Assembly: GCF_000004075.3 (NCBI RefSeq)
Contig: NC_026661.2
Coordinates: 20,922,307 to 20,986,306, forward strand
Length of the DNA: 64,000 bases
Reading direction: 5' to 3'
From: Cucumis sativus
Lineage: Eukaryota > Streptophyta > Magnoliopsida > Cucurbitales > Cucurbitaceae
Made by a program: the position numbers and the translations under genes. Positions 1 through 64,000 of this stretch are shown here, piece after piece (position 1 is the stretch's first letter; every line of letters begins with the position of its first letter). The notes beneath the pieces were generated by a model. The model was given only the letters and a program-made list of their open reading frames with translations, ran no database searches and had not been told where the DNA came from.

Positions 1-475
1 AAAAAGTAAATTCAAAATACAAAATGCCAAAATGCCAAAAATTAATCGATGATTTGAACCTAGGTTCGATGCAATTTTAGTGGTTTCAAACGTTTCATCC
101 AATTCTTTATAACTTTATATAGTTTTTCGTTCCAATTTCGTTCTCACATGGTTCATAAAATCAATTACCAAAAAAAGTTCCAAAACTTCCAAATCTTACA
201 ATCGTGGGTGTATAGAGGTATTAAGAAAGCAATTGAAAATCAAATCGAACTGAAACTAAATGCTTACTCTAACACCAAACCAAACAGTTTTATGTAAAAA
301 AATTCTATATATATAATATCAAGACATAAACTTTCATTGAATGTCAGTAAGGTCCAAATCCTAATAAAAACATGCACTTTAATTAATAATTTCGATTTTA
401 ATATTTATACATAAGCGGTCAATTTTAATTGGACATTATTTTGCATCTCACTCCCTAGATTGGAAACCCTGTTTC

Positions 476-519
476 GGCCCAAAAGTAAGAAAAAAATTCG
501 GCCCAATTGGAATGGCCCA
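476..519. promoter_or_regulatory. Three GGCCCA (site II-like) boxes upstream of the trihelix gene
   Basis: Three copies of GGCCCA lie at 476-481, 500-505 and 514-519, just before the likely transcription start of the trihelix gene. In plants this motif (site II, also read as TGGGCY on the other strand) is bound by TCP factors and is common in promoters of broadly expressed genes. The copies and spacing are seen; the function is inferred. Confidence 0.45.
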
Positions 520-742
520 AAATGGAAGTAATAAATAGATGTGCGTACGTTAGCAGCAACGTTATGATATAGCCGTGTCTTGCTCTCTCATCTGTCCTCT
601 TGTTTGTTCCAAAAGCTTTATTCCTTTCATCTCTCTCCCAACCCTTTCGACCTTCTTCAGACACAACAACAACCTTTAGCTGAATCGCGCAGCTGCAGCT
701 GCAGCTCCATATTTCTTTGATTTTTCCACCTATTTGCTCCAG

Positions 743-1180
743 GTAAGAGCTCGTGGACTCTGATTTTCTCGAAATTTCGGTTCTTCTCTGAAATTAGGGC
801 TTTTCGAGAGTCACAAATTTCCCTCTTCTATGCTTTTTGAATCTTCCATTCCAATTGGTGTTACGGAGCTGTGTTCGTACGATATTTTTATGGAATCGAG
901 AAGATAGGGGTTAATTATTGCTTTTTTTGGCATCTCTTTTCGTTGATGAATTGGAGTTTGTAGCATATTGAATTATTTCTGGATCTCGAACGAGACATAG
1001 GGGATCTGGATTGATAGTTATTTCCTTTTGTTGCGGTAGAAGTTCGAGGTTCTTGCTGGAGATTATTGATCCAATTTGGGTTTTTGAAGATTTAGGGAGT
1101 AAGGTTATTTCTGAGGTCGATTTGTAGAAAGATATATTGTTTGAGAACGGATGTAGCGATTTTTTTGTTCTTAATTGCAG
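743..1180 (+). other. Leader (5' UTR) intron of the trihelix gene
   Basis: A strong donor (AG then GTAAGAGC) at 743 and an acceptor (TTAATTGCAG ending at 1180) bracket 438 T-rich bases with no credible coding frame, about 100 bases before the start codon at 1283. Such leader introns are common in plant regulatory genes. No transcript data support it here. Confidence 0.5.
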
Positions 1181-1282
1181 TTCGGTTGTCTGAAAAATGT
1201 GGATTATGGAATAATTTGACGAACGGTTGGGTTTTTGAGGGATTAGCTCTGAGATTTTGTTTCTGTTGTTATTTGATCTCAA

Positions 1283-2440
1283 ATGGACAACGGAGAAGAA
1301 AGATATCCTATATCCAAACGTTACAGTGTGAACCATCGGGAAAATTTTGGTTCTCTACCGCGTCAAAAAATTCCTTTCCGGGATCCGTCTTATTCAAGGC
1401 CAGTCAGTAATCAGTATGTGGATGATGATGTTGAGGATGACGAAGAAGAGGATGGTATGGGGGAGGAAGAAGATGAAAATTATCAGAACAATGGTTTTGC
1501 TCACACGAGTGAAGAAGTAGACGATGGCGATGACGAAGATGATTTTGATATGGATGAAGATATCAAGCAGAACAATACTGTGAAATTGGAAGATGCTGAT
1601 TTGGAAAGGCACCCCAAGAAGCGACGGTTGAAGAATTTGATATCCAATTATGAACTTGCCCCTCGTATGCCACCACCATCCTCTACTCCGTCACAAAAAT
1701 CATTTGTTGGGGGTAGGAATTCATTGACAGATTGGAACGAACATGAAACAGTTGTACTTCTAGATGCCTGGGGCGAACGGTTTCTCCAGCATGGAAGGAA
1801 AAGTCTCCGATCCGAGGAATGGCAAGAGGTTGCTGAGAAGGTATCGGAGGTCTCTAAGATTGACAGGACTGACACACAGTGTCGTAACCGTCTAGATACC
1901 TTGAAGAAGAAGTATAAAAAGGAAAAGTCGAAATCAACAGAAATGGGAGGACCTACAAGCAAGTGGGTTTACTTCAAGAAGATGGACATGTTAATGTCTT
2001 CACCTCCAAACCAAGGTGGCCTATCATGTGGGTTAGATTCAGGGGAGTATGTGTTCATGAACCCTAGAGCTTATCTGAATCGTGCAAACGGGTTGGATGA
2101 GATGAGAGATAGCCCTGATAACTCAGAATCTGATGATTGCGAGGATGACGAACTCGATGGACTACCACCAAAGAAAAGAATATATGGGAGAAACAACGAG
2201 GATGGCTCTTCCTTCAGGATGCTAGCTGATTCCATTCACAAGTTCAGTGAGATTTACGAGAAGATCGAGAGCAGCAAAAGACAACAAATGATGGAGTTAG
2301 AGAAGATGAGGATGGATTTCTTAAGAGATTTGGAGTTACAGAAAAGGCAGATAATGGAGAGAGCCCAAGCGGAGATCGCCAAACTAAGGCAGGGCGACGA
2401 TGAGGAATATGGTGCGTCCGCAAAGAGTGCCAGTGGATAA
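1283..2440 (+). CDS. Trihelix (Myb/SANT-like) transcription factor, ASIL/SIP1 clade
   Basis: A single-exon gene for 385 residues. Residues 49-100 form an acidic Asp/Glu-rich stretch, followed by a basic KKRR nuclear-localisation-like patch near residue 113. Residues 149-235 form the trihelix DNA-binding domain: helix 1 has DWNEHETVVLLDAW, helix 2 has SEEWQEVAEKVSE, and helix 3 has the TQCRNRLDTLKKKYKKEK segment. The C-terminus (about 335-375) is a Met/Glu/Lys-rich coiled coil (MELEKMRMDFLRDLELQKRQ), the typical dimerisation segment of the SIP1 clade. Arabidopsis ASIL1/ASIL2 of this clade repress seed-maturation genes by binding GT-box elements; the same role here is inference. The start is the first in-frame ATG after the leader intron and gives a full-length product. 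It stands alone on the + strand, tail to tail with the HSP70-15-like gene. Confidence 0.88.
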   Translation: MDNGEERYPISKRYSVNHRENFGSLPRQKIPFRDPSYSRPVSNQYVDDDVEDDEEEDGMGEEEDENYQNNGFAHTSEEVDDGDDEDDFDMDEDIKQNNTVKLEDADLERHPKKRRLKNLISNYELAPRMPPPSSTPSQKSFVGGRNSLTDWNEHETVVLLDAWGERFLQHGRKSLRSEEWQEVAEKVSEVSKIDRTDTQCRNRLDTLKKKYKKEKSKSTEMGGPTSKWVYFKKMDMLMSSPPNQGGLSCGLDSGEYVFMNPRAYLNRANGLDEMRDSPDNSESDDCEDDELDGLPPKKRIYGRNNEDGSSFRMLADSIHKFSEIYEKIESSKRQQMMELEKMRMDFLRDLELQKRQIMERAQAEIAKLRQGDDEEYGASAKSASG

Positions 2441-3234
2441 TGTAATCTTAATACACAAATCTTGCATGTTTACTACTATATTTCCTTAGTTATGTTATTG
2501 ATCACTCGCTGTCTGTATAATATATGGGAGGGCCCCCGCCCCCTATTGATTTCTAATCAGTGCGATATATTAGATGGAACCGTTCTTACTTCTTGACGAC
2601 AATAATAGAATTACAGGATTATAATTCACTTCATCTTTTCCTATATTTTGCCTTCAAATCCAAGGCTCGAGGATTCCTGATTAAGTGCAAGCTTCAAGGG
2701 TTCCACGAATTGTTTCCATGGCTTAATTTCTAACCTTAAAGGTTTGTCTTTTCAGAAGGCAAAATGGCGCCATTGTATAATCGGAAGCTCAAATTGATGA
2801 CACAAACTATAATGAATCTGATGACTTCAGGCAGCAGTAAGAGGAAGATTGTAAAGATTTAGATGAACAAAAATTATCCATTTAATAATATTTTGAGTTC
2901 AAAATGGTATAGAGAAAGTAGGGCAGAAAATAAGGAGTATGAGCCTCGAAAAGGGGGGGAGGCAATTAATAGCACAAACATTTCTCTGAAAATTTTCCTT
3001 TAGAAAGAAAGAAAAAGAAAAAGAAACGGATTGGTGAAGACTAGCTCCAGCAATGAAAGAGAAAAAACCTAGCGAAAACAACCGAATGCAAAATGCTTCA
3101 CAAGTGATTTCACAAGTCAATACAAGGCCAGCCCTTTTCCATAGTGTGTTCATCAGCTCATCAAGATTTCATTTCGTTTTTTTGGCTCGACAACAGTTCT
3201 TCATAAATAATAAAGCAAAGGCGTTTAAGCCAGA
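2441..3234. other. Converging 3' regions of the trihelix and HSP70-15-like genes
   Basis: These 794 bases separate two genes that end toward each other. They should hold both 3' UTRs. Short open frames here are low-complexity and resemble no family I know. No RNA gene or mobile element was recognised. Confidence 0.6.
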
Positions 3235-6200
3235 TCAAGCACCACTAGTATGTTCGGGTTTCTCCGTCTCCATTGGCTCTGTAGAGGCTGAGGATACCTC
3301 GGTTTCATCACCTGCTTTCCTGTTTGGGCTCGCACTAGCATTAGAAGCAGCACTGGCATCTCCCTGTTGCTGCTCACTGCCCTGAGGAGCTGGGGGAGGC
3401 GTCTCAGGAGCAGCTGGCTTGGGTTTTGTCATTACCGGTCTACACAACCTGGCAGAGTATTCAAGACGTGAGAAAAAAGAAACCAATTAGCTATACAAGC
3501 AATGCCTGCTGTGAATTAGCAGGCAACACCATCTTCATGTATTAGATGACGAATAGATTGGATGCTCAATTCAGATGGAAAAAAGTAAAGGAATCCCGAA
3601 CCTGTCAACCGCTTCAGCTTTCTTTCTCACATCAGCAGAATAGAGGACTGGTGTAGCATGTTTGGGTAGTGAGTCTTGGTGCTGCTTTTTCTCTCTTAAC
3701 CAGGCCTCGGCTTCCACACACTCATTCAAGACCTGCAGAATGTTTTGATAGAGGGCAATGAGTTACAACAATCACCAAAAACACATAATTGCCAACATGA
3801 GAGACTGAAACAATGGAGTACCTTTTGTTTCTCTGAGATGTCGATGTGGTCGAATTTAGGATCAGCTGACATAGCTGCTTCCCTGTAACTGTTGATGCAG
3901 TAAACAAGTTGATCAATCACACTTCCTCTCTCCATATGCTCTTTGTAACGCTCCTCTATCGGGTCACCTTGCTGCAATTATGTTCAACGTTAGAATGTAC
4001 AAAAAAGGGAGAGTATCTTATAATCAACAATAAGTATTTTCTTCCTTAGGGGTGGTTGAAAACACGAAACATAACATCACTTACTTTCTTCAGCTCATCG
4101 AGTTTTGCAATGTACACTCCTTTTGTTTCATCCTCCCCATCCTCATACAGCCAATCTTCAACCTCCTGAAGTTTGGCAGAAAGCTCCTCTCTCTGTGATT
4201 CAGTGACGAAATCCTGGTATTTATCGTGCAACTGGAGAAAAAGAAAAATCATTTCAGTTCGGTTGAAATTCAGCATTGAGAGAAACTCATAATAAAAAGG
4301 GGTAGCCGTAGCCAACCTTGTTTCTCATTTCATACACATATGCCTCAACAGCATTTTTCTTCTCTTTGGTCTCCTCCATTACCCGATCCTGTAAAGCCAT
4401 TTCAAACTCCTTTTCCACCGCTTTTTGGACATCAGCAGCTGCCAATCCACCATAAATCATTTCCACTACCGGTATGTTGGTTTTCTTTACCTTTTTCTTC
4501 TGTGCTTCAACCTGAATGCCAAGATATCAGCTAGGTACAATACAAGAACTACCTACCCACAGAAAACTACTGTGTACCCACCCAACACAACACACCATGA
4601 ACCTAAATTGCTAGAGAAATAATAAGCTAAGTTACTCCAACTCAAGTTGCAACTCTAAGACCCTTCAGGGACTCCCAAAGAAAATGTTAGGCCACCTACT
4701 ACAATATAGTAGGAAGGGTAGTAAGGGAAAAGCACGTGTTTGTGGGAGTGTGGCTGCTGAGAGAACATTGGGGGACCACAGTTTGTTGAGCAGCCTTTGC
4801 CTATTTCTATCAAATAAATTTTTGTTAGAACGGTGTTCTATTTTCAACCTGGGACGGATCAATAGAACGGTTTAATTATCTTATGAGACATTGGAGGTGT
4901 TTGAACAGGATGTTTCTGAATTTATATTTTGCTTTTTTAAAAAAAATTAACTTCCCTGAACTTTTATTATTCACACGAGTATTATTTATCTAAAATTCTA
5001 ATGTGTAAAAAGGATGAAGTACATTTTAAATCTTTCAATTAAGTATTTCACACACTGAAATAGAATAAAAAGAGAAGAAAATGAAGAAGTATTCAACACA
5101 CTGAAATAGAATGTTAAAAGAAAGTGGGGAAAAAATCAGAACCATGATGAAGTAGAATGAAAAGAGAAGGAAAAGGAGACCAGGATAATAAGAAAGCCAA
5201 TTAGGAAGTGTGACTTCGGAAATCGAACTGAGAAAAGGCAGAGTTTAATATGCCATAGACCTCCAACTTTACCACACAGACTATAGCTTATAATTCCTAG
5301 ATTTAATTATTGAGAAATAAAAATTATCCATATCGATAGAGCCCACACAAGATAATATGGAGAATTCCCCGTACTCACCTTGGAATCTGTCTCCATTTGT
5401 ACGGAATGTTCTGACTCTGCACTACCATTTTCAGCTCCAGCATCTGTGGTTCCTTTGGCATCTTGCATGTTAACATCGTTCTCATTAGAACTGGGAGGGG
5501 CAGCAGTTTCAGCAGGAGCTTCATCAGTCTCCATTTTAGCTGGCTGTTCCCTGGTGACTGGAATATCCACGTCCTCCTCTTCTAACAGCTAAACCCACAC
5601 AAATTCCGCCATCAGAGAAGATTAAAGACACAAAATAAGGAGGAAAGACCAATAGATGACTTACTGTCGCTGATTCAACAGAGACAATTCCGTGCAAATT
5701 AAGTCGAACCTTCACTTTCACCTTTGATCTTCCACCTTTAGAAGATTGAAACGGACCGATCTGGATATGCACATTACCAACAACTTAATTTCCATTACAT
5801 AACAGAAAATGCTCAAACTACTCAAATATTGAAGTTTAACCCTTACCGTATATGTACTGATCTTTGCTTGCTGATCAGAATCAGTATAGTGTACATCAAC
5901 ACTAAATGTGCCAGACCGATAAAACGTGAGAGCCTTAACACTAGGTATAGGGTTCCCCTTGGGAAAGACAACAGTGCTCTGCTGATTGTCCACTGCCCCA
6001 TTTTGAGAATCTGAAGCAGCACCTTTCCACGAGAGAGCTATGTTAAATGGGAAGTGCTCGTTTACCTTCAAAAGGGAAAACCAAAAAATCAGGGAGGAAA
6101 TGCAAAAAATCCTATGTTCTTGAAAGTTTAGCTGAATTGCAGAAATGATGAACTTCAAACTACCGCTACCAATCAGATACATTGAACTATGACACATGTT

Positions 6201-7525
6201 CCATCAAAAGTTAATGAAAAGATAAACATTCCTATATGTGTGAATAGTGCACAAGTGAACGCAAAAACAATAAATCTCTATTCGTTAAGAACATATTAGT
6301 CAAAGGACAGTCTAAAGGAAAATTTCAATTGTAGTGATTCAATCGGTGCTCTTACCTGAAATTCTCGCACTTTGAATGTGGGACTGAGGATTGCGCACTG
6401 AAGGGCACTACCTCTTGCAACACACTCACTTGCATTCATAGTACGCCTAGGCTCCTTTTTGAAGAAGTCTGTCAGTATTTTGATTATAGCAGGGACACGA
6501 GACCCTGAACCAACGACTTCAACTACGTGGATATTCTCAATGGTAAGACCAGCTTCTGCAAGAGCCTGCTCCAGAGGTCCTTTCACACGTTCTAAAATAG
6601 GAATGCTTATTTGTTCAAATTCATCACGCTTAATGATTCCCTTCACATCCTTCTCATCCATCAAACATTCTATGTTCAAAGGTGCCACAGGGTTTGCACT
6701 AAGGACTTTCTTAAGCTTCTCACATGCAATTCGGAGCCTAAGACATGCCCTTGCATTCTGGTAAACATCTATTTTGTATTCGTCCTTGAATTTTGCTGCA
6801 AAGTGATGAAATAGTACCTCATCAAAATCTCTGCCACCAAGAGACTGATCAGATGAATGAGCCAACACTTTCAACTGCCCCTTCTTAAAGCCTGCTATGC
6901 ACACTTGCATGCTTGCATGTCCAATATCAACAAATGCCACGTTCAACTGGTCATTTTCAGGCAAATCGGTTTTATAAATACCATAAGCCAATGCTGTCGC
7001 AGTAGTTTCATGTATCAAGCGAAGGGGATGCAATCCAGCAACTGTGGCTGCATCCAATACAGCCCTTCTCTGAAGGTCAGTAAAGTAAACTGGGATTCCA
7101 ATGCAGCAATCAACCACCGCTGCGTTGAGATTAGTCTCGGCGATGCCTTTCAGATTCGAAAATAGCATCCCCAACAACTGAGTAGGTGTAAATGTTTTCA
7201 ACTCACCCAGGTAACGCACATGAACTAAAGGAAAGCCATCAGGCCCCTCGGATACAGAAAATGGCAATGACTGAAGATCCTTCTGCAATCCAGGATCGGA
7301 GAATTTCCGCCCAATCAATCTCTTAACCTGAGAGACTGAATTCTTGATGTTCATCATGATTGACGCCGCACCAGCTGTCCCAATGAACCGCTGCTTGTCA
7401 CCAAAGCTGACAATAGCAGGAGTTTCTCGCTTGGATTCATCGTTGAGAACAACATCGATACCTCGCTGCCTAGCAACAGCTACAATGCAGCTCTCGTTAC
7501 CAAAATCAAAACCAACAACGCTCAT
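3235..7525 (-). CDS. HSP110-type heat shock 70 kDa protein (HSP70-14/15-like)
   Basis: Nine coding exons (6356-7525, 5847-6065, 5665-5760, 5379-5588, 4317-4511, 4085-4231, 3822-3971, 3602-3732, 3235-3448) join in frame to 843 residues, close to the usual length of plant HSP70-14/15. Residues 1-390 are the ATPase domain, opening with SVVGFDFGNESCIVAVARQR, the HSP110 version of the HSP70 signature; DIGHASMQV and the GSGSRVPAI phosphate loop are present. Residues 391-495 are the beta substrate-binding domain. Residues 496-565 are the acidic insertion of the HSP110 class, 566-772 the helical lid (with YEDGEDETKGVYIAKLDELK), and the tail is Pro/Ala/Glu-rich without a terminal EEVD. HSP110 proteins act in the cytosol as nucleotide-exchange factors for HSP70 and hold unfolded proteins. 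The start at 7525 follows a leader intron. The gene lies head to head with RTEL1. Confidence 0.94.
4512..5378 (-). other. Long fourth intron of the HSP70-15-like gene
   Basis: This 867-base intron is the largest within the coding part of the gene. It contains a short duplication: a block starting ACACTGAAATAGAAT occurs near 5052 and again near 5099. The segment around 4684-4870 is less AT-rich than the rest but has no frame I recognise, so it may be an old insertion. Confidence 0.5.
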
Positions 7526-7583
7526 CTTGTAAGAGATTGAACCGATGTGTCAAAAACAATCGGTCTCGGAGAAGTAGTAGAAC

Positions 7584-8245
7584 CTGAAAATGTTAATGAG
7601 GTTGTCATTATCAACAAGAAAAAGATTTGCAATTGTTCATCCTTAAGAAGAACCGTCCTAATAATCATTATATAATAGTATCAATATCGTTTATATTCTT
7701 GAACTTATAAGTAGTAACTACAGTAATGACAAATCAATACGTCATCTTGCGCATTTGATTGGACAATTTGAATACGATACAAGAAACATGAAACGCCAAA
7801 GCCAGGATCCAAGTGTAGAGCAATCCGTTAGTTTCCTCTTGCAACCAAATTAGAAAAACACTCCATTAAATACTTATTATCATATCAGTACGTCTCGACA
7901 TTTCAAGAGACAGATCAAACAAGGAAACTACACATCACATTAAATACACGAAATAATGAACAAAAAGCAAGATATGAAACTAGGTCGAGATGCTTCAATC
8001 TGCAAAAAAAGGTAAGAACGTCAAGAAAAAAGTGAAGCAACAGATTCATTTCGAGAAAAGAGTAACAAGAGTAGAATTCATATGAATGTAAAAGAAAAAG
8101 ACACCGAATCTGAAGAGAAGAAAGCGAATAAAACACAAACGAACTTCAAAATGGCTGAATCGACGAAGCGAAAGAGTCTCAGATCTACAACTGAATAAAA
8201 CAAGGAAATCTGAATCAGATATGATATCAGCGTAGAGAAACAAAC
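7584..8245 (-). other. Leader (5' UTR) intron of the HSP70-15-like gene
   Basis: On the minus strand a donor (GAAG then GTTTGTTTC) at 8245 and a pyrimidine-rich acceptor (TTTTCAG) ending at 7584 define a 662-base intron about 60 bases before the start codon. It is T-rich on the transcribed sense, as plant introns are. Called from splice signals only. Confidence 0.5.
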
Positions 8246-8372
8246 CTTCAGAGCGATCCGAAGAGCAGAAGGGATAGAAGAGAAGAGATATTGAAAATTC
8301 TTGGGTTCTGGAAGTCTCCACAAGACCGGCCTTTGTACACGAACACGAGTCGCGAAGTGCTCTAGGGGAAAG

Positions 8373-8378
8373 CTTATA
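8373..8378 (-). promoter_or_regulatory. TATA-like box of the HSP70-15-like gene
   Basis: On the minus strand the sequence reads TTTTATAAGCTTTCC. It sits about 130 bases before the leader-intron donor, leaving room for a short first exon. The position is plausible for a TATA box; there is no direct evidence of a transcription start. Confidence 0.35.
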
Positions 8379-8565
8379 AAAGAAAGGGCTACGTACTACT
8401 CTCAAGGGCTTTCTATGGAATTTTGACGTTTATTTTTCAATTTCGGTATTTATTATTACTTTTCTACTTTTTTTTTTTTTTTTTATTTATATTCTTTTGA
8501 TTCGAGGGGCAGCCTTTGGAATTGGAGCGGTCGTGGTCCTAGACTCATCTAGAGAGATACTGAAG

Positions 8566-8573
8566 TTCTAGAA
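8566..8573. promoter_or_regulatory. Heat-shock element core upstream of the HSP70-15-like gene
   Basis: TTCTAGAA is a perfect TTCnnGAA pair of heat-shock units. A third GAA lies one base too close (GAAGTTCTAGAA). It lies roughly 190-220 bases upstream of the proposed start of the HSP110-type gene. Heat-shock factors bind inverted nGAAn units, so heat induction is plausible. Another loose GAA/TTC cluster lies near 8292-8314, in the leader region. Confidence 0.5.
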
Positions 8574-9319
8574 AGATCTATACGCACTGTGCTTTCCAAA
8601 TCCCCTCGTTTCTCGTTTCCTGGGCTGGGCCTTTTACTGCTTCCATGGGCTCCCTTGTTTCACATTCTTCCGCCCAAGAGACTGCAAAAGGCCCAATACT
8701 ATCTTTTTCCATTTTTATTTATAAAATTTAATCCACCATCTAGTAAATATTTAAACTTGAGCTTTTTATCAAATACTACAAAATGAACCAACATATTTAT
8801 AGAATATGGAACCTAATCATATATTTCTAAATATTTTTAGAAGTTTTGTTATTTAAAACAACTCAAAATAAATGATGTGTTTTAGGCTTTTTTTTTAGTG
8901 GGAGTGGTTAGCAAAATAAATTTTTACAGGTAAAATTAATTTTTTTCTATTGAAAAGTATTAAATTTAATCTCTACAGTGATAGTTTATAGTCTAGATGA
9001 CATGATTTGATAAAATTTTATTATTTGTTTGGTTTTTAATTAGAGGTCTTGTAGATAAAGATTGTATGAAAATCTAAACAATTATGAGATTTGATTGAAC
9101 TCTAAAAGATGGAATCATAACAACTTAATTATAATTTTTTTTTTTTTTTTTTTACAAATTTCATAGAACGAAGGTGTGATTAAATTAATTATGATCCGGA
9201 AGAAGGAAAAAAAGACGAAAAAGTGTGATAAAAATCCGTTCCCTCGCTCACTGGCGCGGCTGCACACGGCGGCTCAACGAAACTACGTCGTTTCGTGTCT
9301 GTTCCTTCACACAGCCAAA

Positions 9320-9331
9320 TTTGGCGGGAAA
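9320..9331 (+). promoter_or_regulatory. E2F binding site upstream of RTEL1
   Basis: TTTGGCGGGAAA matches the E2F/DP consensus (TTTSSCGS) in full and is near-palindromic. It lies 104 bases before the RTEL1 start codon. E2F factors drive S-phase expression of replication and repair genes in plants, which suits a DNA helicase gene. The match is seen; binding is inferred. Confidence 0.65.
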
Positions 9332-9434
9332 GAGTGATAGAGAAGAGTCGACGAACAAACTCTTCTAGGTCATCACATTCACAACTCGAGTAAACAAGAA
9401 GATCAACATCAAAATTTATCGACAAAGGAAAGGA

Positions 9435-12400
9435 ATGCCGAGATACACAATCAGAGGCATCGATGTTGACTTTCCGTTTGATGCTTACGATTGCCAGCTC
9501 GTTTACATGGAAAAAGTCATTCAGTCTCTTCAGGAAGTAAGATTTCCTACGGTATCTTTATAGTTTCATTGATATTCCTCTGTAAAATGCACATTGAGTG
9601 TTTCTTGACCATTTCTTTGCTCCAGTTACAGTGAACCTGTAAGCAATACTTGAGAAATTTATTGCTATTGGTGTTTAGAATTTGGTGTTGTCATTGTTAC
9701 TTTGCTATGCATTCATCATGGATGGTATCTAGTACATGAGAATGATGTAGCATTTGATAATTTTCAACGGTGTACGGTATGGATTTTCTTTGATCAATTC
9801 AACTTGCTCGGCTATTTTTTCCAAGAAACAAACAATACGAGTTCCATGACAATGAGAGGAGTAGCTCATCTATCTCTGTGTGAGTCCCGTCTGTTTTTGC
9901 AACGTGGGATTATCAACTTCTTAACAATTTTTAATGACATATAGAAAAGTTATCTAAGTGGTCCTATAAGATCATTGTATGAAATGGTTAGGAAATAAGC
10001 TTAATTTTCAAAAGTCAAAAAAAAAAAAAAAGAAAGAAATGGTTACTAAGTTGGGCTTAGTTATCCATCCTCCACCCTTCTTCGGCTTATGTATTTTGGA
10101 TCAGGTAGTTTTTCACTCTGCTGCCTTCTCAATTCCTCTCTGGACTGCTTTGAATTGTTGTGGAAAACAGCAAACTCATTTCAGAGCTAGCAAGTAGTGA
10201 AGCCTCGCATATTTCACAAGGCTGATCACTATGTAAGCTGGCAGGGTAGAAAAAAAAAAATTGAGGATTTTCCTTTCCTTTGCCTTCGTGATGGCTGTAA
10301 CATGTACATGGAAGTCAGTGAACTTGTACTGTACCATCAATTTTTGTAATTATTATTATTATCATTCACAGTTAACTACGTATGTTCTGATATTTATTTG
10401 ATCAACACATGAACACAATATATACACTTTTTTCGGTGAATCTGGCACTATGGACTATATAACTCACAAGGTTAGAGACCATATATTTTTTGTTTGATGA
10501 ATTATATGCGCATCCTCTCTCTGAATAATTTGTTTTGGAACTTCCATGGCTGAATATTTATTCCCATGTCTAATTACTAGTTCCCAGTCCTTCATTAGTT
10601 ACTGAATATAAGTATGGCATTTTAAAGATACTTCGTATATAAAAGGGTTTAGTCATTGAAGATACTCCTAAATGAACTATTATGTGACAGAAATGTAATG
10701 CACTTTTAGAGAGTCCAACTGGAACTGGGAAAACGCTTTGCCTACTTTGTGCTACACTGGCCTGGAGGAAAAGTTTAGGTGAATTTTCTTCTGGTCGGAG
10801 TGTATCAAACAGCCAAAATATCGAAGGTGATCCGAATGTCTTATCATCACAGTCTACTTCACCAAAACATCCTACCATTGTGTACACAACCCGTACTCAC
10901 AGCCAACTCCGGCAAGTTATTCAAGAGTTGAAGAAAACCTCTTACAGGTTAAAGTCATTCCCATGACTGCATGATTTATTTCTTATTCCTGTTAAAGAAT
11001 TGTTTAGATTAGTTTTTTTATGGCATTTTACTTTGTATGCAACCACTTTCAAGCATAGCGCACATGTCCGGCTTAGGGCAATTTTTATATGAAGTTGAGT
11101 ACGAGCTGCTCTTAATTACTTGCCAAGAAATGTATTTAGTGATTGACTTCTAGCATAGGCTACTGATCAGTGTTTATACTTATGGAGCAAGGAATGTGTG
11201 TTGGAGGGTTTGACATGTTTGTTATGGATTTACATTTTACCAAAATGAGTATAGCTCAGTTGACACATACTTCTTTCTTTGAGGTTGGAGGATCAAATAT
11301 CCATGCCCCCACTTATACTAAAAAAGTTATGAGTTGCACTTGGGTCATGGAAGTTTGTGGATTTAGTGAAATTTATATGTTATTCAATTCGTATTAGTTT
11401 TCTTGAGAGGATAGTTCAGTATATTGGTGAGAAATTGCTACTTTGTGTCTTTTGTATTATTTTTTAAAATGCTTAAGATTTGAATACCTGCAGGCCCAAA
11501 ATGGTAGTTTTAGGATCTCGAGAACAATTATGCATTCATGAAGATGTGAGTTTACTCCGTGGGAGAACACAGAACAATGCTTGTCGATCACTCTGCCGAA
11601 AAAGTGGAAAACGTCATTGCAAGCATTATAATCGTGTTTCTGGTTATTCTCTCTCAATCTATTGCTTCTGCATTGCCTGCTTTGTACTTGAAAATATCCC
11701 TTTTCTAATCCAAAAGATAAAGTGAGAAAGGGCTTGCAAGCACTTTGAGAATCTAGCTTTTTATTTGTTTCTTAATCGTGTTGACACCAAGAATATCTAA
11801 AATATTACTTTCCAAGCTTCTTCAACGATTTTTACAATCATTCTGTATTTTCTATCCATAACAATTTTAACAATTGGAAGAAACTTATTATCCGCATATT
11901 TTAATTGTCTGTTGTAGGCTATGTGAAGGAAAATCCACATCTTGGAGATGAACCTATCGACATTGAAGATCTGGTCAAAATAGGAAAGAGTTTTGGGCCG
12001 TAGGTTCTTTCTCATCTAATATATTTTTGTTTTCGTGCCCATCTGTTAAGATATACCAAAGTAGATTGGGTGAAATTGCTAATGGGCTTTGTTTGATGCT
12101 GTATGGTTGGATTTTTCTTTTAGATGTCCTTATTATGTATCACGGGAGCTTCACAAAGCTGTTGATATAATGTTTGCTCCATATAACTATCTGATTGATC
12201 GTGGATATAGAAAATCTCTTGTGCTTGAGTGGAAAAACAGCGTACTCATATTTGACGAAGCTCACAACTTAGTAAGCAGCTTTTAACTTCATAACAACAA
12301 TATTATATTCTTATATATATATTATGCCCAAGCCTTTTTGGGATTACACATCGTGTGTTTGTTCAATGTATGGCTGAGGAATATATCAGTAGCAACTTAC

Positions 12401-15400
12401 ACAACATAAATTGTTTTGCAGGAAAGCATATGCGCAGATGCAGCATCTTTTGATTTAACTTCTTGGCTTCTGACAGCTTGTATTTCTGAAGCCAAAAACT
12501 GTATTGATCTTTCTATAAAGAGAAGAGATGAATCAAATGACAAGTCAGGGAATCCAGATAATTTTGCTATACTTCGAGGTAACTTTCATTAGTAAGTGGC
12601 AGTGATTTATATTATTGAAGTGTTATTTATTTTTATTTACATGTCTTGGGATTTTTTAAAGCTTTCTATTTCAATTGTAGAATAATTTTCACGTTGACAG
12701 TTGTTGTGACATCAATCCAAGTTGTTTAATATGGCATAATCATGCTTTTGAACTTCACTTCTCATATGATATAGTTGTTGATGAGAGATTCTTATATTGA
12801 ACTTAGTGGCTTTTCCATTGAATGCCTAAAACCGGTTAATTTTGAAATCATGCAGCACTTCTCCTGAAGCTTGAGAAGGGAATATCCGATATCCCTATTC
12901 ATTCCAAGGAATTAGGATTTACTAAGCCTGGACCTTACATCTACGAACTACTGGCAGAACTCAATATCACACACGAATCTGCTTCTAAGCTTAAAGGCAT
13001 AATCGAGGAAGCAGCTATACTTCTTGAAGAAGACAAGCAGCAGAAGATCCAGAACACAGGTTGTCGGCTGGAAAACATTACAGATATCCTTGATATCGTT
13101 TTCAGAGAGAAGGACAATGCACATGCTAAATTTTACCAAGTAAGATAGAATTTGCTGATATAGTTTATGATGGCCAAGACTATCCATATGATATAGTTGC
13201 TCCTCCTAGTCAGCTCTTATTTTTACCTCACTATTTTGGCAGCATCTTAGTTTGAACATTTCATTTAGGTTCACGTGCAGGAGAATGAAGCAAGTGCTAT
13301 GGATGGCCTAAAAGGTGTGTCTACTCTACGTTTCTGATGTTTGGAGTGAAATTCATCTATTTATTTTTCTTTTCAGAAAGTTGCTGTGCTCACACATAAC
13401 TTTTTTTTTTTCCTTTTGCTTTTTCATTAACCAACTTAGCTGTAGTTCTCAGCAATAGTGTTAAGAAATAAATAGGACATTGTCTTTCACCATGATAATT
13501 GTAATGACCACGATTAGAAAAGAAAATGAAAACCAGATAGTGATGACTTGCAATCATTTGTTTATTTGCTGATTTGGCAGTCCATTTTGTAAATGCTTGG
13601 CACATGATCTGTCTGAGTAGTAACTCTGTAGGGCAGGCACAAACTGGTGTTTCTGAAGCCATAGGTGGATTACATTCTCTCTCAATTTCTTTAGAAGGTT
13701 GTTGAAAATTTGATGCTGATGTTTACTCAAAAGTCAAAAGTATAATCAGGTGAATTGAATTAATGAACTGATGTATGTTAAGGTGCGGTACTGCCCTGTA
13801 GTTTGGCAAGATAAAATAATCTTGGATCCTTATGGAACCAATTTAAAGAAGAGATAAACAATGGAGTATTCTTGGGCACTCCATATTCTTACCTTTTGAT
13901 ATGCAGCAAACAAGCTAACCTTTTTTCCTCTCTATCCCTTATTCTCCAGTGTGAAAAAAAATGAAAAATCTATCTTATTTTCTCAATTTTAATGTCTTAA
14001 ATAAAAACTACTCTTTACTCCTTGATTCAACCATTCTCTTAGCTCAGTTCCTCGAGCATGTAAATAGCTATCTGGTTCTTGAGAAAGAGAACCTAATCTC
14101 AATTCTTATGGTAGAGAATCAATTGGTCAGTTTCTTTCAACATTCTGATGCATGTATGCCCTCATCAGTAAAATATTCTAGACTATTTAATTTACGTGTT
14201 TCAGTTCTAGCTTATATTATTGCTTGATATCATAAGCAATTGCTACAACCAAAAATGATTTCTTCCTTCATTGGAATTTTGATTGAAGACATTTGTGTCA
14301 TTCTTACATGTTTTTGTTTTATTTTTCAGGCAAGGCATCCAGGACACTTAGCTGGTGGTGTTTTAACCCTGGCATTGCCTTGGAAGCATTTCCCAAAAAG
14401 GAGGTCGGCTCTATTATATTGACATCAGGCACTTTATCTCCCCTTGATTCATTTGCACAGGAATTGAAACTGTTAGTCTCTTCGGTTTAATTCTTTCTTG
14501 CACACGTCAATCATCTAGTACTATTATAAATGTTAATTTAGGGTATTTTGATGGTGCACCCAGAGATTTTCCTATCCGGTTGGAAAACCCTCATGTCATA
14601 TCCTCAAATCAGATATGGGCTGGAGTTGTATCCGTTGGTCCATCAGGTTGTTCTTTCAACTCCTCTTACTGGAATCGTGAGTCTGAAGCATATAAGCTAG
14701 ACCTTGGAAATGCTATTGGTATGTATAAATTTTCTGCTTTTAGAGTTGATGTGAAACATAATACTCCCCCGTCTCACCCCCACTCATAGCGAAGGTATTC
14801 TTAAGATGTTAAAGAAAGTTCAAACCAAACAGGGTTATAAAATAGCTCTGTAAAATTAGAGATAGAAGGCCTTTGAGATAAGACTCCCTATAGAGAGAAT
14901 AAAAAACTATGGTATACTAGCTCCCAGTGTTTCTAGTATACTAGCTTCCGGTGTTTCTCCAGATCACTCCAACAATTGCATAGATAAAACTAATCCACAT
15001 GATTATAGCCCTTGTTTCGAAGGATGACCCTAAAAATGGGCCTGTAGCATAATTTGTTCCTAAAAAGTATGGGCCTCTTGCAAGAAGTTACTCCATTTTG
15101 CAAAGTCAGATTCAATAAAAAGTTGTTCCTCATACACCGTTCTCTAAAATGGAAAAGATTAAGTTGTTCTCATACACTGTTCTCTAAAATGGCAAAGAGT
15201 TCTTTGACATTACCGCATAAGGATCTAGGGACTTGTTAAATTTTATGATCACCATTTAAACGTCGCAAGATTTCTTACTCTATACTACCATGTATGCTTG
15301 TGAGAATGTAGAGGCAGGTGGGAGTTTCACTCAACAATATGATTGTTAATCAGTTGTATTTTTAACTGCAAATGCTAAAATTCATCCTGAAGCTAATTTT

Positions 15401-18400
15401 AGTCAATTGGTACTATGCTGATGTAATTCTTGGGTTCTTGGTCGCAGTCAACTTCGCACGAATTGTTCCTGATGGTTTGCTTGTCTTCTTTCCATCATAT
15501 TATTTTCTAGACCAGTGCATTAGCTGCTGGAAGAATCAGGTATTGCTTACAGAATAAACTATACTATTCTATTTGTTTTCTTTTGATGAAATTTTATGTC
15601 CATAATTTGCAGAGCCTTTCAAGCTCAACGACAATTTGGGAAAGAATTAGCAAGCATAAGAAGCCAGTTATAGAACCTAGGCAGTCTTCATTGTTTCCTT
15701 CATCAATTGAGGTACATAACTTATTGGAATTGTTAAAAAAAACCCGAAAAGGAAAAAAGAAGTAGAAAACCTTCAGTCATCGTGTGGTTTTTTGTATCTG
15801 CACCCATGCTGTGATTCTTGGAATTGCGCAGGACTATATGTTCAAGCTGGAAGACACATCATCCTCTGGTGCAGTATTTTTTGCTGTTTGTCGTGGTAAG
15901 GTATGTCTTACTAAAAGTAAAGTGCCTTGGGATGCCTCAGTACACTATTTATTTCTTTGGTGACAATGGGTAAAATCTTTCTCATTCCTCCGGAGGTTAG
16001 AAACGGGCAGCATTAGGAGCAGCAACAGTATCTTGCAGCTTGCCTAAAAGGTGGATAAATTCATAAGAATTAAAAAAAAAAAATCCATGGGCACCACGCT
16101 CTAAAAATGGTCAAAATTGGGGATAGAAATAAAAACTTTATTGGGATTGATTTACATTCCTTGCCCCAACCTGACTTCCCCACGACCTTGAAATTCTTCA
16201 TAAATTTATTTGGTTAGAAAGAAATAGTCAGATTTGGTAGAATACTGAGAGATCTTTTAAATAGGTTTGCAATGGACTTAAATTCTTTTCCAGATGCATA
16301 TGACTATAGCTGTTTGTGATTTTTCTTAGTTTATGATTATTATTTATTAGAAATTGGAACCTCCTTTTGAAGTTTTTCAGGCATATAATTCTCTAGATTT
16401 GACCACTCTTTCGTTATACTTTCATTCTTTATAATAGGAGAAGTTTTCTTATTTGAAAAAAAAATCAACTATCAAGTATTAAGCAATCCCAATTCACGTG
16501 CAGATAGTTCTCAAGTTATATGGTTTTGAGAATTTGGATGTGTTGAAATGAGGATCAACTGAGATTTACATTTTAAACGTTCAAGAAGATTCTTCAAAGA
16601 GCAGGAGAACGAGGGATTGAATTGTCATGTGCACTGTCACAAGTATAAAATATGTGATATGGTTCTCTTGGTTTCCATAAATTGATAGATGGATATTGGT
16701 TAAAAATACAAGTTTAGTTATGATGTTTGAATATAATCTATAATAAATCACTAATCTATAATAGGTCCTATTGTTCATTGCTTTTACATTATTCGCATTG
16801 GGCTAAGATATGTAGCATACTTCGTGATAATTAATGCACCTAGCTAGTTTAAGATGATTTGTGTTAAATAACAATGCTGCAAAAAGTTAATTATCCCATC
16901 TTCATAGTTCATCAATCATCACGTCTCTACAGGTGAGTGAAGGACTAGATTTTGCTGATCATGCTGGAAGAGCTGTCATCATTACTGGTATGCCTTTTGC
17001 TTCAAGGAATGATCCAAAGGTTTGTTTACCTACTTCCTACCTCATAATCAATGAAATATGTATTAGGTACTTAAGCACCATGGACAACCACACCCCAAAG
17101 CCAGTTATTGTGGTGGGAGAGCCAAGCCACTTAAGTACCACATTGGTGATTCCATTGTAACGAATGAGGGAGAAAGGCATCCCATACCACCTAGGTTCCT
17201 AATTCCTAACAATATGCCAGTCTACTATAGAATTGGAACTCTAGTTCTGGCTGAACTATTAATAGAGTATAGACCAACGATGGTAATTGTCTAATATAAT
17301 TCATCATCTTAGATTCTTCATTGTTTTGTCTGTGAGGTTTCTGTTAACTTCATGTTACTATCAAATTGCCTCCTACTCTGAACTACACATAAATACACGT
17401 ACAAGCTTTCATACCCTAAAATATATGCACGTGAGCTTTGAGTTTCATTTGTTGTTATTGAAGAATATGTACTTTATGCTATTTGGTTGAAGTTTTCTTT
17501 CTTTAGATTTAACATAGCAAGACTAGTGTTCACCTATTCTGTCACTAATTATGTCAGCACAGAAGGTAGTTGGCACTCTTCAGATGACTCTAGATAACTT
17601 GACTGGCGTCCAACTGATATATAAAACTACTTCATGAAATGGATCACGTCAGAAGTTCTCACTAGTTAGTTCCTTTTGTATAGGAAGAAACTTCTTTCAC
17701 CATGTAGTTTTCCCAACTTCCAAGTAAAAGTACTTCCAACTAATAAATAAGTTGGAAATTGCATAAACCTTAGATGCAGGTCGACCTTGCTTTCCCTTTT
17801 CTGTGTTCTTGACTAACTTTCAGATTTGATGTTCTGTGTGATAGGTTCGCTTGAAGCGTGGTTATTTAGATCATCAGTCACAATCACAAAGAGGAAATTG
17901 CCAAGTATTTTAATGCAACTACCGCTGTTGTTTTGTTTTTTGTATTATTTTCATTTTCTTTCTTTCTTTTGGAGGTGATCCTAAAATTTGTGGGTTATTG
18001 ATGCGGTAGATTATGACGGGAGAGGACTGGTATACCCAACAAGCAATGAGAGCTGTCAATCAGGCAGTTGGACGTGTGATTCGTCATCGCCATGACTATG
18101 GAGCCATAATCTTTTGTGATGAGAGGTATTTTTCTTCTAATTTTTATCCCAAATCGACGAGATTAGAGGTACTCTTTTTCTGCATGCCTTTCATTGGTCG
18201 AAATGGTTGGCAATTTGCTTGATTAAATTATTTATTTATTCATTTCATTTTCTGCAAAAGAAAAAATTTCATTGATCATATGGGGAGACCCCAACTGAGG
18301 AGTTGCAGAAAACCTTTCCAACTGGAAAAGAGCATGGTAAAGCTAGAATGGTGAAATATGGGGGAACATTTACACTGTCAACCGTATTAACTATGGCGTC

Positions 18401-21400
18401 AAAAAACCAATAGGGGGGATTTCCTTATCTTAAAAAGTTCTTGTATTTCTTTTATTATAAACGAGTCTTATACCTAGTTGGCAGTTTCTTATCATCAGGA
18501 ATCATAAACATACGTGAATGTCAATACCTATGACTTAGGAACTTGAGATTTTATTTTTTCACTAGATATTTCTTGAACTAGAAGTATATGATTTAATTTA
18601 CTAATTGGAATACTGAAGGTCAGCAGCTAGATGTTTGACATCATCATCACTATTTTTATTGCCGTCTCAATTATTTTTTGACTTTTCTTTCAAATCATTT
18701 GTTAGGTACTAGGATAGTTTAGTATGGTGTTAGTTAAGGGTAATTAGATAGGTTGGTAGTTATTGTAGAAGAGTAATTTCTACATGTTATAAATAAAGAG
18801 AGGGTAAGAGAGTGAGGAGGAGGTTATTCTGTGAAGTTATCTAGTGTTTGAGTGACTACACTCAAGGGGGAGGTTCCAAGTACCTTATGGTTGGGTTTTC
18901 TTGTATGTTCATCTTTATATCTCAATATATGTGTTTCAGATTTTGTTCTTGTTAGGAAGTATCCTAACATCATTAAATGTCATTTTACCTTTTATTCTTT
19001 GGTATACTCTAACGAGTTATTGATTTTACAATTAAACTTTATTTTTGATAGATTTGCCCATTCAAGTCGTCAGTCTCAAATATCTGTTTGGATACAACCT
19101 CATATTAAGGTAGAATTTCTTTTAAGAATTATATTTATTCATGGAACTTCCTTTATAACTCATTTGTTCTAATGCAGTGTTACTCTAAATTTGGCGACGT
19201 TGTTTACACATTGACCCGATTCTTTCGAAATGACGTAAATCGAATATGTCCGAAACCTGAAGGCAAGTGTGCTAGAGTAATTAACCATTAGTTCCAGTTC
19301 AAACTTAAGAGGTGGATTTTATCAATTCCTGGAACAATACTATATTGATCAAATTAAACTTCTTTTACGTGAAATTATGATTAACGTCAATATGGCACCT
19401 CATTTTCTCTACATTTGATTTGTTTGACTTGTGAGTTAATAGGTTTTATTGATGACTTCTATAACATTTTTTATCAGCCATAAATTTTGAGTATATGCAA
19501 GTTTACTATTGTCAAAATGGCTGATTTTGTAGTTTAGAATTTCGATGAACTTTTAGTTGGGGTAAACATTGTTGGCTTCCCTTTATATATAATTTCCCTT
19601 TTTAACATTATGCCTCCCTCGTACACTTTTTCCATTGTATTTCAGATCCTAGTGCAAAGTTCAAGCACGAAGGAGTTGATACTACCAGGTTGAATGATGT
19701 CTCTTCTGCAGGATCTTCCACTTCGGTATCTGGTAATTTTTTAATTTTCATTTTTGTAAATCTGAACAATCACTTGCATTGCGCTCACATGCAAACTCAG
19801 AGAGGTAATTCAAGATTCTCTTTTTGGATAAAAAACATATGGTCGTTTTTCTCGTGGTCTCATGTTTAACTCTAAAATAAAATTTTCAATCTTCTTTTAA
19901 ACTCAAGCTTTGTAATGATATGGTTGCTAACTTTTAATAAAACTCGGAATTTCCATCCTACATCACACTGATGACTTTGGTTTCTATTTTTTCCTTTTGA
20001 GTTGTTTGCAGAAGAGATCTTTATCTATATTTATTTAACTGCAAACAAAAATGTCTGTTTACAGGAGATACTGGAGAAAAAAGATCTAGAAAATCTTTTG
20101 ATGACGTTCATCTGGAAAAACTTATCTGTAAGGCAAGTCCCCCTCTCCCCCGTGTTAATGCTAATTTTGTGATTGGTGAGTCTAATTTTATGGCTGTTTT
20201 CTTGTGATTTTCGCTGCAGAAGCCAGAGGGACGTGATTGTTCAGGGAAGTCTCTGTCTTCCCTATTTAGCATTAAAGAAGCTAGTCATTCCAACTCCTGG
20301 AAAGATGTTCTTCCTGCCAATAGCCCATCTGTTACCTCCTTTAACTCTCTATCTTCCACAGTAAAGAGTTCAAATAATCTATCACATCGAGAAAAAAAAG
20401 TAGTATTGTCGGATAAGAAATCTTCTCAGTATCAGAGTCATGAAGTTGTTGATTTAACTGACTTTTCTGTAATGGATGAACATCCAAAGAAAGGATTGTT
20501 GGTAGGCTGTGCTGCAGAGAAGCGCAAGTTATTCAGCACTGAGCATGCTCCTGCAAACTTTACGAGGAATTCTCTTGGGTCTTCTGGTTCTATACCAACC
20601 GAATCAAATGACCTTTCCTTCAAAATTTGTTCAGTGAAGTCTGAAGCTTCACCATCTGATAGCAGAGTCGTGCAAAAAGATATTGTTCATTCATCATTGC
20701 CGCCCAGTAAGAGTCCCACAACGCAGAAGATGGGTTCAGAGTCTGTCAAACAGAATGAGAAGATTGTCAAATGTGTTACTGTTCAACCTGGGGACGAAGA
20801 AGCTAAAGGATCTGATTTTCTGAGTCAGGTAACTTATAACAACAGAACTCTCTCACCCTTTTATTTATTTATTTTCTCTTCTTCTTCTCCCATGGACAGT
20901 ATCAGGATTCCTCCCCTAGAGCCAAACTAATTTTCAACTCTTCACTGTTTTTTTGTTCATCTTCCGTCCATTTATAATATTCAAACCCTTAACTTACAAG
21001 CTTACTCCAAGGAAACTATCTGACAAACTAACTAATCTATATTGCTAAAAGTTTCTGCTGCCAAGAAATACCTTGTTTTTTAACCGTTGTGTCAATGCTA
21101 CAACTTTTCCCGATCTTCTTGTCGTTTTGGTATTGGGTTTAACTCATCCACAGTTTTCGAACCAACCCACATCAAGGCTCTTTTCTTCTTTTTCAGCTTT
21201 TTGTGTATCAATGTCATGCATCGTCAACTCCTGAACCCACGACCAATCCTCAGATTTGTGTTGAACCGTTTAGGCACTTGAATCTGAACCCTTCAGGAAA
21301 CTGAATCAATTGTTGGGGGCTGTTTTCCCCAAGGGCCCAAAATGTTTAATGCGATCTTTTCTTTTCAATATGCTAACTATTTAGGTTAGAGCATTTTCCT

Positions 21401-22485
21401 GTGTATTATTTATTTATTTATTTAAGTTTTCTTGTTCATTTCTCCAAATCTTTTTCCACTCTGTAGACGCCACCATCCTAAAACAGTATTTCTTCTTATA
21501 AATTTCTGGGATAGGCTTGGACTATTAACTAACGACTTTCCCTTTGGATTTATTCTTTTATCCATCCATAATTATGTCTAGTCCTGTTAAAAGTTATTAT
21601 TTTTTATGATATGATAACCTTTATTTTCCAAGATGTCTTGCAGGTCAGAGAGAAACTCAGTGACAGAGAATACAAGGAATTTGTTGGGTTTATGAAAGCA
21701 CTTAAAACGAAAGCAATGGGTATAACCCACGTTTTGCAGTCCATCGTGAGAATATTTTCAGGACCTGATAGGCTACGTCTTCGTACGGGGTATATATCTC
21801 TATCATCAAGAGCAGTTTCTCTTCTGGCCAGAAGGCTGATTTATTTGATTGTCATATTTTTCTTACTATAGGTACTGCTTCAGAGGGTAGTCGTGGTCAT
21901 AGTCATAGTCAAAGTCAGGATTCTGTTTTCTTCATGTCCATGTCACTTATATGGTCTAAGAGTGATTTTGTTTTACTCTAGATTTTATTTATGCAGATAA
22001 ACTGGCATGACATGTTGCATCAACCAGAACATTTCACTGACGCCAACAGCAAATTTTCCTTTATCTTTAATATTATGCGATTTAGCTTGAAACACAAAAG
22101 TACTTGTGGAAATGCTATATCATGAGAAATTAACTAAATCATATTCTGCCGATCTTGGATCCTCTAGCTGAGTTGGAGGCATATATAGTTTTGCAGGCAT
22201 TTTAAAATCACTTTTTCTTTTTCTGATACCTCGTGGAGTTTGTCTGATGTGTTATTAAAAAAATCTCCGACTCTCTAACTTGGTTATAATTTGATTAGAA
22301 TTATCTTCAATGTCTCTTAATATCACTGAAATAACACATATTCCATGAACCTGACGTTGATTTGTTCATTTCTTTTTTTCTTTTTTAATTTTTCTTTATT
22401 TTTTGCAAATATCAACAGCTTCAAGGATTATATCCCTGCAAAATACCATTTCTTGTACGAGCAGCTTCTTGGGACCAGCACGTGA
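9435..22485 (+). CDS. RTEL1: Regulator of telomere elongation helicase 1 homolog (RTEL1), DEAH iron-sulfur helicase
   Basis: Twenty-three exons join in frame to 1054 residues: 9435-9536, 10691-10947, 11494-11642, 11918-11999, 12124-12271, 12422-12578, 12856-13139, 13269-13314, 14330-14471, 14564-14718, 15448-15539, 15613-15711, 15832-15900, 16933-17019, 17845-17904, 18010-18125, 19052-19109, 19178-19262, 19646-19732, 20065-20132, 20220-20828, 21644-21789, 22419-22485. Walker A is GTGKT at 45-49 and DEAH is at 241-244. Iron-sulfur cysteines are probably C133, C150 or C154, C162 and C198 (CPYY). Helicase motif VI is [10 protein letters not shown] at 661-670. This is the XPD/RTEL1 order for a 5'-3' nuclear helicase that dismantles D-loops and protects telomeres. 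The tail carries VVDLT at 857-861, a SUMO-interacting-motif match. No clear PCNA-binding box was seen. Two introns use GC donors (19263 and 20133). Exon 15, only 20 codons, is the least certain. Confidence 0.93.
15120..15199 (+). repeat. Two-copy tandem repeat in an RTEL1 intron
   Basis: Two adjacent copies of about 40 bases, each with AAGTTGTTC...CATACAC.GTTCTCTAAAATGG, lie in the intron between exons 10 and 11. A second short duplication lies at about 14912-14960 (TATACTAGCTyCC.GTGTTTCT). Both look like local slippage or insertion scars; no coding meaning is seen. Confidence 0.6.
18700..18969. mobile_element. Solo LTR (fossil retroelement) in an RTEL1 intron
   Basis: A 270-base unit begins TGTTAGG and ends CCTAACA, a perfect 7-base terminal inverted repeat with the TG...CA ends of LTRs. 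It is flanked by an identical 5-base direct repeat, TCATT, at 18695-18699 and 18970-18974, as left by LTR-element integration. Inside there is a TATAAATA promoter-like box near 18790. No internal retroelement domain is present, so it is a solo LTR or a very small non-autonomous LTR element. The family is not certain, though the size and layout resemble Ty1-copia LTRs. Intact flanking repeats suggest it is not very old. It sits in the sense strand of the intron between exons 16 and 17. Confidence 0.7.
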
Positions 22486-25373
22486 CATTAACGTAAGTTT
22501 CTTTTTCCTGTGTGCTGTTGACCTCTCTCTACTGAGATTTGAATTATTATACAATATTGATTCATATCATAATAGTTAGCGGGAATTAGCCCCCAGGAGC
22601 ATTGTTAAGATAGATGCCTTTGGCATAGAGGCAATGTCGATGTACATATAAGAAGAAATCCCTTTAATTATTGCTAATTTTATAATTAAAAAAAGGTTAT
22701 TGAAGAGTAAGAAAAGCAAGAAATCCCAAGAAGGATTCGTTGGATAGTTTTTACGACTTTGCTACCATACTTAGTTCACGACCTCTTGTTGGAGTATCTT
22801 ACACAAGATTAGTAGTATTTTGGTTTGATGTCCTGAAGATCGTGTTCAAATTCCATTGTTTCATTTGTAAGTTCTATATGATCATAATAATTGGACTCGC
22901 TGTTCAAGAGAATGTATCACCATAACTACATTGCTATATGCGTCCATTTTTTACTACCTCCTTCAGATTTGGGATTCATAGATTACAAAGAATTAAGTTA
23001 AATAGCTTCTTTACCATGCAGGCAATGCTCACCCATTGCACTAATTTGATATCAGTCGGAACAAATGCAATTCAAATGTCAGCTCCACTCGGCCCTTGTA
23101 TAGAAAAAGAGTTCGTATTCTTTATGTTGCAGTAAAATCCTGGCTGTTGAATTGCTGAAGCACTCAGCGTCAGAGTTTCGATGCTTGAAGAACGTGCAAC
23201 TAAGCACAGGGCTCGTGGAATCGTCTGTAATATAGCATAGGGTAGTTGAAACTGAATGGCTTGCTAAAATGCCCACCATTGATGACTTTGAAGCAAAATT
23301 AATGATAAAGATGGGTAGGAATATGAAGGAAGTCTCAAGTAGTGACCACTACCAATTGCCGGTATGTTCGTCATAATATAGTTTCATCTTTTTTTTCTTT
23401 TTTCTTGTTTTTTGTTGTTACTATTTTACTTTTTTAGTACTAAACCTCAGAGGAATTAAGATATAGTTCCATCTAGTGATTAAGATGAATTCCATCTTGT
23501 AACCTTGTCGTAATATTACTATTTATTGGTGTCTCTCATCACGATAATCATCATGTCGTTCACAAGATGATCAGGACATCGACAAAGATGAACAGTTTTT
23601 TTTCTTTCTCTTTTTTATTTATCAAAGCCTCCCGGGGGATTTCGCCAACAATAATAGTATATTTTTAGATGAATCCATAAATTTGGTTCCTAGCTTATTT
23701 TAGTATGCTGTTGATAAATTTCTTTAACTCTTGAGATTGTATTATATTTTATAATAATTGTTATTAACCTCATCAGTAATTATTATGCTCATTTTCTTTT
23801 AATAATTTCTCTCTTATTGATTTGATATTGTTGCAACTTCTAGCGTTCAATTATAGTTTTAGATTGTAAAAGTCAAATTTTTAGAGTTAATTAGTTTTTC
23901 ATGACATTGTCTCAATATATGATATTTATTTTTCTAAAAATTAATTTTTTTACTTTCATTTTTCATTATGTTTGCAGTAATTTTTTTCTTTTAAAAGGCA
24001 AGTTATTGTTGACTTATTGTTTAAGATGCTTCAATACACGTTCACTTTTATAACGTTGATAGTTAAAAATTATGCAAGAAGATAATTTCAATACATTTAA
24101 GTATTTAAATATAGAGATTAAATAGGAACTAGAAATACCAAATTTATAATTAAAGTCACACACTATACTCGGTTAAATGAACTAAATATTATTTTCCTTT
24201 TGTCTCTATATTCAAATGTTCACTCAAATGAATTATTTTGTTTCAGTCTTTATACTCATGTTTAGATTTAAATTCATATTCATATACTCTAATGTTTAAA
24301 TTTATTCTCTACATTTCCAACATATCTTAAAATTATTTCTTAACGATAAATTTATAATTAACTTTTTCTAAAACGGGTCTTCATGAGTTATACAACAATT
24401 TCTTTTTCAAGTGAAAATTACCTATTATTATTTAAATAAATTTGATTAAAAAATAACACAATTTATAAAATATTTATCCTTTAATATTTTTTTTTATCTA
24501 TTAGTAGTTTTTTTATACGGAGCATAAATAGTTTGTTGTTGTATTATTATTTTCTTTATAAAAATACCCTTCAAATTATATATCATCTACCCTTTTAAAT
24601 AATTATTTGGCATAAAAGTTCAATGGTAAATAAAGGTAAATTTTAGGATTTTTTAAAAAGAATTGACAAACTATTTAACTTCTATTTAAAAACAATTTTA
24701 AGTGTAAATATTTTATCAAAATGTTTTATTTTTCTATAAGTTTCCTAAATTTAACTAATATAATATATATTGTAACACTCCTCCTTGACGAATGAAATTT
24801 AATAATTAACGATAAGAAACAAGTTAAAAGTTGGAACGAACACAAGCGTAGGACGTTAGAAGATCATAAAGAAGCGAATCACTAATTTTAAGATTTATAA
24901 CAAATAAATTGAATTTCAACGTCAATAAAAAATTGGTATTCTAATTTGGAACTATTTTTTTATTATTATTAATAATATATTGAATTTTGGTAGATAGTTT
25001 TAGAGGGAGAAAAAGGAGGGAAAGCTGAAAACTGCGACAGTTAGAGAGAGTGTAAGTCTCCGACTCCGTTTATTATACTTTGTTTTTGGGGAATCATATT
25101 CTTAGTTTGTTTCATTTGGAACATTCAACACATTCAAACCCAAAAACCAAAGCCCGCTTCTGCGATTCCCAGTTTGAATTTACTTCACAAAATGTAGAAA
25201 TTACAATTACATTTCTTGTTCTTAATTACTATCTCCTTCCTTCCTTTTCAATCACAGATTTCTTCTTCTAAAATCCTTCATTTCATTTCTCTCTGTGTGT
25301 TCAAATTCAAATTCAAATTTCATTCTTATTCTCTTTTTCATGAAATCTTTTATTTGATTTCATTCTCCCAATT
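22486..25373. other. Intergenic region after RTEL1
   Basis: The first 100-200 bases should be the RTEL1 3' UTR. Around 22980-23360 the base composition is more coding-like, including a frame starting MPTIDDFEAKLMIKMGRNMK near 23271 that ends at a donor-like GTATGT. I do not recognise it; it may be an alternative 3' exon or a gene relic. From 23400 to 25000 the DNA is very AT-rich with no gene seen. A TGTAACACTCC block near 24771 looks like an LTR start, but no partner end was found. Confidence 0.5.
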
Positions 25374-26180
25374 TCATATCATTCTCCTCACCATTCTCAC
25401 GCTTCTCACCGTCCGTGGCTTCGCCGGCGCCTCCTCTGCCTTCTGCCGCAAAATCACTATCAAATCAACGAACGCATTCAGTATATATTTGTACGATTTT
25501 TTTTCGTTCAAATTTAGATAACAGAACAGAAGCTCTTCCATAAACTCCCAATCCACTTTCTCATGCTGTTTCAAATGAGCATCCATCATCTCTTGCATCG
25601 ATCGACGAAATTCCTCTGACGGATTCGGCGACTTCCTCAAAATCGCGATGCAATCGCTCGGAAGTTTCAGATCCTTTCCCCGATCTTCACCGATCAAAGA
25701 AGAAGAACTCGATCCTGCATTTTCTGACGATTCTGTGTGAGAATCGTCCGGAAGATCAGATCCAGATAAGTCAGGGGAGAAGAAGAATCGGTGAGATCCA
25801 CCGTATGAATCAACCGGCGATTCAGGTGAAACCACTCGTCCTCTGTGATTCTTGCAATCTCGACCTCCTCCTCCTCCTCCTCCTCCTACTACTTTCCTGT
25901 CGCTGAAATCTCCATCATCTTTCAGGTACAACGACCGGAAATTCTCGAAGAGAAATCGGTCGATATCGGCAAGCGTAGCAGCGGCGTCTTCTTTGTTACC
26001 GACGGCGTCGACTTGCTTCCGATCGATGGCGAAGGAAAGCGTTTTTGGATGCTTACAACCATGGAGAATCCAACTTTTTGATGAGGAAAAAGTTTGTGGA
26101 TTAGGAAACTGAAGCTGAGGCGTTGGCTTTTTGATCTTCGAGAGGTAATCTTGAAGCGATTTTTGCAATTTTTTGGGCAT
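25374..26180 (-). CDS. OVATE family protein (OFP14-like transcriptional repressor)
   Basis: A single-exon gene for 268 residues. The N-terminus MPKKLQKSLQDYLSKIKKP and the following SSKSWILHGCKHPKTLSF segment are typical of the OFP14 branch. An eight-glycine run at about 98-105 comes from a (GGA)n tract at 25864-25888. The OVATE domain occupies about 178-245: AILRKSPNPSEEFRRSMQEM, then DWEFMEELLFCYLNLNEKKS, then YILNAFVDLIVILR. OVATE proteins are plant-specific nuclear or cytoplasmic regulators that act with KNOX/BELL homeodomain and TONNEAU1-recruiting proteins and shape fruits and organs. The start is the only upstream ATG giving the conserved MPKK beginning. A TATAAG box lies about 80-90 bases upstream on the minus strand. 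Confidence 0.92.
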   Translation of the reverse strand: MPKKLQKSLQDYLSKIKKPTPQLQFPNPQTFSSSKSWILHGCKHPKTLSFAIDRKQVDAVGNKEDAAATLADIDRFLFENFRSLYLKDDGDFSDRKVVGGGGGGGGRDCKNHRGRVVSPESPVDSYGGSHRFFFSPDLSGSDLPDDSHTESSENAGSSSSSLIGEDRGKDLKLPSDCIAILRKSPNPSEEFRRSMQEMMDAHLKQHEKVDWEFMEELLFCYLNLNEKKSYKYILNAFVDLIVILRQKAEEAPAKPRTVRSVRMVRRMI

Positions 26181-29100
26181 TTTGTTTAGTTGATGGCTTA
26201 TGGTTTAATGGTTCGATGGTTTGATGGTTTTGGGTTGAAAGCGTTGAGTGATAATACTGATTCTTATAAAGAAATAAGAAAGGAATGCAAAAGAAAGAAA
26301 GTAACATAAAAATATTAATGGCCTAAAAGATACGTTTAAAAAAAAGAAAAGAAAAGAAGAAAACTTACATTAAAATGAATATTGAATTAAAGGGATGGAA
26401 CTCAACGGAAGTGCCCTTTCTTGGAGTTGGTTGACTTTGATTTCCAATATTGAACCCTTTTTTTCTAAATTGCAAATACCACCCCTCGACCAACTAGGTT
26501 CCGCTAGTTATAATTATACCTTTAAACTTTTTATAATAACATTTTATCTCTTAAACTACTTTGTAGATGGTCTAATCTTTTAAAAGAAAAATTGTTATAA
26601 ATTGAATATTTGACAAAATATTTATATTTCATAGACAAATTAATTTTCTTTTAATAGTTGGTTTTGTTAAGCCTAAATAATTTGTTATTTTTTTTTTTGA
26701 AAAAAATGGATAAGTAGAAAGGAATTTAAAAGTTTAAGAGTATTTTTCAAGAATAATAGAGATATATAAACTATTTATGTTAATTTTATGGTAAAGTGTA
26801 AATAGTTGGTACATTTTCCCGTTTTTGACTATCTCTTCTTGAATTTTAAATGTATTGCTGATTTTTTTTAAAAGGAAAAACATTTTATTCTTTATCGTGA
26901 TTTTATTAAATATTTTGAAAATATATTCACATGCAAATTATTATTACTACTTAATTTCTATAAAAATTAACTTTTAAGATATTAAATTTAAAATTATTGA
27001 AAGGACGAGAATTAAAATTAGACAATTGAAACAAAAAAAACCAAAAAGATATTTTAACAAAATTAAAAATTATTATTATTTTTAACCATAGACATTGAAC
27101 TGAGTGGAAGAATTATGGTCCAAAGTCTAGTTGAATGTAATAATGGTCTTCCTGACTAAGTATGTGTGGGGGGTTGATTTGGATGAATACCTAACAAGTT
27201 TATTTACATTTTAAATTGATGAATATTGATGGTGGGAATTCATTCAAAACTTAAAAACAAAATGGTGGAAAATAATTGAAATCATGTTTGAATTTAAGAC
27301 CAAATGAGTAATTCCTTCTAGTGATTGCATGTTTAAGTTTTAGTAATCTAATTTGTAGCCTTCAATTCATTCTGTTAATTCCAAATTAAAAAAGAAGAAG
27401 TGATAGGTCAATGAAGGAATACAATTATTTTTTGTGGTGACCAAAGTTTGATAACATTTAATGGGTCTATACTTTTATACATTTATGTCATTTTCTCTTC
27501 CTATTATTTCTTTGAGGAAAGTTCTAAATTAAGATTAAGGCCTTAATAACTTTAGAAGATGGGATTTGAAATTGGGAATATTGGTAGAGAATGGAAGTTT
27601 GGAACTTAGGAATCTTAAATCGGTGGAAATAAGGATGAAGCAAATTAGGATTTGGTTACCCAAATAATGATGAATAATAAAAAGTTTCCTTATAATATAG
27701 AATTGGAAATTGTAATCAATTTTTTAATCATCATATTTAGTAAGTTGTTGAAGAGCACAAGAATTGAAGCATGCATCTAGCCATAATCTACCCTAACTTA
27801 ATTTACTTACTAGTAATGGAAGATTCAAATGTTTATTTTAATATAATTAACTAACTCGATGTTTATCTAAAACAAACCTAACAAATTAACGGGTAAACAA
27901 ATGTTTTAGAGGCTAAAATTCAAATGTTTGTCCGTAAATAAAATGGAATATTGATATTTCTTTCGGACAAAACATGTGTTATATTGAAACTTTTTGTATT
28001 TTGTTTTAGAGTATTAATTATGTGATAATTAAAAAAGTAAACTTTGCTTAACGATATCGACATGATTTCATATCTATATTTGTCTCTCTCCCATTAATAA
28101 AGGTATACTTTTTCCTTTCTTGTGTACTATGAGGGGGATTTAACGTGTAAATGGATGTCCATTTATTTGTAAAGTAAAGACTACACTAGAAAATATTATG
28201 AAAAAAATACAAAAGGTAAATAGCAATATAAACTTTTTTCTTGGTGTATAAAAAAAGTTAGTAGAAGACAAAAATACGACGATCAAATCATAAACTAAAA
28301 AGTGCATTAATCTTCGGTTGCATTGATAGTTGACATTAAAATCGAATAGCTCGTGACTAGTGATATAATTCTTTATGTCTTAATAATTGCGAAAGAAAAA
28401 GAAAAGCTTTTAAATAATAGTATATTAAGCTCAACTTTAAAAACAAATTAAATTAAAGGTGTAGAGTCAAATAGTTATATATATTTTAACATATCTTAAT
28501 AGGAAAAAAAAACTTATTTTTCTTAAATGGACACATTTCAAATGAATGAATAAACTAGATTTTAAAAAGAAATGTTAGTTACAAAATTAAAATTACAATA
28601 AGAATAGAAACGAGCATGTAACAGGGAAGACACAAAATTAAATTTATATAATATAGAAAGAGTAGGAGATGAAAAATGACTTAGAAAGGTATGATTAGAA
28701 TTTGGTCAAGTGACCTTTGCTCTTCACTAATAGCCTATTTAAACCTAAACAAGAGGTTATTTCATCCAAATTGTGTAGAGAAAAATAGCTCTTTTTCTTT
28801 TTTGTTCCTAATTGAATTATAAATGCTTATACTATTTAGTTTGACATTTTGTTATATATAATATGTAATAATGGATTGTAAAATTAATATTCATGAGAAT
28901 TTGAGTGATGCTTATTGTGCTCAATGAGTAGACTTTTGTTGGGTTGGTATACTTTTTTTATTTATTAAAATTAAGAAAATGTTACTATGGGTAGAGATGA
29001 ATTGAGTCCATTGGTATTGCCCTATTGGGGCATCCAACAATGAGTAGTTTTTCAACTTATCACTAAAATCAAATCACGCCTACAACATGGTGGAATTCCA

Positions 29101-29200
29101 ATTCACACTTTGAGTTATTTTTTCTTTTATAAAGTTTTTAGATTTGGATTAAAATGTGATTTGGTATCTTAAATAAGGTTTTATTTCATGTAACAAATGT
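26181..29200. other. AT-rich intergenic region
   Basis: About 3 kb with no open frame of note on either strand. Around 26590-26830 it contains a copy of a dispersed motif (ACAAAATATTTATATTTCAT, then a T-rich part) also seen near 24470, 38640 and 39170. The rest is low-complexity A/T sequence. Confidence 0.6.
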
Positions 29201-29284
29201 GTCAGGATGGCCGAGTGGTCTAAGGCGCCAGACTCAAGTTCTGGTTCTCGTGAGAGAGCGTGGGTTCGAATCCCACTTCTGACA
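29201..29284 (+). tRNA. tRNA-Leu, anticodon CAA
   Basis: An 84-base class II tRNA. The acceptor stem pairs GTCAGGA with TTCTGAC (one G-T pair) and has discriminator A. The D arm contains TGGCCGAGTGG, which is also the A box. The anticodon stem-loop CCAGACTCAAGTTCTGG shows anticodon CAA. A long variable arm (GTTCTCGTGAGAGAGC) follows, then the T arm GGTTCGAATCC (B box). There is no intron. A CAA motif lies just upstream (AACAAATGT) and T runs lie downstream, consistent with RNA polymerase III transcription. Confidence 0.97.
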
Positions 29285-30077
29285 ATATTTTGGGTTACAT
29301 TTTTAGATTCATGTTAAGAGTATAGATGTTAGATTAGAAAGTTTATAATTTGACTTAAAAACATTTCGAGACCTAAGTTTAAAATATTAGGTGGAAGACT
29401 CCAAATTTTAGGTTAAACAATACCCACGTATCTATAATTTTTCTTTCTAATTTATTTTTTAGATTCTTGGTTAAATAACACATTAGTAATACTTTTTCCT
29501 TTCCTTTTGTTCAAATCTAGTATTTCCTACTAGTTGTCGTACACATAGAGCCTCTTCTTAACAAAATTTTAGTACACTTCAAACCATGTCTTAAAATCGA
29601 GATTACAAAATGATATTTTAAAACTTAGAAACCAAATAAACACATTCTTCTTATAACCAAACACCACTTGTACTTAGTTATGATTAGTTTATCTAATGGG
29701 TATATTGGTTGAATTGTAGACATATTAACCTAAAATTGTAAACCAGAACCAAACTCTTTCATGGCAAGTAAGTATAGATTAGATGTTAGGTTTCCCGTAT
29801 AGTTAGTGCACATAAAAACAACATACAAGTTGGGTGAAAATGTAAGCCTCTGAATCAGCAGCAAACACATCATTCCAAAGTTTCATGTGCCAAATCGCCA
29901 AGTGTTGGCAACAAGAAAGGCCTTCCTCTCTTTTTAGATAACTCTCCCACCTTCCCTTCCTATTCATTCTTCCATATTAATTCCAATAATCAAACACTTT
30001 CTTTCTTTCTTTCTTCCTCCCCTTTTTAGCCATCATTTACAAACCGTCTTAAACAAAAAAAAGAAAAAAGAAAAAAA
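29285..30077. other. Intergenic region between tRNA-Leu and the small CSPTxHPGSF protein gene
   Basis: AT-rich DNA with no frame of note. The last 100 bases (about 29940-30077) are pyrimidine-rich (TTTC repeats near 29998-30014) and then A-rich, as expected for a promoter and 5' UTR of the gene that follows. Confidence 0.5.
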
Positions 30078-30314
30078 ATGTGTTATCCAACCCTTCCCTT
30101 TCACAGACCCACCGCCTTCAGCTTCGCCAGCCACGGAAGGTCGGTTGTAGCGGCGGTGGAAGAGGCCGTCCGGCAGCAGAGAAGTGGCGGTGGATACAAG
30201 TGTATTTGCTCGCCGACGACTCACCCAGGTTCTTTCAAATGTAGATTTCATCAAGGAGATTATAAATGGGTTAGTCGGTCCACAACATCAAAAGCAAAAA
30301 CCAACATAGTTTAA
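30078..30314 (+). CDS. Small plant protein with CxCSPTxHPGSFxC motif (serine-rich protein-like)
   Basis: A 78-residue frame, MCYPTLPFHRPTAFSF... Residues 41-59 carry the motif KCICSPTTHPGSFKCRFH, followed by DYKWVSR. This Cys-rich core with the HPGSF centre marks a conserved family of short plant proteins usually annotated as serine-rich or uncharacterised. No signal peptide or membrane segment is evident and its function is unknown. Four cysteine/histidine positions in the core could bind metal, but that is a guess. The frame is short, but the motif match makes a real gene likely. An A-rich leader precedes the ATG. Confidence 0.8.
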   Translation: MCYPTLPFHRPTAFSFASHGRSVVAAVEEAVRQQRSGGGYKCICSPTTHPGSFKCRFHQGDYKWVSRSTTSKAKTNIV

Positions 30315-30898
30315 CTTTCGAAATATTTGTATAAATTCATACATATATACACAAAACTTGTAAGTTACGTATAGATGAGATATGTGGATAGGCTCTGGTT
30401 TTTTAAATTTGTTGTGTTGGTGGGTTAGAATTGTGTTGAAATCAGGTGAATTAAATGAAAGTTTTCTTTTTCTTTGACATTAATTATGATGTGATGAATG
30501 GTGTTGATCATAAGCTTCCCAAACAGAGGAACTTATGCAACTATGTGTACTGTTACAAACGTGGCATGTTATGTAGATTGTTACTTTAGAAAAAGAAGAC
30601 AATTATTTGTTTCCAACATTTATACAAACAATTATTCTTTAATTAACCTAAACAACGCATTAGTTAGTAATAAACATAAATTAAAACAAAACAAGAGAAA
30701 GTAAAAACTGGCTTTCTTTTCATTGTCTATCTGTCTGTCTCCAATTACTTCATTTTTGGTACCAAACTTGAAGCCCACGTTATAGTTCTGTATGTAATTA
30801 TAATGTTTTATAGTGTTATGTTACTTTAGTATAAGTTTATATGACAAGCAGCAGCAAGAAGAATCAAGAAAAGCACCTTTAACTTGCTGTCTCTGTGT
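30315..30898. other. Converging 3' regions
   Basis: This stretch lies between the ends of the small CSPTxHPGSF protein gene (+) and the DUF630/632 gene (-). It is AT-rich and should contain both 3' UTRs. Nothing else was recognised. Confidence 0.5.
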
Positions 30899-33276
30899 TC
30901 ATCCTTGTGTTGTTGTTTGATTTTGTGGCCCATTGGGCATTGGCTGTGATATTGATTTCAAGTGCCTATACATGCGTGAACAAGCAAGAGAGAACTCGAA
31001 CAATGCCCTGAAAAGCTCTGGCAACTGATTTTTTAGGCTCCCCAAAGACTTTTCCCTTACATGGAGGCATAGTTTTTGGTGTTCTTCCCTTTCCTCCTCC
31101 AGCTTCTTCTCCACGGCCTCTACTGCAGCTTGCCGCTCTGCAATGGCATCTTTGTCGGCAGGTTCTTCCATGTCCACTTCATCGGCATTTGAACCTCTCC
31201 GTTGCACATACTTCTTCTGCCAGTCCTTGAATTGCTTACTTTTCCGGGCAAGCTCCTTCTCGGTCTCCTGACATTTTAGCTTCAACTTCATCTCTTCCTC
31301 CTGGCTTTGCATAATGGTGTGAATCACAGTTGCAAAAGTGAATATGGCGTTTCTTAGGACCTCGTCGGGGAGCTTCTCGAGATGGTCTTGCCAAGCGTGA
31401 AGGAGAATTTGAATTGGAGGGCTGCGAACCCTTGGAGGAGAAGAAACCTTCTCCTTCAAGCTGCTTTCAGTAGGGATCAGATTCAATCTCAACCAATTTG
31501 AGAGTGCTTTGATGTAATCTTTTTGACGGTTTACAAGCTTCTCCAATTGAGAGTGCCACTCTTGCACCACAGCCCAAAGCTGCACTGTTCGTTCATGGTG
31601 ATGATCACTTGTTTCCTTTGGCGATTGAGAGATATCCAGCATTCGAAGAGCAGCCACAGCTTTCAATTGGCTACCATGGTGAAAATGCATGGTTTCCCAC
31701 ATACTAGCCATTCTACAATTCAACCCACAACTTGATTTAGTCTGACACATTACCTAAAACAAAATTATTATCAAACAGAATCAAAACTAATGAATTCATC
31801 GTGGTTTTACCCATTGATAAGGTGAACAAGTTTAGGGTACAATTGTTCATCACGAATGCGGTTGATTTCAGAGACAGTGGAATCCATCGATTGCATGTCC
31901 ACAATGTATCTGGTGTGCAAATGGCTGACAGTGGCCTTAGCTTTCTCGATTGCTTCAAAATTGGAGCCCTTTTTCTTAAGTTTGTTGAGTGCAGCAACCT
32001 TCTTTTGATACTCAAACTTCATGATTTCACCTGCCTATCTAAGTAACAGTCAGAACTAGGGATTTTTTAAGTGCAATACAAGAACAAGAGACATTGAAGG
32101 ATTCAAAAAATTTTAACCTTCACTTCCTCAAATAGTTTCTTCTCCCAAGCGAGCAATTTATCCAATACAGTGGCATGAGTTTCGTTCTCCTCTGTATCAA
32201 AACCATCATTCAAATCATCGTTGTTGGGTAACCCTCTAAATGATCTGTTCCATGTTATAACACGCATCACTCTAGCAGAATGATCGATATGTCCTGAGAG
32301 ATCAAATTTCATAAATTGAAGTTCCTCTGTTCCTTCAAATGATTGAATGTTTAAATATGAATTTGACATGGAAATCGAGAGAAATACCTCGATTATCGGC
32401 AAAATTTGAGTGGAAATGAAGTCGAGTTGCTTCCAGCATCTTCGAAACATCGTGAGCACTTTCAGAGGCTTTAAGAAAATGATCATCAAGCTCCATGAAG
32501 ATCTGTAGCAGATTAATACTCCCTTTAACGATCCTTTTACCCTCGCTCGAACCTGGATAACCTACTTGCTTCATCTTCTTCGACGTTTTCCCCGCCGAAG
32601 ATGACGGCGGTTCTTCCCCGGATTTCTCCGTCGCCGCTCTCCGTTCTACCGTTTCCGTATTAGCGCCAAAATCCTCGACCCCGCTCAACGTCGGAGCTGG
32701 CATATTATCAACCGAGAACAGATAATCGTAGGTCGAATCCTGAGGCGACGGTACGGGAACACGACGGTTTTCGCTCGAAGGTGGAAATGGCGGAGGCGGA
32801 CCGTTTTCTTCTTCCGCAAGCTCCCCAGGACCAGCTCTACCGCCACGTCCACTACCGTCTCTATTGCTTCTCCTCCTCCGCAGTGGACCAACGGAACATT
32901 CAATCTCAAAATCATTCTCATCCACCTCCTGAATAACCGGCTCCACACGCTTCGGTTCAACCTTCGACGCCTTTATTTCAAGCGGCATACCAGGGGAACC
33001 AGGAAGTGGAGGCGGCGGTGGAGGCAAGCTATTATAACCCGCGGCAGCAGCCGATTGAACAACAGAGGAGCCAGGGAGAGACGAGGGAGCAGGCGGGCCT
33101 TCACCATGAGCGTAATCACTCAAAACAGCGCCGGTATTCTTCAAGGACATGGCATAAGAAGAATGAGCCGCAGCAAATGCATTCCTGGCGGTGACAGCAT
33201 CTTTCATGAACATCTTACGATCCTTACACCGAGAAACCACTTCTTCATTTTCGATCTTGGATTGAGAACAACCCAT
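30899..33276 (-). CDS. DUF630/DUF632 protein (NRG2 / ROLLING AND ERECT LEAF 2-like)
   Basis: Four exons (32388-33276, 32118-32293, 31811-32034, 30899-31712) join in frame to 700 residues. The N-terminus MGCSQSKIENEEVVSRCKDR begins the DUF630 domain, and MGC is a classic N-myristoylation and palmitoylation start, implying membrane attachment. Residues 80-200 are Pro- and Gly-rich (SLPPPPPPLPG and a GRGGRAG run). DUF632 runs from about 245 to 570, starting LLQIFMELDDHFLKASESAHDVSKMLE and including the WNRSF segment and EYQKKVAALNKLKKK. A charged coiled coil (EEEMKLKLKCQETEKELARK) spans about 570-645. Family members include Arabidopsis NRG2 in nitrate signalling and rice REL2 in leaf rolling; which role applies is unknown. 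The third-exon acceptor was placed at TAG/GCAGGTGAAATC because only this keeps the frame. Confidence 0.92.
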
Positions 33277-34873
33277 TGGAAAGCGGAATGAGAAAAACTA
33301 GAGTGAGAATAGAACATGAAGATGGGCGGAGCTTTAAGATGAATGAGAGAATCAAGATCCACTTTACGCTTGTGATGTTGTTCTTCGATAGGCGGAAAAA
33401 GCGAAGCGGTTTCTTTCATTCCTTCTTCGTTGCGTTTGTTCTTTAAGAGGGAAAAGGAAAAGGCGAAAAGAAGAGAAAAAGTCACATACACAGAAGGAAT
33501 GAAGAGGATGATAGCATACGTCGTCGTTTCTAGGGCCTTCCTCCTCTTTCATATTTTCATATTCTATTTTTTGTGATTAAAAAAATGGAAATAATTGGTT
33601 TACGAAACTTAATGCAAAGGTTTTTTTTTTTTTTCTCTCTTTTTGATATTCTCTATTATTGTTGTTTTCATTGACGAGAGAATATGAATAATGTCTTTTC
33701 TTAAAAAAAAAAAAATGGGTAATGGAATTTGGTTCTCTTCCTATTTCTTTTCACTTTTAATCAAATTACAAATAAAGTAATTCTTTCTAAAACCTTTACA
33801 AACCTAATTCTCTTTCTCCTTTTTTCAAGGATGTATTTATCTATTCAATTGTGATAGATGTTACAAAGTATTTACTTCTTAAATATATATATATATTCAT
33901 AAAAAATTATAAAAAACAATTATTTACACAAAATATAATTGGAAGAAATAACTTTCCATCTGTTGGAACATATTACATGTTAACTCACTTTACTAACATT
34001 TACATTCAAACATATCTTATAAGTATTATGATATGTGTTACGGATAAGCATTCATTTATAATATGATTTATTCTCTACTAAAAATTACGACAGTAATAAA
34101 AAAAAACTACAATAAACTAGTAACAGAAATTAAATTTAAGATTTATTGAAAGTTTAGAGACTAAAATTGAACAAACTTTAAAATAGAGGAACCAACGTTA
34201 TATATTTTAACCCTATTTTTGGATATTTGTTTTAAATTTTCCAATAAAACTTAGGCATAGAAATGTGAAGAACATTTCCCCAATGTGAATATCGAAAATG
34301 AGGGAGGAAAAAAGAATGGACACTCTGACGAGGATTTTGCTCATTTTTATGAGGAGAGAAAATTTGTCTGTTAGTTCTAAGAAAAAAGTGGCCAATGATA
34401 AGAAGAGTGGGCCAATCATCAAATTCTTTGCATTAACGATTCCCAATGCTCTCTTCTTTCTTGTCCTAGATTCTCCGACAAGCCCTAAACTTCATAATCA
34501 AATTATAAACTTTAACCATATCAGTAAAAATGGCACTCAAAACATCATAATTCAACGTCAATTTATATACTCTTTAGAGCAATGCTGCTACTGCATTTTT
34601 TTTTTTTCTTTTTCTTTTTCTTTTTAGAAAAGAGCTACACAGTATATGATATGATATATCAAAGTATTTAGATAATACTCCAAACCTTTAGAAGAGTAAG
34701 TTGTCGGAAAGGATGATTAGAATTTTCCTATATAGAATTGCAAGTGTGCAATTGCTCTAGTTTCCAAGTAAAGAATCTTCTTCCTTTTCATTGCCAAGGA
34801 GCCCTTTTTACCATGACTTGAGAAATGATTTAACATTGTAACATGGTCTGTTACTATTATGGATCGATATCTT
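33277..34873. other. Intergenic region upstream of the DUF630/632 gene
   Basis: The first 280 bases are the likely 5' UTR and promoter of the minus-strand DUF630/632 gene, pyrimidine-rich on its sense strand. The rest is AT-rich with a (TA)n run near 33880-33895 and long T runs at 33617-33632 and 34597-34624. It ends in the 3' UTR of the IST1-like gene. No gene was seen. Confidence 0.5.
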
Positions 34874-36988
34874 TTACTTCTCTTTCAGTGCTGCAATCCG
34901 AGCTGCGAGTTGGTCGTATTCTGGGAGCTTAGGATGAACGAAGGAATTTGTTCTAGTATGCTTTTTCATTGGCTCATTTTGATCTGGGGGAAATGATACT
35001 GCTCTGGATGTGGGCCTTTGATGTTCAATATTGTCTTTCTCTTGCTGTCTTTGTGGTTTAAGGTTGCTTTTTCCTCTACTTTTTGATTCTTGATTTGTTT
35101 TCTTCTTACTATATTGCATTAAAAGCCCATCTAATACTCTTTCTTCGTCATCCCTTGCACCTTTCTCTTCCCCTATCATGGTTTCTTTACCTTTGTTTCG
35201 AATTGAGCTAATCTTTTTCGTTACATCGACTGTGGAACTCCCAACGTCGTCAATGTTGATGTCCCTTGCAGGCTGTGGTTTCACAATTCTTCTCCTCACG
35301 GACCTCGGTTTCGGCTTCTCTTCTGTGGGTGACTTTGGATTACTTTCATCGTTTTCGATAGTTACTTTTCGAGGTAGTTCCTCTGCATTTGCTTCTGTTT
35401 TGATAGGTTTTGTCTTAAGGTAGGGAGGTTGGACAAATCTACGGTTGAAGGGTTTCTGATCTACTTCATCGCCCGAAACGCCTTTATGAACATCTTGATC
35501 AGTACTATCTCCTGTCGAGGTTTCGGTTGTGTTGCCTTCACTTCTACTATCAAAGATGGATTCATTATCACTATTGTTCTTGTTTCTCGGTGAGTTTGCC
35601 TTTTTTTCATACACTGGAACGGAAACAACCTTCGTTTTGTTTCTTTTGGTGGCTCCACTCCGTTCACCATCAAGCTGTGAAAAGAATAACCATTATTGCA
35701 GCAGATACAACCATCAATAGAATGAAGTGAGATTATCGACACAAAACCGAAACTCACTCGAATTACTTTAGCATTCACTCAACTCAATTGAAAACAGATA
35801 AAATTAGATACAAATTAAACAAACTTACTTCGTTTTCGGGAGGAGGAGTATACAGCTGCTGTTCAAGAGCCTTGGAATTCCAATCAATGGCTGTTTCCTG
35901 AGCTATCTCTTGGAGCAGCTGAATCTTCATCTCTTTAGTTTGAGTCGTTGTCCTCGACTTTTCGATAAACTAAAGCGAAAAGCAAGAACACCAAACAGTC
36001 TCTTAAGGATGATAAAAAGGAAGAAACTCCCGCAAGCAAGACAGTTGAGTTTTCATTCATGGATAAGAGCTACTAAGAACTACCTCTTTATTAGTAAATG
36101 ATCCAAAGGAACTTCCATACTTCTCAGTAAAGAGATTTCGAAGCTCTCGCAATTCAGGCAAGTCAGCGAATCTCGCTGCAGCGTAAATTAACGTTGCAAC
36201 CGATTCTTTGCATTCATCTGGACATTCACTGAAGAGAAACAAAAACATAGGAACAACATTTAAATCCATCCCAACGGATTCAAGCCTGAGAAAGAGAAAT
36301 GTAATGAAAAAAATCCATGGTATCTATCAACCTCTCCTTATTCAGGACAGGAATTTGATTGGAGATTGTGCCACAAAACTCATCAATCAGTTCATAACAT
36401 CTCAAGACATTTCGCTCAACAAGAAACCCTTCAGCCTATTTCACCAGTAACAAAAATAGATTAGCGACCAAAACCAGAGAAGATAAGCCCAAATTTCTCT
36501 TTAACAATAACTCAAGGTAAAAGAAGAATGTGGAAAGGGGGACAAAAGCTCTGTTCAGTGGTATCTAAAAGTAACACATAAAGCGAAACCACAGAAAAGA
36601 ACTAAAACCAATAAAGACGAAATTAACCAGAGATCAAGAATCTAAAACCCATCTTAAGAACAGAATCCGTCAAGAAAATGAACTAACCCTGTTGTAAGCA
36701 TTGTAATCGAGACGACTCTTGAGAAGTTCAACAATGTCGTTCTTCAAATACTTGAGAACCGCATTCTTCTTCTTCCGAGTAGTATCCAGTCGCGTCTTCG
36801 TCATCTTTACGCAAGACTTGCTACATTATTAACAAACAAAAAGAAACCCAGACAAAAAAAAAAAAAATCAGAACCAGAATCAGAATCAGAATTAAAAAAT
36901 CAATCCCGAGGAGAAAAAGTTTTTTTAAAAAAAAGGCTGCAAAATACCATTTTGTGTAGAACTTAGGCTTCAAGAACATGTCGAACAT
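34874..36988 (-). CDS. IST1-like protein (ESCRT-III associated)
   Basis: Six exons (36948-36988, 36688-36820, 36332-36435, 36084-36228, 35829-35969, 34874-35674) join in frame to 454 residues. Residues 1-180 are the Ist1 domain: MFDMFLKPKFYTKCKS, then MTKTRLDTTRKKKNAVLKYL, then LKSRLDYNAYNRAEGFLVER, NVLRCYELIDEFC, and CPDECKESVATLIYAAARF. IST1 proteins bind ESCRT-III and the Vps4 ATPase during multivesicular-body sorting in the cytosol and on endosomes. Residues 200-454 are low-complexity, Lys/Ser/Glu-rich and end YDQLAARIAALKEK, a short helix also seen in plant IST1-like tails. The first exon encodes only 13 full codons, as is usual in this family. Confidence 0.92.
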
Positions 36989-38702
36989 TGTGATCGCAAA
37001 GCAAAATTGACAGGAAACGGAATTTTAGGTGTTAAAATAAGAAAGAAAACCGAAGAATCAGGGAAATGGGGAAGAATCCAAAACCCCCAACAACAAAGGC
37101 AAACAAGAATTTCCCAAATTGAAATCGGTAAGAATGTACTAAGAATCTAAAATCAAGAAACCCATAAGCACAAGAAACTAAAAAAAAAAAAAAAAAACAA
37201 ACCAGACGCCAAGAAAGAACAACTCCGAATGAAGGACAGTTATAAGAAGAAATGAAAAGGATCTTCCTTCAAGACATAATAAAAATGAACGATGAATAAT
37301 CAATCAACCAAATGGAAGAACATAAATGTAACACAGAAACGACAGAGAAAGAGAAAAAGAGAAGCTTAACGACAAAAACAAAAAGTTCCCCAAAAAAAAA
37401 AGGAGTAAAAGAAAAAAGCCCAAATGACAAAACAGCAAAAGAAAAGAAGAAATGTCAATGAAAAAGAAGAAGAAATTGGCCAAAAAAGGTAATGGAAGAT
37501 CCCAGCTGTGAAGGAGGAAGACGAAGAAGAAGAAGGAAGGAGAAAAAAAAAGAAAGGGGGAGGTGCCACGTCGGACGAAGGCATTTCCAACTAAAATTAA
37601 AAACGCGCGGATCCATGAAAAGGGGTAGTGAAAAGACCATAAAACCCATCAATTTAATCTTGTAAATTATTAATTATTAATTATAGTTTCCTATTTTGTT
37701 GTGAAAATTCGTTGGTAAAAAGTAAATGAGCCAAGTCATTAGGAGAAGTAAATCCAAAGAGGTAATAAAAAAAGAAGACGAAGGGACGGAAATTTAGCGG
37801 GGAAGACAAAACGTGGAGCCGTCCGTTAATAGCTGGCATTCCTTAAAAGCCTTTCTTTCTACCTTTTCTCCACAATGACAGTTCTACCCTTCGTTACAAT
37901 TCCGGCCACAATCTCTTCATCTCTTTTTTCTAAAAAACAATCCAATTAAATAATGCCCTTTCCCATTAATATTATAATTCAATTTTTAATTATTTATATA
38001 TTAATTCCAAAACATATTACAAACAAACTATGAATTTAACCCACCCATTTACATTTTAATTATTTCTTTTTATCTATCCTTCCATTCCTCTCATTCGTTC
38101 ATATATCATACTCAAGATGTTACATATTATAAAAAGTGTGTGTGTTATGATTTAGTATAGAGGAAGAATTTATATGTTTAGTTTGTTGGATCCATGTTGT
38201 GTTTTTCTTTTCATTTAAAGTTGAATACGAAGGAGAATTATTTTATAGAATTTGATTAATAAATAGTAAGATTAGTGAGTGTATGATTAGAATATTGACT
38301 AATTTGATTAGGTCTATGTGTTGGTAAGAGATTATGAGTCATCATTAAAGTTCAAAGGGTCTTTTTTTTTTTAGAACATTTGACAACCTTGTTTGATAAG
38401 ATTTGAAGGGAAAATGATAAGCACATGTGAAAGTAGTTGACTTGATCAACAACATGTTGTGGTGTAGGGGAGTGGAATGAATAATAACAAATCAAAGGAA
38501 TGAAAAGAGTAGGAAAGGAAAAAAGAGGTTGTTTTGATGTCATTTATTGTATTATTTTGGTTCACTCTCAATTTTAGTTTTATTTTAAATCTCATAACTC
38601 AAATGTGTTGAAATTTAATATATGAAAAAGAAAATGATAAATTATTTACACTCTACGGAACAAAACTACTAAAAAAAAATTCATTACACTTGATTTTTCT
38701 AT

Positions 38703-38744
38703 GAAGTATAAATGGTTTGTGAAGTATAAATGGTTTGTGAAGTA
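38703..38744 (+). repeat. 18-base tandem repeat
   Basis: The unit GAAGTATAAATGGTTTGT occurs twice in full (38703-38720, 38721-38738) and continues for six bases of a third copy. It lies in AT-rich intergenic DNA and matches a degenerate motif dispersed elsewhere in the window. Confidence 0.85.
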
Positions 38745-39639
38745 TTCTAGTTTTGACAATTTATACTTTTGTAAAAAAAAAAAATATTGAAATTATTTAC
38801 ACAAATATATATCAAAATAATTCATTCAACTCTATATAGCCTATTTATGTTTTTTTTTTTACATTTTGTAAATTTTGAAAAGAAAATTACATATTTTATA
38901 TATATATATGTTTAAGATAAAAATGATGTTATAAAAAAATATTTTCAAACATAGCAAAATATTATAAAATATAACAATTCAAATTTGATCGATGATTGTT
39001 TCAATCAGTTTCTAATTATCACTTATAATATCTGAAATCTAAAATTTTGGTAGACTTAGTAAATATTTCAAAATTTTACCATTTACAATAATTTTCATAA
39101 AAAAAGTACAAACCTTTTCACTAAATATTTGACATGTTATACTTAAACGGGTCTATTGAAACAAAAATATAACATTTTACAAAATATTTATACTTCATAC
39201 AAAAATTAAGTGCAATAAATCAAATAATTTGTCGATTTTTTCTAAAGAAAATTTCATAAATATAACGGAACACCAAAATATTTACGGCCTGTGTAACAAA
39301 ATAAAAAAGCCATGACTATTTTTTTAAAAAATATTTCAGTTTGTCCTTCCTTTTCATCTCAATTTTTCTTTTTCTTGTCGTAGTTTTTTTCTCTTCTTCT
39401 TTTGCCCGTTTTCTTTTGTTTTTTCAAACCATATATAAAATATCTTGAAAAAAAATGGTTATATATTGGTACACGATCATCTAGATTTGGATATTCGTGT
39501 ACTAAAAATAGCCAATTTTAAATGATCACGTAGTCAAATCGTCAAATCTAAACGATCTTAAAGATCGTTTACCAAATATATTACACATACTAGACATTTT
39601 TTGTATTTTCCATGGTAAACTTTTGTATTTTTTCATTTT

Positions 39640-39700
39640 CAAAATTGTTATATACATTATAAATATTTTTCAAAATTGTTATATACATTATAAATATTTT
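39640..39700 (+). repeat. 31-base tandem repeat, two copies
   Basis: The segment starting CAAAATTGTTATATACATTA at 39640 repeats at 39671 with period 31 and no clear mismatch in the shared part. Local duplication in AT-rich intergenic DNA. Confidence 0.85.
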
Positions 39701-40923
39701 TTTTGAGTAGTGAGAAAACTTTTTTCTCTATTCTAAAATAATAATAAAAAAAAACTCTTATTTAAAATGCGGAATATCCAAATCATATTAGGGGGCGGAA
39801 ATTGAGGGAGAGCATTGGGTGAGGTTTGTGACTTTGCGGCCATCGCTTTTACTTATTTACTTAACTTATTTTGTAAGGTAAGGATTTTATTTTTGGTCTA
39901 AAGTTGGGATTTATGCTTTAATTTCCTAATTTCCTAATTTCCTTTCCCTATTCCTATTCCTATTCCCATTTCTACTCATCTATTATCTTATATTATATTG
40001 CCTTCCTTAATTCAATGTGTTTGTTCTAATCCATCAATTAATGCCTTTAATTAGGCTGAAATTGAACTAATCTTCAATACAAAACAAAGAAAGAGCTTTT
40101 ATACATATGATAGTAATCTACAATTGCGCATCATAGGTTTTGTTTAACTTATGGAGGGTGTGATTGAGGATATACGTACTTTTTAATCTTCAACCTAAAA
40201 GAGGGAGTTAGTGTCTAATCTACCATCATTCATCATTCATTCATTGATGATAATTAGATACAATTCTTGATATTTTGCTTTTGAACGTTATGCTATGTTA
40301 TTCTCCAATTTATATCCTAGCCAAATAGGTAGTTAGACCACTCTCTAGCCTCGAAAAGATTTATAGTGTTATTGGAGTACCTAGTACTCTTCTTATTTAG
40401 TATTTAACATGTCATCAAATGATTTATTAATTTAATTTTGTAGACTCTACGTAGTTCTTGAATGTCAATCTACTTATAGCATACAAATGAATGTTTGGGT
40501 ATGAATTTGTAAATATAACTATTACAGTAGTCTATTAAGAAGTTGTAAATCATCGAGGGAGGCCTAATGTTTGAACTCTTACAATATTGTTGTTTTCATT
40601 TAATATTATATCATGGATTGTCAATAAGAGTGTGTTATTTAAAGACTTTTCTTCTCTTTGATTATATAAGTACAACAAAAATTATAATTTGGACTGGCCA
40701 AACAGTAAATTTCTCATTGATATATGATTTATAACATTTTGCTTACGTCATAATTAACTCAATACCCTATTTTGTTAGCATAAACATAAGAAACTGTTGT
40801 TAAATCAGTGAATTATCAATCACAAACATAAACATGAGAAGGTCATCCTTACAAAAATACATTTAAATCATCTTTTTCAAATAAAAAACCCCGCAATCAG
40901 AATTCAATCAATGAGTCTCATAT

Positions 40924-41650
40924 TTACAATTGTCCCAATTTAAAGAACCAGCTGACATATCTAATTTGAAGAGAAGTTGAAGTGGAATCTCTCAATTCTT
41001 TAATTTTGGGGATTGAGAGTAAATGAAATATGTCTCCTTCTCCTTCGAAACTTGATCGATCTGTACACAGGTTTTTCAACAACTCGAACCAGCCGTTCTT
41101 CCAATTCCGGCTGCTCCACAACACGCTGGATTGATATGACATCAAGAACTGGTTTGTATTGTTTGGATCCATTGCAAGAGTGTATTCTCCTATGTCAGGA
41201 GATCCGTCGTATCGCCAAGATTTTAAAGACGAAATGGAGTTAGTTTTGTGATTGATCCCAATTTTCATTCCGGGAAGAAGCATATGGGTTGGATGATCAA
41301 AGCTCTGCCACAGAATTTGCTTTACTGATCCATCTCGGTTTCAGCTCTCGCCATACGAAATCACCGTCGTCTTGTAACATCGCACTGGTGGTGTCGATGG
41401 GGAGGCTGATCGAAGTGGAATTGTTGGAAAATAGGAAGTTTCGATTAACGATGGCAACAACGTCTGGGAATAACTTTTGTTGGGGATTCCTACGTCATGG
41501 TATTGGTATTTGGTGGATAATAGTTAAAGCCTAGAACAAAGATGACGGTAGCTGGAATTAACTGAGACCCAGTTGTTAATTCTTGGCCTTGATGTAGTAT
41601 GTCCGCCATAGAAGACTGGCCGTGGCAAAACTCAAGCAGTAGAAGAAGAG
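40924..41650 (-). pseudogene. Relic of an S-receptor-like kinase ectodomain (B-lectin part)
   Basis: On the minus strand, pieces match the first exon of the neighbouring receptor kinases: a TTGSQLIPATVIFVLGF segment near 41560, [19 protein letters not shown] near 41280, and WRYDGSPDIGEYTLAMDPNN near 41200. The pieces lie in different frames, the signal-peptide region is degraded and there is no PAN, membrane or kinase part. It is a broken 5' half of a former array member, downstream of gene A in the array's direction. Confidence 0.8.
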
Positions 41651-41924
41651 TAAAGTAAAATCATAGTACTCAAATTCAAATTAAATTTATATGATCTAAA
41701 ATAACAAAAGTTTTAAAAATACTTACAAATTAAACGTAACAAAAATATCAGTCTACTGTGATAGACCCTGAATAACTACCATATACGTTTATCATAATAC
41801 TAATTAAATAGAAATGGATTATAGTCCAACTACTTGCAATACAATAATGGTAAAACACTCATATAAAACTATTATGATAGACATAAAGTGAGAATATTAA
41901 GTTGATTTGAGACACAATGATCGA

Positions 41925-44900
41925 TCAGGGCTGCACCTTGCAACCATCGTTGAGAGTGTCATAGAATTCAATGAATAAATTGCTTCTATGGGTCGTATGA
42001 GTTTCACTATCCACCTCTTCTATTTCCCGTTGGGAGGAACTTGGGCTTTGAGCAATAAAAAAAGCAGGTTGTTTGGGAGATGGAAGTTGAGCGGAATCAT
42101 TGTTGATCATGAAATAAATATCCAACATCGTCGGCCTATTCCCTGGGATTTGTTGAACACATAGAAGACTAACATGAATGCACCTTAGGGCCTTTGCTTT
42201 TTGATCATCAGAATTGCATAAACCCAAGTCAATCAGCTCTTCTCCTCTCCCATTCACCCACAATTCCCATGCCTGAAAAATACAAACATTATCATTTTTA
42301 ACTCACACACACATTCATAAACAAAAACAGACAACCCTTTCTAACTTACATATCCTATGAGGTTAAGTGGTCGTTCTGTGTCATAATTGTGGTAGTTCTT
42401 TTGACTTGTTATGATCTCCAACAATAGTATTCCAAAACTGTATACATCAGACTTTATTGAAAAAATACCCTCCATTGCATATTCTGGTGATATATACCCA
42501 CTGCAATATAACATAAGTAAGTTGATCATGAACTGCATATCAACATATCCATATTTAACTCTACATGAATTAATTACTTAAATGATTTTTTCTAATATAT
42601 ATGTATATATCAATGGAAGATACAAATATATAAAAGATTCACTTACTGTGTACCAACCACTCGACTTGTGTTTGCTTCGTTGTCAGATGGCTTAAAGACT
42701 CTAGCCATACCAAAGTCCGATATTTTTGCATTCATTTCATCATCCAGTAAAATGTTGCTAACTTTTAAATCTCGATGAATTATTCGTACTCTTGAGTAGC
42801 AGTGAAGGTAGAGTAGTCCTTGAACTATTCCTTGGACAACGTGCAAACGTTTTTCCCAATCAAATATTAACTTCTTCTCCGAATCTATATATAACCCCAA
42901 TCATATGGAAAAATAATAACAATGAGATTGATATGCAATAATGAGAAAAATAGACGAGAAAGAACTAAAAGAAAAAGTAAAATGACCGACCAAAGAGGAA
43001 AAAGTCGAGGCTTTTGTTGGGCATATACTCATAAACCAACAATTTCTCCTCTTTATGAAGGCAGCAACCAATGAGCCTAACCAAATTAGTGTGTTGAAGT
43101 TTAGCAATCAAAATAGTTTCATTCTTAAACTCAACCAATCCTTGTCCTGAATTCTTTGACAGTCTTTTAATGGCTACTTCTTGCCCATCTGTCAAAACTC
43201 CCTTATAAACAGGTCCGAAGCCACCTTGTCCCAGCTTACACTCTTCACCAAAATTATTCGTAGCAGAGAGTATGGTTTCGAAGTCAAAAAATTGCAATTC
43301 GGGGTTCTTTTTTCCATCTCTAATTTGTATGATCATTATTCTTAATATGTTGTAACCTTCGGATATCATCCCCATCCCCCGAAGAAAACCTTTCTTTACT
43401 TTTCCGATAGCTGTGGGTTAAGACAAAAACAATCATTATGTAATATATCCAACGGAATTAAATATAATGTGGGTTTTCTTTAATAATAAAAATATAAAGA
43501 AACAATATACCTTTGAATATTTGTGTTCTCCATTTGGTGTATATAATAAAACAGAGTAGGAGAAAAGTTGCAGGTATGGTTAGAGCCACAGTTATTTGAA
43601 CCCAAACCTTCCATTTTCCTGCATGACGATTAAGCTAATTAATTAGAAGTAAACCCAAGATTCAAAATTTTCATTTTGCATTAACATTACTACAGTTTTT
43701 TAGTTTATTTTTAATTAACTCGATGGTAACCCACCTGTAACTATTCTCTATATAACTGAAATAATAAGTGTAGTGATAAAAGTGTCCTTCGGCCCCCCTT
43801 TAAAACCAGATTCCTTCTAAATTAATTTTATTGAACTTTAAAGCTTTCCGTTAACATAACAAAATTTCCAGAAAGTATGTCTATCTTTGTTCTTTCGTAA
43901 TAAAATTTTTCTTCCTAATTCGAACTGGGTGTCTCTCTTTCGTTTGTCAATTTTTGCAACATAAAAATTGAACTAGGTTAGTTTTTGGGGGAAAAAAATA
44001 CTAATTTATTAGCATGTGTTTACTACTAAAAAACAACACTCGAATATCAATTTAATAATTAACGTAGCTATCTACTTTGTGAATGTTTAAGTCTATATGG
44101 GAAAAAAAAAAGAAGAAAAGAAAGAGAAAGAAAGAATCAAAGTGTAGGATTAGATATGGAATAATCTGATGCAAGTAACCTTACCATTTGGAGACTCGTC
44201 ATTTGTGTTTGAAAACTCGTGATCTGTGTCTAGAAACTCGCTATCTGTGTCCAGTGACCAAAGCATTTGTAAACTGTCGTTCTCTGGAATAAAGTTGGCA
44301 CCTGACTTCCAAAACTCACAGCCGGAGTCACTCTCGTACGCTGGAATCCCAAAAGCGATGCAATCGCAATCATTAATGCAAATACTGCGGCACTCAAACA
44401 TGGTTAAGTTTCCACTTAGTTTGTAGTAATAATCAGAACCATTAATCCTCTCCAACTCGTAACCATTAATCTGCGAAATGTACGGACCATAGCCATGAGA
44501 CAACTTATTCCTGCACTCCGGTATTTTGTCCAGCTCTCTCCACACACAAGCACCACGGATCTCATTCGAAGTCAAGAGGCAGGGAGAGTCATATATTTCA
44601 TTGTTGATTCTAACATTCCCATTATTTTCTAATCTGATTTGGGATAAAATAAGTTCCCCTGACTCTCCGTGATAATATGAATTTCTATACAGAGAATATC
44701 CATTGGGTTCCCGGGCGTAGTAAATGAAATACGTTTCGTTCTCATTCGAAACTCGAACGAAATTGAATCCTTTATCTTTTTCCAAGAATTCGAACGAACC
44801 CTCTTTCCAATTCCCAGTCCTCCAAAGCAGTTCTCCTCGGACACAAACCACTAACTCATATGTATTGTTCGGATTCATTCCCAGACTCAAACCTCCCGGC

Positions 44901-45472
44901 TTCGGAGATTTATAGTTTCGCCATGATATTAATGACCAAGTGGAGTTAGTTTTGTGATTGATCCCAATTTTCATTCCGGGAAGCAGAGTATCTGTTGGAT
45001 GATCAAAACTCTGCCACACAATCTGCTTTACTGACCCATCTCTGTTCAGCTCTCGTAGTACAAAGTTGCCGTTGTCTTGTAATATGGCGCTGCTGGTGGT
45101 CGGTTGTCCGCCATTGAAAAGTGAAAAGGAACAATTCCCACTTTGGATTTTCAAGCTGCCGTTGACGTCAATTGTGAGGCTGATCGAAGCAGAATTGTTG
45201 GGAAATGGGGAGTTTCGATTGGCTATCCAGATTGGTTTCTGGTCATTTGTGTTGTCGGAAATTCCCAAATAAATGGAATTAGAACTTGGAGGAATGTAAA
45301 ATGCTAGAATAAAAGTGGCGGTGGATGAAATTAATTGAGAACCAATTGATAGGTGTTGGCCTTGAGCAAGAACATCATTTGCTAGTGTGGTGTGGCCATG
45401 GGAAAACTTGGCCATGAAAAGCGCTACAAAGAAACAGCAGAATAGAATTAAGAGTTGAGGAAATAGAAACAT
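41925..45472 (-). CDS. G-type lectin S-receptor-like Ser/Thr kinase, CES101 type (gene A)
   Basis: Six exons (44185-45472, 43511-43618, 42991-43410, 42647-42884, 42350-42500, 41925-42272) join in frame to 850 residues. It has a signal peptide at about 1-27 ([20 protein letters not shown]) and a B-type lectin domain at about 30-150, then [16 protein letters not shown]. An S-locus glycoprotein region with many N-glycosylation sites follows, then a PAN/apple domain with [20 protein letters not shown]. The membrane span is at about 434-456 (exon 2). The kinase has [12 protein letters not shown] (525-536), K547, HRDLK (642-646) and DFG (662-664), so it is an RD kinase with all key residues. Such receptors sit in the plasma membrane and are tied to defence and stress signalling; the ligand is unknown. 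The last 20 or so residues differ from gene C through small indels, so the C-tail is atypical. A W-box lies about 160 bases upstream. Confidence 0.9.
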
Positions 45473-46650
45473 GGTTGTTTAGGTAAAAGCATATAATGAT
45501 AGATTATTTCAATTATGTCCTAACACCACTTCCGTTTTTGATCTTATGAACTCAAATAATATGAACATAAGGGGGTCTCCATTTGTGTTACTTGGAAATA
45601 TTAGATCATGAAAGGAACTTTTGGCTCGCCTTGACCCACCATCATTGAAAAATTCAAAGCACTTCCAATATAAAATAGACTGAATTAGAAGTAGGGTGAA
45701 TATCCTACTGAACATTCAACTCCGAAAATAATATCTAAGGTGTCTCTGTAGGTCTCTCTGCATTTTAAAAACTATTAAATTACAACAAAAGATACAAAAG
45801 ATAATGGTCAATTTGGTATAGTTTTTCTTTCAATGATTAAATGCAGAGAACACCCTTAAAAACTCCCAAAGTCAGTCAATGCCTACATACTTCCTTTTGA
45901 TTATATTAAAATGTCTGTTTCTCCATTAAAATACATAAACCATCTAATTGACTCATAGTCAATCCACAAGAAACGAATCAAGTCTCTCTTATTTTTTCTT
46001 CTTTCTTTCTTTATTTCTCCATTAAATACAAACCATCTAACTAGTGGGTTGGGATATTTACATTATATGTACATAAATAAATGCAAAATCAACAAAGTTA
46101 TATTTCAAATTCTCACTTATGACCACATAAAAAATATATTATCTTTTCATGATATCTTCTTAATTAATGAATTTACTGAAACATTTAAAGAAATTTTCTA
46201 AATTTTTAGATAATATAGGACTTTTCCACACACACAATACTTCCATGAAAAGTAGAAACTAAACCTTTCAAACTAATTAATGAGATCACGAGTTATCAAG
46301 GAATGAAATATATCCATGTCTTCTTGTTGAATATAGTAAAATAAAGAAAAACAATCTCAAACTAATTGCAATACAATAACAGTATAATATAATACTCCTA
46401 CAACTTATGATGACAGACATAAAATAATGGCAATATATTTTAAGTTGATTTGAGAACACATGAGGGCTTCATCTAGCAACCATCACTGAGACTGTCATTG
46501 CATTCGTTGAGTAAATGTCCAGTGTTGGTCCTACAGGTCGTATGAGCTCATTATTCACATCTTCGATTTCAGGTTCCGAGGAGTTTGGATTTTGAGCAAC
46601 AAAAAAAGCTGGTTGTTTGGGAGATGGGAGTTGAGCATAATCGTTGCTGA
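45473..46650. other. Spacer between receptor-kinase genes A and B
   Basis: 45473-45720 is the gene A upstream block, which is also conserved before genes B and C. Then about 700 AT-rich bases without a gene. 46469-46650 still aligns with the C-terminal coding tail of genes A and C (IDVYFMISND-like, [10 protein letters not shown]) but lies beyond the gene B stop, so it is former coding sequence. Confidence 0.6.
45631..45636 (+). promoter_or_regulatory. W-box upstream of gene A
   Basis: TTGACC, a core WRKY-binding W-box, lies inside a block (CTTGACCCACCATCATTG) conserved upstream of genes A and B. It is about 160 bases before the gene A start codon. In gene C the same place reads ATGACC, so the box is lost. 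The regulatory role is inferred. Confidence 0.4.
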
Positions 46651-49600
46651 TCATGAAATAAATATCCAACATCGTCGGCATAAAAGACTGACATGGATAC
46701 ATCTTAAAGCTTTTGGTTTCTGATCAGAGTTGCACAAACCTGAATCAATGAGCTCTTCTCCTCTCCCATTCACCCATAATTCCCATGCCTGAAAATACAA
46801 TAACCATATAGATATTGTTTAAAATCATTATAACTTAACTTCACAGACAAAAACAACGACCTTTCTACACTTACATATCCTATGAGATTGAGTGGTCGTT
46901 CTGTGTCATAATTATTGTAGTTTTTTCGACTTGTTACGATCTCCAATAACAGTATTCCAAAGCTGTACACGTCTGACTTTATTGAGAAAATGCCCTCCAT
47001 TGCATATTCCGGTGATATATAGCCACTACAGCATAGAATATTATTGTACATTTAACTTAGTTTTCTAATATAAACATCATCCCTGTGTTACTAAGAATTT
47101 ATACCATATATATATATATATATGTATATATATAAAAGATTGATCACTTACTATGTACCAACCACCCGACCTGTATTTGCTTCATGCTCTGATGGTTTGA
47201 ACACTCTAGCCATACCAAAATCTGATATTTTTGCATTCATCTCATCATCAAGTAAGATATTGCTAACTTTTAAATCTCGATGAATTATTCGAACTCTTGA
47301 GTAGTGGTGAAGATAAAGTAATCCTTGAACTATCCCTTGAATAACATGTAAGCGTTTTTTCCAATCTAATATTAACTTCTTCTCCAAGTCTGCAAATACT
47401 CCCCAACCACAGAAAAAGAAAAACATATACTATAAATGGATACATAGTAGAGAATAGTTGATAATCAAAGAGATCAAGACACTGTATAATTAAACAAACG
47501 TAAAAAAAGACTAATTTACCAAAGAGGAAGAAATCAAGGCTTTTGTTGGGCATATACTCATAAACCAACAATTTCTCATCTTTATGAAGGCAGCAACCAA
47601 TGAGCCTAACCAAATTAGTGTGTTGAAGTTTAGCAATCAAAATAGTTTCATTCTTAAACTCAACCAATCCTTGTCCTGAATTCTTTGACAGTCTTTTAAT
47701 GGCTACTTCTTGCCCATCTGTCATAACTCCCTGCAGTACAATATAATTAATCAATAATTGTTACAACCCAAAGTATATATATATACATATATATTATTAA
47801 AAGATTAAATCCCATATAATAATATATATAAGCTAGAGTTAATTAACTTAATTTATAATATGTATTACCTTATAAACAGGTCCAAAACCACCTTTTCCAA
47901 GCTTACATTCATCTCCAAAATTATTCGTAGCAGAAACTATGGTTTCAAAGTCAAAAAACTGCAATTCAGGATTCTTTTTCCAGTCTGTTATCTGTCTGAT
48001 CATTATTCCTAATATCTTACAATCTTCGGTTATGACCCACATCCTACGTAGAAAACATTTCTTGAATTTTCCTATAACTGTGGGATTTAGACACAAATAC
48101 AATAATATATTGTCAAATTATTCATAGTAATTATAATATATATCCAATGAAAATTTAAAATAAAATGACTGAAATAGATTTACCTTCGACTATTTGTGTT
48201 CTCCAATTTGCGTATATTATAAAACATAGTAGAAGAAAAATTGTAGAAACGGCTAGACCGATAGTCACTTGCACCCAAACCTCCATTTTTCCTAAGCAAA
48301 TTCAAAATCTTAAGTTAGCTAGATAGATATAGCAGCAGTTTCTACTGACTATAATATATATTAAGAAAGTTTGTTTCTTTTTTCTTTCTCGAAGATTATT
48401 GATTGATCTTCATTCTTATAATGATTGTAATTATTTTTTCAAATATGGTTTTGATATTTTTCATAAGAAAGGAAAACCCCCAAAACCAAAGCATGAATAT
48501 ATTTTTTCTTAGTACATAAGAAATAGCAAAATAATAATAATAGTTAAGCCACAAAAGTAATAGCAAACATACCATAGTGTTGTTGATATATACATAAATT
48601 AAAAGGTTCATACATTGATATTAAATATCACAAACATATTTGGTATATCTTTTATAAATACTCATAAATAAATAAAATGCCATTTCTATTTAATCTAATA
48701 TGGCTAGAAATGCTAATATTTTCTACTACATTTTCGAATTCACTATCTAAGTGTTTAAAATTAGATGTAAAAAGAAAAATGTTTATAAAGATTTATAAAG
48801 TTGTTCCATATGCGTCCAAAGGAAAAATATTTTGTCACCTCTTTTGCTACTGTAAATGCTATTTAAAATTTGAATTAGATACGTGTGTTTACTATTTACT
48901 TCTAAACCAATTAAGTCGTCTACACATGAAGAAACTTGAGACATTTTAAAAAATAGCAAAATAAACTAAAATATTTACGAACTATAGTAAAAATTTTAAT
49001 TTTTTATATCAATGATAGAAATTGATAAAATTCTATCAATGTCATTGATAGAAACACATCGGTGTCTATTATTGATATAATCTAAAATTTTTTGCTATAT
49101 CTGGTAAATATTTTGTCAAATTTGTTTTTTTTTTTTTTTACAATTTCCCATAATACCTCACTCTTTCGTTCAAATACTTTCTTAATTATTAATCTTAGAC
49201 TAAGTTTTTGAAAATTTTTTACTCGTAAATATGCATCAATGTTGATAAGAAATCTATTAATTAATTTATGAGTAAAAATGAAATTTTAGTATGGAAATTG
49301 TAATGAAATTAGGTGTTAAATCAGAAGTTTGATGTAAACTAACTTAATTACCGTTTCTATAGTTACATGGATAGGGGTGTGGACTTGGCGCCGGAGGGTC
49401 CGACGACTCTTCTCCGTTTAGAAACCAACCCTCTCTTTCACCTTCATCCATCACAATAATCTTGGCTCCTGACTTCCATATCTCACACCCGCCGTTCCCA
49501 TCTTCTTGTTTGCTAACACCGAAACCGATGCAATCACAATCATAAATGCAAATTATTTCGCATTCAAATCTCGTTAAGTTTGTGTCCTTGTAAGAAGAAG

Positions 49601-50615
49601 AAGAAGAAACATTAATGGTATCTTCCAATGTGTGAACAAACATCGTCTTAAAGGCCACTCCATTAGGGTACAACCAATTCCTACACCGAGGCATTTTGTG
49701 CTGCTTTTTCCACACGCACCCTTCGTTATCTTTTTCCAACAATGGGCAAATAGAGTGCTCAAAATCTTCATTATTCATATTCATCCTCAAATTCCCATCT
49801 TCTTTCAATCTCAATTGGGTTTGTATCACACTTGTTGATTCTGCCCTGTAGTTGTTGTTGAAAGAGAAGTAAATCAAATACGTTTCGTTCTCATTCGAAA
49901 CTCTATTGAAATTGATTCCTTTATTGTTTTCCAGGAATTCGAACGAACCGTCTTTCCAATTCCCACTCCTCCAAAACAAATCATCTCGGATGAACATCAC
50001 TAACTCGAACGTATTGTTTGGATTCATTCCCAGTCTGAAAGCTCCAGGCTTCGGAGATTCCTCGTTTCTCCATGATGTTAATGACCAAGTGGAGTTAGTT
50101 CTGTAATTGATCCCAATTTTCATTCCGGGAAGCAGAGTATCTGTTGGATGATCAAAGCTTTGCCACAAAATTCCCTTTACTGATCCATCTCTGTTCAGCT
50201 CTCGCAATATGAAATTGCCGTCGTCTTGTAAAACTGCGCTGCTGCTGGTGGTTGATTGTCCGACATCAAAGAGTGAAAAGAAAAAACTCCCATTTTGTAT
50301 TATCAAGCTGCCGTTGGCGTCGACGACGAGGCCCATCGAAGCAGAATTGTTGGCAAATATTGGAGAGTTTGGATTGGCAATCCAGATTGGCTTCTGGTGA
50401 TTAGAGTTATAGGAAATTCCCAAATAAGTGGCATTATTCAAAGAGTCGGGATTGTAAAATCCTAAGACAAAGATGCCAGTGGGTGAGATTAACTGAGACC
50501 CAAACCTCAGTTCTTGGCCTTGAGTAAGTACATTATAGGCCATTGTAGACTGAACCTGGGAACTCTCCGCCATTACAACCGCTACAAAGCAACACCAGAA
50601 TGCAACAAAGTTCAT
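46651..50615 (-). CDS. G-type lectin S-receptor-like Ser/Thr kinase with truncated kinase C-lobe (gene B)
   Basis: Seven exons (49352-50615, 48184-48291, 47869-48077, 47520-47730, 47152-47389, 46875-47025, 46651-46788) give 772 residues. The start at 50615 gives a signal peptide, [19 protein letters not shown]; an upstream in-frame ATG at 50720 would add 35 charged residues and hide it. B-lectin, [16 protein letters not shown], an S-locus region, PAN ([18 protein letters not shown]) and a membrane span follow. The kinase keeps [20 protein letters not shown] and DFG. In the last exon 25 bases present in A and C are missing, which shifts the frame and replaces the conserved [12 protein letters not shown] part of subdomain XI with a short novel tail and stop. 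Unlike A and C, it has an intron at VYK/G (47731-47868). It may be a defective or decoy receptor; activity is doubtful. Confidence 0.75.
48955..49150. repeat. Dispersed AT-rich repeat with short inverted motifs
   Basis: Contains ATCAATGATAGAAATTGATA, TTCTATCAATGTCATTGATA and GTGTCTATTATTGATA in close succession, then TTTTGCTATATCTGGTAAAT. A related but diverged copy lies at about 51310-51560 (CTATTATTAATAGACATTAG) and a short piece near 41745-41775. The ends are not clear; it may be a non-autonomous DNA transposon relic common in this genome. Confidence 0.45.
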
Positions 50616-50762
50616 GGCTTTGTTAAGCGTATTATGATACATTTCAAAGATGTCCCATAACCACTTCCGTTTTTCGTTTTTATGGACTCGAATAATATCA
50701 ACAAATTGAGTGATATCCATATCAGTAAATTGGAAATATCATGAAGAAACTTTTGGGCCGCC

Positions 50763-50768
50763 TTGACC
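50763..50768 (+). promoter_or_regulatory. W-box upstream of gene B
   Basis: TTGACC in the upstream block shared with gene A, about 150 bases before the preferred gene B start codon. Same reasoning and same uncertainty as for gene A. Confidence 0.35.
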
Positions 50769-51000
50769 CACCATCATTGGAAAATTCATAGGCTTCCAAT
50801 AGGAAAAAGACTGAATTAGGATAGGACTCCAAACAAAGTCCTTCATCTCCACCAAATTTTTAGTTCATTTCTAAACACACACAAAAAAAAAACTCCTTTT
50901 TATTTAAGGTTACTTTAATAATTTATGGATTTTCATTTGCCTTGCATGCAGGGCAAACTGAATGTTAATAATGACGGTTGTGCCCTACACATTTTACACA

Positions 51001-51072
51001 AATGACAAAAACGAAGTTCATCTCACGAAATTTTACATGTACAAATGACAAAAACGAAGTTCATCCCACGAA
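51001..51072 (+). repeat. Two-copy tandem repeat of about 43 bases
   Basis: AATGACAAAAACGAAGTTCA occurs at 51001 and 51044, each followed by TCyCACGAA and preceded by ATTTTACA. One C/T difference separates the shared parts. Recent local duplication. Confidence 0.8.
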
Positions 51073-52682
51073 TAATAGATGCGTATACTGTCATAAGTTC
51101 TATAATTAATGATATGCATTTGATCCAGTATTAAGATTCATTTAATAGGCTTAACTGATTTACTTGTTAGATTCGATCCTTTATACTACTAATTATACAC
51201 TTGTGTGATGTGGAATTAATACACTATTAAGATACTTCAAAATTGTTTGTTATGTAATGATATGACTTTTGATATGTTTTTTTTTTTATATAAACTTGAA
51301 AGTTATTTGGTATTTAATAGGGATAGTTGCAAACATATATAGCAATTAGAATCAACGTATTAGTATATATAGTAATATTTTTTTAAAAAATAGAAATAAA
51401 ACAAAATCTGTCAATGTCTATTAAAATATAAATCTATGACTGATAGATCAAGTTACAAATATTGATCTATTATTAATAGACATTAGATTTTATTAGCGAT
51501 TATAAGTTTATCGGTAATATAAGTCTATATATATATATATATACAAATTTAAAAAATGGAATAGAAAAGTATTCCTTGCAACAATTGTCTCTTCCATTTT
51601 GTCTCTTTCTAATGTTGTGCCATGAATTGGAAAAGAATAATATTAAAGTTTGATTAGATGTTTATGCGAATGAGACTTATATAAGAAAATAACAACTCCA
51701 ACACTTCTTTTTCTTTTTATGATGTTAACAAGTGATAAAAAAAATTGAATATATGTCAACATGAGCTTAGCTCAACTTGTATGTATGAACTTATGGACAT
51801 GAGGTCTTGGGTTTATATCCCCACCCGTGAATATATATTTGTGTGGATAACTGTTTTAATTTTAGGTATTCGTTGTGCCATATTTAAAAACAATGGTTAA
51901 AATATATACAAATTAAGAGTCTTGGAAGAAAGCCGAACGCAAAGCATCTAACGTTATGTTCCAAGACTCCAACTTTAAGAACATTATTGTGTGCTCCGCT
52001 TTCTTCCAAGATTCTTTAAGAATATGCTTTCTTCTTAGACTCCGTACATCAAGCATGCACATTCAAAATAGAATCAAAGTAATAGAGATCAAACCACATC
52101 ATATTCAAATCAATATAAATACAATACCAATCAATTCAACGAATAATTTTTTTTTTAGAAATCTCGTGCGATCAATTTCATAAAGATATTTATGAATTAC
52201 TCTTAACTAGCTAGCAACATGGTATCATCCCAGGTAGCATTTGTTCATGGAAAGTTAGAGTATATAATTGAGGAATATTTTAACGTGGAGTGACCGGGGT
52301 AAAATATAACACGTCTGTTTGAACATATGTTATAGAATTTTTCTATATTAAGGACAGATCTTTTGTTCAACTCTCTCAATCAGTCCGTCCCTTTCTTGAA
52401 TTAATTTTCTAGTAACGGCTCGTGGCTCAATCAAGACCACCATTGTTGATTGAAGTCATTGTGTTTTTTTCGTTTTTTGCTTTTACTTTTCCCAAATACC
52501 AACTTCTAAGTATTCTTGCAAAATAAAAAACTCAACTGATAAAAATCAAAAGACAAACAAAAGCGAATTAGTTTTGGTAAAATGGCGATTGGGAATGGAA
52601 TTACAACTCTTACTGCTATTATTGCTTTATAATCCTGTTTCTTTTGTCCAGTTTTCCCTCAGTTGGTGTCACTATTATGGAA

Positions 52683-53090
52683 GATCATAACAAGTCGGAA
52701 AAACTACCACAATTATGACACATAACGATGGCTCGATCTTATTGATTTGGGTTTGTGCAATAACAGTGATGTAAGTGCGAAGAAGGCTCTAAGGTGCATT
52801 CATGTTAGTCTTTTGTGTGTGCAACAAAATTCCGGTGGATAGGCCAACAATGTTGGAGGTTTATTTCATGATTAATAATAATGATTCAACTCAACTTCCC
52901 ATCTTTCAAACAGCCTGCTTTTTTTTGTAGCTCAAAACCCTAATTCATCTGAAATAGAAGTATAAAAAAAGGTGGTGGAGGAGTGTACTACTGGGCTCAT
53001 AAACCAACTTCACAACCAAAACAACAAATTTGTTCGTTGAGTACAATGTCCGTTTCAGTGACGGTTGCTAGCAGGTGAGGCCACTGTGCT
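52683..53090 (+). pseudogene. Inverted relic of a receptor-kinase C-terminal part
   Basis: On the + strand, opposite to the array, pieces match the last two kinase exons of genes [15 protein letters not shown] near 52684, [11 protein letters not shown] near 52737, [15 protein letters not shown] near 52786, and the VAQNPNSSE-like tail near 52930. The join between the first two pieces skips part of the exon 5/6 region. Stops and frame changes interrupt it. It sits between the gene B flank and gene C, so at least one rearrangement involved an inversion. Confidence 0.8.
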
Positions 53091-53544
53091 CATTGTTTAG
53101 GAAAAGGCATGACTAGTGACACATTTGCACTACATTATTATATTTTCATTTAGCACAATAATGATGGCCAAGAGATTCAAATCATAGACTTTTTAATCGT
53201 TAACATATATTGTTGTTTATTATTATTATTATCGTCATGGGTATGCTAAACAAAAATATTATTACTACACATTTTCTACTAGTTTTCCTAAAATAGTGTG
53301 TTTATCATAACATAAATAGACAAAAATGATAGTCTAGTTCATCATTGACAAGATTGTGATGTTTTATTTTTTTTAAAAAAAAAAATAGTTCTATTTGAAA
53401 TTACCCTTTTATTTAATTTTAAAATTTACTCATTTGTCCAACTACTTGCAATACAATAATGGTAAAACACTACTACAGAACTATTATGACAGACATAAAG
53501 TGAGAATATTAAGTTGATTTGAGACACAATGATCGATCAGGGCT

Positions 53545-56500
53545 TCACCTAGCAACCATCGTTGAGAGTGTCATAGAATTCAATGAATAAATTTCCGGCG
53601 TCGTTGGTTCTATGGGTCGTATGAGTTCACTATCCACCTCTTCCATTTCCCGTTCGAAGGAACTTGGGTTTTGAGCAATAAAAAAAGCAGGTTGTTTGGG
53701 AGATGGAAGTTGAGCGGAATCATTGTTGATCATGAAATAAATATCCAACATCGTCGGCCTATTCCCTGGGATTTGTTGAACACATAGAAGACTAACATGA
53801 ATGCACCTTAGGGCCTTTGCTTTTTGATCATCAGAATTGCATAAACCCAAGTCAATCAGCTCTTCTCCTCTCCCATTCACCCACAATTCCCATGCCTGAA
53901 AAATACAAACATTATCATTTTTAATTCACACACACATTCATAAACAAAAACAGACAACCCTTTCTAGCTTACATATCCTATGAGGTTAAGTGGTCGTTCT
54001 GTGTCATAATTGTGGTAGTTCTTTTGACTTGTTATGATCTCCAACAATAGTATTCCAAAACTGTATACATCAGACTTTATTGAAAAAATACCCTCCATTG
54101 CATATTCTGGTGATATATACCCACTGCAACATAAAGTATGTTTATTAAGTGCAAATTAAGCATCTATATTTAGCTCTACGTGAATTGATTACTTAAAGGA
54201 TTCTTTTCTAATGCAGATATATATCAATGAAAATATAGCTAGATATATATAACATCCACTTACTATGTACCAACCACCCGACTTGTGTTTGCTTCGTTGT
54301 CCGATGGCTTAAAGACTCTAGCCATACCAAAATCCGATATTTTTGCATTCATTTCATCATCGAGTAAAATGTTGCTAACTTTTAAATCTCGATGAATTAT
54401 TCGTACTCTTGAGTAGTAGTGAAGGTAGAGTAGTCCTTGAACTATTCCTTGGACAACGTGCAAACGTTTTTCCCAATCAAATATTAACTTCTTCTCCGAA
54501 TCTATATATAACTCCAATCATATGAAAAAATAATAACAATGAGATTGATATGCAATATACTGAAAAATAGACGAGAAAGAACTAAAAGAAAAGTAAAATG
54601 ACGGACCAAAGAGGAAAAAGTCAAGGCTTTTGTTGGGCATATACTCATAAACCAACAATTTCTCATCTTTATGAAGGCAGCAACCAATGAGCCTAACCAA
54701 ATTAGTGTGCTGAAGTTTAGCAATCAAAATAGTTTCATTCTTAAACTCAACCAATCCTTGTCCTGAATTCTTTGACAGTCTTTTAATGGCTACTTCTTGC
54801 CCATCTGTCAAAACTCCCTTATAAACAGGTCCGAAGCCACCTTGTCCCAGCTTACACTCTTCTCCAAAATTATTCGTAGCAGAGAGTATAGTTTCGAAGT
54901 CAAAAAATTGTTTTCGGGGTTCTTTTTTCCATCTCTAATTTGTATGATCATTATTCTTAATATGTTGTAACATTCGGATATCATCCCCATCCCCCGAAGA
55001 AAACCTTTCTTTACTTTTCCGATAGCTGTGGGTTAAGACAAAAACAATCATTATGTAATATATCCAACAGAATTAAATATAATGTGGGTTTTCTTTAATA
55101 ATAAAAATATAAAGAAACAATATACCTTTGAATATTTGTGTTCTCCATTTGGTGTATATAATAAAACAGAGTAGGAGAAAAGTTGCAGGTAGGGTTAGAG
55201 CCACAGTTATTTGCACCCAAACCTTCCATTTTCCTGCATGACGATTAAGCTAATTAATTAGAAGTAAACCCAAGATTCAAAATTTTCATTTTGCATTAAT
55301 ATTACTATAGTTTTTTAGTTTACTTTTAATTGTGGTAACCCACCTGTAGTTTCTATGCTCTTTATTTATTTATATATAACTTAAATAGTACTGAAAATAT
55401 CAGCCAAAGGTAAAACTGTGAGCTACTCCCCTTTAAACCCAATTCTTTCCACATTATTATTATTTTTATTGAACTATAAAGATTTCCTTTAACAAAATTA
55501 CTGAATCCGAGTAATGTTTTTGTCAATACTAGAGCATTAGGATTTGAATCTCCGGCTTTAGGAAGGAGTAAAATGTTGAAGTAGAAGCAACACTCTAAAA
55601 GATATTTGAAGCATCTACCTAAAAAGTTTTTGTTGTTCTCTCTAGGTTTATCTAGAATTCTGTTGAAGTATAATTGATTTTATTTAGGTTAAAGAAACTC
55701 TTGCATTTCTTTAGATAAAGAATAAACTACAGATATCTAAATTAAAGTAGTTGGAATTCTAAAGAGACTTTTATCCCACACACCTGTAAATAGGGGTTGT
55801 ATCCTCATTTGTGAACCAAACAAAACAAACAAGAAAAGCAAAGAGAGGAAGAAAGAAAGCAAGAAAGTTAAGACTATAATAATCTTTAGGAAGTGTCTAT
55901 CTTTGTTCTTTCATAATAAAAGTTTTGTTTCTCCTTTGTTTGTGTCAATTTCTTCGACATAAAAATTGAACTAGGTTTGTTTTGGAAAAAAAAAAAAAAC
56001 TAATTTATTAGCATGCGTTTACTACTAAACAACACTTGACTATCAATTTAATAATTCACGTAGCTATCTACTCTGTGAATGTTTAAATTCATAAAAAGAG
56101 AAAGAAGGAATCAAGTCTCTAGGATTTGATATGAAATAATTTGATGCAATGAACTTTACCATTTCGAGACTTGTAATTTGTGTTCATTAACGACCAAATC
56201 GTTTGTGAACTGTCGTAGTCTGGAATAAACTTGGGAACTGACTTCCAAAACTCACAGCCGGAGTCACTCCCGTACGCTGGAATCGCAAAAGCGATGCAGT
56301 CACAATCATTCATGCAAATACTATGGCATTCAAGCGTGGTTAAGTTCCCACTTTGTTCGTAGTAATAATTAGAACCATTAATCCTCTCACCCTTGTAACC
56401 ATTAATAACCGAAAAGCCCGGACCATAGCCATAAGACAACTCATTCCTGCACTCCGGTAGTTGTTCCTGCTTTCTCCTCACACAACTACTATCCATTTCA

Positions 56501-57417
56501 TTTCGAGAGTTGAGGCAAACGAGTGGAAAATATTGTTGATTGTTGAATATCAAAACCCCATCATTTTCTAATGTCCATTGGGGTAGTATAAATTCCCTTG
56601 ACCCTTCGTAATCATATGAATTTTCATAGACAGAATATCGATGGAGTCCCGGGATGTAGTAAATGAAATACGTTTCGTTCTCATTCGAAACTCGATTGAA
56701 ATTGATTCCTTTGCTTATATAGCTTGCCAAGAATTCGAACGAACCGTCTTTCCAATTCCCACTCCTCCAAAGCAGATCATCTTGAATAAACATCACTAAC
56801 TCGTACGTATTGTTTGGATTCATTCCCAGTCTGAAAGCTCCTGGCTTCGGAGATTCATCGCTTCTCCATGATGTTAATGACCAAGTGGAGTTTGTTTTGT
56901 GATTGATCCCGATTTTCATTCTGGGAAGAAGTGTATCTGTTGGATGATCAAAGCTCTGCCACACAATCTGCTTTACTGACCCATCTCTGTTCATCTCTCG
57001 TAGTACAAAGTTGCCGTCGTCTTGTAAAATGGCGCTGCTGGTGGTTGGTTGTCCGCCATTGAAAAGTGAAAAGAAATAATTCCCACTTTGGATTTTCAAG
57101 CTGCCGTTGACGTCGATTGTGAGGCTGATGGAAGCAGAATTGTTGGGAAATGGGGAGTTTCGATTGGCTATCCAGATTGGTTTCTGGTCATTTGTGTTGT
57201 AGGAAATTCCCAAGTAAGTGGAATTAGAACTTGGAGGATTGTAAAATCCTAGCACAAAAGTGGCGGTGGATGAAATTAATTGAGAACCAATTGATAGGTG
57301 TTGGCCTTGAGTAAGAACGTTATTGGTTAGAGTGGTCTGGGCATGGGAAAACTCCGCCATGACAAGCGCTACTAAGAAACAACAGAATAGAATTAAGAGT
57401 TGAGGAAATAGAAACAT
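53545..57417 (-). pseudogene. G-type lectin S-receptor-like kinase with frameshifted kinase (gene C)
   Basis: The exon layout matches gene A: 56160-57417, 55126-55233, 54607-55025, 54264-54501, 53973-54123, 53545-53895. The ectodomain is complete: signal peptide, B-lectin, [19 protein letters not shown] with [18 protein letters not shown], then a membrane span. Exon 3 is 419 bases long against 420 in gene A: near 54911 the sequence reads TTGTTTTCGG instead of TTGCAATTCGG. The frame shifts after KNPE and stops at 54808, giving 527 residues with membrane span but no kinase. All later kinase exons are otherwise open and keep HRDLK, DFG and GNRPTM, ending MTLSTMVAR. This is either a very young pseudogene, a kinase-less receptor, or an assembly error of one base. 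Confidence 0.75.
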
Positions 57418-58681
57418 GGCTGTTTAGGTAAAGCATATAATGATAGATTTCAATTATGTCCTAACACTACTTCAGTTTTTGTTCTTATGAACTCAAATAA
57501 TATGAACATAAGATGTCTTCATTTGTGTGACTTTGAAATATCAGATCATTAAAGGAACTCTTGGCTCGCCATGACCCATCACCATTGCAAAGATTCAAAA
57601 CACTTCCAATAAAAAATGTATTCCTAAAATTGATAACTATTATAATAATTATAAATATACATACGACTAAAGAAACAGAAAAGAAAAGTCTTCCTTGCAA
57701 CAGTAGTTCTCTTCCCTCTTCCATTTTGGCTCTTATAAATGTTTTAGTAGCCATGAATCAAAAAAGAATAATATTAAAGTTTGATTCCATATTTCTGACA
57801 ATGAAACCTATATAACAAAATAACAATTCCGAGCCTTCTTTTTCTTTCTATGATGTTATCAACTGATAAAAAATTGAATATATATTTTTTGTGGAAAACT
57901 GTTTTAATCTTACGTCCCAGCTCAAGCCTAAATCCTTTACAAAATGCACCATGTTGGTGCATTGAATATCAGAAAGTTTTGATGATGAACACCATTGCTC
58001 TGTAAGAGTTTCATAAACATATTTAGGAATTACTCTTGACTGGAAGTGTGACATGTAGCAATGATATTATCCTAAGCTAGCATTTGTTCATGAAAAGTTT
58101 GAAGTAATTTAAGGAATATTTTAACGTGGAATTACCGAGTAAAAAGTAATACGTTTGTTTGAACATGTATTATAGAATTTTTAATTAATCGTCCTCATCT
58201 AAATGATGGAAGCACATAAATATCGTTGTTCAACTTGTTCAACCAGTCCAACCCTTTCTTGAATTTTCTAATAACGGTTCGAGGCTCAATCAAGACTGTC
58301 ATTGTTGATTTGAAGTGAAGTCATTGTGTTTTTATTTTCTGCTTTTGCTGCTGATCCTCGGATACCAACTTCAAAGTATTTTTACAAGACAAGAAACTCA
58401 ATTGATGAAAACCAAAAGATTTATTTTTCTATTTAGAAAAGTGACATATTTTTTTAAGAAAAATTATCAAATATTTTAATAAATTTTCTCCCATTTTGAA
58501 ATGGTTAAAATAACTTCTATCATATTTTAAATTACTGAAGGATTATAAATCACGTTGATAGCACGTGCACCGTGGTGTATAAGTAGGCGCCGTGATGAGG
58601 GATTTGCGAGCCGTGAATTGCCGCGCACGAGCGATCACCGATTCCTCTTTCTGCTCTTCGACTTGCGCCATTTTCTCAGCC
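57418..58681. other. Upstream flank of gene C and promoter area of the TMA7-like relic
   Basis: 57500-57620 holds the receptor-kinase upstream block. 57700-58400 matches the gene B flank at 51590-52520, including TATTTTAACGTGGA, CCCTTTCTTGAATT and GGCTCAATCAAGAC. From 58555 the sequence turns GC-richer with TATAAGTAGGCGCCG near 58577, which looks like the promoter and leader of the TMA7-like gene that follows. Confidence 0.6.
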
Positions 58682-61600
58682 ATTTCTTCCAAGCTAGGCT
58701 CCTTATTTTATGGGAAATTATAGCTTTCTATTTCTATTTCCATTTCACCATCCATGTCTACGCTATGATATGTAATTCCCTTCCTTTTTCTTTTTACCGA
58801 TTTAAGTCATGATATGGAGAATCGAATTTTTTCTATATTTTTTTAGGAGGGAAAGCCAAGCCTTTGAAGCAACCCAAGGTTAAGAAGAAAGGTTACGACG
58901 AGGTATGCTTTGATTTTTTTTTTTTTTTATGGGTCTTCTTTATTTTTTAATGCAACTTTTGGGATCGAAGAATTTCAATCTGCCTTACTTTTGTTGCTTA
59001 GTTCTGTGTTTTTGGTTAGAAATCAGGATACCTTATTGTTTGTTCTTAAACGCTAGGTGGAATTTTCCATGTAACGAGCGAATCGACGAGTCAAATGCCT
59101 CTCTTTTTTTGTTTTGGCTTAGTTTGACTTGTAGAATGCCTCCCCACCTTGTATTGTGCCAAAAGAGAACTTTTTCATGTTCGTTTCTTTCCTCCGTCAA
59201 ATATGTATTCTTTGTTTCATATCCTCCGTTTGGATCGTCCCATTTCTATTTATGTTCATCTCGGAACCAGAGCACTAAAACTCACTCAGTCCGACCAGCT
59301 CTTGGGTCCACTTTGAAGCAGTCGCCGATGTCTTACTATGCTTCTCTCCTACAATCTTGTGTAGTTCGAAAGGCGATAGAGCCTGGAAAGCAGCTTCACG
59401 CTCGTATATGTCAAGTGGGTATTAGTTTCAACCCTCTTTTGGCTACTAAATTAGTCAATCTTTACTGCATTTGCAACTCTTTGACAAATGCTCATCTCTT
59501 GTTTGATAGAATTTCCAAACGAAATCTGTTCCTTTGGAATGTTATGATTCGAGGTTATGCTTGGAATGGACCATATGAGCTTGCAATTTCACTTTACTAC
59601 CAAATGCGAGATTATGGGCTTGTGCCTGATAAATTCACCTTCCCCTTTGTGCTTAAAGCTTGCTCGGCTCTTTCTGCAATGGAAGAGGGAAAGAAGATAC
59701 ATAAAGATGTTATACGCTCTGGGTTGGAAAGTGATGTGTTTGTTGGTGCGGCCTTGATTGATATGTATGCTAAATGCGGTTGTGTAGAGAGTGCTCGACA
59801 GGTGTTTGATAAAATTGATGAGAGAGATGTTGTGTGTTGGAACTCCATGCTTGCAACTTATTCTCAAAATGGGCAACCTGATGAGTCACTTGCTTTATGT
59901 AGGGTGATGGCTTTTAATGGATTGAAGCCCACTGAGGGGACATTTGTCATCTCCATCGCAGCTTCGGCTGACAATGGCCTTTTACCTCAAGGGAAGGAGC
60001 TTCATGGTTATAGTTGGCGACATGGATTTGAGTCAAATGACAAGGTGAAAACTGCATTGATGGATATGTATGCCAAGAGTGGCTCAGTAAATGTGGCTAG
60101 GAGTTTGTTTGAGTTATTGGAGGAGAAGAGGGTAGTTTCGTGGAACGCCATGATAACTGGGTATGCAATGCATGGTCACGCTAATGAAGCTTTGGACTTG
60201 TTTAAGGAGATGAAAGGAAAAGTTTTACCTGATCATATAACTTTTGTTGGAGTTCTCGCTGCCTGCAGCCATGGAGGGTTGCTTAATGAAGGGAAGATGC
60301 ATTTCAGATCAATGATAAGTGATTTTAATATATGGCCTACTGTTCAACACTACACTTGTATGATTGATCTACTTGGTCATTGTGGTCGCTTGGAAGAAGC
60401 TTACAAACTCATTATGGAAATGAGAGTAGAGCCAGATGCTGGTGTCTGGGGTGCGTTGCTTCATTCGTGCAAAATCCATGGCAATGTGGAGATGGGTGAG
60501 CTAGCATTAGAGAAGTTGGTTGAGCTTGAACCTGATGATGGTGGGAACTATGTGATTCTATCGAATATGTATGCTCAAGCTGGTAAATGGGATGGAGTTG
60601 CAAGACTAAGGGATCTCATGATGAATAAGGGGTTGAAGAAAAGTATTGCTTGTAGTTGGATAGAAGTGGGAAACAAAGTTCATGCCTTCTTGTCGGAAGA
60701 TACTTCTCACCCCAAGTCTGAAGCAATCTATGCCGAGTTAAAACGGACAGGGAAGTTGATGAAAGAAGCTGGCTATGCACCGCAAGTTGGGTCAGTTTTC
60801 CACGATGTTGAAGATGATGAAAAGGTTGATATGGTGTCCTGTCATAGTGAAAGATTAGCCATTGCTTTTGGACTCATCAGCACATCTGCGGGAACTAAGC
60901 TCTTAATTATTAAGAATCTTCGAATTTGTGAGGATTGTCATGTTGCAATAAAATTCATATCAAAGATCACTGAGAGGGAAATTACTATTAGGGATGTTAA
61001 TCGTTATCATCACTTCAAAGATGGAGTTTGCTCTTGTGGTGATTTCTGGTGAATGGTTGGAATTTTTTTTTAATACTCCAACTTGGGAGATGAACGTGAG
61101 AAGTAGACGTAATCTTATTATACTGTGGATGAGAATTGAAGAATTCTGGGTAAAACATTTAAAGGTAAAATCATGATGGAAGCAAGGATTTGCTTGCTAC
61201 CAATAACCTCGAATCCTTGGAAGCATGAAACTGTGAAGTAAAAGCAATAACCTTCGCCAATAAAAAGACCTTACTCCTGAACAAAGGAAGGATTGAGGCT
61301 GGGCAAGCTGCCTTTTTCATCTTCCATTTCCAAATTTAAAAGGAAAAAAAAAAAAAAAAATCAAGGCACCAGTGCATTAAAATGCTCGTAGGTCGTTCGA
61401 GTCTTGACTAATAGTCTTGAAAGGACTTCTTCAGCTTACACTTACTCTTCTACATCCAAACTGGCAAATTAAGTCTAATTGTAAAGGATTTTATGCTTCA
61501 AAAGTTTCAAATGTTGAGTCCCACTTTGAGGTTCTTATCAAAATTTCTTTAGGAGAAAAGACGTTTATTTTTAAGTAATGCACACCTAATTTGTGGATTT

Positions 61601-62125
61601 GACGTAGCTTTTGACATTTTGCCCATTCCATTCACGGTGGGGATGGGAAGTTCAAATAAAATTATTAATGGATGCCCTCACGTGAAAGCCTACTCTATTC
61701 GTTAGTCATTTTAGTTAATGGTTGCTTTGATGCAACTATCTGCACCTTAATTCGTCGTGGAGAATTCTCTTTTGTAGTCAGCTAAGTTGCTTGGCAAGAT
61801 AGTGGTTGAAAGGCCCGTATTATGCTCAGAACTACGGTTTGAAATTTACCGGATTTTCTCGACAGGTGAATCTGGCCAATATTCAAAAGAGGGAAGAGGA
61901 AAAGGTGAGAACTTAAACTTTAAAGCTTAACTTGTCTCATAGCTTTTCTTCTGGTCCATCAGTTGGGTCGGATCGAAGATTGCTATGAACCATAGTATTG
62001 AGTTTGATGTTATGCAGGCGTTCAGGGAGCTTAGAGCAAAGGCCCAACTGAAGAGAACCTTTGGAAAAGTGGGTAGAAATGAGAGTTCCCTACACAATAT
62101 ACGTAGATTACTTGTGCTGAAATGA
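58682..62125 (+). pseudogene. TMA7-like (translation machinery-associated protein 7) gene, decayed
   Basis: Four exon pieces align in order with TMA7, a short basic protein linked to ribosomes. Piece 1 (58682-58697) reads ATTTCTTCCAAGCTAG where the family has ATG TCT TCC AAG CAA G, so the start codon is ATT and the donor is GC. Exon 2 (58847-58902) encodes GKAKPLKQPKVKKKGYDE. Exon 3 (61866-61904) encodes VNLANIQKREEEK. Exon 4 (62018-62125) encodes AFRELRAKAQLKRTFGKVG, then diverges and stops after 17 further residues, lacking the usual GLKKSGKK end. Exons 2-4 are phase-compatible with good splice sites. The lost start and altered tail suggest a pseudogene, unless another first exon is used. 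Its second intron holds a complete PPR gene. Confidence 0.7.
59136..61052 (+). CDS. DYW-class pentatricopeptide repeat protein (organelle RNA editing type), nested in a TMA7-like intron
   Basis: An intronless gene. The frame is open from 58929, but the likely start is 59136 (MPPHLVLCQKRTFSCSFLSS), giving 638 residues with an Arg/Ser/Phe-rich targeting-like N-terminus for plastid or mitochondrion. From about residue 70 on there are PLS-type PPR repeats, e.g. NPLLATKLVNLYCICNSL, NLFLWNVMIRGYAWNG, DVFVGAALIDMYAKCG and RVVSWNAMITGYAMHG. E and E+ domains follow (WGALLHSCKIHGNVEMGE, YVILSNMYAQAGKWD). The DYW domain has the deaminase-like HSERLAIAFGL (HxE) and CEDCH (CxxC) zinc residues and ends CSCGDFW, that is DFW rather than DYW. 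Such proteins bind one or a few organelle transcripts and edit C to U; the target is unknown. It lies wholly inside intron 2 of the TMA7-like gene, same strand. Confidence 0.92.
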   Translation: MPPHLVLCQKRTFSCSFLSSVKYVFFVSYPPFGSSHFYLCSSRNQSTKTHSVRPALGSTLKQSPMSYYASLLQSCVVRKAIEPGKQLHARICQVGISFNPLLATKLVNLYCICNSLTNAHLLFDRISKRNLFLWNVMIRGYAWNGPYELAISLYYQMRDYGLVPDKFTFPFVLKACSALSAMEEGKKIHKDVIRSGLESDVFVGAALIDMYAKCGCVESARQVFDKIDERDVVCWNSMLATYSQNGQPDESLALCRVMAFNGLKPTEGTFVISIAASADNGLLPQGKELHGYSWRHGFESNDKVKTALMDMYAKSGSVNVARSLFELLEEKRVVSWNAMITGYAMHGHANEALDLFKEMKGKVLPDHITFVGVLAACSHGGLLNEGKMHFRSMISDFNIWPTVQHYTCMIDLLGHCGRLEEAYKLIMEMRVEPDAGVWGALLHSCKIHGNVEMGELALEKLVELEPDDGGNYVILSNMYAQAGKWDGVARLRDLMMNKGLKKSIACSWIEVGNKVHAFLSEDTSHPKSEAIYAELKRTGKLMKEAGYAPQVGSVFHDVEDDEKVDMVSCHSERLAIAFGLISTSAGTKLLIIKNLRICEDCHVAIKFISKITEREITIRDVNRYHHFKDGVCSCGDFW

Positions 62126-64000
62126 AACTGCAATCATCTGAAGTCTTTCTGATCAATTGATTGCGTGACATGTTATTCTGCTGCATCAATCTGAATAACG
62201 TAAACTCGACCGTGTTCCTACTTTCATGTTGTGTTCTTTGTTAAGATCTGGATGATCATGTGCTCTTCTCCTTGTTTCTTAAGCAAAAAGAAAAAACCAA
62301 ATAGACAGAAGAAATCAATAACCTGAACTTCAATGATCATATGGAACAATCTTCTTGGAAAGTAATGCAACACGTTATGGGTATCTAAGTAGGGCCAATG
62401 GAAATTATTACATTTTATATGGTTGTTCTATGATAACACACCACTGATTACTGTATCACTGTATTATGGTTTGATGAACTTGATGAAAATGAAGAATTCA
62501 TCACAAAGGAATCAATCATCCCGACTTCAGGTAGTTTGACTTACCAACTTTATAAATTGATATCAAACAACTCAACTCTTGGATGATAGACACTATTAAT
62601 GAAGAATTACACATTTATCTTTATCTAATCTTCTCTATTTCAAACATATACTTTTCAATTCTAACATACTAATAATACTTAAAAAAGCTTAGTGAAAATT
62701 GATCATGGGAAGTTGATGCTTTTCCTTATTCCTTTTTTGTGATAGAATTAGGGGAGAGATATATGTGTTGTCATTTGCAAAACTTTCCAACATTGGCCAT
62801 GTTTTCGTCTCCTGCCTTTTTTGTTTTTACTATTTAAGTACAACAATCATCAAAACGGAGATCTAATTTCATTTTAAAACCAAATGATGTAAAAGTTATA
62901 TTTTGGTTGGAACAGAGTTTGAGATGTGAAAAAATTCTCAAAAATATTTTAAAATAAGATCGAATATCTCTTTATATTTATAAACATTTTTAGTACTTCT
63001 TTTAATTGGAAATAATTTTTCTATATATTAGCAAATGAAAATGACAAATGAAAGTTCTTTTTTTCTTTGGGAAGAGTTTTTAAAAAAAAAAAGAAAAAGG
63101 AATCGATATCGTGCAGAAAGTGGCAATAGATGAATAAATTGGTAATGAAAATATATGGATGTGTTTTGCATAAAAGTTGGGACCTTTGAATCTGCCTTTA
63201 TTTATGCAAAATATTAATGTGATATGTGAACTCATTCCATTAATTTCTGCTAAACTCATCTCATTGATTTCTGCTATCATTAATTTGAGATTCTTGCTTT
63301 TTCTAAATGTGAAGAAAAATAATTTACTTCTTCTATTGGTAACATCCTACCCAATTTATTCATTTACCATAATATAATTTAAAATGAATTTTTACATATA
63401 AATATCGTGAAAATGTTTACCTTATATAGAACAATTTTGAAAAAATAAAAAACTCAAAAAGCTAAATAACAAAAATATCACGCAATTAGCACAACCACAC
63501 ACACATGCGGAAAAAATAATTTTGTATCAAATATAAACAATCTTGTATCAAATTAAACAATCTCAGTACACGATCTTGTACCAAATCTAGTGCCGTATCA
63601 TATATTACTAAACCCTAAACCCTAAATCGTAAATGCATGTAAATTAATCTAGAAAAACATCCTACTCAATTTATTCCTTTAGCATAATAAATTTTAAATT
63701 GAGTTTTGACATTCTCACGTTTATTCTTGCTTTTTAAAATATAAAAACAACCATATATTAGTAACAACAATAGTAATAGTAGTAGTAGGATATAAAGTTG
63801 ACTATCTAAAAATTCATCTCTTGGGAGGATATTTAAAACTTTTCGAATATCACTTATAGAGACACCTTTTAGTATTCGAGCATCTCGAGATTGAGTATCA
63901 TACATTACTACAAAAACAAACGTGTGGTAACTCAGATGATCACTGTACGAATCTTTGATTTTTCAAAACTAAATAGTTCCTTTACAAAATGTTGAAACAT
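62126..64000. other. Terminal AT-rich intergenic region
   Basis: No gene was seen. It contains two and a half units of the plant telomere-type repeat near 63608, a short (TAG)n run near 63773-63789, and a dispersed motif near 63540-63600 (CTTGTACCAAATC) related to one near 39550. The open frames here are short and AT-driven. Confidence 0.6.
63608..63626 (+). repeat. Short interstitial telomere-type repeat / telo-box
   Basis: CTAAACCCTAAACCCTAAA is about two and a half units of the plant telomere repeat (TTTAGGG on the other strand) and contains the telo-box AAACCCTAA. It is too short for a true telomere remnant to be claimed. Telo-boxes also occur in plant promoters, but no gene start is visible here. 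Confidence 0.7.

Follow-up and report, generated by a model that had tools for sequence, protein, structure and literature searches.

Nested genes and intronless PPR genes

Protein-coding genes that lie inside other genes are already known, and the locus described here adds another example. Where both genes are read from the same strand, the arrangement raises the question of how the inner gene avoids being removed by splicing. In human cells, tandem nested genes that disturb the splicing of their hosts have been described (PMC3192792). Human KTI12 is nested in intron 2 of TXNDC12, and its expression forces the use of a cryptic acceptor and premature termination on TXNDC12 (PMC3192792, PMC5408686). 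Nested retrocopies that use the promoters and first exons of their hosts have been reviewed as well, mouse Taf9 with two first exons taken from Ak6 being one example (PMC5408686). Absence of introns is common among the PPR genes of watermelon, where it applies to 303 of 422 (PMC7650700).

The window analysed here is a stretch of 64,000 nucleotides of the cucumber (Cucumis sativus) genome, C7:20922307-20986306, and the genome searched comprises 226.6 Mb in 88 contigs. An intact DYW-type PPR gene is confirmed to lie in the window, nested on the same strand in intron 2 of a TMA7 gene. Like KTI12 in TXNDC12, it is a protein-coding gene placed in tandem in an early intron of its host; unlike TXNDC12, which works, the TMA7 host is decayed, and the cucumber case is known from sequence. 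The use of a host promoter and two first exons as a leader, reported for Taf9 and Ak6, is proposed for the cucumber gene too, for which both leader use and retroposition are candidate readings. The gene shares the lack of introns with the watermelon genes, but differs in that it lies inside an intron of another gene and ends in DFW in place of DYW. Among the open-licence matches listed, no paper was recognisable by its title or the start of its abstract as describing a PPR gene nested in an intron. Since the occupied intron and its empty counterpart, like the decayed host and the intact one, occur in a single genome, promoter capture and the order of events become testable.

The nested arrangement

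An earlier note on this DNA had proposed that TMA7-like exons surround an intron at 58903-61865, and this is borne out: the intron borders are GT and AG as it stated, and four TMA7 exons at window positions 58682-62082 were assigned by alignment to an intact paralog on contig C3. C3 intron 3 is longer than that of the window, and exon 4 was placed by the alignment of exons to C3. The features of the nest, all on the forward strand and in window coordinates, are as follows.

58682-58697, + strand: TMA7 exon 1, 16 bases, aligned to C3:8609724-8609709; start codon ATG now ATT, donor GT now GC
58847-58902, + strand: TMA7 exon 2, 56 bases followed by a GT donor; 49 of 56 bases identical to C3:8609539-8609484
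58903-61865, + strand: TMA7 intron 2, 2963 bp, GT...AG (C3 counterpart 567 bp)
58987-61479, + strand: segment without C3 counterpart, about 2493 bp, with an uncertainty of perhaps 20 bp at its ends; carries the PPR gene
59136-61052, + strand: intronless PPR-E-E+-DYW gene, 638 aa from its likely start, identified by Pfam domains and motifs
61866-61904, + strand: TMA7 exon 3, 39 bases, one codon fewer than in C3
62018-62082, + strand: TMA7 exon 4, 65 bases to the former stop position; 16-bp deletion, the shifted frame ending at a stop at 62125

The complete PPR gene lies wholly inside the TMA7 intron. That the intron holds a whole, intronless gene on the strand of its host, also claimed in the earlier note, is evident from a stop-free frame with Pfam matches to PPR, E and DYW. 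The flanking pieces are not unrelated to each other, since both match one C3 TMA7 locus in the same order and on the same strand.

The intact paralog and the empty site

The intact TMA7 paralog (C3:8609724-8608442, minus strand) has four exons of 16, 56, 42 and 81 bases separated by GT-AG introns, encodes 64 aa and scores 84.4 bits against the Pfam TMA7 profile (cut-off 27). A DNA search of the genome with the intron flanks found, besides the window, one place, C3:8608475-8609595 on the minus strand, with the matches in the same order (E values of 8.6e-33 for the 5' part and of 9.1e-12, 2.0e-7 and 0.028 for the 3' parts). Within intron 2 the homology between the two copies ends at window position 58986 (C3 intron position 108) and restarts at 61480 (C3 intron position 124); the local alignments score 59 on the left and 64 on the right, where 200 single-base shuffles for each side gave no more than 33 and 32. 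Between the two stretches lie 16 bp of the C3 intron that have no partner in the window and, by eye, no evident likeness to the ends of the insert. C3 intron 2 is an empty site in the same genome. Two copies by themselves do not distinguish a gain in C7 from a loss in C3; the gain is the simpler of the two.

A segmental or whole-genome duplication was considered as the source of the TMA7 pair and rejected, as no synteny supports it within 100 kb on the C3 side, the C7 side of the comparison being the window and 2.6 kb beyond it. When 648 window frames (stop to stop, at least 40 codons) were compared with C3 8508001-8708000, the two protein-level matches were both TMA7 exons. At the DNA level six matches were found, three of them in TMA7 and three short ones (window 38639-38713, 48950-49123 and 49065-49131) whose counterparts on C3 lack collinearity with TMA7. 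The gene families next to the watermelon TMA7 gene Cla97C02G035950, as listed in its source (PMC9627507), were absent among the 8 C3 ORFs scanned with Pfam, out of at least 35.

Decay of the host

The window copy of TMA7 carries three lesions, namely the change of ATG to ATT, the change of the intron 1 donor from GT to GC, and a frameshifting 16-bp deletion in exon 4, so that start codon, splice donor and reading frame are all hit and the decay suspected in the earlier note is supported. The joined translation still reaches 45.9 bits against Pfam TMA7 (PF09072, cut-off 27); the copy combines TMA7 homology with disabling lesions as a pseudogene does, yet a frame of 101 aa from an ATG at 58595 is open. 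A weak match of the same translation to LYRM_2 (16.1 bits, cut-off 27) was taken as chance. Over 52 aligned codons, which are those up to the exon 4 deletion minus the missing exon 3 codon, the window and C3 copies differ by 14 nonsynonymous and 8 synonymous substitutions (dN 0.12, dS 0.31), with a ratio of 0.39 that is rough, resting on about 31 synonymous sites. A copy free of constraint, compared with a conserved one, would on general reasoning be expected to give a ratio near 0.5, so that the observed value fits relaxed constraint on the window copy over much of its life. A search of the genome with the Pfam TMA7 profile gave three candidates, of which the one match was the C3 copy, and missed the window exons because they are too short or too decayed; with the C3 protein as query, exon 2 of the window was found at an E value of 0.00275.

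A third TMA7-like stretch (C2:4051040-4051180) covers residues 6-52 without an intron, is 45% identical and contains an internal TAG and an internal TAA; from its sequence it looks like a processed pseudogene.

The nested PPR-DYW gene

The stop-free frame of the inner gene runs from 58929 to 61052 (707 codons), and the 207 in-frame bases at 58929-59135 are as free of stops as the rest. The likely start is nevertheless the ATG at 59136, since 58929-58986 (58 bases) is TMA7 intron, which makes 58929 no natural start for a PPR gene, and since no match among the 128 listed for paralogs (the gene itself excluded) starts ahead of residue 65 in the 707-aa frame. The stretches 58929-59135 and 59136-59325 were not told apart by their codon usage. 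By eye, the N-terminus read from 59136 resembles an organelle targeting peptide.

After the PPR array come E and E+ motifs and a DYW deaminase domain of full length. Matches above the Pfam cut-offs were obtained for PF01535, PF13041, PF20431 and PF14432, and E+ (PF20430) scored 19.7 bits, under its cut-off of 24. HxE and CxxCH define the deaminase, and both are present, as HSE at residue 639 and CEDCH at residue 667 of the 707-aa frame, with CSCGDFW at 701, so that the protein terminates in DFW in place of DYW. The best match among solved structures is 9kfx, a synthetic PPR-DYW protein (874.8 bits), and the natural DYW domain 7o4e scores 148.5 bits. On these domains and motifs, the gene most likely encodes an organelle C-to-U editing factor.

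Searching the genome for its relatives gave at least 129 matches, a lower bound since 63 of 659 candidates were scored; a single gene often accounts for several of them. Leaving the gene itself aside, the top-scoring PPR gene among the matches listed shares 42% identity across residues 81-707, and other PPR genes reach 51% in shorter stretches at the C-terminal end. The best-scoring relatives in this list are presumably CRR2-like; the nested gene resembles such proteins in being of the DYW type and differs from them in that 42% identity marks it as a separate lineage with no recent parent. Judged by that identity among the matches listed, the gene represents an old lineage that has no near parent in the cucumber genome. 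Among viral contigs, four stretches matched the search pattern and none encodes a relative.

The two best-scoring paralogs, at 21.69 and 21.79 Mb of C1 (C1:21693262-21695145 and C1:21792968-21794863), are the ones we take to be CRR2-like; they share a strand, are separated by about 100 kb and have almost the same N-terminal parts as far as these were read, so that they are perhaps recent duplicates or an assembly duplicate.

Order of events

The reading that we regard as probable is that a PPR segment entered the intron of a redundant TMA7 gene, after which the host decayed while the PPR gene stayed intact and probably came to be read from a promoter derived from the host. In this sequence of events an intronless DYW-type PPR gene, carried on a segment of about 2.5 kb, would have been inserted in same-strand orientation into intron 2 of one TMA7 gene of a pair; the arrangement itself is observed, and the direction of the event we infer. 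Because the intact C3 copy remained, the host would then have been free to decay, and the start codon, the donor of intron 1 and the frame of the C-terminus are indeed lost from it. The PPR gene would have stayed whole, with an editing function predicted from its domains. Its transcription would start in the host-derived promoter region, with the ATG-free former exons 1 and 2 as a spliced 5' leader, and its transcript would end at its own poly(A) signal, ahead of TMA7 exon 3. With the best other PPR gene in the matches listed only 42% identical, there is no surviving donor copy to prove the insertion. The earlier note overstated how closely an editing factor is tied to a ribosome-associated gene, given that the host looks dead and that an intact TMA7 gene is kept elsewhere in the genome; the nest demonstrates no functional tie between TMA7 and RNA editing.

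Promoter and leader

The PPR gene came with little upstream sequence, about 149 bp of insert before its ATG, which raises the question of promoter capture. The elements that bear on it are the following.

58578-58585, + strand: TATA-like box TATAAGTA, 104 bp upstream of the former TMA7 start, putative and assigned by its position
59121-59122, + strand: acceptor-like AG, 15 of the 18 preceding bases pyrimidine; candidate from sequence
59133-59134, + strand: acceptor-like AG, 11 of the 18 preceding bases pyrimidine; candidate from sequence

The C3 paralog has TATAAA 115 bp upstream of its ATG, and a second TATAA stands at 58544 in the window. The likeness between the upstream regions of the two TMA7 copies is weak and at the edge of chance, with a score of 36 against a best of 33 in 200 shuffles. 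No TATAA occurs in 58903-59135. Exon 1, read from 58605, is free of ATG, as is exon 2. Between the intron 2 donor and the PPR ATG there are nine AGs, of which five were modelled as acceptors: with 59121-59122 or 59133-59134 the PPR start becomes the first ATG of the spliced transcript, and with the other three, farther upstream, a one-codon upstream ORF at 59069 comes first. Retention of intron 1, with its GC donor, would put ATGs at 58710, 58754 and further positions ahead of the PPR ATG; retention of the first part of intron 2 would do the same with ATGs at 58905, 58929, 58950, 59069 and 59095. The GC donor may indeed spoil the joining of exon 1 to exon 2.

It is plausible from this layout that the PPR gene has taken over the promoter of its host, as the earlier note suggested. 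The fuller proposal, in which the loss of the host start codon made the TMA7 promoter and exons 1-2 into the spliced 5' leader of the PPR gene, with an acceptor directly before 59136, is tentative and, taken as a whole, rather doubtful; if it were true, a promoter of the translation machinery would drive an organelle editing factor.

The alternative that fares best differs in this last step only: the PPR gene may have its own promoter within the insert, the dead TMA7 gene being a fossil without part in its expression, and we place this not far short of an even chance. The weak likeness of the host promoter to that of C3 (36 against 33 in shuffles) and the GC at the intron 1 donor speak for it; a missing TATA box would count little, as many plant core promoters have none. 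It has to make do, however, with just some 149 bp of insert before the PPR ATG and with an interval of 58903-59135 that lacks TATAA.

Route of the insert

Insertion into the TMA7 intron, followed by decay of the host, could have proceeded by more than one route, and past the PPR stop two elements are relevant to it.

61259-61264, + strand: AATAAA, candidate poly(A) signal downstream of the PPR stop, with another at 61655
61344-61360, + strand: run of 17 A, starting 291 bases past the PPR stop and 79 bp after the AATAAA

The insert may be a retrocopy, derived from a PPR mRNA by reverse transcription, in which 61344-61360 would be the poly(A) tail; this proposal concerns the route alone, is compatible with the preferred order of events and has in our estimate a fairly low probability. 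The gene is intronless, the A run lies at a suitable place past the AATAAA, an intronless TMA7-like stretch with two stops is also present in the cucumber genome, and one study has proposed that PPR genes poor in introns may derive from retrotransposition (PMC7650700). The watermelon count of the same study weakens the first point, as PPR genes are mostly intronless anyway. The A run, moreover, stops 119 bp short of the right junction and is weak as a sign of retroposition because runs of at least 14 A or T are common, ten of them occurring in the window. The search for a target-site duplication gave a best score of 6 for a flanking direct repeat, which is not above chance (mean 6.85 and maximum 9 in 100 shuffles). 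No second copy of the insert ends (58980-59340 and 61053-61490) was found in the genome search, nor was a near parent of the PPR gene, which might have borne introns, present in the genome among the matches listed. An insertion at the DNA level fits equally well.

A nest that predates the TMA7 duplication, with later loss of the PPR segment from the C3 copy, is unlikely. The direction of the event is not readable from two copies, and neither a near PPR donor (the best-scoring other gene, among the matches listed, being that at 42%) nor another copy of the insert flanks was found, as this history would have it; but it requires a near-exact removal that left a 567-bp intron collinear on both sides, and, by eye, the unpaired 16 bp of C3 are not evidently like the insert ends.

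A working host, in which translation would begin at the in-frame ATG 58595, intron 1 would be spliced as a GC-AG intron and a TMA7-like protein of 101 aa would end at 62125, with the PPR gene spliced out as part of intron 2, is very improbable: the joined frame is open throughout, GT or AG is kept at five of six splice borders and the Pfam TMA7 score is still above its cut-off, but the frameshift destroys the C-terminus, 14 amino-acid-changing substitutions fall within 52 codons, an intact TMA7 gene exists on C3, and that ATG lies only 17 bp past the TATA at 58578, probably before the start of transcription unless the TATAA at 58544 is used.

Neighbouring genes

Upstream of the nest, at window positions 42965-57417 on the minus strand, lies a cluster of ORFs with B-lectin and PAN domains and a kinase piece, which we take to resemble G-type lectin receptor kinases; the Pfam scan covered 9 of the 14 ORFs listed for this part of the analysis.

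44150-45472, - strand: ORF of the B-lectin/PAN cluster
49344-50720, - strand: ORF of the B-lectin/PAN cluster
56119-57417, - strand: ORF of the B-lectin/PAN cluster
42965-43375, - strand: kinase piece of the B-lectin/PAN cluster

The ORFs at 44150 and 56119 have near-identical beginnings. Farther from the nest, the window contains an ORF of the HSP70 family on the minus strand (6296-7525) and a tRNA-Leu (caa) gene (29200-29285). Downstream, past the end of the window (about 65280-66388 in its numbering), two ORFs with a mitochondrial carrier domain were present among those scanned.
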